DNA of 39,356 nucleotides from a virus, in the IMG/VR virus record IMGVR_UViG_3300036832_000364, positions 1-39,356 of that record. The stretch is one strand, 5' to 3'. Positions within the stretch are counted from its first letter, which is position 1. Each line of letters starts with the position of its first letter. This document shows positions 1-39,356 of the stretch, piece after piece. The translations under genes and the position numbers were made by a program. The notes beneath the pieces are model-generated. The model had not been told where the DNA came from. It saw only the letters and a list, made by a program, of their open reading frames with translations, and searched no databases.

Positions 1-1
1 C

Positions 2-49
2 AATGCTTACTGGGATAGTACTACTTGGCAGGCGGGGATTGCGCCGTGA
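2..49 (+). CDS. 3' end of an upstream structural gene (partial)
   Basis: The window opens inside a reading frame whose last residues read NAYWDSTTWQAGIAP before a TGA at 47-49. The stop overlaps the GTG start of the next gene in a GTGA junction, the arrangement used all through this genome. That is why I take it as a real gene end rather than a chance frame. Its place before the connector genes fits a major capsid or other virion protein, but 15 residues are too few to tell. Confidence 0.5.
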   Translation, partial: NAYWDSTTWQAGIAP

Positions 50-249
50 GCGACGACACCAAGGCAACAAAGGAAACTCGCGACAGGCTGAATGCAATCA
101 CGCCACCATTCCCGTGGGAAAAGGTTTCTGGTGGCAAGGTTGCACAAGCCGAGGCAGCAGCTGCGTCTGAGGCACCTGCTACCGACACGACAGCGCCTGC
201 TGCCGATGCGCCAGCCGACACCTCTGCTGGTACCACCGAGACCCCATGA
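46..249 (+). CDS. Small Ala/Thr/Pro-rich protein of the head region
   Basis: A 67-residue protein. The first 30 residues are charged and contain a PPFPWEK segment; the rest is low-complexity Ala, Thr, Pro and Asp (AAAASEAPATDTT and similar), so it is probably an extended tail. I use the GTG at 46 because it overlaps the upstream stop as GTGA; a TTG at 25 is the only alternative. It lies between the upstream virion gene and the connector gene and may be a minor head protein. I do not recognise a family. Confidence 0.7.
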   Translation: MSDDTKATKETRDRLNAITPPFPWEKVSGGKVAQAEAAAASEAPATDTTAPAADAPADTSAGTTETP

Positions 250-260
250 GGTGAAGTGAA

Positions 261-1100
261 ATGACTGCTGCAACACCTGTTCAGAGCTCAAGCTGGATAA
301 CCTTTGATCAAGTTGCTACCAAGCTTGGTGATGAGGCACCCAAGGACAGCACTGGACAGGTGTTGTTGCAGTCGCAGATTGATTCTGCGGTCGAATTGTT
401 GTACGCATTGAGCGGCAGACAATTCCCTGGTTCTGTGAGCGCAATTGTTCGACCGACATCACGTCCACAAACATGTCCTGATCTCATATATGACAGATTT
501 CTGGCTGCCGGTGGTGGGTTTGGATGGAACGCGGCCTGGCTATGGGGCACCTGTGCTGGTGGCCTCGGGTGCTCTGGATGCTGCGGACCGTCCAGTATAG
601 GGTTGGGTCGCAGCCCCATTTCGACTATCGAATGGGTTCAGATTGATGGTGAGGAGATTGACAAAACTGAATACCGAGTTGATGACGCGAAGTGGTTGGT
701 ACGCCAAACATGTTGTGATGGTTGGCCAACATGTCAGAACTTGTCGTGTCCTCTGGGAGATCCATGCACCTTTGGCGTCAACTTCACTTTCGGTCAAGAT
801 CCTCCCCAATCAGGCATTGATGCCGCGCTGATCCTTGCTGCTGAGTTCTATCGCAGTGCGACACCAGGCCTCAATTGTCAATTGCCACAACGAGTTACAA
901 GCATTACAAGGCAAGGCGTGTCGTTTGCAATCTTGGATCCACAGACATTCCTTCAGAATGGTCGCACGGGCATCTACCAAGTCGACATGTTCCTCCGCGC
1001 CTACAACCCCGCAGGACAAATTCGTCGTCCAATGGTTTGGTCGCCAGATGTGCCGAACACAGCGCGTCGCACCACAATGCCGGTGGTGAATCCATTGTGA
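261..1100 (+). CDS. Head-to-tail connector (adaptor-like) protein
   Basis: A 279-residue protein. The N-terminal part (roughly residues 15-55) has the helical pattern of phage connector adaptors of the HK97 gp6 type, with a segment like QSQIDSAVELLYALSGRQF. The middle is unusually rich in cysteine and glycine (TCAGGLGCSGCCG, then TCCDGWPTCQNLSC), which could mean disulphide or metal stabilisation. The C-terminal part (IYQVDMFLRAYNPAG) is typical of the end of these adaptors. The ATG at 261 has GGTGAAGTG just upstream. It overlaps the next gene by four bases. Family assignment rests on pattern and gene order. Confidence 0.7.
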   Translation: MTAATPVQSSSWITFDQVATKLGDEAPKDSTGQVLLQSQIDSAVELLYALSGRQFPGSVSAIVRPTSRPQTCPDLIYDRFLAAGGGFGWNAAWLWGTCAGGLGCSGCCGPSSIGLGRSPISTIEWVQIDGEEIDKTEYRVDDAKWLVRQTCCDGWPTCQNLSCPLGDPCTFGVNFTFGQDPPQSGIDAALILAAEFYRSATPGLNCQLPQRVTSITRQGVSFAILDPQTFLQNGRTGIYQVDMFLRAYNPAGQIRRPMVWSPDVPNTARRTTMPVVNPL

Positions 1101-1597
1101 TATATGACGTCGCCAACAAGTTGCTTGGTCTTGTGGCTAATGAACTTACGGGACTTGGCATTTTGGTTCCAGAAAGGCAATATCTGGCGCCAGGCAGCGA
1201 TGTCGTTTTTGATTGCGAACAACTTACAGTGCGCATCGCTCGTGTTATTCCAGGCATGCAAGGCGCAGACACGACATTCCCAGTTGTGACGCATAGCAAG
1301 TTGCGTAAGACTGCTGAGCTCTTTGTCACCATTGTGCGTTGTGTGCCTACGATGCATGACAATGGTGATCCACCGACTGTCGATGAATACATGGCTTCCA
1401 GTCAGATAACATTTGCTGATGCATTTGCTCTGCGGGTGGCGTTGGAGAACATTGAGCATCAGCATTTGTTGGTGCCTGTCAATGTGCCGTGCACAGTTGG
1501 GCAACTCAACACGCTTGGGCCACTTGGCGGACTCGCTGCTTGTGACATGATGTTCAGTGTTGAGCTCGTCAGCAATCCAACGGGGTGGGTGGGTTAG
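1097..1597 (+). CDS. Head-tail connector / tail terminator-like protein
   Basis: A 166-residue protein read from the GTG at 1097, which overlaps the preceding TGA (GTGA). A longer frame exists upstream but would run inside the connector gene. Segments such as CEQLTVRIARVIPGMQG and ELFVTIVRCVP resemble the beta-rich tail-terminator or completion proteins that follow adaptors in siphoviruses. The call is based mainly on position and texture; a head stopper is an equally possible role. Confidence 0.55.
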   Translation: MIYDVANKLLGLVANELTGLGILVPERQYLAPGSDVVFDCEQLTVRIARVIPGMQGADTTFPVVTHSKLRKTAELFVTIVRCVPTMHDNGDPPTVDEYMASSQITFADAFALRVALENIEHQHLLVPVNVPCTVGQLNTLGPLGGLAACDMMFSVELVSNPTGWVG

Positions 1598-1598
1598 C

Positions 1599-2057
1599 AT
1601 GATGGGTGGCAAGATCAACAACGGTCCTGGCTACAAGATTATCATTGATAGCAAGGCACTTGATAACATGCTTCGTGGCCCAAACGGCGAGGTTGTGCGT
1701 GATCTAATTCGTCGTGCAGAAATGTTGCAGCGCTTGGCAAAAGATCAGTGTGGTTTCGGAAAAGGAAATGATCCACACGGACACTTGCGCGATAGCATCG
1801 TCAAGCGCGTGATGTCTGGTGGCCAAAATCCACAGGTGATGGTTGGCAGTAGCCATCCAATTGCTATGATTCACCATGAAGGCACGCGAGCACATCTTAT
1901 TGAGCCAAAGAGCGCCAGTGTGCTCGCGTGGGAAGATGGCTCAGCAGTAGGTGGTATGCGATTTGCTAGGCGCGTCAATCACCCAGGCACCAAGCCCAAC
2001 AGGTATCTCACCGACAACCTGCCGGCCATCATTCACGAGAGTGGGAATTACAAGTGA
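1599..2057 (+). CDS. HK97 gp10-like head-tail/tail component
   Basis: A 152-residue protein starting at tandem ATG codons (1599 and 1602), two bases after the previous stop. It opens with a short beta segment and a helical stretch (LRGPNGEVVRDLIRRAEMLQRLAK). It then has GSSHPIAMIHHEGTRAH, which matches the HxGT-type stretch of HK97 gp10-like tail components, and ends with an RFARRVNHPGTKPNRYL segment characteristic of that family. It probably acts at the head-tail joining site. It overlaps the tail assembly chaperone gene by GTGA. Confidence 0.65.
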   Translation: MMGGKINNGPGYKIIIDSKALDNMLRGPNGEVVRDLIRRAEMLQRLAKDQCGFGKGNDPHGHLRDSIVKRVMSGGQNPQVMVGSSHPIAMIHHEGTRAHLIEPKSASVLAWEDGSAVGGMRFARRVNHPGTKPNRYLTDNLPAIIHESGNYK

Positions 2058-2404
2058 CCAAGACTTTCAAGTCTGTACGCAGCAAGCGGCCGCCACTCGA
2101 CTTTGAGCTTGAATATGAGAAGATGATTGATGGCGATTGGGTTGAGCAGACCGACAAGTTCAAGGCAAGGCCAATGGTTTCAGGCCATCTACTCATGCAG
2201 ATTGCTACAGCAATGGAGTCTGGTGTAGCTATTCAATCTGCTGAGATGATCAAGCTACTCAACAGTGCAATCACGCCTGAAGACAAAGATCGTTTTATGA
2301 CTCTCATTGATGACAATGATGTTGCTATTCCCATTGAAACGCTTGGTGAAATCCTTGCGTGGCTTGCTGAGGAATACACTGGAAACCCTACGAAACTGGT
2401 CTAG
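2054..2404 (+). CDS. Tail assembly chaperone, zero-frame product
   Basis: A 116-residue protein from a GTG overlapping the previous stop. Size, acidic helical character and position directly before the tape measure gene are those of the siphophage tail assembly chaperone (lambda gpG counterpart). A slippery heptamer A AAC CCU lies in frame at 2383-2389, six codons from the stop. A -1 shift there joins this product to the following frame, giving the longer gpGT-type protein. The chaperones bind the tape measure during tail assembly and are not part of the virion. Confidence 0.8.
   Translation: MTKTFKSVRSKRPPLDFELEYEKMIDGDWVEQTDKFKARPMVSGHLLMQIATAMESGVAIQSAEMIKLLNSAITPEDKDRFMTLIDDNDVAIPIETLGEILAWLAEEYTGNPTKLV
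2383..2389 (+). promoter_or_regulatory. Candidate -1 ribosomal frameshift site (AAACCCT)
   Basis: Read in the frame of the upstream gene, the bases are A AAC CCT, which fits the X XXY YYZ rule for simultaneous -1 slippage. After the shift the ribosome reads AAA CCC TAC GAA ACT and continues into the open -1 frame, bypassing the TAG at 2402-2404. Its position at the junction of the two tail-chaperone frames is the canonical one. Confidence 0.7.
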
Positions 2405-2736
2405 CCTTATTGGGCTGGGCCAGGCAAAATTACGCAGACTTCAATGGGAGACTTCTGCGGAATGGAGTTGATTGGGAAAAGATTGACGCAGATGATCTTG
2501 CTGATATCTGTTACAGCATGATTGTCGATGACGTCATGAACATGGAGACTTCGAGAGTCGAAGCGCGTGAGACTATCGACAAGCGACTTGAGGATGCTGA
2601 GATGCGAGCCAAACTTCAACGTGGCGTGAAGGTTGAGCCCAAGCCATTCGTGCTTGACGCATCTACAATGGCGCGTATGGGGATCAAGATGCCGAAGCCT
2701 GCTCTCCCAGACACCCCGCAAGGTGGTGTGAAATGA
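2389..2736 (+). CDS. Tail assembly chaperone, -1 frameshift extension
   Basis: An open frame of about 116 codons counted from the slip site. It reads YETGLALLGWARQNYADFNG and then a charged helical region ending in DTPQGGVK. The only independent start nearby is a TTG at 2410 with no convincing ribosome site, so it is most likely made only as a fusion to the upstream product, like lambda gpT. It ends in an ATGA overlap with the tape measure gene. The junction is inferred from the slippery heptamer. Confidence 0.75.
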   Translation, partial: YETGLALLGWARQNYADFNGRLLRNGVDWEKIDADDLADICYSMIVDDVMNMETSRVEARETIDKRLEDAEMRAKLQRGVKVEPKPFVLDASTMARMGIKMPKPALPDTPQGGVK

Positions 2737-5054
2737 CTGTTATCGGTGAAGCTTACATCATGATCAAAGGTGTAAGTGAAGGTGACACCAAGGGTCTTGA
2801 CAAGATAGAGCAGCAAGTCTCTGGCGTCGGTGGTGCGGCTGAAAAGTCAACTGGCAAAGCACGTGCTGCTTTTCGTGCAATGGGTGGCGCATTGAGTTCT
2901 GCTTTTGGGCCTGCATTTGCACCAATTGAAGAATTCACTTCGAAATTCGAAGGCTTGAGCTTGAGCAGTGGCAAGTTCAAAGAAAATGCCGGCAAAAACA
3001 TGCTTGCTGCTGGTGGCGCTATAACTGCTGCTGGCACATTGTTGACGACTGTCTCTGATAAGGACAAGATTGCCACCAAGCAACTGCAAGGAGCAGTTAC
3101 CAATGCTGGTGGATCATGGTCGAAATACAAAGAGGAGACTGAAAAGACAGTCAAGTCGCAAGAAAAGTTTGGCCACAATGCGGTTGACACGCAAGATGCC
3201 TTGAAAGGCTTGGTAACCAAGACTGGCGATGTCGAAGGCAGTTACAAGAACATGGGTCTTGTATCTGACATTGCCGCCAGTAAGAACATCAGCATGAGTG
3301 CCGCAAGTAAGCTTGTTGGCCAAGCAATGACTGGTAACACCAGAGTTCTCAAGCAATTCGGCATTAGTCAAGATGACATCAACAAGAAGATCGACACCGG
3401 TGCTATCCACACTAAGAATCTTCAAATGGCACAGGCACTTGCTGCTGCTGAGTCAAATAAGAATTCATTGGCGACATTGAAGTTGCGCGATGCGCATCTA
3501 CATGAGGAACTTGCGACAACAAAGGACAAAGGCGCACAGGAAGCAATTCGCAAGGAATTGGCCGCAGATGCTCAAAAGCGTGGTGACTTGACAAACGCAA
3601 TGGGCAAGAACAAGGATAGGGCCAAAGAACTCAAGGATCAGATCAAGGAATTGTCAACGGGCACAGTGAAAGGCAGTGCTGCCGTTGATTTGATCGGTGC
3701 CAAGATGAAAGGCCAGGCAGCCATTGCTGCTGACACATTCAGTGGCAAGATGAAGGCAGTCAAGGCTCGTGTTGAAGACTTCGTTGGTGAAGTCGGTCAA
3801 AAGGTTGGTCCGGCATTGCAAGTTGCTGGGCCTGCAATGATGGGTTTTGGTGCCATCATTGAGTCTGGTGTCGTCGGCAAGCTCGGCAAGGGTTTGAAGG
3901 CAATCAAAGACTTCATGTCGATGGAAAAGCTTGCTGGTGTAGCAACCAAGGTATGGACCGGTATTCAAGCAGCGTTCAACATCATCATGGACGCCAACCC
4001 AATCATGTTGATCGTGATTGCGATTGCTGCATTGATTGCAATCATTGTGATCGCGTACATCAAGTTCAAGCCATTCCGTGATCTGGTCAATGCGATCGGC
4101 AAGGATATCAAGAACATCTTTGTCACGGCGCTTGACTTTGTCATAAGAGCATTCCATGCGTTCATAGGCGTCTTTGAAGCAGTGTGGAAGACACTAGTTC
4201 GCATCATCAAGAACTATTGGCCAATCATCTTAGCGGTCCTTGTGCCATTCATTGGCATACCTGTCATCATTGCTCGTAGTTGGAACAAAATCATTGGCTT
4301 CTTCCGTGGGCTATGGAACACTGTTTACAACACAATCAAGAACTTCATTAGCAAGATTCTTGATGGTCTTCGTAGTTTGTGGGATAAGGGTTCTGGCTTG
4401 GTGCGTAGCTTCATCAACAGCGTCGTGACGACAATCACTGGCTTGCCTGGTAAAGCGGCTGCTGCGCTGGCACAATTGGGCACCAAAGTCGCGGCCAAAT
4501 TCACAGGCATGGCGACGACTGCTAAGAGCACAGTGACAAACTTCGTCAGCAGTGTCGTAACATCCATTGGCAGTATTGTAAGCAAGTCAGTCTCGGCATT
4601 GGCTACATTTGGATCGTCAATCAAGACCAAGATCATGAATGCAGTCAGCGGTGCCGGTACTTGGTTGCTTCAAACTGGTAAGGATATGGCACAAGGCTTC
4701 ATCAACGGCATTACATCGATGTTTGGCTCAATCGCCAGTGCAGCTGGTAGCATGATCAGTCACCTTGGTCACTCTGTGGCGCATGCTTTGCACTTGGGTT
4801 CGCCATCCAAGCTTGCTATGGAGTGGGGTGCTCAAACTGGTGAGGGCTTTGCACTTGGCATCGAATCAAAGCACAATCGCGTTGGTGATGCTGCCACATC
4901 GCTTGTTGTGCCGATGGGCGCCAATGCTGCTGGTGTTGGTGGCGCTGGTCGAGTTATCAACTTGTTCCCATATGCTACAGTTGATTTCGGCCAGAATGAC
5001 CCAGCACAAATTGTACAAAGTCTTGAGAATGCAATCATTGCGAGTAGGCTGTGA
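2733..5054 (+). CDS. Tape measure protein
   Basis: A 773-residue protein that sets tail length and is threaded through the tail tube. Features: an Ala/Gly/Lys-rich N-terminal helical region; a long coiled-coil-like stretch (about residues 225-310, rich in Lys, Glu, Ala and Leu); two strongly hydrophobic clusters near residues 425-445 (LIVIAIAALIAIIVIAYIKF) and 495-515; and a C-terminal repetitive Ser/Thr/Ala region with alternating tryptophans. It ends with a GxGxxN-like segment (AQTGEGFALGIESKHN) typical of tape measures. The start is ATG within ATGA, preceded by AAGGTGGTG. At about 1.5 angstrom per residue, a tail near 115 nm is implied. Confidence 0.92.
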   Translation: MTVIGEAYIMIKGVSEGDTKGLDKIEQQVSGVGGAAEKSTGKARAAFRAMGGALSSAFGPAFAPIEEFTSKFEGLSLSSGKFKENAGKNMLAAGGAITAAGTLLTTVSDKDKIATKQLQGAVTNAGGSWSKYKEETEKTVKSQEKFGHNAVDTQDALKGLVTKTGDVEGSYKNMGLVSDIAASKNISMSAASKLVGQAMTGNTRVLKQFGISQDDINKKIDTGAIHTKNLQMAQALAAAESNKNSLATLKLRDAHLHEELATTKDKGAQEAIRKELAADAQKRGDLTNAMGKNKDRAKELKDQIKELSTGTVKGSAAVDLIGAKMKGQAAIAADTFSGKMKAVKARVEDFVGEVGQKVGPALQVAGPAMMGFGAIIESGVVGKLGKGLKAIKDFMSMEKLAGVATKVWTGIQAAFNIIMDANPIMLIVIAIAALIAIIVIAYIKFKPFRDLVNAIGKDIKNIFVTALDFVIRAFHAFIGVFEAVWKTLVRIIKNYWPIILAVLVPFIGIPVIIARSWNKIIGFFRGLWNTVYNTIKNFISKILDGLRSLWDKGSGLVRSFINSVVTTITGLPGKAAAALAQLGTKVAAKFTGMATTAKSTVTNFVSSVVTSIGSIVSKSVSALATFGSSIKTKIMNAVSGAGTWLLQTGKDMAQGFINGITSMFGSIASAAGSMISHLGHSVAHALHLGSPSKLAMEWGAQTGEGFALGIESKHNRVGDAATSLVVPMGANAAGVGGAGRVINLFPYATVDFGQNDPAQIVQSLENAIIASRL

Positions 5055-5062
5055 GGTGACAA

Positions 5063-5965
5063 ATGCCAACAACTTGCCGCTTGGTTGATGAACTCACTGG
5101 TGATAGCATCTGGCTTGAGTATGACGATGGCGACCCTATGTTCTGCGAAGCACCAATCAAAACAGGCAGTATCGACTATGGCTTTGCGTCGCCACGCGTA
5201 GTGCAGAACAACATCTCAGATGCCAATGGAACCACTGATTTGACTGAGTTTCACGCCGACAAAGTTGTCACGTGGAGCGGCTGGATCACGCCGACGCTGT
5301 CCGACCCATTCCCCGCATTGACATGGGATGCTGTTCGTAGACTCTGTGCGCCCAATCGACGACCATGGATGTTTGTTCAAGAGAATGGCTGGGATGCAGA
5401 GCGACGCATGGTGTTGCGTTGTGATAGTGTTACCGCACCGCTTGATCGAACATATGGGCCAGTCATTGTGGCCGCCATTACTTGGAAAGTCGCAAGTGGT
5501 GTCATGGAGTCGAGTGACCTCAATCAGCAGAATACATTGCTGAGTGGTGGCACTGGTGGCAAGTGCATTACTAGTACTGGCTTTTGCTTTGATCAATCAG
5601 GCTGTGCGTCATTCGGCGCAGGTGATTTTGGTGGCTCGACAATCATCACCAATGACGGCACTGTTGTCACATATCCAATCATTGTGTTTACTGGGCCATG
5701 TAAGAATCCACGAGTATTTGATCCAGCAACTCAGCAAGGCATCTATCTCAACTGCACTCTTGTTGCAAATCAACAGATCGTTGTTGACACACTCAACAAG
5801 ACTGTGCAAGAAGTAGCTGTGCCGACGCCTATCAATCGACTTGGCTACTATGACTTCACAAAGTCATCATGGATCACATTGGAATCTGGTGACAACGAAT
5901 TCGTGTATTTGTCCGATGACAAGCTCGGCACATGCACATTCTACTGGCGAGATAGGTGGACGTAA
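5063..5965 (+). CDS. Distal tail (Dit-like) protein
   Basis: A 300-residue protein directly after the tape measure gene, the usual place of the Dit hub protein that joins tail tube and tip. It opens with a beta-rich RLVDELTGDSIWLEYDDGD segment. Around residues 30-70 it has GSIDYGFASPRVVQNN and TWSGWITP, patterns common in Dit-like proteins of Gram-positive phages. The C-terminal half (YPIIVFTGPCKNPRVF ... NCTLVANQQIVVDTLNKTV) matches the second Dit beta-sandwich. The ATG at 5063 has GAGGTGAC upstream. Confidence 0.75.
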   Translation: MPTTCRLVDELTGDSIWLEYDDGDPMFCEAPIKTGSIDYGFASPRVVQNNISDANGTTDLTEFHADKVVTWSGWITPTLSDPFPALTWDAVRRLCAPNRRPWMFVQENGWDAERRMVLRCDSVTAPLDRTYGPVIVAAITWKVASGVMESSDLNQQNTLLSGGTGGKCITSTGFCFDQSGCASFGAGDFGGSTIITNDGTVVTYPIIVFTGPCKNPRVFDPATQQGIYLNCTLVANQQIVVDTLNKTVQEVAVPTPINRLGYYDFTKSSWITLESGDNEFVYLSDDKLGTCTFYWRDRWT

Positions 5966-6916
5966 ATGACTGCTCCAGTTGTTCATGGTGATGTAATACC
6001 CCTGTGGATGCAGCCAACGACCGCATCTGGCGAGCCTGCACAGATCTGTTATGGCGCAATGGATTACAGGCAGATGATTGCTGCCATATTCCCAACACCT
6101 GGTGTGGTTGGTGTGTCTGATTGGGGCATATCTGCGGGTGGCGGTGCCATCCTCAATATCGCTGTTGGAAATGCTGTGGTCGCTGGGAACAGCGCAGCGT
6201 CGATGTACAGCTATCTATGCGTCAATCGCGCCATCAAGACAACCCAGCCGCCTGGCCCGCCAAACACTCAGAACAGATATGATCTCATTGTGTTGACTGC
6301 ACACGATGGTCAAGTGCTTGGCGATCACATCTATGAATGGCAAGTACAATGCATTTCTGGATCCGAAGCGGCCTCACCGTCTATCCCCGCAACGCCCAAG
6401 GACAGTATCAATCTTGCCGCCGTGTTGCGAAAGCCAGGTGCTGCAACAATTGCAGCCGCTGATATCACTGACTTGCGCAAACTCGCTTTGCTGCCTACAC
6501 AGCCAAAGAGCAGAGTGTATTGGAAGTCTGAGTCAACTGCCAACAGTCCTACATTCACGACCGCAGAAAAGAAAGACACAACAGTACCAGACTTAGTTGT
6601 GGATGTTTTGGTTGCTGGTACTTATCGCATCATGGCTACTGCCATCATTCAAAACACAGCTGCTGGTCGTACATACATGCGAGTGCGGGATGGTGGCAGC
6701 TCATCGCCTGCCGTTGCTTCAACGTTGCTTGCTTATGCACAGGGGTATACTGTTGCTGGCTCTGGCGGCAACAATACATTGGTGTTGCTTTCTGACCTTT
6801 CGCTTTCAGTAGGACGACACATACTTGGCTTGTTTGCCAACACATCGGTAGGCACAGGCACATTGACGGCAAGCACGACTGCGCGTAAGCAATTGTCTGT
6901 GTACCAGGTGGCCTGA
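5966..6916 (+). CDS. Minor tail protein (tail-tip / baseplate component)
   Basis: A 316-residue protein starting immediately after the preceding TAA. The N-terminal 150 residues contain a glycine-rich beta region (WGISAGGGAILNIAVGNAVVAG) and NRYDLIVLTAHDGQV, a pattern often seen in phage baseplate or structural proteins. A linker with ADITDLRK follows, then a C-terminal beta-sandwich-like domain (TYRIMATAIIQNTAAGRTYMRV ...) that could bind a receptor or decorate the tip. The stop overlaps the next start. Role inferred from position. Confidence 0.6.
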   Translation: MTAPVVHGDVIPLWMQPTTASGEPAQICYGAMDYRQMIAAIFPTPGVVGVSDWGISAGGGAILNIAVGNAVVAGNSAASMYSYLCVNRAIKTTQPPGPPNTQNRYDLIVLTAHDGQVLGDHIYEWQVQCISGSEAASPSIPATPKDSINLAAVLRKPGAATIAAADITDLRKLALLPTQPKSRVYWKSESTANSPTFTTAEKKDTTVPDLVVDVLVAGTYRIMATAIIQNTAAGRTYMRVRDGGSSSPAVASTLLAYAQGYTVAGSGGNNTLVLLSDLSLSVGRHILGLFANTSVGTGTLTASTTARKQLSVYQVA

Positions 6917-8088
6917 TGACGGTATTTGGTGCTGATCTTCAGGATGTGCTATCGGCATTAGCACAGCCTTTGCTTGACCCCACGGCAGGTCCGCAACCAA
7001 GAGCTTCAACAGCACCATCAAAGGTGTGGCCAAAGACAAATTGGCAAGTTATCATAGGCCAGAATAACATCGGTCCTCAGTATGAGTTGTCAACAGTAAG
7101 TCAACGTGCCTTATCATATCACATGACAGACAGCGCCAATATGACGTTTGTCATGGATGGCAGTGATCCGGCACTCAAGTACATTGTTGAGCTTGTCACA
7201 GATGTGTGGTTGTATCGCAATGGCATCTTGATGTTTCGTGGGCGCATTGGTAGCTCGCAAGACAGTCTCGATGGCGAGGCTGACACATATACAGTCACTA
7301 TCACTGCCTTTGATTATCGTGAATGGCTTGCACGACAACTACTTCAGCCGTCACGCAAGTGGTCGTGGCGCAATCAAACGCAGGCACAAATCATTCGTGA
7401 CATCTTCACATACTGCATCAGCGGGCAATCAGGCATTCACCCGACATTCACCATTGACACGATTGGCATGCCGTCAACTAAGGTCAACTTCGACACCACG
7501 GCAGGCACTTCTGTAAAAGAAGTCATTGGTGTGATGGCTGGCTTTGGCTGGCAAGTCTTCCCCAATAGTAATATGGGGATCACGCTCAAAGCAATGTCAC
7601 CATTCTACTATCAGTACAACGACAACTTTGTGCTTGAATATGGTGGCTCAGTCAGCAAAGTCACTCGTAGTCTTGATACCGGTGCCTATGCGAATAGTGT
7701 TGTATACACTGGTGATATGAACCTTGCGCCTGTGCAGAAAGACGTTTCTGGAATCGGAACGTCATTGCAAGGTCGCTTGGGCTTGTGCTTGAGTAACCCA
7801 TCAATCGTTGATACAGCACATCTTGCTACAGCAGCCCAATCGGCAGCCAACAATCAAATTGCGATTGTGCCGCAATGGTCTTGTGAGCTAGCACCTGGGC
7901 ACTGGCAGAGTAGCGCAGACGCTTGGATTGGGGATATCTGCAAGTTCGTTATCAGAAAGAACAGGCTAGTCATCAATGATTCATATAGAATCACGGATAT
8001 AGACATCAGCATCAATGATGACTCTACCAAAGCCGATGGCCTCACATTCACAATCCAGAAGCCAGCCAGTCTACCACCAAGGCATTGA
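6916..8088 (+). CDS. Tail-associated (Tal/gp27-like) minor tail protein
   Basis: A 390-residue protein following the Dit-like gene by one gene. Segments such as FVMDGSDPALKYIVELVTDVWLYRNGILMFRGRIG and TVTITAFDYREWLARQL fit the gp27-like hub fold shared by phage Tal proteins, which begins with a statement of position and 'internal frame' strands. The later KEVIGVMAGFGWQVFPN is also typical. No peptidase or lysozyme domain follows, so the protein is only the hub. The ATG overlaps the previous stop (TGATG). Confidence 0.65.
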   Translation: MTVFGADLQDVLSALAQPLLDPTAGPQPRASTAPSKVWPKTNWQVIIGQNNIGPQYELSTVSQRALSYHMTDSANMTFVMDGSDPALKYIVELVTDVWLYRNGILMFRGRIGSSQDSLDGEADTYTVTITAFDYREWLARQLLQPSRKWSWRNQTQAQIIRDIFTYCISGQSGIHPTFTIDTIGMPSTKVNFDTTAGTSVKEVIGVMAGFGWQVFPNSNMGITLKAMSPFYYQYNDNFVLEYGGSVSKVTRSLDTGAYANSVVYTGDMNLAPVQKDVSGIGTSLQGRLGLCLSNPSIVDTAHLATAAQSAANNQIAIVPQWSCELAPGHWQSSADAWIGDICKFVIRKNRLVINDSYRITDIDISINDDSTKADGLTFTIQKPASLPPRH

Positions 8089-8089
8089 T

Positions 8090-8299
8090 ATGGCAATTGA
8101 AGATGTTCGTAACCGCTTCGTTTTCCACCCCGCAACTGATGACACTGGACCATTGCATGAAGAAGTTCGCACACGCTGCTTGGCTTTGGCAGAGTCATTG
8201 TTGATCATCATGCCGCCTGGTCGTCATGCGTCACTCGCGTTGACAACGCTTGAGGAAACGATGCACTGGGCCAACGCAGCGATTGCTTGCGATAGCTGA
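8090..8299 (+). CDS. acb2: Acb2-like anti-CBASS cyclic-nucleotide sponge
   Basis: A 69-residue protein starting one base after the preceding stop (an earlier in-frame start would lie inside the tail gene). It begins MAIEDVRNRFVFHPAT, then has LHEEVRTRCLALAESLL and PGRHASLALTTLEETMHWANAAIA. The NRF-x-(Y/F)HP opening, the SLALT-x-LEE segment and the (M)xWANAAIA ending are the hallmarks I know for the Acb2/Tad1 hairpin domain. These small proteins bind cyclic oligonucleotides and so block CBASS or Thoeris defence. It sits between two tail genes, so it would be made with the late genes. No biochemical role is proven for this copy. Confidence 0.8.
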   Translation: MAIEDVRNRFVFHPATDDTGPLHEEVRTRCLALAESLLIIMPPGRHASLALTTLEETMHWANAAIACDS

Positions 8300-8308
8300 G
8301 GAATAGCC

Positions 8309-11300
8309 ATGACGTTTGATTCCAATCCAGTCGATGCGCTCAAGGGTCTTGATCAGCGCATTGGCGTGTTGGAGCGCACTCAAACGCAATCAGGTGGAGG
8401 CATAAATACAGGCGTCAATCCAAATCAACCGTCAATGTATCGTGGCTCTGGTGCTGGTTGGCCAATCAAGACAAGCACTTGGACTGAAGTTGTCACGTGG
8501 GATACAACATACCAAGGGCCAGTGCCTATGGCCAATGGTATGTTCACGCCGGATTTCACTGGCTGGTATGAAGTAAACATCATGGGTCGTTGGGCTGGCA
8601 ACAATGCTGGCCGACGATTCATGACGCTTGCGGCACATAGCGGCACACCAGCGTCCGGCAACTATTCACAACTATTTTCCAGCAGCGCGTATGTCATGTA
8701 TCATTCTGGTACAATGGCATATTTCAATTTAACTGCCGGCACGACATATTCACTCTTTGTTTACCAAGATTCAGGATCGACACTCAACCTTGATCTCGCA
8801 GCAATATCGTTGGTGCCTCTTGGCGGCATCCGTGGTCCTGCTGGCCCTGCTGGTTCCACTGGTACTACTGGTGATCCTGGGCCTACAGGCGGTACTGGTC
8901 CTCCTGGTGCGACTGGTCCAGGTGGACCCCAAGGAGTCGGTGGACCACCTGGAAGTCCAGGAGTACAAGGTCCGCCAGGATTAGCTGGATCACCTGGGCC
9001 GCCTGGGATCGGCATTCCGCCAAATGGCGCCCAAGGCACAGCACTTATTAAGCGCAGCGCCGATGACTATGACGTGTCATGGGCAGACGTTTCTGGAACA
9101 GGAATCCCTGGGCCGCCTGGACCTGATGGGCCGACTGGGCCGCCAGGAGCAGATGGACCTGCTGGACCACAAGGCAATCCTGGTGATCAAGGACCAACAG
9201 GACCGACTGGCGCAGACGGCATTCAAGGTCCACCAGGCAACGATGGTGGGACTGGGCCTCAAGGGCCACCTGGAAATGACGGCGCAGACGGTGGACCTGG
9301 TCCCACTGGGCCTCAAGGCATGCAAGGTGAGCCTGGGCCGCCAATCAACATCGATGGCACAGTCGACAATGTTGGCGATTTACCAGACCCTTCAACAGTT
9401 CCAGATGCCCATGGCTATATCACAAATGATACAGGACATCTTTGGGTCTCAGACGGCCAAGGCAGCTGGCTCGATGCCGGCCCATTCCAAGGTCCAGCCG
9501 GTCCACCTGGTAGCGCTGGGAATGACGGTGCTGTCGGCCCACAGGGTGATCCTGGACCTGTTGGTCCACAAGGCGTCCCTGGTCCAGCGGGCAATGATGG
9601 CACGAGCGTTGAGATTCAAGGCAGCGTGCCAAATCAAGCAGCGCTACCAACAGATCTAACAACAGACGATGCGGGGAAAGGCTGGATCACAGACGATACA
9701 GGGCATCTATGGGTGTGGACTGGCCAGCAATGGACCGATGCTGGCGTAATCGTTGGTCCGCCTGGTGCTCGTGGCTCATTGTGGTGGCTTCAATACCAAC
9801 CGTATGCTACGCACGCCGACGTCCCATCCCCGCAAGAGCAAGACATATTTCTGTATCAAGATACCCACGAGTATTGGGAATTCCTCCAAGGCACTTGGCA
9901 TGATATCGGTACGCTTGGCGGGCCTGCCGGTGCTACTGGCGCAACTGGAGCTCCAGGACCTGCCGGTCCACCAGGGCAAGGCATACCGACTGGTGGCGCA
10001 ACAGGTCAATCGCTTGTAAAGATTGATGGTACTGACTACAACGTTCAATGGAAGACTGTAGCTGGCGGATATAGTACCGTTGCTTTGGCGACTGGTGGCG
10101 TGTGGAATGTCATTGCACCAAATAGCGTGCCGACTAATGGCCAGATATCATGTAGTGGCACAACGTCTGCCAACTCAACTTGGTTGCGATTCCATTTCTG
10201 GGATGCTAACAATCGACAGGTTGTGGCTATTCTCCAGGAATTGATGCCTGGCGATACCATTTCACTCGCAAGATCGACTACGTCATCTGACCTTGCGCGA
10301 TACGTTGTAACAGCATTGCCTACAACGAATACAGGCAGCCAGTATGTTGAGGTTGCTGTCTCATTTGTTGAGGCAATCGGCAGTAGTGGTGGCGCTCTTC
10401 CATCATGGGCCGCCGCTGTCGTAGACTTCAGCTATAACAATGGATCTGGTGGAAGTTCATCCGGCTCGTTCCCAACGGTTTCAACTGCTACAGACTTCAA
10501 CGCTTGCTTGTTGCCTGGCTTGTATTGGATATCATCCAATGCTACCAATGGTTTCCCGGCATACGCCACTGTTGGCAAAGGCATCTTGCGTGTCTACTAC
10601 TACACCACAGGCAGCATCAATTATTATGTGCAGCAATGGGACCAAGCAGATCACACAGCAAGTTACATTCCATCCAATCAGGTCTGGACTAGATCTGGTT
10701 TTGGGCAAGTTTCAGGCTCAATTGAGTGGACGCCATGGCAGCCAGTTGTCAACAATTCAACAGTCAATACATTTTCTGATTTCGACACCATCTTTGCACC
10801 AGGCACGTATCGCTATGCTTCAAGTGGTTTAGTCATAGTCTTTGCTGGACAACCTGGCACCAAGAGTGGCAGTGGCTACAACGTTTATCAGATGCAGCTG
10901 CAGCAAAGTGGTGCCATGTACATGCGAGCTCATACGGGTGTTGGCGGCTGGGGTCCGTGGAATCTGATTTCTGTTCCAGCTGGCGGACCTGTTGGCTATG
11001 TTCTAACAAAGAAAACAGCAACTGACTTTGACACAGCTTGGCAAGCGCCAGCTGCTACCGGCGTGCCTACCACCCGCAAAATCAACACAACTGCACCACT
11101 TGCCGGTGGTGGCGATCTCAGTGCTGATCGCACTCTTTCTATTTCCGTAGGCCAAGCTGCAGGCACTGTCGCTGCTGGTAATGACAATCGCTTTGTCATC
11201 CCAGGTGGCGCAGCCGGACAAGTGCTGACCAAAAACTCAGCGACTGATTGGGATTTCACTTGGGCAACACTTGCGGGATTGGTGCCGATCGGTGGTGCTG

Positions 11301-11992
11301 CTGGCCAAGCATTAGTCAAGGCAAGCGCCACTGATCGTGATCTTACTTGGGCTGGTGGCCCACAACCAGTTGTCAATTATGATGGCACAACAGCCAAGCT
11401 TGCTAGCGATGCCGTTTCGACATATCCATTAGGCATCAGCCAGCTATTCATGAGCAATACCAACGCATCTGCGGGTGGTTGGCCGATTACGACATACTGC
11501 CAAGTTGTCACAGAGCGCACACAGGATCCAGCTGGCTTTGCAACGAGTCAATGGTGTATGTCAGACACCAACTCGACACTGTTGGTATACTATCGTTCCG
11601 GAAATCAAAATGGCTGGACGGCATGGGTCCTAGTTGGCCAAGACACTGGCTGGAAGACTTTGCCTCTGGCCAGTGGGTATAAGGCATCTTCAGCTAATGT
11701 CACCCCAGTGTATCGAATCAAGAACGGCATTGTCTATTACCGTGGTCAGGTTGCTCCAACCTCTGGGTCATTCGCTGCGGCAGCAGTTATTATAGTCAGC
11801 GCATTGCCTGCTGAGGCACAACCCGATTTCACGGTCTGCAACTACGTGATGTGCGACGTCGCCACCAGCAGCAACAGCTACTCCGCGCGGGCATACATCT
11901 ATGGAAGCAACCCCACCAACATCTATATAGGCATTGGTACCGCAGGCGCGGTCTACGTTGATCTGTCGAGTCTGTCCTACCCAGTCGATTGA
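8309..11992 (+). CDS. Collagen-like tail fibre with knob-type C-terminal domains
   Basis: A 1227-residue protein. Residues 1-20 carry a helical start ([19 protein letters not shown]). Residues about 40-170 form a C1q/TNF-like or jelly-roll-like domain ([16 protein letters not shown]). Several Gly-X-Y collagen-like blocks follow near residues 173-237, 265-345, 390-430 and 545-560. Between them are repeated beta modules containing [15 protein letters not shown] and [15 protein letters not shown]. The C-terminal half has pyocin-knob-like segments ([26 protein letters not shown]) and the fibre linker [20 protein letters not shown]. It is likely the host-binding fibre; the repeats are coding, not satellite DNA. 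Confidence 0.88.
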
Positions 11993-12008
11993 GATAGAAG
12001 GAGATCCA

Positions 12009-12281
12009 ATGACTTACTATGATGTGTCATTGCTAGCAAGTGATGGCGACTTTGCTCAACGGTGCATGGCTTGCTACGCAACAGAACACGCAAACACAAG
12101 CTCAAGCGATACTGCTGCCTGGTGGAGTGAGAATGTCTGGGCAATGGCCGCTCAACCAGGCTTTGGCGATGCCTATGCATCAGCAATTGCTGGCGAGGTT
12201 GCCAACCCAGGCCGTGACCCGTCGGTCATCAGCGATGCCCAGATTCTGTCTGGCGTTCAGTCAATTCCGCCTGCACCGTAG
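12009..12281 (+). CDS. Small protein following the tail fibre
   Basis: A 90-residue protein with a strong ribosome site (AGAAGGAGATCC) before the ATG at 12009. The sequence (YYDVSLLASDGDFAQRC ... DAQILSGVQSI) has the layout of a small phage protein often found just after tail fibre genes, with an opening 'LA-D-x-F' helix and a closing 'SDAQI-xxVQ' element. Its function is unknown; a virion-accessory or pre-lysis role is possible from position. Confidence 0.65.
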   Translation: MTYYDVSLLASDGDFAQRCMACYATEHANTSSSDTAAWWSENVWAMAAQPGFGDAYASAIAGEVANPGRDPSVISDAQILSGVQSIPPAP

Positions 12282-12284
12282 CAT

Positions 12285-12539
12285 GTGGACACGCCATGGC
12301 TCACAGGACTAGCAGCGCTCATATCGGGCGTTGCTGGCGTGTTGCTGTCAATCAGACGCGCAAAGTCCAAGGAGCGCAAGGCTGTAAACGATGAATTACA
12401 TGATGTCGAGGGCATGCTGGACACTGAGCGCAAGGCCAACATCAAATGCGAACGAGACAAGCATCTGTTGAGCCTAATCCTTGCGCGACACAACATCCCG
12501 TTGCCTTGGGATGCGACCAAAGATGAAGAGCCCAACTGA
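12285..12539 (+). CDS. Small single-pass membrane protein with coiled coil
   Basis: An 84-residue protein from the GTG at 12285. Residues 5-22 (WLTGLAALISGVAGVLLSI) form one membrane span, followed by a basic stop (RRAKSKERK). A charged coiled-coil-like stretch follows (ELHDVEGMLDTERKANIKCERDKHLL). Location after the tail fibre and topology are compatible with a holin-like or spanin-like accessory, but there is no family match I can name. It overlaps the next gene by 17 bases. Confidence 0.6.
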   Translation: MDTPWLTGLAALISGVAGVLLSIRRAKSKERKAVNDELHDVEGMLDTERKANIKCERDKHLLSLILARHNIPLPWDATKDEEPN

Positions 12540-13104
12540 TATTGCACATTTCGTATTCAGAACGCCTGCCGTGGCATTCGTTTGCTGCGGCATTTTCATT
12601 GCCGGGACTGTAATTGCTTTGGCGGCAACATCATCGACGCCCAAGCCAACATCGAACACAGTGTATGTACCGATACCGGGCCCAACAGGCCCAATCGGTC
12701 CACGTGGCCCACAAGGCCAGCAAGGAGCACAAGGTGTACCGGGCGCACAAGGTGGACAAGGTCTCCCTGGCCAACAAGGCAATCAAGGTCTACATGGTGC
12801 TGATGGGATCAATGGCAGTAATGGGATTGCTGGTAATTCTGGACCGCGTGGTGCAGTAGGCCCACGAGGCCCACGAGGCAAGTCTGGTGCGAGCGGTAAG
12901 CCTGGGCCGACTGTGACGCAAACGATCGTGGTGCGCGTCAGCCCGACACCTGGCCCAACGCGAACGATTACGGAAACAGAAACGCCGACACCGAGCCCTG
13001 CCCCAACCCCCGCATGCCCCACTGGTTTCGATTTCAGAACGATTTCGGTTCACGAAAGAGAGCCTGAGGCTACGGCCACGATTGCGGTGTGCGTTCGATC
13101 TTGA
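12523..13104 (+). CDS. Membrane-anchored collagen-like protein
   Basis: About 193 residues from the ATG at 12523 (an alternative ATG lies at 12511). Residues about 10-35 (FRTPAVAFVCCGIFIAGTVIALAA) form a single hydrophobic anchor. A Gly-X-Y collagen-like stalk of about 75 residues follows (GPTGPIGPRGPQGQQG ...), then a Pro/Thr-rich linker (ETPTPSPAPTPACPTG) and a short C-terminal tail with two cysteines. It looks like a surface-displayed stalk anchored in the host envelope rather than a virion fibre, which is unusual. It is the last gene before the long non-coding region. Confidence 0.65.
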   Translation: MKSPTDIAHFVFRTPAVAFVCCGIFIAGTVIALAATSSTPKPTSNTVYVPIPGPTGPIGPRGPQGQQGAQGVPGAQGGQGLPGQQGNQGLHGADGINGSNGIAGNSGPRGAVGPRGPRGKSGASGKPGPTVTQTIVVRVSPTPGPTRTITETETPTPSPAPTPACPTGFDFRTISVHEREPEATATIAVCVRS

Positions 13105-13150
13105 GGAGAGTCGATCTTGTGAGCTAATCGAACTAGTGTTCTCGATCTTG

Positions 13151-13183
13151 AAAGTGCGTCGTTCGAATTGAACGGCGCATTTT
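13151..13183 (+). terminator. Terminator-like hairpin after the late operon
   Basis: A 14-bp stem (arms at 13151-13164 and 13170-13183, with some G-T pairs) closes a five-base loop GAATT. The 3' arm ends in TTTT. It lies 46 bases beyond the last gene of the late operon, the expected place for its terminator. The T run is short, so efficiency is uncertain. Confidence 0.55.
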
Positions 13184-13313
13184 CGATTTCTCGTTGTCGA
13201 TCTTGAACGGCTCTGGGAACGATCTTGAACGGCTATTCGAACGTATGTTCTCGATCTTGAACCCCGGTTACCTAGGAGTAACCTATGAGCGAGCCGTGAG
13301 CCTAGGATCAAAT

Positions 13314-13372
13314 CTAACAAGATCGACTTCTAGGGGGTGTTAGGACACCTAGAAACGATTCGATCTTGTTAG
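13314..13372 (+). other. Long imperfect hairpin containing the CGATCTTG motif
   Basis: Arms at 13314-13326 and 13360-13372 are perfectly complementary over 13 bases (CTAACAAGATCGA and its complement). Inside them a second pairing TTCTAGG/CCTAGAA (13328-13334 and 13348-13354) continues the structure. Both outer arms contain the 8-mer of the array, so the hairpin may be a by-product of two inverted operator copies or a structured RNA. Confidence 0.6.
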
Positions 13373-13499
13373 GAACACAACAGGACAGCAATGCGGGGCT
13401 GTTCTGCCGGTCGCCAGGGTCCGGCGGAAGGCCTGTCTCGGCGTGAACCTTAGAGAACGCTTAGATCGCCTAAAAAATCTTGAAAATATTTTCGTGATT

Positions 13500-13534
13500 C
13501 GGGAATTTTTCGGGATTCCCGTACGTTGGTACGG
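13500..13534 (+). other. Two overlapping alternative hairpins
   Basis: CGGGAAT (13500-13506) pairs with ATTCCCG (13515-13521). CCGTAC (13519-13524) pairs with GTACGG (13529-13534). The two share bases 13519-13521, so they cannot both form fully. This is the arrangement of a small attenuator-type switch, although no ligand or peptide is evident. Confidence 0.4.
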
Positions 13535-13711
13535 ATGTACCACACAGCAACTGAAGAGCACGACGGACGGAAAGCCCTGAGCCGCTAGCGCGGCGAGGAT
13601 GTCGCTACCGGGCCGAAAAACTACATCGGAACGTTCCCCCACCCCGGTAGCACCGGGTAGGTCGAGCACCGTAGTTCCAGCGCCGAGAGGCAGCAGGAGG
13701 TGCGACGAACG

Positions 13712-13817
13712 CTTTCCAAGATCGAATCCAATACACGCCGATCCACTGCGGTTATTCGATCTTGAGATCGTGCGACCTAACCACGTGGGCCCCGTGATAA
13801 ATCACCGGTCAGACCGG
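13712..13817 (+). repeat. Diverged copy of the stem-loop found in the degenerate hammerhead
   Basis: An 11-bp stem (13717-13727 with 13754-13764) closes a 26-base loop. Its interior (ATACACGCCGA ... ACTGCGGTT) is nearly the same as the loop at 13899-13925. A hairpin-forming CACG ... CGTG (13782-13796) and then ATAAATCACCGG follow, which line up loosely with stem I and the CCGATGAGATCACGG of the downstream copy. No intact GAAA or CTGATGA core is present. It appears to be an older or remodelled paralogue. Confidence 0.45.
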
Positions 13818-13872
13818 GCTCGATTGCTTCCGATGTTCTGCTACAGAGGAACATGATTCTTCTCATTCCTAA

Positions 13873-13973
13873 CGTCGAAATGGCGTTCAAGATCGAATCT
13901 CATACACGCCGAACTACTGCGGTTTTTCGATCTTGAACGTCATCCACGGGTAATCTCCCGTGCCGATGAGATC
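13873..13973 (+). ncRNA. Degenerate type II hammerhead ribozyme (U4 to C)
   Basis: The order matches the eleven canonical copies: GAAA at 13877-13880, a 17-bp stem III (arms 13881-13897 and 13926-13942), UC at 13943-13944, a 6-bp stem I CACGGG/CCCGTG with loop TAATCT, then CCGATGA at 13963-13969. The core U at position 4 is C, and stem II is reduced to three pairs (GTC with GAT). The putative cut would leave a 65-nt leader before the next gene, as in the active-looking copies. It is probably crippled or very slow. Confidence 0.65.
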
Positions 13974-14009
13974 ACGGAATGAACTCAAAACTCACAAGGA
14001 GTGAGAGTA

Positions 14010-14426
14010 ATGAAGGTCATCAACTACGACAGCAAGGTTTTCTACACCGGCAAGGGTCGGCACTTCCACGTGTTCGACGATTGCCGTGGGCTTTGGCAGG
14101 GTCGGACTAACTCGATGAAGTATGGTCGTGAGCTTCACGGTGAGGGTGACCTCACCTACCAGGAGGCTGTCCACCTCAACCTTTACGGTTGCGAATTCTG
14201 CCACCGTCGGCTGGGCGTTTCCGTCCCCGATGAGTGCTCGCTGAAGGTTGCTCGTGCGCGCAACGCTGCGGCACGTGCGGCCAAGCGTGCGGCCAAGGCT
14301 GAGGCTGCTGTTTCCGTTGAGATTCCGGTTATCGAAGCTACCAACACCACCCCGCAGGTGGACGTTGAGGCTTTGATTTCCGAAATCCAGAAGATGCTTG
14401 CTCAGCTTGAGCTTGCCATCGCGTAA
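14010..14426 (+). CDS. Hypothetical early protein with HFHVFDDCR / CEFCHRR motif
   Basis: A 138-residue protein; the ATG at 14010 follows AAGGAG at 13996-14001, so the in-frame GTG at 14001 is not used. The N-terminal half (RHFHVFDDCRGLWQGR ... LTYQEAVHLNLYGCEFCHRR) has His and paired Cys spaced like small metal-binding modules seen in actinophage proteins. An Ala/Arg/Lys-rich helix and an acidic C-terminal helix (VEALISEIQKMLAQLELAIA) follow. Codons end more often in C or G than in the downstream operon, which may mean high expression. First gene of the ribozyme-separated block. Confidence 0.75.
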   Translation: MKVINYDSKVFYTGKGRHFHVFDDCRGLWQGRTNSMKYGRELHGEGDLTYQEAVHLNLYGCEFCHRRLGVSVPDECSLKVARARNAAARAAKRAAKAEAAVSVEIPVIEATNTTPQVDVEALISEIQKMLAQLELAIA

Positions 14427-14494
14427 GGTCGAAACACCCTGTAAAACAACAGTTTTGCGGGGTGTCCGCCGGTTACTCCGGCGCTGATGAGACC
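14427..14494 (+). ncRNA. Type II hammerhead ribozyme 1
   Basis: GGTC (14427-14430) pairs with GACC (14491-14494) as stem II. GAAA is at 14431-14434. Stem III is 13 bp with G-T pairs and an AACA loop. Cleavage is expected after C14466. Stem I is CGCCGG/CCGGCG with loop TTACT, followed by CTGATGA at 14484-14490. It starts directly after the TAA of the upstream gene and leaves a 63-nt leader before the next ATG. Confidence 0.95.
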
Positions 14495-14529
14495 AGTTCG
14501 AAATCAGAAAAGACAAGGAGAGAATCACG

Positions 14530-14703
14530 ATGTACCTGATGGCGTTCAATCGCTACCACCGTCACGAGCACCTCGTGCCTAAAGGCACGATGGTCACGCT
14601 CTGTGGGCGAGACGCAACGTACATGGCACGATTTCGGAATTCGGAACGTGGTATGGACGCCAAGGTCAGGCCGCTTTGCCCCAAGTGCGATGCGGCCAAG
14701 TAA
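14530..14703 (+). CDS. 57-residue Cys-containing small protein
   Basis: ATG at 14530 behind AAGGAGAGAATC. The protein is basic (MYLMAFNRYHRHEHLVPKGT ...) and ends with CGRD ... LCPKCDAAK, a possible zinc-binding pair of cysteines plus two histidines near the N-terminus. It is bounded on both sides by hammerheads, so it would be made from a monocistronic message. No family recognised. The strong ribosome site and the ribozyme on each side argue that it is real despite its size. Confidence 0.75.
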   Translation: MYLMAFNRYHRHEHLVPKGTMVTLCGRDATYMARFRNSERGMDAKVRPLCPKCDAAK

Positions 14704-14760
14704 GGTCGAAACACCTTGTAAAACAAGGTGTCTGAGCGTAACGCGCTCACTGATGAGACC
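14704..14760 (+). ncRNA. Type II hammerhead ribozyme 2
   Basis: Stem II GGTC/GACC (14704-14707 with 14757-14760). GAAA at 14708-14711. Stem III CACCTTG/CAAGGTG with loop TAAAA. Cleavage expected after C14732. Stem I TGAGCG/CGCTCA with loop TAACG. CTGATGA at 14750-14756. It begins right after the stop codon and leaves a 56-nt leader. One of the most compact copies at 57 bases. Confidence 0.95.
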
Positions 14761-14788
14761 AGTAAGTTTCAAGTTGGGAGAGGATATC

Positions 14789-14986
14789 ATGGAGCGTAAG
14801 CCAAAGCGCAAGGTTGTATTGCCGCGCTGCAAACACGGCTTGGAAATGCCAATGCTTTCCTGCCATGAATGCGCACCGATGGTTTCTGAAAACGAAGCCA
14901 AAGCAATCACCAAGCTTAGCCAAGGCAAATTGCTTCTGAATCCGAAAACAGGTCGAAACACCCAAGAATCACAGGAAAACAACTAA
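14789..14986 (+). CDS. 65-residue protein with CKHG / CHEC motif
   Basis: ATG at 14789 after GGGAGAGGATATC. The N-terminal 12 residues are very basic (MERKPKRKVVLPR), followed by CKHGLEMPMLSCHEC, a small CxH..CxxC metal-binding-like knuckle, and a polar C-terminal tail. The last 12 codons and the stop overlap the 5' part of hammerhead 3, so its 3' coding sequence is constrained by ribozyme pairing. Function unknown. Confidence 0.75.
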   Translation: MERKPKRKVVLPRCKHGLEMPMLSCHECAPMVSENEAKAITKLSQGKLLLNPKTGRNTQESQENN

Positions 14987-15042
14987 CCAATGCCTGGTTA
15001 TCCTTGGGTGTCTGCCGGTAAATTGCCGACACTGATGAGACC
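14951..15042 (+). ncRNA. Type II hammerhead ribozyme 3 (overlaps coding sequence)
   Basis: Stem II GGTC/GACC (14951-14954 with 15039-15042). GAAA at 14955-14958. Stem III CACCCAAG/CTTGGGTG is enlarged by an insert with its own hairpin AACCA/TGGTT. Cleavage expected after C15012. Stem I is TGCCGG/CCGACA with one C-A mismatch. CTGATGA at 15032-15038. The stop codon of the upstream gene (14984-14986) lies inside the stem III insert. Leader of 61 nt. Confidence 0.92.
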
Positions 15043-15073
15043 AGAAAGTCTCGACGTCAATAGGAGACGCGCG

Positions 15074-15298
15074 ATGAGCAATCGCAGGAAGATCAAGCAG
15101 GACAAAGCCAGTCTAGTTGGCAGTCGTCGCAATGGTGGACATTATGTCCACGATGACGGCTCAATTGGAATGGGTATGGGTCCGGACGGAAAAATGACCA
15201 AAGTCTTTCCTGAGGATCTTTTGCCGGGTGGTCGGTTCGCTGACCCCAAGCAGAAATTGTCCGTCGATGAGCTGAAGTCCATTCTGGATGAAAGCTGA
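15074..15298 (+). CDS. 74-residue hypothetical protein
   Basis: ATG at 15074 after AATAGGAGACGCGCG. A basic N-terminus (SNRRKIKQDKASLVGSRR) leads into a glycine-rich stretch (GSIGMGMGPDGK) and a short acidic helix (SVDELKSILDES). It sits alone between two hammerheads. I recognise no family; the basic N-terminal tail could bind nucleic acid. Confidence 0.7.
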   Translation: MSNRRKIKQDKASLVGSRRNGGHYVHDDGSIGMGMGPDGKMTKVFPEDLLPGGRFADPKQKLSVDELKSILDES

Positions 15299-15300
15299 AA

Positions 15301-15368
15301 GGTCGAAACACCTTGTAAAATAACAGTTTTACAGGGTGTCTGTCGGTATTTCCGGCACTGATGAGACC
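15301..15368 (+). ncRNA. Type II hammerhead ribozyme 4
   Basis: Stem II GGTC/GACC (15301-15304 with 15365-15368). GAAA at 15305-15308. Stem III is 12 bp (CACCTTGTAAAA with TTTTACAGGGTG) with loop TAACAG. Cleavage expected after C15340. Stem I TGTCGG/CCGGCA with loop TATTT. CTGATGA at 15358-15364. Closely related to copy 1 in its stem III. Leader of 61 nt. Confidence 0.95.
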
Positions 15369-15401
15369 AGAAGTTCTCAACACCCAGAAAGGGTGAACGT
15401 T

Positions 15402-15857
15402 ATGAATGACATCGTATTTCCATACGGTGAAATGAACGAACGTGAGGCCAAAATCTCACGCGTCGTGGAGCGGCATTTACGCCAGCTCAAGGAGACTCGC
15501 CAATTCCGCTGGAATGGCTATCACAATTTGGCCACCTTCATTGGTGAACCGAATTGTGAGCGTGCCGTGGCGAACACATGCGCCCGATTGCCATGGAAAT
15601 ATGGTGTTCCGGTGTTTATGTTCACCAAGCAAAATGGCACCGGGAATATCTGGACCGGATGGGCCAAACGTCAGCCGAATTTCTTTGCCATCAAGGCACG
15701 TGATGAGGTTGACCGATGGCTTATTGGCATTCCCAAGATGGGCGACGATTTCCTGACTGCTGAGCGTTATCCCATTGGTAAGCAAATGTTGCTCCCTGAG
15801 CTTGAAGAGTTCATGAAAGACTTCCCAAGTCTTGATGAGCTAATCGAGCGCAGCTAA
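15402..15857 (+). CDS. 151-residue hypothetical protein
   Basis: ATG at 15402, after GAAAGGGTGAACGTT. The sequence has an N-terminal charged helix (NEREAKISRVVERHLRQLKETR), a central region with aromatic residues (WKYGVPVFMFTKQNGTGNIWTGWAKRQPN) and an acidic C-terminal helix (LLPELEEFMKDFPSLDELIERS). No membrane segment and no motif I can assign. Flanked by hammerheads 4 and 5, so probably expressed as its own message. Confidence 0.7.
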   Translation: MNDIVFPYGEMNEREAKISRVVERHLRQLKETRQFRWNGYHNLATFIGEPNCERAVANTCARLPWKYGVPVFMFTKQNGTGNIWTGWAKRQPNFFAIKARDEVDRWLIGIPKMGDDFLTAERYPIGKQMLLPELEEFMKDFPSLDELIERS

Positions 15858-15936
15858 GGTCGAAACACTCACGAAAACCCTTGCAAAATAAGGGTTTCCG
15901 TGAGTGTCCGTGGGTTATGCCCACGCTGACGAGACC
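15858..15936 (+). ncRNA. Type II hammerhead ribozyme 5 (CUGACGA core)
   Basis: Stem II GGTC/GACC (15858-15861 with 15933-15936). GAAA at 15862-15865. Stem III CACTCACG/CGTGAGTG is extended by an inner AACCCTT/AAGGGTT helix. Cleavage expected after C15908. Stem I CGTGGG/CCCACG with loop TTATG. The core is CTGACGA at 15926-15932; position 7 is the one variable base of the consensus, so activity should be kept. The downstream leader is 146 nt, longer than in any other copy. Confidence 0.93.
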
Positions 15937-15960
15937 AATAATTCACGGCCATACAGCCGG

Positions 15961-16028
15961 GAATTACTCGCGGGTAATTCAGGCCATACCAGACGGTATG
16001 GCCTAGGATGAGGGTAGGGAATTTCCCT
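15961..16028 (+). promoter_or_regulatory. Structured extra leader of the DEPPF-tailed gene
   Basis: Three further hairpins follow hammerhead 5: GAATTA/TAATTC (15961-15980), a perfect 9-bp GGCCATACC/GGTATGGCC with loop AGAC (15982-16003), and AGGGAA/TTCCCT (16016-16028). A ribosome site GGGAGG precedes the GTG at 16055. No other gene of the block has such a leader, so it may regulate or stabilise this message. A promoter hidden here is also possible. Confidence 0.5.
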
Positions 16029-16054
16029 ATCGTCGACGTGCTGGGAGGCACAAA

Positions 16055-16630
16055 GTGACTGAAGTCGCTGAGAAGGACACCACGGAGACTGAAGCTGCCG
16101 ATGAGGCTGCGACGGACTCCACCGCAACGGACGCTGCTGCTTCCGACGTGACGCCGCCCGCAGAGGGTACGGCCAAGGCCAAGAAGCAGCGTGTGGCCAA
16201 GACCTACAAGGAGCGTTTGGACGGTGCTTTCGAAAAGGAAAACATCGTTCACAACGCATTCATTGCCATGGTCGAGCGTGAGACCGGATTCGCACCGGAT
16301 CTCAAGAGCATCATCGCTGTCTTCACGCTGTACAACGACTGGCGTGCGAGCAAGGCTGAGGATTACACCAAGGCCAAGGAGGCAGCTGACGCCGCCAAGC
16401 CCGCCAAGCCGCAAAAGGCGGACAAGGCTCCCAAGACCGTTGCGGAGGCTGACGCTGCCGAAACCGCTCTGCGGTCCAAGCTGGCCGAACTGGAAAAGGT
16501 TCGCGCCCAGCTGATGGCCAACGAGAGCGGTGAAGGCGACGACAGCGATGGTGACGCTGACGGTGAGGTTTCGGAAGTCGAAACCACAGCCGACACGGCC
16601 ACGGCCAAGAACGATGAGCCGCCATTCTAA
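16055..16630 (+). CDS. Acidic, Ala-rich protein with SSB-like C-terminal tip
   Basis: A 191-residue protein from the GTG at 16055 behind GGGAGGCACAAA. The N-terminal 45 residues are Ala/Thr/Asp-rich and disordered. A folded part spans about 50-105 (KTYKERLDGAFEKENIVHNAF ... IIAVFTLYNDWRASK). Then come an Ala/Lys helix and a long acidic tail (GEGDDSDGDADGEVSEVE) ending NDEPPF. The end resembles the acidic tip of single-strand-binding proteins that recruits partners, yet no OB fold is evident. Codons favour C and G endings. Insulated by hammerhead 5 and a long hairpin. Confidence 0.75.
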   Translation: MTEVAEKDTTETEAADEAATDSTATDAAASDVTPPAEGTAKAKKQRVAKTYKERLDGAFEKENIVHNAFIAMVERETGFAPDLKSIIAVFTLYNDWRASKAEDYTKAKEAADAAKPAKPQKADKAPKTVAEADAAETALRSKLAELEKVRAQLMANESGEGDDSDGDADGEVSEVETTADTATAKNDEPPF

Positions 16631-16640
16631 GTGGCCAAGT

Positions 16641-16686
16641 AGTAGCGCAAAAGGGTGGGTCTGCGGATCCACCCTTTTGTGCTGCT
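16641..16686 (+). terminator. Long hairpin, probable terminator or 3' stabiliser
   Basis: A 21-bp stem (16641-16661 with 16666-16686, with a few G-T pairs) and a four-base loop TGCG. The inner part is AAAAGGGTGG with CCACCCTTTT. There is no T run beyond the hairpin, but the arms place A and T tracts symmetrically, as in bidirectional terminators. It lies 10 bases after the stop and just before hammerhead 6. Confidence 0.65.
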
Positions 16687-16694
16687 CAAAAACA

Positions 16695-16751
16695 GGTCGA
16701 AACCCCAATTAAACGTTGGGGTCCACGCGTTATGCGCGTGCTGATGAGACC
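16695..16751 (+). ncRNA. Type II hammerhead ribozyme 6
   Basis: Stem II GGTC/GACC (16695-16698 with 16748-16751). GAAA at 16699-16702. Stem III CCCCAA/TTGGGG, the only copy without the CACCC start. Cleavage expected after C16723. Stem I CACGCG/CGCGTG with loop TTATG. CTGATGA at 16741-16747. Leader of 65 nt. The changed stem III keeps perfect pairing, which supports the fold. Confidence 0.95.
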
Positions 16752-16788
16752 CAGGAAGATCTCAACCAACACTCGTTAGGAGAGTATC

Positions 16789-17337
16789 ATGAACAACGAC
16801 GAAATGCCCACTGCGGCAGTTCGTTCTGCCACGGAAAAGCAGGTCAAGTTTATCAATGACCTCGCTGGGAAAAGGCAGATGTCCCCAGAGACAAAAGAGA
16901 GGCTGCTGTCAAAGCTCCCAAGCTTTGACACAAAGGTCGCCAGTGACACGATCACTTGGCTACTCCAGCAGCCCGAATTACCCAAGGAGAAATCCGGCTG
17001 GGTAGTTCCTGAGTCCATTCCCGATGGCCGTTACGCCATCGTGGTCAAGGGTGTCTACCGATTCTTTCGCATCGTGACTCGCGGTGAAGGTGAGCGCGCA
17101 AAGCGTTACGTTCAAAAGGTTTTGGGCTCACCGGGCCAGTTCCGCTATGAGCGCGTGAGCGCAGCGGAATGGCACACAGCCGTCAACGGAATCCTCCCTG
17201 ACCCCGCATTGCATTCAATGCTTTTCGGGCGTGAAGTTGGAGCCTGCGGGGTATGCGGTAGTCCGCTAACCGACCCTGAGTCAATTCGATTGGGAATTGG
17301 CCCAGTGTGTCGAGCCAAGATGGATTGGTGGGTATAA
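16789..17337 (+). CDS. DUF6011-like protein with zinc-finger C-terminus
   Basis: A 182-residue protein; ATG at 16789 after TAGGAGAGTATC. The opening TEKQVKFINDLAGKRQM and the C-terminal GACGVCGSPLTDPESIRLGIGPVC form the layout I know for phage DUF6011-type proteins: a helical 'T-xKQ-xxxI-xxL' start and a CxxC ... C metal site with the GIGPVC ending. The middle (DGRYAIVVKGVYRFFRIV) is a beta module. Function of the family is not established; nucleic-acid binding is likely. Between hammerheads 6 and 7. Confidence 0.8.
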   Translation: MNNDEMPTAAVRSATEKQVKFINDLAGKRQMSPETKERLLSKLPSFDTKVASDTITWLLQQPELPKEKSGWVVPESIPDGRYAIVVKGVYRFFRIVTRGEGERAKRYVQKVLGSPGQFRYERVSAAEWHTAVNGILPDPALHSMLFGREVGACGVCGSPLTDPESIRLGIGPVCRAKMDWWV

Positions 17338-17340
17338 CAA

Positions 17341-17397
17341 GGTCGAAACACCCATGAATAATGGGTGTCTGCACGTAACTCGTGCACTGATGAGACC
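17341..17397 (+). ncRNA. Type II hammerhead ribozyme 7
   Basis: Stem II GGTC/GACC (17341-17344 with 17394-17397). GAAA at 17345-17348. Stem III CACCCAT/ATGGGTG with loop GAATA. Cleavage expected after C17369. Stem I TGCACG/CGTGCA with loop TAACT. CTGATGA at 17387-17393. Leader of 57 nt. Stem III and its loop are identical to those of copy 9, while stem I differs. Confidence 0.96.
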
Positions 17398-17426
17398 AGC
17401 AAGTCTTACGACGAATGGAGAGTATC

Positions 17427-17678
17427 GTGGACGAAAAGGCCATAAAGGAATGGCTTTTGAATTATGCCTGGCTGGGCGATGCTGATTACCAGCGTCAAGA
17501 AGTCGAGTGCATAATGTCCCAGGATGACTGGAAGTACATCGATGCCATGACCGAGCACTATGCGGGAATGGCTGAGGTGCCTGGACCGGAGGCAGTAGCA
17601 AGTGCCAATGGCTTTGCGCTGTCGAGCCTATACGAATGTCATGATGCACCACACATTGCGACGTGCCCCCATGCCTGA
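17427..17678 (+). CDS. 83-residue hypothetical protein
   Basis: I start it at the GTG 17427, which follows GGAGAGTATC at the same spacing as the ATG of neighbouring genes. The ATG 12 bases upstream lies inside that ribosome site. The protein is acidic and helical (DEKAIKEWLLNYAWLGDADYQRQEVECIM) with a Cys/His pair at its end (YECHDAPHIATCPHA). Unknown function. Its end overlaps the next small gene, with no ribozyme between them, so the two would share one message. Confidence 0.7.
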   Translation: MDEKAIKEWLLNYAWLGDADYQRQEVECIMSQDDWKYIDAMTEHYAGMAEVPGPEAVASANGFALSSLYECHDAPHIATCPHA

Positions 17679-17844
17679 GGAAAGACTCCCACGCATCGTC
17701 CGTCCGTTGTGTAAGCATTGTCGCGGTCGTGTATACCACGCGGCCAAAAGCCACAAGCATTACACGCACATGGACAAGACGTCGTGTGAGTACCGTCGCA
17801 TTGAAGGTTCGCAAATCGAAATGGAGACGCTAGTTTGGCAATGA
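17671..17844 (+). CDS. 57-residue basic protein with CKHC motif
   Basis: Start uncertain: the ATG at 17671 overlaps the previous stop (ATGCCTGA), while the ATG at 17641 is the other choice; neither has a clear ribosome site, which suggests translational coupling. The protein is basic and contains LCKHCRGRVYHAAKSHKHY and a later Cys, compatible with a small zinc knuckle. It ends just before hammerhead 8. No family recognised. Confidence 0.6.
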   Translation: MPEERLPRIVRPLCKHCRGRVYHAAKSHKHYTHMDKTSCEYRRIEGSQIEMETLVWQ

Positions 17845-17846
17845 CA

Positions 17847-17914
17847 GGTCGAAACACCCATGAAAGTGTTGTAAACATGGGTGTCCATGGCTAAATGGCC
17901 ATGCTGATGAGACC
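17847..17914 (+). ncRNA. Type II hammerhead ribozyme 8
   Basis: Stem II GGTC/GACC (17847-17850 with 17911-17914). GAAA at 17851-17854. Stem III CACCCATG/CATGGGTG with a 13-base loop. Cleavage expected after C17885. Stem I CATGGC/GCCATG with loop TAAATG. CTGATGA at 17904-17910. Leader of 57 nt. Confidence 0.95.
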
Positions 17915-17942
17915 AGAACGTTCTCAATGTTAGGAGAGTATC

Positions 17943-18293
17943 ATGACCATGTCCGACGCCAACGCCAAGGCTATGAAGAGTGCTAAGCCCATGTCTTTGG
18001 GCTACACCAAGCCCAGTAAGCGCACGCCGCTTGCGATGATGGTGGAGGTGGCGATGTTCACGATTGTCGTGTTCACCGTCATCGGCGTTATCGCTGGGAT
18101 CGCAATTGCGGCCCACACGGAGCACCACAGTGATGGCTCAGGTTATCTTGCCACTACTGTGACCACGCATCCGACTGGCGGGCTGGGCGCTGTGATCATC
18201 ATCGCATCGCTTGTGCAGGCAGTGTTTGGAACACTGTTTGTCTTCGCTTGTGATGCTATCGGCCAGATGCGAGACGCCAAGGTCAAGAAGTAG
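17943..18293 (+). CDS. Two-pass membrane protein
   Basis: A 116-residue protein; ATG at 17943 after TAGGAGAGTATC. A polar Ala/Lys-rich N-terminal 30 residues precedes two hydrophobic helices: about 32-58 (MMVEVAMFTIVVFTVIGVIAGIAIAA) and about 82-107 (GGLGAVIIIASLVQAVFGTLFVFACDAI). The loop between has His and Gly residues and the C-terminus is basic. It may alter the host membrane (for example superinfection exclusion), but that is only a guess. Hammerheads flank it. Confidence 0.75.
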   Translation: MTMSDANAKAMKSAKPMSLGYTKPSKRTPLAMMVEVAMFTIVVFTVIGVIAGIAIAAHTEHHSDGSGYLATTVTTHPTGGLGAVIIIASLVQAVFGTLFVFACDAIGQMRDAKVKK

Positions 18294-18349
18294 GACGAAA
18301 CACCCATGAATAATGGGTGTCGCAGCGTAAAGCGCTGCCTGATGAGTCC
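18293..18349 (+). ncRNA. Type II hammerhead ribozyme 9 (compensatory stem II)
   Basis: Stem II is GGAC/GTCC (18293-18296 with 18346-18349), a double change from GGTC/GACC that keeps pairing. GAAA at 18297-18300. Stem III CACCCAT/ATGGGTG with loop GAATA. Cleavage expected after C18321. Stem I GCAGCG/CGCTGC with loop TAAAG. CTGATGA at 18339-18345. Its first base is the last base of the upstream TAG stop. Leader of 62 nt. Confidence 0.96.
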
Positions 18350-18383
18350 CAGTTTGGATTTCGAAAAAGGAATGGAGAGTAAC

Positions 18384-18635
18384 ATGAGCGACAACATCCA
18401 GACAATTGATCTGGATTGCCCACCTGGCGGAATTCGCCCAGGCAATTTGATCAAGGGTGTCATCGACGGACTCGGCATTGAGCCGATCACATTCGATGTC
18501 ACACCATTCTTTGGCAATGCGGAGTATGCATTTCGCATTCCGAAAGATGAGTGGGTCGCCAAGTATCAGCCAACAATCAAGGAGCGCATTACTGCGCTCT
18601 ACAACAGCGGCACAATCCGTTACGGCAGTTGGTGA
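18384..18635 (+). CDS. 83-residue hypothetical protein
   Basis: ATG at 18384 after GGAGAGTAAC; in-frame starts further upstream lie inside the ribozyme and are not used. The protein (MSDNIQTIDLDCPPGGIRPG ... VTPFFGNAEYAFRIPKDEW) has a small mixed alpha/beta look with a Pro/Gly-rich start and a C-terminal helix. No motif recognised. Between hammerheads 9 and 10. Confidence 0.7.
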   Translation: MSDNIQTIDLDCPPGGIRPGNLIKGVIDGLGIEPITFDVTPFFGNAEYAFRIPKDEWVAKYQPTIKERITALYNSGTIRYGSW

Positions 18636-18641
18636 GTTGAA

Positions 18642-18698
18642 GGTCGAAACACCCAATTTTATTGGGTGTCTACAGCTCAATGCTGTACTGATGAGACC
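18642..18698 (+). ncRNA. Type II hammerhead ribozyme 10
   Basis: Stem II GGTC/GACC (18642-18645 with 18695-18698). GAAA at 18646-18649. Stem III CACCCAAT/ATTGGGTG with loop TTT. Cleavage expected after C18670. Stem I TACAGC/GCTGTA with loop TCAAT. CTGATGA at 18688-18694. Leader of 57 nt. Confidence 0.96.
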
Positions 18699-18727
18699 AG
18701 AGAGTCTTGGACGATTGGAGAGAATCA

Positions 18728-18988
18728 ATGGACAGTCCACTGCGGGTGGAAGGTCTGAAGGTGGACCGTATGTACCGCATCATCTATCGAATTCCAACTG
18801 ATAGGTTGGCTCGGCAGATGATTGCCAAGTACATGGGTCAGGAAGACAGCGCAGACTCGCTGTTCTTCAACCTGCGGCCGATTGCCGGCACGCAAGCAGT
18901 CAAGATCGAATATATCCAGCAACTCTGGGAGACCGATCAAACCGTTGCTGCGCCGACAATCTACCGTGGTGAAACGCGGGTGTATTGA
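18728..18988 (+). CDS. 86-residue hypothetical protein
   Basis: ATG at 18728 after TTGGAGAGAATCA. The protein is mixed alpha/beta (VEGLKVDRMYRIIYRIPTDRLARQM ... QAVKIEYIQQLWET) and soluble. No known family. Its stop shares a base with the ATG of the next gene, so the pair is translated from the message released by hammerhead 10. Confidence 0.7.
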   Translation: MDSPLRVEGLKVDRMYRIIYRIPTDRLARQMIAKYMGQEDSADSLFFNLRPIAGTQAVKIEYIQQLWETDQTVAAPTIYRGETRVY

Positions 18989-19179
18989 TGCTATTCGTGA
19001 GCTCATTGCGCCCAAAGAAATTGCACTATGACAATTGTAGCCATTTCAAAGATGGCGACAAGGTCATTGGTACGCGTCGTGCGACGATGCGTGAGCGAAT
19101 TATTTGCGTGATGTGCCGTGATTGCCAAGATCGTGGCGCACGTGCGATTTCGCGAATCGAAAACAACGATTGGAGTTGA
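18988..19179 (+). CDS. 63-residue Cys-rich small protein
   Basis: I use the ATG at 18988, which overlaps the previous TGA; a TTG one codon earlier is less likely. The body has HYDNCSHFKDGDKV and later CVMCRDCQDRG, so four cysteines and two histidines are spaced as in a small zinc ribbon. Basic overall. Unknown function; it lies directly before hammerhead 11. Confidence 0.7.
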   Translation: MLFVSSLRPKKLHYDNCSHFKDGDKVIGTRRATMRERIICVMCRDCQDRGARAISRIENNDWS

Positions 19180-19185
19180 TGAACA

Positions 19186-19242
19186 GGACGAAACACCCAC
19201 TAAACGTGGGTGTCTGCAGCTATCTGCTGCACTGATGAGTCC
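19186..19242 (+). ncRNA. Type II hammerhead ribozyme 11 (compensatory stem II)
   Basis: Stem II GGAC/GTCC (19186-19189 with 19239-19242), again the paired double change. GAAA at 19190-19193. Stem III CACCCAC/GTGGGTG with loop TAAAC. Cleavage expected after C19214. Stem I TGCAGC/GCTGCA with loop TATCT. CTGATGA at 19232-19238. Leader of 61 nt before the helicase gene. Last ribozyme of the array. Confidence 0.96.
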
Positions 19243-19275
19243 ATCAGTTTCGACAATAGAAATGAGGAGAGTAAC

Positions 19276-21144
19276 ATGGAAGAACTGGATCCAGAGAAAA
19301 CATATCTGTATCTAGTGGACGGTGAGATTCTGGCCAAAACACCATATGGTAATCGCTACATCATAAGAACTGTGGTGGGCGGCCAATGGGATGCTGAAAG
19401 AAAGGTTTGGCACATTGGCCTCACATTGAGCAATTGTCATGAATTGCGAAAGCAATTCGGTGATGATCTTGTGGTTGGACCACAATTGTTCAAGTGGGCT
19501 AGGCAGCAGATTGTCAAAGACAACGAGCTACAAACCTTGATTTCAAAGGAAAGCCACGATCTCACTCGTGTGCCTCTTTCACACCAAGTATTAGATCAAG
19601 CAATGAGCAATCGCACCTATCAACAGGTTGCGGCTGCTTTCATTGCCAAGCAGCGAAATGCGCTCATTGCGCACGAGCCTGGCTTGGGCAAGACGCTTGA
19701 GGCTATTGCGGGGTTGATCGAGGGCAATTGCTGGCAAGGCATGATCTTGATTACTGCCCCACTGACTTCATTGAGGCCAGTTTGGGAAAAGGAATTGAAG
19801 CATTGGGCACCAGACGCACACGTTGTGATCGGTGTGCCTCAGCGTGGAGATTCCGCAGCTACTCGGATTGCGCTTCAAGAGGAATTCTTGGAGCACTATG
19901 CCGCCAATCTCACGCAGCCTCACATTCTGGTTATCAACCCAGAAATGATGCGTGAGCGCAAGGAGAAGGGTTCAACTGACACCTACCCCGCATTCCCATT
20001 GTTACAAGCAGTTTCCTGGCAAGGGATTGTGTGTGACGAGAGTCACCGCTATCTCTCAGGAATTCGATCATCGAAATCCATGACACAAACAGGTCGTGGA
20101 CTGATGAGCTTGAAGCTTGCTGACAATGGAATCAAAATTGCAATGTCGGGTACTCCAATGCGTGGAAAAGCCAGCAATTTATGGGGAACGCTTCACTGGC
20201 TGTTCCCCAAGGAATACACGTCATTCTGGTCATGGGCTGAAGCTTACTTTTGGGTCAGCCGTGGTTGGGGTGGGTCCCACAATGTTGGCGAAATGAAGGC
20301 TCACCGTAAGGATGACTTCTACAAGTCACTTGACGGTGTCATGCTTCGCAAAACGAAAGCAGAGGTGGCGAAGGATTTGCCGCCAAAACTGCGGCTTGAC
20401 GTTTACTGCGACATGACTGAGCTTCAGGAGCGAATGTATCGCCAGATGGAAGCTGCTGCAATCGCTGAGATTGAAGGCCTGGAGGGTGAGGACAACAACC
20501 TAACGGCCATCGGCATTCTTGCCATTATGACGAGGCTGAAGCAATTCGCCAACTGCACGATGCGGAATGTCGGCGTTGACGGTATCTCGGCAAAAGCACA
20601 ATTCGATCCGATGCACAGTGGTAAGTGTGCTGTGATCCAGGAAATGCTGGAGGAACGAGGCATTGCGGGCGATGACCGTGAGGGTGACGGCAAGATCGTG
20701 ATTGCTTCGCAGTTCACGCAGTTGATTGACTCGCTGGAAGAATTCCTTGCGAGCATTGACGTTCCGACGATGAAGATCACCGGTGCGGTGCGTGAGCGTG
20801 ACCGTGTTTCGATTACCGAAAAGTTCCAGGCTGAAGGTGGACCGCGCGTGCTGTTGATGAACACGACAGCAGGTGGAGTAGCGATCACACTTGATGCTCA
20901 CTGCGATGAGCTCATCATTGTCGATGAGACCTGGACACCGGATGATCAGGAGCAGCTGGAAGATCGCATTCACCGGGTGAGTCGCATTCACCAGGTGACG
21001 ATTTATCGGATGTATGCCAAGGACACGATTGATGAATACATCAAGAGTCGCACCTTGGAAAAGGACACAATCCAAAAGGAAATCCTGGATGGCCGTCGTG
21101 GAGTTGAGAACATTATCACGGGCATTACATCCTGCATCCGATGA
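19276..21144 (+). CDS. SNF2-type superfamily 2 helicase
   Basis: A 622-residue ATP-dependent DNA translocase; ATG at 19276 after GAGGAGAGTAAC. Motif I HEPGLGKTLEA near residue 135, motif II DESH at about 254, SGTPMRGKASNLWGTL as motif III, ASQFTQLIDSL as motif IV, TTAGGVAITLDAHCDELIIVDE as motif V and QLEDRIHRVSRI near 565 as motif VI. Such helicases in phages act in replication or recombination. An N-terminal region of about 110 residues precedes the helicase core (GGQWDAERKVWHI resembles a HARP-like or substrate module). It ends the ribozyme-separated block and is followed by a terminator. Confidence 0.93.
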   Translation: MEELDPEKTYLYLVDGEILAKTPYGNRYIIRTVVGGQWDAERKVWHIGLTLSNCHELRKQFGDDLVVGPQLFKWARQQIVKDNELQTLISKESHDLTRVPLSHQVLDQAMSNRTYQQVAAAFIAKQRNALIAHEPGLGKTLEAIAGLIEGNCWQGMILITAPLTSLRPVWEKELKHWAPDAHVVIGVPQRGDSAATRIALQEEFLEHYAANLTQPHILVINPEMMRERKEKGSTDTYPAFPLLQAVSWQGIVCDESHRYLSGIRSSKSMTQTGRGLMSLKLADNGIKIAMSGTPMRGKASNLWGTLHWLFPKEYTSFWSWAEAYFWVSRGWGGSHNVGEMKAHRKDDFYKSLDGVMLRKTKAEVAKDLPPKLRLDVYCDMTELQERMYRQMEAAAIAEIEGLEGEDNNLTAIGILAIMTRLKQFANCTMRNVGVDGISAKAQFDPMHSGKCAVIQEMLEERGIAGDDREGDGKIVIASQFTQLIDSLEEFLASIDVPTMKITGAVRERDRVSITEKFQAEGGPRVLLMNTTAGGVAITLDAHCDELIIVDETWTPDDQEQLEDRIHRVSRIHQVTIYRMYAKDTIDEYIKSRTLEKDTIQKEILDGRRGVENIITGITSCIR

Positions 21145-21167
21145 GCTCGAATGAGAAGAATCATGAC

Positions 21168-21203
21168 AAAAGAGTGCCGGCCAAATGTGCTGGCATTCTT
21201 TTT
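21168..21203 (+). terminator. Rho-independent terminator
   Basis: A 14-bp stem with a seven-base loop (21168-21181 with 21189-21202, two or three G-T pairs) runs into TTCTTTTT. It lies 23 bases after the helicase stop, in the + direction, and closes the ribozyme block. Confidence 0.8.
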
Positions 21204-21415
21204 GGCCACATTGTCTACTATTCCTATAGGCAAGCAGGAACCGTTGTAATACAAGGCTTTTCACTGGATTTCTGTTTTCGAAATTCGAAAACACACCGGC
21301 ATACAGGCCGATATTCGATTATTTCTAATCGTATTTTCGAATAAAACGCGAGTAAGATCGAACGTAAGACCGATTTATTTCGAAAATCGAATTCAGTGAG
21401 GGAGAGTAATCACCA
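21204..21415 (+). promoter_or_regulatory. Leader region of the replication operon
   Basis: About 210 AT-richer bases between the terminator and the next gene. They contain an 8-bp inverted repeat TTTTCGAA/TTCGAAAA (21275-21291) and a CGATTA/TAATCG hairpin near 21316-21331. The ribosome site GGGAGAG comes before the ATG at 21416. A new promoter is likely here since a terminator precedes it, but I cannot assign -35 and -10 boxes. No hammerhead core is present. Confidence 0.5.
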
Positions 21416-21592
21416 ATGATTTCCAAGAGGCTCACCACAGAGCAGCTATCAAGATTGGAATTGTTCAAGCGAATGATGCCTGACTTTGGTCGCAGTCTGG
21501 ATGGCTCAGACTTCGTCATTATCATGGACTATGTCATGACAGGTGTTCTGAATTCGAAAGCGCTGTCCTGGGAATGGGAGCTGACTGCATAA
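21416..21592 (+). CDS. 58-residue hypothetical protein
   Basis: ATG at 21416 preceded by GGGAGAGTAATCACC. An all-helical small protein (KRLTTEQLSRLELFKRMMPDFG ... WEWELTA), acidic at its end. Its stop and the next start share bases (TAATG), which opens the overlapped operon. No family recognised. Confidence 0.65.
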   Translation: MISKRLTTEQLSRLELFKRMMPDFGRSLDGSDFVIIMDYVMTGVLNSKALSWEWELTA

Positions 21593-21933
21593 TGGCGCGC
21601 ACCACACGCAAGCTGAAGTCAGTTCCGACACCGAAAATCGAAACGGTGATCAAGGGACTCGACAAGAATTTCCTGTTTTGCCGATCAATGGGCCACAATT
21701 GGGCACCATACACGGTTTACAAAGAAGGTCGACTGTTTGAGTCGATCTTGCACTGCAGCCGTTGTGATGGCTATCGACACCAGTACATTACGCTGGCCGG
21801 CAAGATCGCCAAGTGCTGGTACACATATGCCGCAGGCTATCTCATTGCGGGGTGGGGCCAGATGTCGGCTGACGATCGTGCCAAGATCCGATTGGCCGCA
21901 ATCATGATGATGATGGAAGAGGCAGCAGCGTGA
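21592..21933 (+). CDS. 113-residue protein with CSRCD zinc-ribbon-like motif
   Basis: I start it at 21592 (TAATG overlap) rather than at an ATG 18 bases upstream inside the previous gene. A basic start is followed by LFCRSMGHNWAPYTVY and ILHCSRCDGYRHQYI: with the first Cys/His pair and the CxxC this forms a plausible zinc-binding unit. The C-terminal helix is Met-rich (AAIMMMMEEAAA). A short protein of this layout is common in actinophage early regions. Function unknown. Confidence 0.72.
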   Translation: MARTTRKLKSVPTPKIETVIKGLDKNFLFCRSMGHNWAPYTVYKEGRLFESILHCSRCDGYRHQYITLAGKIAKCWYTYAAGYLIAGWGQMSADDRAKIRLAAIMMMMEEAAA

Positions 21934-22106
21934 CTTCTGAAATCGAAGTCCCCAGGGACATCAAGCCAAGGGTCGGCAATTGCGAGGTGTGCATGCGCAC
22001 CAACCAGCCGATCCATCGATATTACATGGTTGGCCAGTGGCGTCAGATTTGTGTTGATGCCTACTCATGCATGACTGTTTATCGCAAGGCAATGGCTGGA
22101 AAATGA
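21930..22106 (+). CDS. 58-residue CEVC-containing protein
   Basis: GTG start in a GTGA overlap with the previous gene. Sequence has GNCEVCMRTNQPIHRYY and ICVDAYSCMTVYRK, two cysteine pairs spaced like a small zinc ribbon. Ends in an ATGA overlap. The double overlap and Cys spacing support it being real although it is short. Confidence 0.65.
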   Translation: MTSEIEVPRDIKPRVGNCEVCMRTNQPIHRYYMVGQWRQICVDAYSCMTVYRKAMAGK

Positions 22107-22303
22107 GCTCTCATCGTCGTCGGCTATGGGTCAGCAAAGGCGTGATCCATAGCAGTCGCATCTGCCGCTTTACACAACCCCGCAAGGACAGTGCCAGAAT
22201 CTTTCTCACCAACAATGAACTCGTGATTGCTTATGAGCGTGGACAAGTATGCCCTTGCGCCCATGGCTATGTGCGGTCGAATAAGATTGGGAGAGACGCA
22301 TGA
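22103..22303 (+). CDS. 66-residue basic hypothetical protein
   Basis: ATG at 22103 overlaps the previous stop. The protein is basic and Arg-rich (SSHRRRLWVSKGVIHSSRICRF), with QVCPCAHGYV near the C-terminus, giving a Cys-x-Cys-x-His cluster. No family assigned. Followed by an ATGA junction. Confidence 0.65.
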   Translation: MSSHRRRLWVSKGVIHSSRICRFTQPRKDSARIFLTNNELVIAYERGQVCPCAHGYVRSNKIGRDA

Positions 22304-22713
22304 CAGACAAGCCTGAGTTCACGCCAATTGTCATTGGCTTCGACAACATAGATGACTTGTTTGCATTCATGGCTTCCAATCGCCAAGCAGCGATTGCTGC
22401 GATGACACCAGAGCAGCAAGCAATTACATATGGCTGCTTTTGGATGCGCACTGACAGCTCTCCAATGTTTGGCTATGTGATGACGCTCGCTGAGATTGAA
22501 GCAGCTGAGCGCAACGCTGGCAGCGAGGATGATGAGCTTGAAGCCACCATACGAAATATGGAGGCTAATCATGATGATGGCTATCGCTTTGGCTGGGTTT
22601 ACAGCATTGTAACGCCAGATGGTGAACTTGGCACCACACACTGTTCGACCATGATGCCGATTTCTGAAATCGAATTTCTTGCAGCCAGAGACGCTGGCTG
22701 GAAGCTATCATGA
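22300..22713 (+). CDS. 137-residue hypothetical protein
   Basis: ATG at 22300 with AGATTGGGAGAGACGC upstream. An acidic soluble protein whose first half is helical (NIDDLFAFMASNRQAAIAAMTPEQQ). The second half has GWVYSIVTPDGELGTTHCSTMMPISEIEFLA, a beta-rich part. No catalytic motif recognised. ATGA overlap with the next gene. Confidence 0.65.
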   Translation: MTDKPEFTPIVIGFDNIDDLFAFMASNRQAAIAAMTPEQQAITYGCFWMRTDSSPMFGYVMTLAEIEAAERNAGSEDDELEATIRNMEANHDDGYRFGWVYSIVTPDGELGTTHCSTMMPISEIEFLAARDAGWKLS

Positions 22714-22946
22714 CTCAGGGAGCAGCAATGCACAAGGTAACAATCACAGGCTGGTTGCGGGGCGTCGATGACAGCGATGAATTGCTCTCAGGTGATGTCG
22801 ATGTTGTCGCTGAAAAGATTAGCGATGAAATTGACAACATGGACATCGACATGGATGACCCAGACAATGAAGATGATGAGTTGTGCAACCACTTCGTGTT
22901 GCAAATCGATGAAGTGAAGGTTGACGCTGAGGACACAAATGCCTGA
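22710..22946 (+). CDS. 78-residue highly acidic hypothetical protein
   Basis: Two starts are possible: the ATG at 22710 in the ATGA overlap, or the ATG at 22728, which has GGGAGCAGCA before it. The protein opens with a beta strand pair and becomes very acidic (ISDEIDNMDIDMDDPDNEDDEL). Such small acidic phage proteins sometimes mimic DNA, but nothing more specific can be said. Confidence 0.62.
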   Translation: MTQGAAMHKVTITGWLRGVDDSDELLSGDVDVVAEKISDEIDNMDIDMDDPDNEDDELCNHFVLQIDEVKVDAEDTNA

Positions 22947-23196
22947 AAGTTCAAGCAACACAAGGCTTTCCGATGAGCAGATGGCACGTGTTGATGCACT
23001 TGTCGTAGCGCGGCACCTGTTCACCTCCCGCAGTCTTGTGAACAACAACGGCATTAGCAGTCGTTCAGTTGGTGAGTTGATCACACTTGCTGATTACATT
23101 CTTGAAGGCAGCTGGGCCAGCGAGGATGATGGCGACGACAAGGATCCAGCGATTTCGGAACCAGAAAAGCAGGAAAAACTTGTAAGAGTGCAGTAG
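22939..23196 (+). CDS. 85-residue hypothetical protein
   Basis: ATG at 22939 overlaps the previous stop (ATGCCTGA). Helical (TRLSDEQMARVDALVVARHLFT ... VGELITLADYILEG), then an acidic tail (WASEDDGDDKDPAISEPEKQEK). The front half has the look of a small helical phage protein. Unknown function. Confidence 0.62.
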   Translation: MPESSSNTRLSDEQMARVDALVVARHLFTSRSLVNNNGISSRSVGELITLADYILEGSWASEDDGDDKDPAISEPEKQEKLVRVQ

Positions 23197-23204
23197 AGGC
23201 AGAC

Positions 23205-23423
23205 ATGATCCAGCTCAATCGTTGTGGCTATTGCATTCTCACCACACTGCGTGATCGGTTTGGTGAAGAACGAGTTACCATGGACCCTGTCATGCAGGAA
23301 ACAGGAACGATTGGGCACAGAGTTTGTGTTGATGGCTTCTACATTGCCACTGTTCAGAGTGGTGATCTTCACAAGTGTTCGTGTGGTTGGGAAGACAAAA
23401 ATCCAAGTGGAAAGAGAGAGTAA
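23205..23423 (+). CDS. 72-residue Cys-containing hypothetical protein
   Basis: ATG at 23205, after AGAGGCAGAC. Contains RCGYCIL near its start and KCSCGWEDKNPSG at the end, with a beta-rich middle (TIGHRVCVDGFYIATVQSG). The CGYC and CSC clusters suggest metal binding. Function unknown. Confidence 0.62.
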   Translation: MIQLNRCGYCILTTLRDRFGEERVTMDPVMQETGTIGHRVCVDGFYIATVQSGDLHKCSCGWEDKNPSGKRE

Positions 23424-23425
23424 AA

Positions 23426-23566
23426 ATGTTGTGGATCTTGATTGCGATTGTGGTGATTGCCGCAGCTATTGCGGTCTGGCGCAATCATTGGCTGCGCCAT
23501 GAAAGGTCATATGAAACAAGGCATCGCACAGGCGACCGTGAGTGGCTGAAGAAGGTGCCGGAATGA
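23426..23566 (+). CDS. 46-residue single-pass membrane protein
   Basis: ATG at 23426 with GAGAGAGTAAAA upstream. Residues 2-19 (LWILIAIVVIAAAIAVWR) form one membrane helix, followed by a short, mostly basic cytoplasmic-type tail (RHERSYETRHRTGDREWLKK). Too short for homology. It overlaps the next gene by ATGA. Confidence 0.6.
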   Translation: MLWILIAIVVIAAAIAVWRNHWLRHERSYETRHRTGDREWLKKVPE

Positions 23567-23739
23567 CGCTCGATGAGTTGATTCAAGCCATTAGTGCTAA
23601 GGCACAGCAAGAAACGGCTGTAGTTTGGAATCGTGACATCATCTTGCGTGTTGGCGGTGACGGCGCAGTTCACGAGAGCTCACGCATTTACATTGAGCTT
23701 GAAGACAACGCAATTGTGCTGACAAGTGAGGCGCCATAA
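23563..23739 (+). CDS. 58-residue hypothetical protein
   Basis: ATG at 23563 overlaps the previous stop. A small protein with an N-terminal helix (TLDELIQAISAKAQQ) and beta strands (VVWNRDIILRVGG, YIELEDNAIVLTS). Overlaps at both ends (ATGA, TAATG) favour a real gene. No family recognised. Confidence 0.6.
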   Translation: MTLDELIQAISAKAQQETAVVWNRDIILRVGGDGAVHESSRIYIELEDNAIVLTSEAP

Positions 23740-23999
23740 TGAAGGTAGAAGTCTCTCTGACGGATGCTCAGTGTGGCACGTTGCTTGCCTTGCTTCGTAA
23801 AGAGGCACAGTCTTTGGGATACAAAGAGGATGGAACTGGCAAATACAATTTCTATAACAAAAAGACTTGGCCGGCACGTCTCAAAACTCTCAGCACAATT
23901 GCCCATCAATTATGGGTAGCACGCGCATCGATGCCAAAGACAGTCAAAATGACCAGGGAGCAACAAGCCGAATTTGATGAGATGTTTGGGCCGCAATGA
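23739..23999 (+). CDS. 86-residue hypothetical protein
   Basis: ATG at 23739 in a TAATG overlap. Helical with a central Lys/Tyr stretch (KYNFYNKKTWPARLKTLSTIAHQLW) and an acidic end. A conserved-looking QCGTLLALLRKEAQSLGY segment near the start. No assigned role. Confidence 0.62.
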   Translation: MKVEVSLTDAQCGTLLALLRKEAQSLGYKEDGTGKYNFYNKKTWPARLKTLSTIAHQLWVARASMPKTVKMTREQQAEFDEMFGPQ

Positions 24000-24214
24000 T
24001 CACCAAAGGGCAGTGCAAGATATGTGGTGGTTACTATCGGTTTGAAGTTGGCACCAAGCGACTGCCACCACACGAGAACATCAAGAATGGCAACGATTGT
24101 CGTGGTCGACTGCCCAAGATCGACCCACCGTGCTACCAAGAGTATGCCGAGCGGTCGGTGAGCACATATGCTGAGGTCAGTGGCGGATTGCCAGAATTGG
24201 GGAAGCATTTCTGA
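23996..24214 (+). CDS. 72-residue CKICGG zinc-ribbon-like protein
   Basis: ATG at 23996 overlaps the previous stop. Starts with KGQCKICGGYYRFEVGTKRLPPHENI and continues NDCRGRLPKIDPPC: the first CxxC with the later two cysteines and a His resembles small zinc ribbons used in phage nucleic-acid proteins. Unknown function. Confidence 0.65.
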   Translation: MITKGQCKICGGYYRFEVGTKRLPPHENIKNGNDCRGRLPKIDPPCYQEYAERSVSTYAEVSGGLPELGKHF

Positions 24215-24405
24215 TGGCCGGCACAACATACATCTGTGGTATCTATTGCGATGAGGAGTGCGCACACCACACCTTCTGCATGATTCGTTCTGATTCAGAA
24301 CACCCACATGGTGAACGTCATGTTGGGTATGATTTCGCAAAGAAAAAGACCCATTCATGGCGGGTTGAAGCCCAGCGTCGTGTCTGCAGAATTGAGCCAG
24401 GATGA
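24214..24405 (+). CDS. 63-residue Cys/His-rich protein
   Basis: ATG at 24214 overlaps the previous stop. Contains YICGIYCDEECAHHTFCMI: four cysteines and two histidines within 19 residues, a compact metal-binding pattern. Ends in an ATGA overlap. No family recognised. Confidence 0.62.
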   Translation: MAGTTYICGIYCDEECAHHTFCMIRSDSEHPHGERHVGYDFAKKKTHSWRVEAQRRVCRIEPG

Positions 24406-24653
24406 TCAAAGCCATTAGACTCACGGATCTTTCTGAAAACGAAAACATCTGCGCAGAGTGCAAGCTTGCGCTCATGGCTATAGCGATTGAAGATCTTGCT
24501 ATGGCACATGCGATGCTCATCATTCATGGTGATGACTGGGCACAGAAGTACATCGATCATGGTGGTCGCATTCGCTTTGACGATGATGATGAACCCGTCA
24601 TTCATTTCGATGAGCATGAGCTGCATACCATGCCCGATCACACCAATAACTGA
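24402..24653 (+). CDS. 83-residue acidic hypothetical protein
   Basis: ATG at 24402 (ATGA overlap). Helical start with CAECKLALMAIAIEDLAMAH, then DDWAQKYIDHGGRIRFDDDDEP and a His/Glu-rich tail. One CxxC. The nuclease gene follows three bases after the stop. Function unknown. Confidence 0.62.
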   Translation: MIKAIRLTDLSENENICAECKLALMAIAIEDLAMAHAMLIIHGDDWAQKYIDHGGRIRFDDDDEPVIHFDEHELHTMPDHTNN

Positions 24654-24656
24654 GGA

Positions 24657-25646
24657 ATGATGGACAGACAAATTATCATTCGCACCAGTGAGCGTCGATC
24701 ACTCAAGCGTTGTCCTGCTCAGTGGAACTGGTCCTGGCGCAAGGGATTGGCACCAAATGCAGTTGACACCAAGTTGTGGTTCGGACAAGGCATTCACCTT
24801 GCATTGGCTGAGTGGTACAAGCCAGGCTTTGAGCGTGGTGAGCCGCCAATGAAGACATGGCTGAAGTTTGTCGGTGATGAAGCACGATATGTGAGAGACA
24901 ATCGTGGCATCATCGATGAACAGACATGGGTTGACGCTCGTGATCTTGGTGGCCTCATGTTGCTCAACTATGTGGACCATTACGGCAATGATGAGAATTG
25001 GGATGTCATTGCTACAGAACAGACATTCGAAGTTGTCATCAAATTGCGGGATGGCCGACAGATCATCTACACAGGCACGTTTGATGGTGTCTATCGGGAC
25101 AAGGTAACAGGCTTGCTCTGGTTGATGGAGCATAAGACAGCAGCGCAGATACCAAGCACTGGTTATCTTGAGCTCGATGACCAGGCTGGCAGTTACTTTG
25201 CCTTTGCAGAGCCAGTGCTCAAAAGCCTTGGAGTCATGGGTGATGATGAGCATCTTGAAGGCATCATGTACAACTTCTTGCGCAAGGCAATGCCAGACTA
25301 TCGACCCACAGATGAACACGGCAAATTCCTCAACAAAGATGGCACCGTCAGCAAGCGGCAGGGCACCCCGCTATTCATGAGACATCCTGTTTGGCGCTCA
25401 CCCAAGCAACGGCTGAAGATGGTGCAAAACATCATTGAAGAGGCTGAGCTCATGCAGGCTTATCGTGATGGCATCCTTTCGGTAACAAAAACACCAACAA
25501 TGACTTGCTCTTGGGATTGCCCGTTCTTTGCAATGTGCCAGCTACACGAACAAGGAGAGGATTGGACCCAGTACCGTGACGCTATGTATCATCGTCGTGA
25601 TCCTTATGGCGACCATCGTCTTGCACTCAAGAGTGCGAGCATATAG
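24657..25646 (+). CDS. Cas4/RecB-like PD-(D/E)XK nuclease with Fe-S cysteines
   Basis: A 329-residue exonuclease of the RecB/Cas4 type. Catalytic residues seen: D143 in GTFDGVYRD, E158 and K160 in MEHKT, and a downstream QAGSYFAFAEP helix (motif QxxxY). C19 near the N-terminus and C284, C288, C294 in CSWDCPFFAMC match the four cysteines that hold a 4Fe-4S cluster in Cas4 and AddB. It would resect DNA ends for recombination with the RecA-like ATPase and SSB-like protein that follow. ATG at 24657 after TGAGGA. Confidence 0.88.
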   Translation: MMDRQIIIRTSERRSLKRCPAQWNWSWRKGLAPNAVDTKLWFGQGIHLALAEWYKPGFERGEPPMKTWLKFVGDEARYVRDNRGIIDEQTWVDARDLGGLMLLNYVDHYGNDENWDVIATEQTFEVVIKLRDGRQIIYTGTFDGVYRDKVTGLLWLMEHKTAAQIPSTGYLELDDQAGSYFAFAEPVLKSLGVMGDDEHLEGIMYNFLRKAMPDYRPTDEHGKFLNKDGTVSKRQGTPLFMRHPVWRSPKQRLKMVQNIIEEAELMQAYRDGILSVTKTPTMTCSWDCPFFAMCQLHEQGEDWTQYRDAMYHRRDPYGDHRLALKSASI

Positions 25647-25690
25647 CAGGAAAATCAAACATGCAATGAAGAATAGGAGGTGAACCAAAA

Positions 25691-25894
25691 ATGTTATCAG
25701 CGCAGACTCGTGGTCTTGAGGAATTGGCGAGCTTTCGTGCTCGTGTAGCCAATGACTTTGGTGTGCGTCGCTCGATCACATTCCAGGATCTCATGTATAT
25801 CAATGATCTTCTGGACAAGATTGAGGAACGCATGGTGGAGATTGCATCCAACGACAAAAAGCGACTAGCCAACGATGAAAGGGTTGTAGCGTGA
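25691..25894 (+). CDS. 67-residue helical protein
   Basis: ATG at 25691 with a very strong ribosome site (ATAGGAGGTGAACC). All-helical and charged (RGLEELASFRARVANDF ... LLDKIEERMVEIASNDKKR). The ribosome site suggests high expression. Function unknown. Overlaps the next gene by GTGA. Confidence 0.68.
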   Translation: MLSAQTRGLEELASFRARVANDFGVRRSITFQDLMYINDLLDKIEERMVEIASNDKKRLANDERVVA

Positions 25895-26070
25895 CCAAAA
25901 GCAACAAAGAAATTGACCAATTGCTGACGCTAGCCAAGGAGCAGCAAAAGGTCTCTCGTGCACCAGATTTCTGGCAGGGCATTGAAGATGCATTGCTTTG
26001 GATGTCTGGTGAGTCAGTCCCTACAATTGATCTTCATCTCATGGCGACCAACATGAAGGCAGGTAGATAG
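25891..26070 (+). CDS. 59-residue helical hypothetical protein
   Basis: GTG at 25891 in a GTGA overlap. Helical (SNKEIDQLLTLAKEQQKVSRAP) with DFWQGIEDALLWMSG. It ends at the TAG that overlaps the GTG of the ATPase gene. Both overlaps and its place in the recombination cluster support it; no family. Confidence 0.62.
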   Translation: MTKSNKEIDQLLTLAKEQQKVSRAPDFWQGIEDALLWMSGESVPTIDLHLMATNMKAGR

Positions 26071-26942
26071 TGCCACTACCAGAAGCAATTCAATCACTCG
26101 ATGCCTGGGATGAGAGCATCAACATACTCATCATCGCAGATAGCGGATGGGGCAAGACGGTCTTGCTCGGTAGTGCTGATCAACGCAAGCAGGATGGTCC
26201 CAAAGCTCTGTTCTTAGCGACAGAGAATGGGACCATTTCTGCTAAGCGTATGGGAAGCACTGCCGATGTGTGGCCCATCAAGCGATGGAAGGATTTGACT
26301 GACGCCTTCAGATTCCTACAGTTTGAGGGAAGCAGCATCTATCAGTGGGCACTGCTTGATTCGATTACCGAAATGCAGAAGTTGTCAATGGACAATGCGT
26401 TGGCGACTGGTGTTGCGGAGAATCGGAAGATGGCAGATCCTGACGTGCCACAGATTCAGGATCACTTGAAGGTCCAGCAGCAGACACTGAACATGCTGCG
26501 ACGCTTCAATGATCTGCCAATCAACTGTGCATACAGTGCGTTGCCTTTGCGACTGGAAGATGCAAATAGCAACCCCTACTACCTCCCCGCATTGGATGGG
26601 AAGCAAGGTGGAATTGCGCAGCAGGCCATGGGCTACATGCACGTGGTCGGCCATGGCATCAAGCGCAAGATCAAGGACAAGGATGACAAAGACGTCACAG
26701 TGCGTCGGATTTACTTCCAGAGCACGGGGCCATATCGAGCAAAGGATCGATATGGTGCTCTGGGCAACTACAAGGACAATACAACCATCGCTGAAATTGA
26801 GGAGTTGATCAATAAGGGAAAGCCGCAAATGCCTGCGCCACAAGCAGTTACGGCACGGCCAATGTCAGAAGATGAGAGCAAGCAGGCCCAAGCAGAAGTC
26901 AACGCTTCAACAAGCAGTGATGGAAAGGAAGAAGATTTCTAA
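26070..26942 (+). CDS. RecA-like recombination ATPase (Sak4-type)
   Basis: A 290-residue P-loop ATPase. Walker A is ADSGWGKT (residues 23-30), Walker B is YQWALLDSITEM near residue 95-105, and a Q-rich helix (QDHLKVQQQTLNMLRRFNDL) follows. Length and core match the phage Sak4 family of single-strand annealing/recombination ATPases, usually found beside SSB-like genes as here. The C-terminal tail is acidic and Ala/Gln-rich. The start is GTG at 26070 (TAGTG overlap); the stop overlaps the SSB-like gene. Confidence 0.85.
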   Translation: MPLPEAIQSLDAWDESINILIIADSGWGKTVLLGSADQRKQDGPKALFLATENGTISAKRMGSTADVWPIKRWKDLTDAFRFLQFEGSSIYQWALLDSITEMQKLSMDNALATGVAENRKMADPDVPQIQDHLKVQQQTLNMLRRFNDLPINCAYSALPLRLEDANSNPYYLPALDGKQGGIAQQAMGYMHVVGHGIKRKIKDKDDKDVTVRRIYFQSTGPYRAKDRYGALGNYKDNTTIAEIEELINKGKPQMPAPQAVTARPMSEDESKQAQAEVNASTSSDGKEEDF

Positions 26943-27553
26943 TGCCGAAAGTGATCATCGACACCACCAATGTGCCTGACTCTGATTTCAAGGCATATGA
27001 TGGCCCAACTCCGCCACCTGGGCAGTATCGGGCAACGCTCAAGAAGGCATGGTGGACGAAGTCAAGCAACAACAAGCCAATGCTCAAGATGATCTTCGAA
27101 CTGCAGACCACGCATCCTGAGAAGAAGAAGTTCAATGGCTATCCGATCTGGCACAATATCACCAACGAGCAGAGCACTGCGTGGAAGATGAAGGAATTGT
27201 TTGTTGCATTGGCAACTGGTTCCAAGTCTGGCATTGACTTCGATGAGAAGGGTACGGTCACACGTATTGGTCGCGCAATCCCAGGTAAAGCAGAGGTTTT
27301 GCTGATCGGCAAGTTTGATCGCTACAACGGTCAAGATCGACTTGCCATCGACAGGCTCGCACCATTGCCTGGTGCAACATCAGGTGATGATGAGTTTGAA
27401 GAGAACTTCGATGACGGTGAAGCCACGTCATACGAGGACTCTGCCGCAATGGCAGTCGCAGCTTCAACTGCAGCCAGCGCTGACTCCGACATTTCTGAAA
27501 GCGAAGCGGGTGAGGAGCCGGCACAGGGTTCGTCTGACGATCCGCCATTCTAA
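26942..27553 (+). CDS. SSB-like protein (DUF669 family) with DDPPF tip
   Basis: A 203-residue protein. The N-terminal domain (PPPGQYRATLKKAWWTKSSN ... MLKMIFELQTTHPEKKKFNGYPIWHNI) is typical of the DUF669 single-strand-binding-like family that sits next to Sak4-type ATPases. About residues 140-203 form an acidic, Ala/Ser-rich tail ending SSDDPPF, similar to the bacterial SSB tip that recruits replication and repair proteins. ATG at 26942 (TAATG overlap). Confidence 0.82.
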   Translation: MPKVIIDTTNVPDSDFKAYDGPTPPPGQYRATLKKAWWTKSSNNKPMLKMIFELQTTHPEKKKFNGYPIWHNITNEQSTAWKMKELFVALATGSKSGIDFDEKGTVTRIGRAIPGKAEVLLIGKFDRYNGQDRLAIDRLAPLPGATSGDDEFEENFDDGEATSYEDSAAMAVAASTAASADSDISESEAGEEPAQGSSDDPPF

Positions 27554-27556
27554 ATT

Positions 27557-28279
27557 ATGATGCAGGTTTATCTTCCATATCCTAAGCTCAAACTCGTCAA
27601 CATGACATTGGCAACCAGTGATCTTACGCACCAACGTAATGTGATCGCGGCAATTGCTGAAAGTCTGTTGGGGAACGCAAAGGGTTGGACGTGGCATCCG
27701 GGTGTCACGATGTGGCTGGGTAGCTTTGAGTTGCTCGGCCACATCGGATACCTGGCCAATGATGAGTGGGCAAAGCGTCTCGCTGAAGATGACAAATGTG
27801 GTCCTGGTGGTGCCAAACAACTCAAGCTCGATTACGAGGCACAGCTGAAAGCCTTGAATTTATTGAGGTTGAGCAAGCCACCAGACCCCATGCCATGGTG
27901 GTGGGGCTACAAACGCTTTCATGAAGGCAACAAGAGTGCACTCATTCGTCACGACCCATTGTGGTACGGGAGCTTATACACTGATGTGGCAAACGATCTT
28001 TGTGACTGGTGGCCAAGACAAACACCAGACACATGGGTTTATGGTCCACAACGAGGCCCAAATGGAGATTATGCCGAATACTTTCTAAATGAGAAACCAA
28101 TTCTTGAATCTGTGCGACGCATGAATGCCCATGACTTTGCAGCGCATGCCAATCGTTACCACAACTTGACACCTGGCGATGAGCTCACGGTCAAGACACC
28201 AACACTTGACATTCTGCGTGCAATGCATGATCGCTTCCATCAAAAGAAAGTGTATTCAACCCACGACCACAGAGGCTAA
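27557..28279 (+). CDS. Pyrimidine-dimer DNA glycosylase-like protein
   Basis: A 240-residue protein starting MMQVYLPYP at 27557. The opening QVYLPYPKLKLVN, the QRNVIAAIAESLLG helix, GWTWHPGVTMWLGSFELLGHIGYLANDEW and NKSALIRHDPLWY match the layout of the T4 DenV/Pyr_excise family. These proteins cut ultraviolet photoproducts in DNA. The catalytic N-terminal amine and Glu of DenV are not placed with certainty, so activity is uncertain. The C-terminal 90 residues are additional. Downstream of the SSB-like gene. Confidence 0.7.
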   Translation: MMQVYLPYPKLKLVNMTLATSDLTHQRNVIAAIAESLLGNAKGWTWHPGVTMWLGSFELLGHIGYLANDEWAKRLAEDDKCGPGGAKQLKLDYEAQLKALNLLRLSKPPDPMPWWWGYKRFHEGNKSALIRHDPLWYGSLYTDVANDLCDWWPRQTPDTWVYGPQRGPNGDYAEYFLNEKPILESVRRMNAHDFAAHANRYHNLTPGDELTVKTPTLDILRAMHDRFHQKKVYSTHDHRG

Positions 28280-28289
28280 ACTCACACAA

Positions 28290-29084
28290 ATGAAACGTGT
28301 TGCGATCTTGGGGTGTGGACCTGCGGGATTGATCGCGGCCCACGCTTGCCGGATGATGGGCCATCAACCAACGATCTTCAGCAAGAGACGTAAGTCACCA
28401 ATGCTAGGTGCGCAATACCTACACAAGCACATACAAGGAATGCCATGGAGTAGACCAGCAAAACTGTCATACGTACTCCAAGGTACGGTGGAAGGCTACC
28501 GAGACAAGGTCTACAGTGATATCGAGGCATTAGAAGACATCACCGTTAGTCCTGAATTGTTTGTCGGCTACCACGAGTCATGGTCACTGCGACAAGCCTA
28601 TGATTGGCTGTGGGCGCAATGGGGAAGCGCAATTGTTGATTGCACAATCGACCAAGATCGACTCATGGATATGGTAGCAGCCTACGATGCCGTAGTCTCA
28701 TCCATCCCCGCACCAGCGCTTTGCTATCAGAAAGACATCCATCAATTTCATGGCGTGAAGGTTGCCATTGACAGCTATTGGTTTGGTGATGTGCGGCCAT
28801 TGAGCACCAGCAAGAATCTCGTTGTGTGCAATGGATTCCCATATAACAAAGCCAATCCGACAGCAACTGGCTGGTATCGAACAAGCACGATCTTTGGCCA
28901 ATCGAACACCGAATGGTCGCCAAAGGTCGGCATTGTGCCGCCTAATTCACAGTTGGTTGTCAAGCCATTGCGCACAGACTGTGACTGTTGGCCAAATATT
29001 GTGCGGGCTGGCCGTTACGGCCAATGGCAGAAAGGCGTGTTGTCGCACGAGGCATTCAACCTTGTGCTAGAAGTGTTAGCATGA
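28290..29084 (+). CDS. FAD/NAD(P)-binding Rossmann-fold protein
   Basis: A 264-residue protein. I start it at the ATG 28290; the longer in-frame start lies inside the previous gene. It begins MKRVAILGCGPAGLIAAHAC, the GxGxxG dinucleotide-binding fold of FAD-dependent oxidoreductases, with an FSKRR segment as the second strand. Later segments (YDAVVSSIPAPALC; AIDSYWFGDVRP; NLVVCNGFPY) look like a flavoprotein monooxygenase or amine-oxidase-like core, but it is short for that family. The substrate cannot be named. Its place between a repair gene and a HAD phosphatase is unusual. Confidence 0.72.
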   Translation: MKRVAILGCGPAGLIAAHACRMMGHQPTIFSKRRKSPMLGAQYLHKHIQGMPWSRPAKLSYVLQGTVEGYRDKVYSDIEALEDITVSPELFVGYHESWSLRQAYDWLWAQWGSAIVDCTIDQDRLMDMVAAYDAVVSSIPAPALCYQKDIHQFHGVKVAIDSYWFGDVRPLSTSKNLVVCNGFPYNKANPTATGWYRTSTIFGQSNTEWSPKVGIVPPNSQLVVKPLRTDCDCWPNIVRAGRYGQWQKGVLSHEAFNLVLEVLA

Positions 29085-29728
29085 CAAGGGCAGACAAGCC
29101 GGTAGTCGCCATTGACATTGACGGCACGTTGGGCGACCATTACATTCACCTTGCTAACTTTGCAGAGCTATGGTTGGGTCGGCAAGTCAAATATGACCCT
29201 CATGCGGGGTGGCCGCCAGGGGCAAAGAAATTCCAATTCAACAAAGCATTAGGAATTGGGAAGTCAACGTACAGGCAAATCAAATTGGCGTATCGCCAAG
29301 GTGGCATGAAGCGTTCAATGCCGGTGTACGATGGCGCTAGTGAACTCACCAGAAGCCTTAGAAAGATGGGTGTTGATCTCTGGATTTGTACCAGTCGCCC
29401 AGCGTACAAGCTGGATACAATTGAGCCAGACACCAAGCATTGGTTGCGAGTCAATCGCATTCAATATGACCACATGATCTATGGTGACTACAAGTACCGT
29501 GATCTTGTGAGACAAGTTGGCAACGAAAATGTTGTGTGCGTGCTCGATGACTTGACTGAGATGATCACGCACGCACAACGGTGTCGGCTGCCGGCCATGT
29601 TGATTGAAAGACCACACAATGCTGATCGTCCATGGCTCAGTGTAAGCCATGGTGAGATGACAGCAAGCAATCTTGAAGATGCTCTTTCGAAAATCAAAAG
29701 ACTGGTCTTGGAGGTGCAACATGGCTGA
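29081..29728 (+). CDS. HAD-superfamily phosphatase
   Basis: A 215-residue protein; the ATG at 29081 overlaps the previous stop. The nucleophile motif is VAIDIDGTLGD (D12, D14), the second motif ICTSRPAY near residue 110, and the VVCVLDDLTEM acidic motif around 160, i.e. the full HAD set. It is probably a 5'-nucleotidase or polynucleotide-related phosphatase. The cap is inserted after motif I (NFAELWLGRQVKYDP). It sits with nucleotide-pool genes. Confidence 0.83.
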   Translation: MTRADKPVVAIDIDGTLGDHYIHLANFAELWLGRQVKYDPHAGWPPGAKKFQFNKALGIGKSTYRQIKLAYRQGGMKRSMPVYDGASELTRSLRKMGVDLWICTSRPAYKLDTIEPDTKHWLRVNRIQYDHMIYGDYKYRDLVRQVGNENVVCVLDDLTEMITHAQRCRLPAMLIERPHNADRPWLSVSHGEMTASNLEDALSKIKRLVLEVQHG

Positions 29729-30074
29729 GCCGGACAACGAAATCACCAACCATGAGTACATCGAGCAATTCCTGATTCAGGAATGGCACAGAGAGTTTGA
29801 GCGCAAAGGCAAGGACTATGGGCCTGAGCATGATCAGCTGTCACTTGGGCCCAGGGCTGTGTTCGTTGATGTGTGGCGAAAGGCTTGCAAACTAAGGAAT
29901 GCAATCTGGAATGACAAGCCACTGGCATTCGAACAGCCACGTGAGATCATGCTGGACATGATCGGTCATCTGTTCTTGATGGTTGCCCAATTGGACAGGG
30001 CGAACTATGGCAACATCAGGCCACCACGTCCAATCGACCCTGAAGTTATGGAAGACATCAGGAGAGATCACTGA
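29721..30074 (+). CDS. DUF1599/MazG-like nucleotide-metabolism protein
   Basis: A 117-residue protein; ATG at 29721 after GAGGTGCAAC. Segments FERKGKDYGPEHDQLSLGPRAVF, VWRKACKLRNAIWND and EIMLDMIGHLFLMVAQLDRA match the layout of the DUF1599 or nucleotide-modification-associated family of small phage proteins, which resemble MazG-type NTP pyrophosphatases. It would act on nucleotides. It overlaps the next gene (TGATG). Confidence 0.65.
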   Translation: MAEPDNEITNHEYIEQFLIQEWHREFERKGKDYGPEHDQLSLGPRAVFVDVWRKACKLRNAIWNDKPLAFEQPREIMLDMIGHLFLMVAQLDRANYGNIRPPRPIDPEVMEDIRRDH

Positions 30075-30403
30075 TGAACTCGTACACAGTGGGCCATGAA
30101 TTCTACCTAGACACCAAAGATTACAACCAATTGGTGTTCACCTCACAGGCATATCTCATCATCTGCTCCAAGGCCATGCTGCGAGACTTCACGCATGACA
30201 GTGGTGACAATTACAAGCACATGGCAGATGTCGCTCGTGCAAACCTGATGCGCATCGCTGGCTTTCAAGAGCATATGGGCATGGCAATTCAGTCAAACCT
30301 GGCACCAATGCTCAAGGGCAGTGACATGCCATGGTATGACATCATGCACAAGAAGTGGCCAGAGCAACGAGTTGTGGAGCCGATTGATCTCACTTCTATT
30401 TGA
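30074..30403 (+). CDS. 109-residue hypothetical protein
   Basis: ATG at 30074 overlapping the previous stop (TGATG). Mixed helical protein (QAYLIICSKAMLRDFTHD ... ARANLMRIAGFQEHMGMAIQSNL) without metal or nucleotide motifs. No family recognised. It may work with the upstream nucleotide-pool gene because of their coupled translation. Confidence 0.6.
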   Translation: MNSYTVGHEFYLDTKDYNQLVFTSQAYLIICSKAMLRDFTHDSGDNYKHMADVARANLMRIAGFQEHMGMAIQSNLAPMLKGSDMPWYDIMHKKWPEQRVVEPIDLTSI

Positions 30404-30417
30404 GAAATAGGTGGGCC

Positions 30418-30606
30418 GTGTTCTGTGCCGAATGCTTTGAGTTTGCCGATAACAATGAGCTAGGCATTCATGACCAGGGGCAATTTTGGCACCATCGATG
30501 CCGTGTAGTCAAGATCAAGCGTGACGCCTTCACGCGCGCACAAAACATGTCGCAAGCAGACATGCTCAAATGGCTTGACATTATCATTGCGACTAGACAG
30601 AAGTGA
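30418..30606 (+). CDS. 62-residue CAEC / HHRC small protein
   Basis: The GTG at 30418 has AGGTGG just upstream; a TTG at 30400 that overlaps the previous stop is the alternative. It begins VFCAECFEFADNNELG and continues FWHHRCRVVKIKRD, giving Cys2-His2-Cys residues typical of a zinc knuckle, then a helical tail. It lies directly before the polymerase gene. Confidence 0.6.
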   Translation: MFCAECFEFADNNELGIHDQGQFWHHRCRVVKIKRDAFTRAQNMSQADMLKWLDIIIATRQK

Positions 30607-30612
30607 CTTCTC

Positions 30613-33600
30613 ATGCCTCGCACCAATTTCGTCTCACTACACACGCATAGCACTTACAGTTATGGTGATGGCTATGGCCAACCCGGTGACTATGTTGATC
30701 GCGCGCTGGAGCTCCAACACCCCGCAATATGTCTGACTGAACATGGCAATGTAAGTAGCCACGTCAAACTTGAAAAGGCAATCAAGGCTGCTCAGGCTGA
30801 AGGCCATGAAATCAAAGGGATGTACGGCTGTGAGCTTTACACACGAGACACACCAAACAAGCACAAGTACCACCTGTGTGCTATCGCAATGGATGACCCT
30901 GGTTACAAGTCGCTATTACGAGTAGTGAGTAAAAGTTGGAGCAATTTCTACTATTTCCCCACAACAACAAGTCGCATGTTGACGGACCATGGCGATGGAC
31001 TCATCATTCTCTCAGGATGTCTTGGTTCATCAATTGCATGTCGGTCGATTGGTGGCAAAGACATTGATGCTGCAGATGCTGGTGGCATTGAGGCAGCGAC
31101 CAAGATTGCTTATTGGTTCCGTGAGCGTTTTGGTGATCGTTATTACCTTGAAGTACAAGCATTTCCAGAGCTACCAAACGCCATCAAGCTCAACCAGATG
31201 CTTGAACAGGTGAGTTCGAAAACAGGAATCCCACTTGTTGTCACACTGGATGCTCATTACCCTCGTGAGAACAATCAACCAATGCACTCACTTGTGCACG
31301 CAATAGCACGTGGTGGCTCTGCGGGGAAGAAGACAGTTGACCAGCAAGAGGGTGATTGGGACTATCACGTGCCAATGACTTTGTTCAGCCGGCAAGATGT
31401 TGGCAGACGACTGTATGCTTGTGGGCTTGAGAAGGCATCGGTCTCACGTGCGCTCGATTCGACAATCGAAATTGCAGCACGATGTGATGTAACGCTGCCA
31501 CAGATGTCACGTGTTCGATTTCCGCTGGAAGGCACAGGCTTTACCAACGTTGTCGATCTTGTGTGGCAATGGTTGCGGGAAGGTTGGCGTGACAGAGGCT
31601 TCACCAGATTGAGCAAGAGTGATCAAGACTTTGCGCACAAGCGACTCATGCTTGAAATGCCACAAATCATTGATAAAGATTTCGTTGATTATTTTGCGAT
31701 GCTGAGTGATGTCATACGCTGGGCCAAGGCTCGTGGGATCTTGGTTGGGCCAGCGCGTGGCAGTGCGGCAGCATCGTTGGTTTGTTACTTGCTTCACATC
31801 ACAGAGGTGAATCCTCTTGAGTTTAGACAAATGTATTTTGAGAGATTTATTGATCCTAACCGCACTGATCTCCCGGACATCGACCTTGACTTTGATGATG
31901 AGCGCCGCGATGAAATCAGACGCTATCTTGTCAATAAATATGGACATGGTCATGTCGGCAACATCGGCACATACACCAGATATCGTGGTAAGAATTCCAT
32001 TGATGATGTCGCAAGGGTTACAGGTGTTTCGACTGCCGAAACCACCAGGCTGAAAGAGTTCATCATTGAACGAAGCAGTGGTGACTCACGCTATGACAAA
32101 ACGCTTGAAGACACCATCGAGCAATTCCCATTGGCCAAGGAGATATGGGATCGCAACCCAACACTTGCGCACGCTTTTGATTTAGAAGGCATGCTGAAGT
32201 CAATGGGCGTGCACTCTGCGGGGTTGGTCGTCAGCAATGCGCCGTTGACTGATGCGGTTGCCTTGTATACAAGGGAATTGCCGTCGCGCATCGCTGGTGG
32301 CAAACCCCGCAAGCTCAGTGTGCTATCAGTCGACAAGAAGGATGCTGAGTACCTTGGCATGATGAAGATCGACATGCTGGGGCTCACCACACTTGGCATG
32401 CTAAGGCATGCGATGGAAATTGTCGGCATGACTAACACAGACTTGTACAACATGGGCTATGATGACCAGCGAGTTATCGCAGCATTCACACGTGGCGATG
32501 TCAAGGGGATTTTTCAATTCGAAGGACGCACCACGCGCATGGTCACGGCGCAGCTCAAGCCTGACAACTTCCAGGAACTTGTTGATATCAATGCGCTATC
32601 TCGCCCAGGACCGTTCCACTCTGGCACCACGCTCAACTACATCAATGAGAAGTGGGGCATCTGGGACAAGAATGCTGAGGCCAATCGTTGGACACAGAAC
32701 GAGATTGTCAAAAGCATTTGTGGTTACACGAAAGACCAGATGATCTATCAGGAACAGATGCTTGCTATCTGCCGTGAAATGGCAAGCCTACCTTGGGTGA
32801 AGCTTGGAGAGATTCGCAAGATCATTTCACTCAAGTATGGTGAGGCAGCATTCAATGCGCATCGTGCTGGTTTCATTGAAGGCGCTGTGGCCAATGGACA
32901 TGATGCTGGTGAAGCCGACAACATCTTCAGGCACATGATCACGGCTGGCCAGTATGCATTCAACTTGGCCCACAGCGTGAGCTATTCATTACTCGGCTAT
33001 TGGTCGATGTGGTTCAAGGTTTATCACCCAGCAGCATTCTATGCAGCGTCGCTTCGCAAGTCACCCCGCGACAAATGGGCTATGTTGATGCGCGATGCCT
33101 TGGATGTCAAGGAGAATCGTGGTATTTCCATAGAACCATGTGACCTTGATTTGTCAGGAATGACATGGGGTGTAGGAGGAAATGGTACTAGCATAATACC
33201 GGGCTTTTCTCAAATCCCTGGAATTGGTTTGAAGATGGCGGCATTGATAGTTGCTGGCCGAATTGTCAATTGGAACCATGGTGAAGACTTCACATTGAAA
33301 GATGTTGAGGCACTACCAGGCATTGGGCCCAAAAAGCTTGCAATGATTGAGGAATGGTGTGGTCTTGCGGGGCGCAATGGTCAGGCTGGGGAGCCCGGCG
33401 GTGATCCATTTGGCATACATCAACTGCGCACCAAGCTTGATGAGGTGCGTGGTCTATTGCGCAATGGACAATTGATGGACGGTAGTGGCACGATGCTGCC
33501 ATCGGCAAGCCATAAGGCTGAGGATTTACCATTCGACATTGGCGTGCAGTTTGATGGACATGGTGGCAACTTTGGCACAGCAGATTCAATGCCAGTTGTT

Positions 33601-33906
33601 TGGGTTGGTCGCATACATGGTCGCAACTTGCGTGACTTGTTTGAGGAGTATCGCTCACGTGAGGGAAAGGATCTTGACCCCAGCTCAATCAAAGAGCCAG
33701 ACAAGAAGCATTCCATGGTGTTGTATGCCTATGATGACACAGATGAGATCAATGTGCGTATCAATCGCTGGAAGTTCCCAGGTCTCAAGGACACGTTGAT
33801 GAAGGCACGACTGGACCATGATCTCATTGTCGTCGATGGCTACAAGAATCGTTCATTTGGACGCAAGATCGAAACCAATAGATTGTGGGTGATTGATCCT
33901 GAGTAG
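30613..33906 (+). CDS. dnaE: DNA polymerase III alpha subunit (DnaE-like)
   Basis: A 1097-residue phage replicative polymerase of family C. The N-terminal PHP domain starts VSLHTHSTYSYGDG (H10, H12), with EHGN near 45 and TLDAHYP near 215. Catalytic aspartates D424 and D426 are in LPDIDLDF, and D587 in MMKIDMLGL. The helix-hairpin-helix region is near 868-920 (IPGIGLKMAALIVAG and LPGIGPKKLAMIEEW), with an OB-like tail after it. It is a little shorter than the usual bacterial DnaE of about 1160. It would copy the phage genome with the primase-helicase further on. No separate proofreading exonuclease is seen here. Confidence 0.95.
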   Translation: MPRTNFVSLHTHSTYSYGDGYGQPGDYVDRALELQHPAICLTEHGNVSSHVKLEKAIKAAQAEGHEIKGMYGCELYTRDTPNKHKYHLCAIAMDDPGYKSLLRVVSKSWSNFYYFPTTTSRMLTDHGDGLIILSGCLGSSIACRSIGGKDIDAADAGGIEAATKIAYWFRERFGDRYYLEVQAFPELPNAIKLNQMLEQVSSKTGIPLVVTLDAHYPRENNQPMHSLVHAIARGGSAGKKTVDQQEGDWDYHVPMTLFSRQDVGRRLYACGLEKASVSRALDSTIEIAARCDVTLPQMSRVRFPLEGTGFTNVVDLVWQWLREGWRDRGFTRLSKSDQDFAHKRLMLEMPQIIDKDFVDYFAMLSDVIRWAKARGILVGPARGSAAASLVCYLLHITEVNPLEFRQMYFERFIDPNRTDLPDIDLDFDDERRDEIRRYLVNKYGHGHVGNIGTYTRYRGKNSIDDVARVTGVSTAETTRLKEFIIERSSGDSRYDKTLEDTIEQFPLAKEIWDRNPTLAHAFDLEGMLKSMGVHSAGLVVSNAPLTDAVALYTRELPSRIAGGKPRKLSVLSVDKKDAEYLGMMKIDMLGLTTLGMLRHAMEIVGMTNTDLYNMGYDDQRVIAAFTRGDVKGIFQFEGRTTRMVTAQLKPDNFQELVDINALSRPGPFHSGTTLNYINEKWGIWDKNAEANRWTQNEIVKSICGYTKDQMIYQEQMLAICREMASLPWVKLGEIRKIISLKYGEAAFNAHRAGFIEGAVANGHDAGEADNIFRHMITAGQYAFNLAHSVSYSLLGYWSMWFKVYHPAAFYAASLRKSPRDKWAMLMRDALDVKENRGISIEPCDLDLSGMTWGVGGNGTSIIPGFSQIPGIGLKMAALIVAGRIVNWNHGEDFTLKDVEALPGIGPKKLAMIEEWCGLAGRNGQAGEPGGDPFGIHQLRTKLDEVRGLLRNGQLMDGSGTMLPSASHKAEDLPFDIGVQFDGHGGNFGTADSMPVVWVGRIHGRNLRDLFEEYRSREGKDLDPSSIKEPDKKHSMVLYAYDDTDEINVRINRWKFPGLKDTLMKARLDHDLIVVDGYKNRSFGRKIETNRLWVIDPE

Positions 33907-34021
33907 CTGGTTTGGTCGATTACTTTGGTGGCGCAAGAAACAACTGGTGTGTCCAGTGCATGGGAAGGTGATTGGCAAGCGACAAATGTGCCCAATATGC
34001 GGACCAAGATGGAGGCAATGA
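33893..34021 (+). CDS. 42-residue zinc-ribbon miniprotein
   Basis: A short frame overlapping the end of the polymerase gene by 14 bases, from a TTG at 33893. It encodes KKQLVCPVHGKVIGKRQMCPICGPRWRQ, with CPVH and CPIC spaced as in a zinc ribbon. The TGA at 34019 overlaps the next ATG (ATGA), the junction type used throughout the operon, so I think it is real. The start is the weakest part; a CTG at 33899 is another option. Confidence 0.55.
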   Translation: MILSSWFGRLLWWRKKQLVCPVHGKVIGKRQMCPICGPRWRQ

Positions 34022-34221
34022 CAATGTATGTAGCGCAACTGCTACCAGATGAAACGCAAGCACGTGTGTTGCGTAAGGCAATGGTTGAATGGCTCAACGA
34101 GCATAGCAATGACAACATGACGCCAGAGTCTGAAGTTGTTGCTATGCATGCGTTGTACGCCAAGTTCGTGGAGGATGTTCACAGGCACAACGAGCGTGAG
34201 GCAAAGGAGAAACTAGTGTGA
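34018..34221 (+). CDS. 67-residue helical hypothetical protein
   Basis: ATG at 34018 with ATGGAGGC just upstream and an ATGA overlap; longer in-frame starts lie in a different, unlikely arrangement. The protein is helical (VAQLLPDETQARVLRKAMVEWLNEH ... LYAKFVEDVHRHNEREAKEK). No family recognised. Confidence 0.65.
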   Translation: MTMYVAQLLPDETQARVLRKAMVEWLNEHSNDNMTPESEVVAMHALYAKFVEDVHRHNEREAKEKLV

Positions 34222-34427
34222 GGTGGTGCGAATGCCAATGGAAGCGATGTGGCCACAAGGGAAGGAAGGTGTATGCGACTGAGCACATTTCGGAAAGAGG
34301 TGGTGGTGTAATTACAACCTCGCCAGCGTTGTGTACAGCGTGCCTGTTTGTATGCCAGGGTGAGGAAGAAGATGAAGTGTTAGGCCCACAAAGAACTCTT
34401 GGAATGCCAGGAATGGAGCAACTGTGA
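34218..34427 (+). CDS. 69-residue Cys-rich hypothetical protein
   Basis: GTG at 34218 in a GTGA overlap, with AAGGAG at 34204-34209. The start MRWCECQWKRCGHKG and the later CTACLFVCQGEEE give seven cysteines and one His, compatible with a zinc-binding fold. The next gene, thyX, is coupled by another GTGA overlap. Confidence 0.65.
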   Translation: MRWCECQWKRCGHKGRKVYATEHISERGGGVITTSPALCTACLFVCQGEEEDEVLGPQRTLGMPGMEQL

Positions 34428-35479
34428 ACGCAGACAAAGACTTTGACATCGATGACTATGATGCGGGGGAATGGTCCCGTGATGTCGATGGAGGGGCAAC
34501 CTCATTCGACAACCAACCATTGCTGCGCGACGTCGCCTTCAATCGGCACTCCCGCAATGAAGCTGGTGGTTGGCACCACGTCTCGCCATTGGCACACTCG
34601 GCCAATAATGTCGGCGTCGATGGCATCAACGTCAAGCTGTTGAAAGGCCTGCCACCACAAGAGGAAATGGCCAAGGTGATGTCGCGTGCAATGAATGGGA
34701 CAACTGGCTGGGATGTCTCATTGGACAGTGATGCCGATGTGCCTGATTGGCAAGATCTTTTGCGGGGTGGGTTGCAGGCAGTGATGGAGGTCTTTACCAT
34801 TGTGTTTGAAGTGAGTGGTGTGTCGCGTGCTTGCACTCACCAGATCGTGCGCAGTCGTCGTGCCGGCTTTCATCAGCAGTCGCAACGAGCAACCAGCTAT
34901 GTTCGGCCTGATGGTGTTGGACCTGATGTTCGGATTCCGGAATCAGTATGGCGCAAGATCGTTGATTTGGGCGATGACAGCGATGATGGCCAGCGGCATG
35001 GTGAAGATGATGTGTTGCTTGCAACTGCTGTAGATCAAGCACTTTACTGGACACGACGTGCCTATCGGCTGGCATGCGAGGCTGATGTGTCGTACCAGGA
35101 TGCGCGCTATCTGTTGCCAGAGGGCACAGTCAATTACATCATGTGCGAGTATTCGTTGCGTGAGTTTCTCGCTGTCTATGACTACCGTGCGTGCTCGATG
35201 TTCAATTGGGAAATTGTGCATGTGGTGCGCAAGATGGGTGAGTTGCTAATTGCGGACAGCCCATGGATTGTCGGCACTGGTGCAGAACCCAAGATTAGCT
35301 GCCAGCGCACACGTGGAGCAATTGACAGCAATGAGGCTGCACCTGAAGGTTGGGTCGCCAAACCTGAAGGTATGGCGCATGCGTGCACATTCCAAGGCTG
35401 GGAGCGTGTCGAAGATCAGTGTGGCTTTGATTGGGCACGCGAGTCGAACAGAACATTCAAACCCAGCCGGACAATTTGA
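34424..35479 (+). CDS. thyX: ThyX-like flavin-dependent thymidylate synthase
   Basis: A 351-residue protein from the GTG 34424. Residues about 139-156 read HQIVRSRRAGFHQQSQRAT, the ThyX signature position where the usual R-H-R is R-S-R, followed by the Q-S-x-R end. Near the C-terminus are EYSLREFLAVYDYRACSMFNWEIVHVV, the ThyX helix that contacts dUMP. It is longer than the usual 220-250 residues because of an N-terminal extension of about 90 residues. It would make dTMP from dUMP using FAD and folate. Nucleotide-pool support for replication. Confidence 0.82.
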   Translation: MNADKDFDIDDYDAGEWSRDVDGGATSFDNQPLLRDVAFNRHSRNEAGGWHHVSPLAHSANNVGVDGINVKLLKGLPPQEEMAKVMSRAMNGTTGWDVSLDSDADVPDWQDLLRGGLQAVMEVFTIVFEVSGVSRACTHQIVRSRRAGFHQQSQRATSYVRPDGVGPDVRIPESVWRKIVDLGDDSDDGQRHGEDDVLLATAVDQALYWTRRAYRLACEADVSYQDARYLLPEGTVNYIMCEYSLREFLAVYDYRACSMFNWEIVHVVRKMGELLIADSPWIVGTGAEPKISCQRTRGAIDSNEAAPEGWVAKPEGMAHACTFQGWERVEDQCGFDWARESNRTFKPSRTI

Positions 35480-36042
35480 TGGATGATGCTGTAGGCAGTG
35501 TGGGCAGTGTGCCTGTTCAGCAGTTGTTTGAGTGGGGCATGAAACGCATTGTGCCATCGATTGTTCAGCCACTTGCTGGTGATGGACCCATTCTCAACCT
35601 GGGCGCAGGAAACTCATTCATTGCATGGGAAAGCGGCTGGGCAGAACGCGTTGTCGATCTTGACTTGCCTGGTTGGGATGCCAACAGTGGCCAGCGTTTT
35701 GCGGGGATTGAGGATGGGGCTGTTGACGGCATCTTCGCATTTCATTTCCTTGAGCATGTGAACAGGCCAATTGATGTCTTGTGGGATTGCCAACGTGTAC
35801 TCCATGTGGGGGCACCGATGACAATTGTGGTGCCATATGGCGCTGGATCACTTGCCGTGCATGACCTTACACACCAGCACTTCTTCAACGAAGACACCTG
35901 GCAGGTTTTGTTTGGAACATCGTACTACAACGGGCCACACATTGGGGCCAATGCTGATTGGAAGTTTGAGGTTGGCTTCAACATGATCTGTGGTATTGTT
36001 GAACGCAACCTGTGTTTGATGACACAACTCGTGAAGCTATGA
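35479..36042 (+). CDS. Class I SAM-dependent methyltransferase
   Basis: A 187-residue protein; ATG at 35479 overlaps the thyX stop. Motif I is ILNLGAGNS (near residues 38-46), the acidic loop VVDLDLPGWD follows, and FAFHFLEHV then VLHVGAPMTIVVPYG give motifs IV-V of the Methyltransf_11-type fold. No target-recognition domain or NPPY motif is visible, so a DNA amino-methylase is unlikely. The substrate is unknown; protein, small molecule or RNA are possible. Confidence 0.75.
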   Translation: MDDAVGSVGSVPVQQLFEWGMKRIVPSIVQPLAGDGPILNLGAGNSFIAWESGWAERVVDLDLPGWDANSGQRFAGIEDGAVDGIFAFHFLEHVNRPIDVLWDCQRVLHVGAPMTIVVPYGAGSLAVHDLTHQHFFNEDTWQVLFGTSYYNGPHIGANADWKFEVGFNMICGIVERNLCLMTQLVKL

Positions 36043-36051
36043 AGGTGAGCG

Positions 36052-36183
36052 ATGAGTGATGATAGCTGGTTCAATGAAGACATAAGGGAATGTCCGAATT
36101 GTTCTTGCAATCGCTATTGGGACCCAGATGAAAAACTCTGGATTTGTCCGAAGTGCAATGGTACATCAGAAGATGATGATTAG
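36052..36183 (+). CDS. 43-residue zinc-ribbon protein
   Basis: ATG at 36052 with AAGGTGAGCG before it. Contains RECPNCSCNRYWDP and ICPKCNGTSEDDD: two CxxC pairs about 15 residues apart, as in small zinc ribbons. It precedes the primase-helicase gene by 26 bases. Short but convincing from the Cys spacing. Confidence 0.7.
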   Translation: MSDDSWFNEDIRECPNCSCNRYWDPDEKLWICPKCNGTSEDDD

Positions 36184-36209
36184 CGGCAGCGTCTAAATTT
36201 CTTGGGGCC

Positions 36210-38909
36210 ATGGTGTCAGAGCCTAACAAAATTGACTGGACAAATCTCAATATCAATGAGGAGTGGTTTGCTGAACGTGTTGAAGCTCTGACACCTGGCC
36301 ACCTTGAAAGACTTTGTGAATTGCGTGGATTGCCTAAGGACAAGGTGATCGATGCAGTGACTGGTGGCATTGGCTGGGATGCTGGCACAAAGTCATGGGT
36401 GCTGCCATTACGTAACATTCATGGACAAATTCACATGGCCAAGTTGTGGAGGCCAACCAGCAATCATCGTGGGTGGATCCATGCCGGCAGAACTACTGCC
36501 ATGAAGCGGCAGAAGGATGGACCAGTTGGTCGCATTTTCGATCTTGGATGGATCGTTGACGAGTCACCATATTCTCCGCCAAACAATTGGCTGTGGATTA
36601 CCGCAGGTGAATGGGACTGTGTCATGTTGCGCTGCTTTGGTTGGCTAGCAACAACTTCCGTTCATGGCGAAGGCAGCAAGCCACAGTCAACGATGTTGCT
36701 ACGTGAGTTTGGTGACAAGGAAATGGCACGGGCAATCTTCAAGGAGATTGCCGGAATTGCTGTTTGTCTCGATGCTGATGGAGCAGGGCATATTGGAGCA
36801 GTTCAATTCTGTGACTCATTTGAACAATTGTTCGATCACATCGGTGTTGAAATACCAGTTCGTGCTATCGACCTGCGGCAAATGCCTGGCTACAAAGAAA
36901 ATGGTGAGCCAAGTGGCTGGGATGTAAGCGATCTTGTGCGTTGGGCCAAGTCTGCCGGCGTCATGGTTGGTGCCAAATTGCGGGGCATGACGCAGAGTGC
37001 GCCGAATGGCTCCGCTGGTGCACGCGAAATGTTTGACATCTCAGAGGACATTAGCTCACGTGTAACATTTGATGATGTTGCACGGCCAACAATGCATACA
37101 CTTGGCATTGATGAAATCATTCAATTTGGTATTGCTTATGGCAAGGCAAAGAACAGTCGTGCTCAAGGTGCTTGGCACTCTGGAATGATTGGCCGCAAGA
37201 AAGGTTGGCTGTTCAATGAATTCATTGCTGAGACTGGGCACGAAAAATATGCGACTGCTTGCACTGTGGAGATGCCCAAGTCACATCCATTCACAGCAGA
37301 TGATGCATACAAACAAATTGCTCGCGGCTTTGCTTATGCCAGTCGTGGTGGCTCAAATAACTTGATGAATGACGTTGCCAATGGCAGACGCTTTGCGCAT
37401 TTGTTTGGCTCATTCTTCAAGGTTCTTGATACCACAGATAGATGGCGATATTGGGATGGCACTGGCTGGAGCACGGGAGAGCACAAGGCTGTCGACCATG
37501 CCATGCTTGTTGCTGATTACATTGAAGAAGAAGCATCACGTGTTATCGCAGATGATCCAGCATTGGGTAAGTTGTTGTATGCCTGGGCAAACAAGTCAAG
37601 GACATGGCGTGCTGTCAAGAACATTCTGGCAGCTGCGAAAGAGTCAACAATGTGCCGGCTTGAGCCAGAACTTGGTGAATTCTGGAATGGGCATCGCATG
37701 CACATCGGCACCCCCGCAGGTGTATTTTCCTTATTAGACAAGGAGTTGACCACAGGTGCAGCTGCTCGCGACATGTATTGTTCAATGACAACTCGTGGTT
37801 CAATCATGGTTGACGATGCTGCTGGTCATGCTCGTTGGGGTGATCGCTGGGAAATTGGCCGGAAATTCTGGCAGGGTTTGCTTGAGAGCTGGCAACAAGG
37901 TGAAGATGGCAGCGATGTGGTGCGTATGTTGCGGCAAATGGCTGGCCTTTGTCTGCGGGGGCAGCTGGATGAACGATGGATTGTGCTACAGGGCAGTGGA
38001 CGTAGTGGCAAGTCGACACTTCTTGACGGCATGGAGAAGGCACTTGGTGACTATGCATATGAAGCAGCTGGCGATGTCTTTGTGCGTGGCACCAAAGCCA
38101 ATGGTGGCACAATGCGACAATCGACCATGGCACAAATGGCCTACAAGCGCATGATCAAGACCACTGAGGTTGGTGGGCGAACAATTGACACAGACACACT
38201 CAAACAATTGACCGGAGAGTCAACGTTCACAGGCAAGTTCTTGTACAAAGACCCAAGTGTCACTGTAAACCATGGTACTTACTTCATGATGACGAACACC
38301 GAAATTGATTTGCGTGGTGATATCTCTGAGGCATTGCGTGGCCGATTGATTATCGTGCCTTTCAACACATCATTCGTCGATCATGCTCGGCTTGGCGAAG
38401 ATGAATATAGTAGTGGAATTCGTGATGGCTCTGTCATGGAAAAAGTCGATGAAGTCAAGGCACGTGTGCTTGGTAGTGTTGCGGGCTGGGAAATGATGCA
38501 TGATGTCATCATAACTTGGATGTATGAAGGTCTGATGGAAGTAATAGCGAATGATGGCAGACTGTTTGTTGCTTCGTCGGTTCACAAAGTCACCACTGAT
38601 ATGTGGGCATCGAATGATGTGCTTGGCCAATACTGGTCTGAAAGCGGCTTTTGGCAGCGCGATGGCGGGGTGACAGTAGTTCGAACAGCTTGGCTTGCTG
38701 GCAATGTGAAGGCTTGGGCTGAGGTGTGGGACCCTGCATTGGCTGAAAGTGTTGGCTCTGCACAGAAATTGGCTGAGCTTTTGAAGACAGCATCAGCACG
38801 TGGCTATGAGAAAATCAAGACCACGAAATACCTTGGTGGTCCTGGCAAGCAGCAGAATTGCTGGAAGGTGCCATATACCTATATTGGGCCTGAATTGCAT
38901 GAAATTTAG
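36210..38909 (+). CDS. Primase-helicase (TOPRIM-like plus SF3/D5-like helicase)
   Basis: An 899-residue replication protein. The N-terminal third has TOPRIM-like elements: WITAGEWDCVML (Glu near 133) and VCLDADGAG (Asp near 188), the metal-binding pair of primases. The C-terminal half is a P4/D5-type SF3 helicase: Walker A GSGRSGKSTLL near 594-602, a Walker B region KRMIKTTEVGGR, motif C TYFMMTNTEIDL with the sensor Asn, and the RGRLIIVPF element. Such proteins prime and unwind at the phage origin, and an iteron array starts ten bases after the stop. ATG at 36210; the ribosome site is weak. Confidence 0.88.
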   Translation: MVSEPNKIDWTNLNINEEWFAERVEALTPGHLERLCELRGLPKDKVIDAVTGGIGWDAGTKSWVLPLRNIHGQIHMAKLWRPTSNHRGWIHAGRTTAMKRQKDGPVGRIFDLGWIVDESPYSPPNNWLWITAGEWDCVMLRCFGWLATTSVHGEGSKPQSTMLLREFGDKEMARAIFKEIAGIAVCLDADGAGHIGAVQFCDSFEQLFDHIGVEIPVRAIDLRQMPGYKENGEPSGWDVSDLVRWAKSAGVMVGAKLRGMTQSAPNGSAGAREMFDISEDISSRVTFDDVARPTMHTLGIDEIIQFGIAYGKAKNSRAQGAWHSGMIGRKKGWLFNEFIAETGHEKYATACTVEMPKSHPFTADDAYKQIARGFAYASRGGSNNLMNDVANGRRFAHLFGSFFKVLDTTDRWRYWDGTGWSTGEHKAVDHAMLVADYIEEEASRVIADDPALGKLLYAWANKSRTWRAVKNILAAAKESTMCRLEPELGEFWNGHRMHIGTPAGVFSLLDKELTTGAAARDMYCSMTTRGSIMVDDAAGHARWGDRWEIGRKFWQGLLESWQQGEDGSDVVRMLRQMAGLCLRGQLDERWIVLQGSGRSGKSTLLDGMEKALGDYAYEAAGDVFVRGTKANGGTMRQSTMAQMAYKRMIKTTEVGGRTIDTDTLKQLTGESTFTGKFLYKDPSVTVNHGTYFMMTNTEIDLRGDISEALRGRLIIVPFNTSFVDHARLGEDEYSSGIRDGSVMEKVDEVKARVLGSVAGWEMMHDVIITWMYEGLMEVIANDGRLFVASSVHKVTTDMWASNDVLGQYWSESGFWQRDGGVTVVRTAWLAGNVKAWAEVWDPALAESVGSAQKLAELLKTASARGYEKIKTTKYLGGPGKQQNCWKVPYTYIGPELHEI

Positions 38910-38918
38910 AGCTTTTAC

Positions 38919-39198
38919 GGTATCTAGTGCACAGCCCGATATATCCGTTTCATCCCTACTTTTCAAGATCGAATAGCGAATAGATACCTGTAGATACTTG
39001 CTCTATATCTGTTAGCGTATAGAGAGCAGTTATTGAGTGAAACCAACTTCCACTCATTAGCACTTTTTACATGACAAGCTTTTTACTTCCGGTATCTACG
39101 GTATCTAATGCCTATGTTTATTGGGGTTTCGGTATCTAAAATGGTATCTACATGGTATCTATTGGTATCTGTTTTCGAAACGGTATCTACGGTATCTA
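38919..39198 (+). repeat. GGTATCTA iteron array, candidate replication origin
   Basis: GGTATCTA occurs on the + strand at 38919, 39091, 39100, 39131, 39143, 39154, 39182 and 39191, with a one-mismatch copy at 39164. Its complement TAGATACC is at 38981 and a near copy at 38991. Spacing in the dense cluster is 9-18 bases. The 309-base AT-rich segment without a gene lies right after the primase-helicase, as expected for an iteron-type origin. A CAAGATCG copy (38964) links it with the early regulatory motif. An operator array for the next operon is the alternative. Confidence 0.7.
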
Positions 39199-39218
39199 CT
39201 GAAATCGAAAGGCAGCCC

Positions 39219-39356
39219 ATGTTAGTCAACATCTTTGCTGTAGATCCAGGCACTACAACTGGTTGGGCATACATTCACGAGGCTGATCCGGCGACAATCC
39301 CCGCAAGTGAATGTGACTTCATGGTGATTACCGACCAGATATCTGGTGATGAATTC
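39219..39356 (+). CDS. RuvC-like resolvase (partial, 5' end)
   Basis: The last 46 codons of the window, starting at ATG 39219 after AAAGGCAGCC. The protein begins MLVNIFAVDPGTTTGWAYI, the DPGxxTGW opening of the RuvC/ribonuclease-H-like fold found in phage Holliday-junction resolvases. The catalytic Asp would be D9. The gene continues beyond the window, so length and remaining motifs cannot be checked. Location after the origin fits a role in resolving replication or recombination junctions. Confidence 0.7.
   Translation, partial: MLVNIFAVDPGTTTGWAYIHEADPATIPASECDFMVITDQISGDEF

Follow-up and report, generated by a model that had tools for sequence, protein, structure and literature searches.

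The chemistry of the hammerhead ribozyme family is established. In phage T7, the early polycistron is cut by host RNase III into single-gene messages with hairpin ends. RiboJ-type insulators, which were engineered from plant satellite RNA, contain a hammerhead next to the ribosome-binding site that trims the leader and standardizes expression. Several hammerheads flank single genes in prophages, and it was proposed in 2011 that long phage transcripts are cut into mRNAs the length of a single gene or an operon (Perreault et al. 2011, PMC3088659). Cleavage of natural tandem hammerheads from phages was shown for three arrangements in vitro and for one in vivo (PMC3088659). The role of prokaryotic hammerheads was called an open question in a 2017 review (PMC6155905). 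In cluster K mycobacteriophages, start-associated sequences occur at gene starts in 11-19 copies per phage, and about half of them have inverted repeats (PMC3203893).

The window analyzed here is the whole stretch of 39,356 nucleotides of viral DNA. As in the cases of 2011, type II hammerheads lie between small phage genes and several of them flank individual genes. The ribozymes described earlier flanked single genes or short blocks, and a triple arrangement was tested, whereas here 11-12 copies span 5.3 kb and occupy every boundary at which genes do not overlap, with conservation of the array in a phage family and among cultivated phages. The claim of the initial annotation that this organization is undescribed for mRNA processing was too strong, because the idea was published in 2011 (PMC3088659). 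What is new here is the near-complete tiling, the conservation across a phage family, the near-invisibility to Rfam and the existence of cultivated test phages. The T7 system shares the cuts between genes and the hairpin ends, but there a host protein cuts the hairpins, whereas here the RNA would cut itself. RiboJ-type insulators share the position of a hammerhead near the ribosome-binding site; in contrast, the copies described here form a natural series in what would be one transcript. The start-associated sequences of cluster K are likewise a multicopy repeat at gene starts but have a different sequence, and their 13-bp repeat GGGATAGGAGCCC was absent from the window even with up to 2 mismatches allowed.

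Identity of the eleven hammerheads

A layout scan of the window found eleven type II hammerheads with the correct core, stems and cleavage position on the plus strand (Table 1) and none on the minus strand or elsewhere in the window. No layout match was obtained in 100 dinucleotide shuffles of 6.5 kb. These results confirmed the eleven type II hammerheads of the initial annotation at their positions. CUGANGA, GAA, the A15.1-U16.1 pair and an H at the cleavage site are present in all eleven copies, with stems I and III closed and stem II open at fixed places. The shared layout described earlier holds in 11 of 11 copies apart from the closed 6-bp stem I, which in hammerhead 3 contains one C-A mismatch, the sole unpaired cell of 187. 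Stem II is GGAC/GTCC in hammerheads 9 and 11, and in hammerhead 9 this is a compensatory change.

Table 1. Coordinates of the ribozymes, the upstream leader and selected genes in the window
Feature	Position	Strand	Predicted cleavage	Score	Remarks
Upstream leader	13105..14000	+			long, non-coding, with repeated TCGATCTTGA motif
Probable twelfth copy	13874..13983	+	after C13944, if active	R1 23.7 bits, E 1.3e-5, filters off	core variant, before gene A
Gene A	14010..14426	+			first gene of the array, 138 aa; conserved in each relative found
Hammerhead 1	14427..14494	+	after C14466	R1 62.1 bits	
Hammerhead 2	14704..14760	+	after C14732	R1 66.2 bits	
Hammerhead 3	14951..15042	+	after C15012	R1 39.8-49.2 bits	
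Hammerhead 4	15301..15368	+	after C15340	R1 55.9 bits	
Hammerhead 5	15858..15936	+	after C15908	R1 58.8 bits	
Long-leader gene	16055..16630	+			191 aa, between hammerheads 5 and 6
Hammerhead 6	16695..16751	+	after C16723	R1 65.0 bits	
DUF6011 gene	16789..17337	+		PF19474, 62 bits	182 aa
Hammerhead 7	17341..17397	+	after C17369	R1 65.7 bits; Rfam 30.4 bits	
Hammerhead 8	17847..17914	+	after C17885	R1 54.1 bits	
Hammerhead 9	18293..18349	+	after C18321	R1 59.5 bits	
Hammerhead 10	18642..18698	+	after C18670	R1 61.3 bits	
Hammerhead 11	19186..19242	+	after C19214	R1 59.6 bits	last copy, before helicase
Helicase	19276..21144	+		phrog_62 DNA helicase, E 2.7e-101	first gene past array

Paired cells made up 99.5% of those expected in the eleven copies, and 11 of the 17 pairs change on both sides. 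This level of pairing and covariation was equaled by none of 500 shuffles, and in slid controls the paired cells dropped to 28-49%. The same was found by paired cells and covariation score for 106 viral copies and for 48 copies from relatives. An A before stem II, which was not demanded by any search pattern, is present in 11/11 window copies and in 158/159 viral copies. R1, the covariance model built in this analysis, gave 40-66 bits for the eleven copies, compared with 14 bits for the best background match (14.1 bits, E 0.019). A blastn search with a short ribozyme query returned only chance-level matches. Layout, covariation, positional conservation and the bespoke covariance model together give strong support to the identity as type II hammerheads.

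All eleven copies fall under the 37-bit gathering cut-off of the Rfam model RF02276 (Hammerhead_II), with a best score of 30.4 bits, an outcome that the initial annotation had named as a refutation. The identification nevertheless stands and the low scores do not refute it, because the model also omits nearly all covarying copies of relatives: of the copies at four related loci it passes just two, and it passes none in three Streptomyces phage loci scanned. We attribute the sub-threshold scores to the Rfam model and not to the copies; they measure the reach of the model and do not define hammerheads. The window copies share with RF02276 the core, the three stems with stem II open and the A before stem II. 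They differ in that loop I is mostly short (5 nt, with U as its first base) and stem II has 4 bp, with no clear loop-tail pseudoknot. Since the curated model misses most of this short-loop subtype, such arrays are probably under-annotated.

The tertiary contact of loop I in type II hammerheads is usually a pseudoknot with the 3' tail, which is a majority feature and not universal. For the window copies, this pseudoknot did not reach significance (p 0.18), and therefore the speed of cleavage at cellular magnesium is uncertain. In the combined set of loci L113, L029 and L107, it reached p 0.0015, chiefly through the first five L113 copies. When longer context is included, energy alone seldom predicts the 4-bp stem II.

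Gene boundaries and the upstream leader

From 13.9 to 19.3 kb, each non-overlapping gene boundary carries one copy when the probable twelfth is counted, while the two overlapping boundaries (near 17678 and at 18988) are without a ribozyme. The earlier description of nearly one ribozyme per gene spacer is borne out. All copies lie on the coding strand, at -1 to 6 nt from the stop codon in nine of the eleven cases, and the cleavage site precedes the start codon by 56-65 nt in ten. A conserved GGAGAGTAWCATG start comes after several copies. The 5' half of hammerhead 3 overlaps the end of the upstream gene, whose stop codon (14984-14986) is inside loop III, and downstream of hammerhead 5 lies a structured leader of 118 nt.

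The 5' strand of stem II adjoins or overlaps stop codons, and one ribozyme contains the end of a gene; terminating ribosomes could therefore block folding. In the Streptomyces phage Dryad, a ribozyme directly adjoins the ribosome-binding site. Both observations would suit a regulatory role, in which the ribozyme would be a switch that controls translation or the decay of the message in response to ribosomes, magnesium or a ligand, and would not be constitutive scissors. Such a switch is unlikely, as the copies have no added conserved domain and no long conserved linker, and their loops are free to vary.

Eleven copies had been reported for the array; these are real, but a probable twelfth was overlooked before gene A. 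Its core is CCGATGA (U4 to C), which departs from the conserved core. The register of its stem II is ambiguous, being either GTC/GAT with GAAA or, in the model alignment, GATC/GATC. In the GTC/GAT register, stem III is an 18-nt inverted repeat (13880-13897/13926-13943). The twelfth copy is the positional homologue of the first copy in the related phage L196. Upstream of the array, the TCGATCTTGA motif is enriched: 11 exact copies are present in the window against 0.1 expected, and 7 of them lie at 13095-13936. This leader is a plausible promoter and operator region. A promoter scan inside the array gave an uninformative background level.

Arrays in related and cultivated phages

In divergent phages, which have 13, 9, 6 and 1 copies, ribozymes occupy the same boundaries but their stem sequences differ. 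Homologues of the long-leader gene in L195/L196 and L185 are flanked by ribozymes in the same way, and a ribozyme lies before the DUF6011 gene in all relatives compared, L194 included. The helicase is 55-60% identical in relatives. No match to gene A was found in 50,697 phage records, and megablast against these 50,697 phages detected no near-identical DNA.

Between gene A and the helicase, relatives vary in which genes they carry and in what order, while the ribozymes stay at the joints. This pattern raises the possibility that the ribozymes are mainly cassette joints, where a gene would travel with its own hammerhead and ribosome-binding site. Recombination would be promoted by the repeated module, and the sole effect of cleavage would be to make any inserted gene independent of its position. 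Stem III is near-uniform within a genome (mean identity 0.79 in the window and 1.00 in L185), as expected from module duplication or conversion, and the recurrent GGAGAGTAWCATG start also fits. On the other hand, the compensatory changes in all three stems indicate selection on the folded RNA and not on DNA homology alone, and stem I, which differs in every copy, lowers homology. A mainly cassette-joint function is therefore considered a real but rather doubtful possibility. A role at cassette joints and message processing may both hold.

The sister phage L194 keeps a single copy, and therefore the ribozymes are not indispensable. At comparable boundaries, L194 and the sister phage L185 have long imperfect hairpins without a hammerhead core. 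Rfam assigned no credible family to the alternative hairpins of L194 and L187, and a pattern made from L187 matched just two contigs, one of them the source contig. The core-less hairpins would agree with structures that serve only as RNA hairpins (stabilizers, RNase III targets or weak terminators), with the hammerhead core as a relic. This is very unlikely, since hairpins alone would not conserve CUGANGA, GAA and UC, whereas the catalytic core is kept in 11 of 11 copies and in the aligned copies of relatives, and the stems covary.

Six cultivated Streptomyces phages (the Dryad group) carry 6-8 copies each, which makes the long-suspected processing role testable. The presence of an array at every joint, maintained across deep divergence, provides strong comparative evidence that messages are processed.

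Proposed processing of the transcript

In the proposed mechanism, a polycistronic transcript, assumed to be single, would begin in the leader upstream of 14.0 kb. The hammerhead of each spacer would cut its own RNA in cis, after UC and before stem I, giving eleven, perhaps twelve, cuts in the transcript. The pieces would hold a single gene each, or a pair in the case of overlapping genes. At each cut, the stem III hairpin with a 2',3'-cyclic phosphate would form the end of the upstream piece, and the downstream piece would start with a 5'-hydroxyl paired in the stem I hairpin, followed by about 56-65 nt to the start codon. As both new ends would be capped by hairpins, nucleases that depend on a free 5'-monophosphate or on an unpaired 3' end should be slowed. 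The capped pieces should uncouple the expression of each gene from its neighbors. The analysis demonstrates the sequence, structure, covariation, position and conservation of the ribozymes, and from these we infer one transcript, cleavage during infection, stabilization and insulation.

Self-cutting into single-gene messages with hairpin-capped ends is the best explanation of the array and is probably correct. The layout, which no shuffle reproduces, the covariation, the A before stem II, the strict placement, the coding strand, the homologous boundaries, the arrays in cultivated Streptomyces phages and the published cleavage of tandem phage hammerheads (PMC3088659) count for it; the non-significant pseudoknot, the stem II seldom predicted from energy, the stem I mismatch in one copy, the core change in the twelfth and the single copy of L194 count against it. 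It is also tentatively proposed that the early region of an actinobacterial-type phage lineage forms one self-dicing polycistron with a module of ribozyme and ribosome-binding site per gene joint, a conserved expression strategy kept through gene turnover. In sister phages, structured hairpins of a second class, perhaps cut by an RNase, could take the place of the ribozyme, and selection would then keep the processing and not the ribozyme.

Ends with a 5'-hydroxyl and a 2',3'-cyclic phosphate can be joined by RtcB-type ligases. This chemistry would suit tandem cleavage followed by ligation into RNA circles or spliced RNAs, of the kind known from viroid-like elements and retrozymes. However, circular or spliced products of tandem phage hammerheads were sought and not found (PMC3088659), and no RNA ligase match was obtained among the window proteins scanned. 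Ligation of this kind is highly improbable.

A 'polynucleotide kinase' match, a PHROG match to the product of 28988-29728, was considered as an end-repair enzyme and rejected. Pfam identified only a HAD hydrolase, and the translation contains DIDGTLGD and no kinase P-loop. This HAD phosphatase has no link to the ribozymes; Dryad and Wentworth have a phosphatase-annotated gene in the same place, beside an oxidoreductase.

Arrangement and pairing of the eleven hammerheads

The window was scanned for a layout composed of a stem II strand, GAA, an A-closed stem III, U-H, a stem I hairpin, CUGANGA, and the stem II partner, with one stem I mismatch tolerated. The scan returned exactly the eleven hammerhead sites listed in the initial annotation, all on the + strand, and gave no match on the - strand of the window or in 100 dinucleotide shuffles. 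Across these eleven copies alone, 99.5% of the base-pair cells were paired, and 11 of the 17 pairs carried changes on both sides in at least one copy. All six pairs of stem I varied on both sides, and a U-A to A-U swap occurred in stem II of two copies. None of 500 shuffles matched these pairing and covariation values, and slid-register controls lowered the paired fraction to 28–49%. The minimum-energy fold of every isolated copy contained at least 17 of the 18 expected pairs that were checked. The 4-bp stem II was mostly absent from the folds predicted in longer sequence context; energy folding that ignores tertiary contacts commonly misses such short stems. Stem I had a distinct sequence in each of the eleven copies (mean identity 0.42), whereas stem III was far more alike (mean identity 0.79). 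In L185, a related phage in IMG/VR, stem III was the same in all six copies across the compared bases.

The ribozymes are closely fitted to the genes. In nine of eleven cases, the ribozyme lies -1 to 6 nt from the preceding stop codon, and the predicted cleavage site is 56–65 nt from the next start codon in ten of eleven. Several gene starts in the array share GGAGAGTAWCATG. The 5' half of copy 3 (14951-14986) overlaps the last codons of the preceding gene, the stop codon of which is in loop III. A 118-nt structured leader separates copy 5 from a 191-aa gene, and copy 6 is preceded by a 64-nt spacer bearing a strong hairpin. Only two boundaries in the array region have no ribozyme, and both are between overlapping genes, where a separate message is impossible.

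By established hammerhead chemistry, cutting after U-C would give the stem III fragment a 2',3'-cyclic phosphate end and the stem I fragment a 5'-OH end. Both ends created in this way would be base-paired hairpins, and the early polycistron would be processed into single-gene messages with protected ends. Such processing would be the most economical function of the array. The same role was proposed for clustered prophage hammerheads, of which three natural tandem arrangements were cleaved in vitro and one in vivo (Perreault et al. 2011, PMC3088659). A 2017 review noted that prokaryotic hammerheads flank small genes of unknown function and that their role was still an open question (PMC6155905). 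A literature search of incomplete coverage found no account of so large an array or of Streptomyces phage hammerheads. The chemistry is ordinary, the organization of a fully tiled and conserved hammerhead array is unusual, and the observation is real.

Covariance models and conservation among phages

The Rfam model (RF02276 Hammerhead_II) had been proposed in the initial annotation as a test, and none of the eleven copies reached its gathering score of 37 bits (highest score 30.4). Six or seven were detected with loose thresholds. A covariance model built in this analysis, R1, was trained on 106 copies from IMG/VR contigs. With filters off, it scored the eleven copies at 39.8–66.2 bits, and the next-ranked matches in the window had 23.7 and then 14.1 bits. 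Six of the eleven are not independent of R1 because they were part of its training set; the other five, which have longer stem III hairpins, gave independent scores of 39.8–62.1 bits. In four related IMG/VR loci (L195, L186, L185, and L194), the Rfam gathering threshold recovered two copies, and R1 with the layout scan recovered about 29. In three scanned Streptomyces phage loci, the numbers were zero and about 20 (R1). The sub-threshold Rfam scores reflect the limited reach of that model.

Two new facts stand out as the strongest: ribozyme positions are conserved, with compensatory changes, across divergent phages, and cultivated Streptomyces phages carry arrays. Dryad- and Wentworth-type Streptomyces phages are among the top annotated matches for the helicase and the polymerase. 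R1 found 7 copies in Dryad, 6 in Wentworth, 8 in Yara, 6 in phiRKBJ001 (assigned to cluster BN in its genome announcement, PMC8852317), 7 in Gibson, and 8 in PHTowN, all with E-values of 1.4e-8 or better. The Dryad copies occupy spaces between genes upstream of the helicase, with 3' ends a few bases before the next start and frequently an adjoining ribosome-binding site. Among more distant phages, R1 found no copies in Wollypog, Ajin, or Butterscotch and a single weak partial match in GOATification; this near-absence serves as a specificity control for R1.

A pattern scan of IMG/VR gave at least 119 loci with this ribozyme subtype. Among the matches listed, contigs of at least 30 kb mostly had one or two copies each, and the biggest arrays were those of L195/L196 (two records of essentially one phage; 13 by layout scan), the window (11–12), and the record of L069 (9–10). 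Further arrays occur in the records of L055/L074 (8 copies) and L053 (6 copies). L196, L186, L185, and L194 have helicases 55–60% identical to that of the window and the same flanking genes, with 13, 9, 6, and 1 ribozymes, respectively, in the corresponding region. Ribozymes are found at homologous boundaries: after the first array gene, on either side of the 191-aa gene, and before the DUF6011 gene. Stem sequences at these boundaries differ among phages, and pairing is kept. Gene content and gene order vary in the stretches between the fixed genes, and ribozymes remain at the joints. This boundary conservation with altered but paired stems strongly supports selection acting on the folded RNA where genes meet.

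The L196 array contains two hammerhead subtypes. The first five copies (2065-3504) have a longer loop I with loop-tail pairing of 4–5 bp, whereas most of the later copies (3841-9909) have a loop of 5–6 nt without this pairing.

Long hairpins and the leader upstream of the array

The only hammerhead of L194 precedes the DUF6011 gene, and several other boundaries of the region have a long imperfect hairpin. L185 combines its six hammerheads with two such hairpins. The window gene at 18728-18988 and its L194 homologue share 85% protein identity; the upstream element is a hammerhead in the window and a long hairpin in L194, which looks like a functional swap. The long hairpins of both relatives represent another type of structured boundary element, with folding z-scores of -2.4 to -6.3, and their 3' strand is able to pair alternatively in a short downstream hairpin. 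By analogy with phage T7, they may perhaps be RNase III sites; a processing RNA of another kind is also a candidate. Rfam searches gave no credible family in the L194 region and no credible match in L187. Two of the three L187 hairpins share GTTAGCCAATCAGGCTAG.

Long hairpins and the candidate twelfth hammerhead
Feature	Source	Coordinates	Remarks
Long imperfect hairpins	L194	4530-4640, 5096-5196, 5388-5488, 5700-5800, 7470-7560, 7815-7915	folding
Long imperfect hairpins	L185	4702-4800, 7460-7560	folding
Similar long hairpins	L187	2061-2140, 3531-3610, 4771-4850	more distant relative without hammerheads
Similar long hairpins	L188	3911-3990, 5001-5080	more distant relative without hammerheads
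Candidate twelfth hammerhead	window	13891-13983	immediately upstream of first array gene; R1 23.7 bits

In the candidate twelfth copy, the stem I hairpin and U-C are present, and the core is altered at position 4 to CCGATGA. The stem II register of this copy is ambiguous: the model alignment has GATC/GATC, and the alternative is GTC/GAT together with GAAA and a long stem III. It was treated as a putative decayed or weak hammerhead. By the layout scan, the core is intact in the copies that occupy its position in L196 and L186.

The leader also contains a 49-nt direct repeat (13717-13765 and 13888-13936, 90% identical), the second unit of which is the stem III region of the twelfth copy. The TCGATCTTGA motif occurs 11 times in exact form in the window, where 0.1 occurrences would be expected, and seven of the 11 are at 13095-13936, before the array. 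This repetition appears operator-like. The L196 leader has a recurrent CAAGATCG motif, which is related to TCGATCTTGA of the window.
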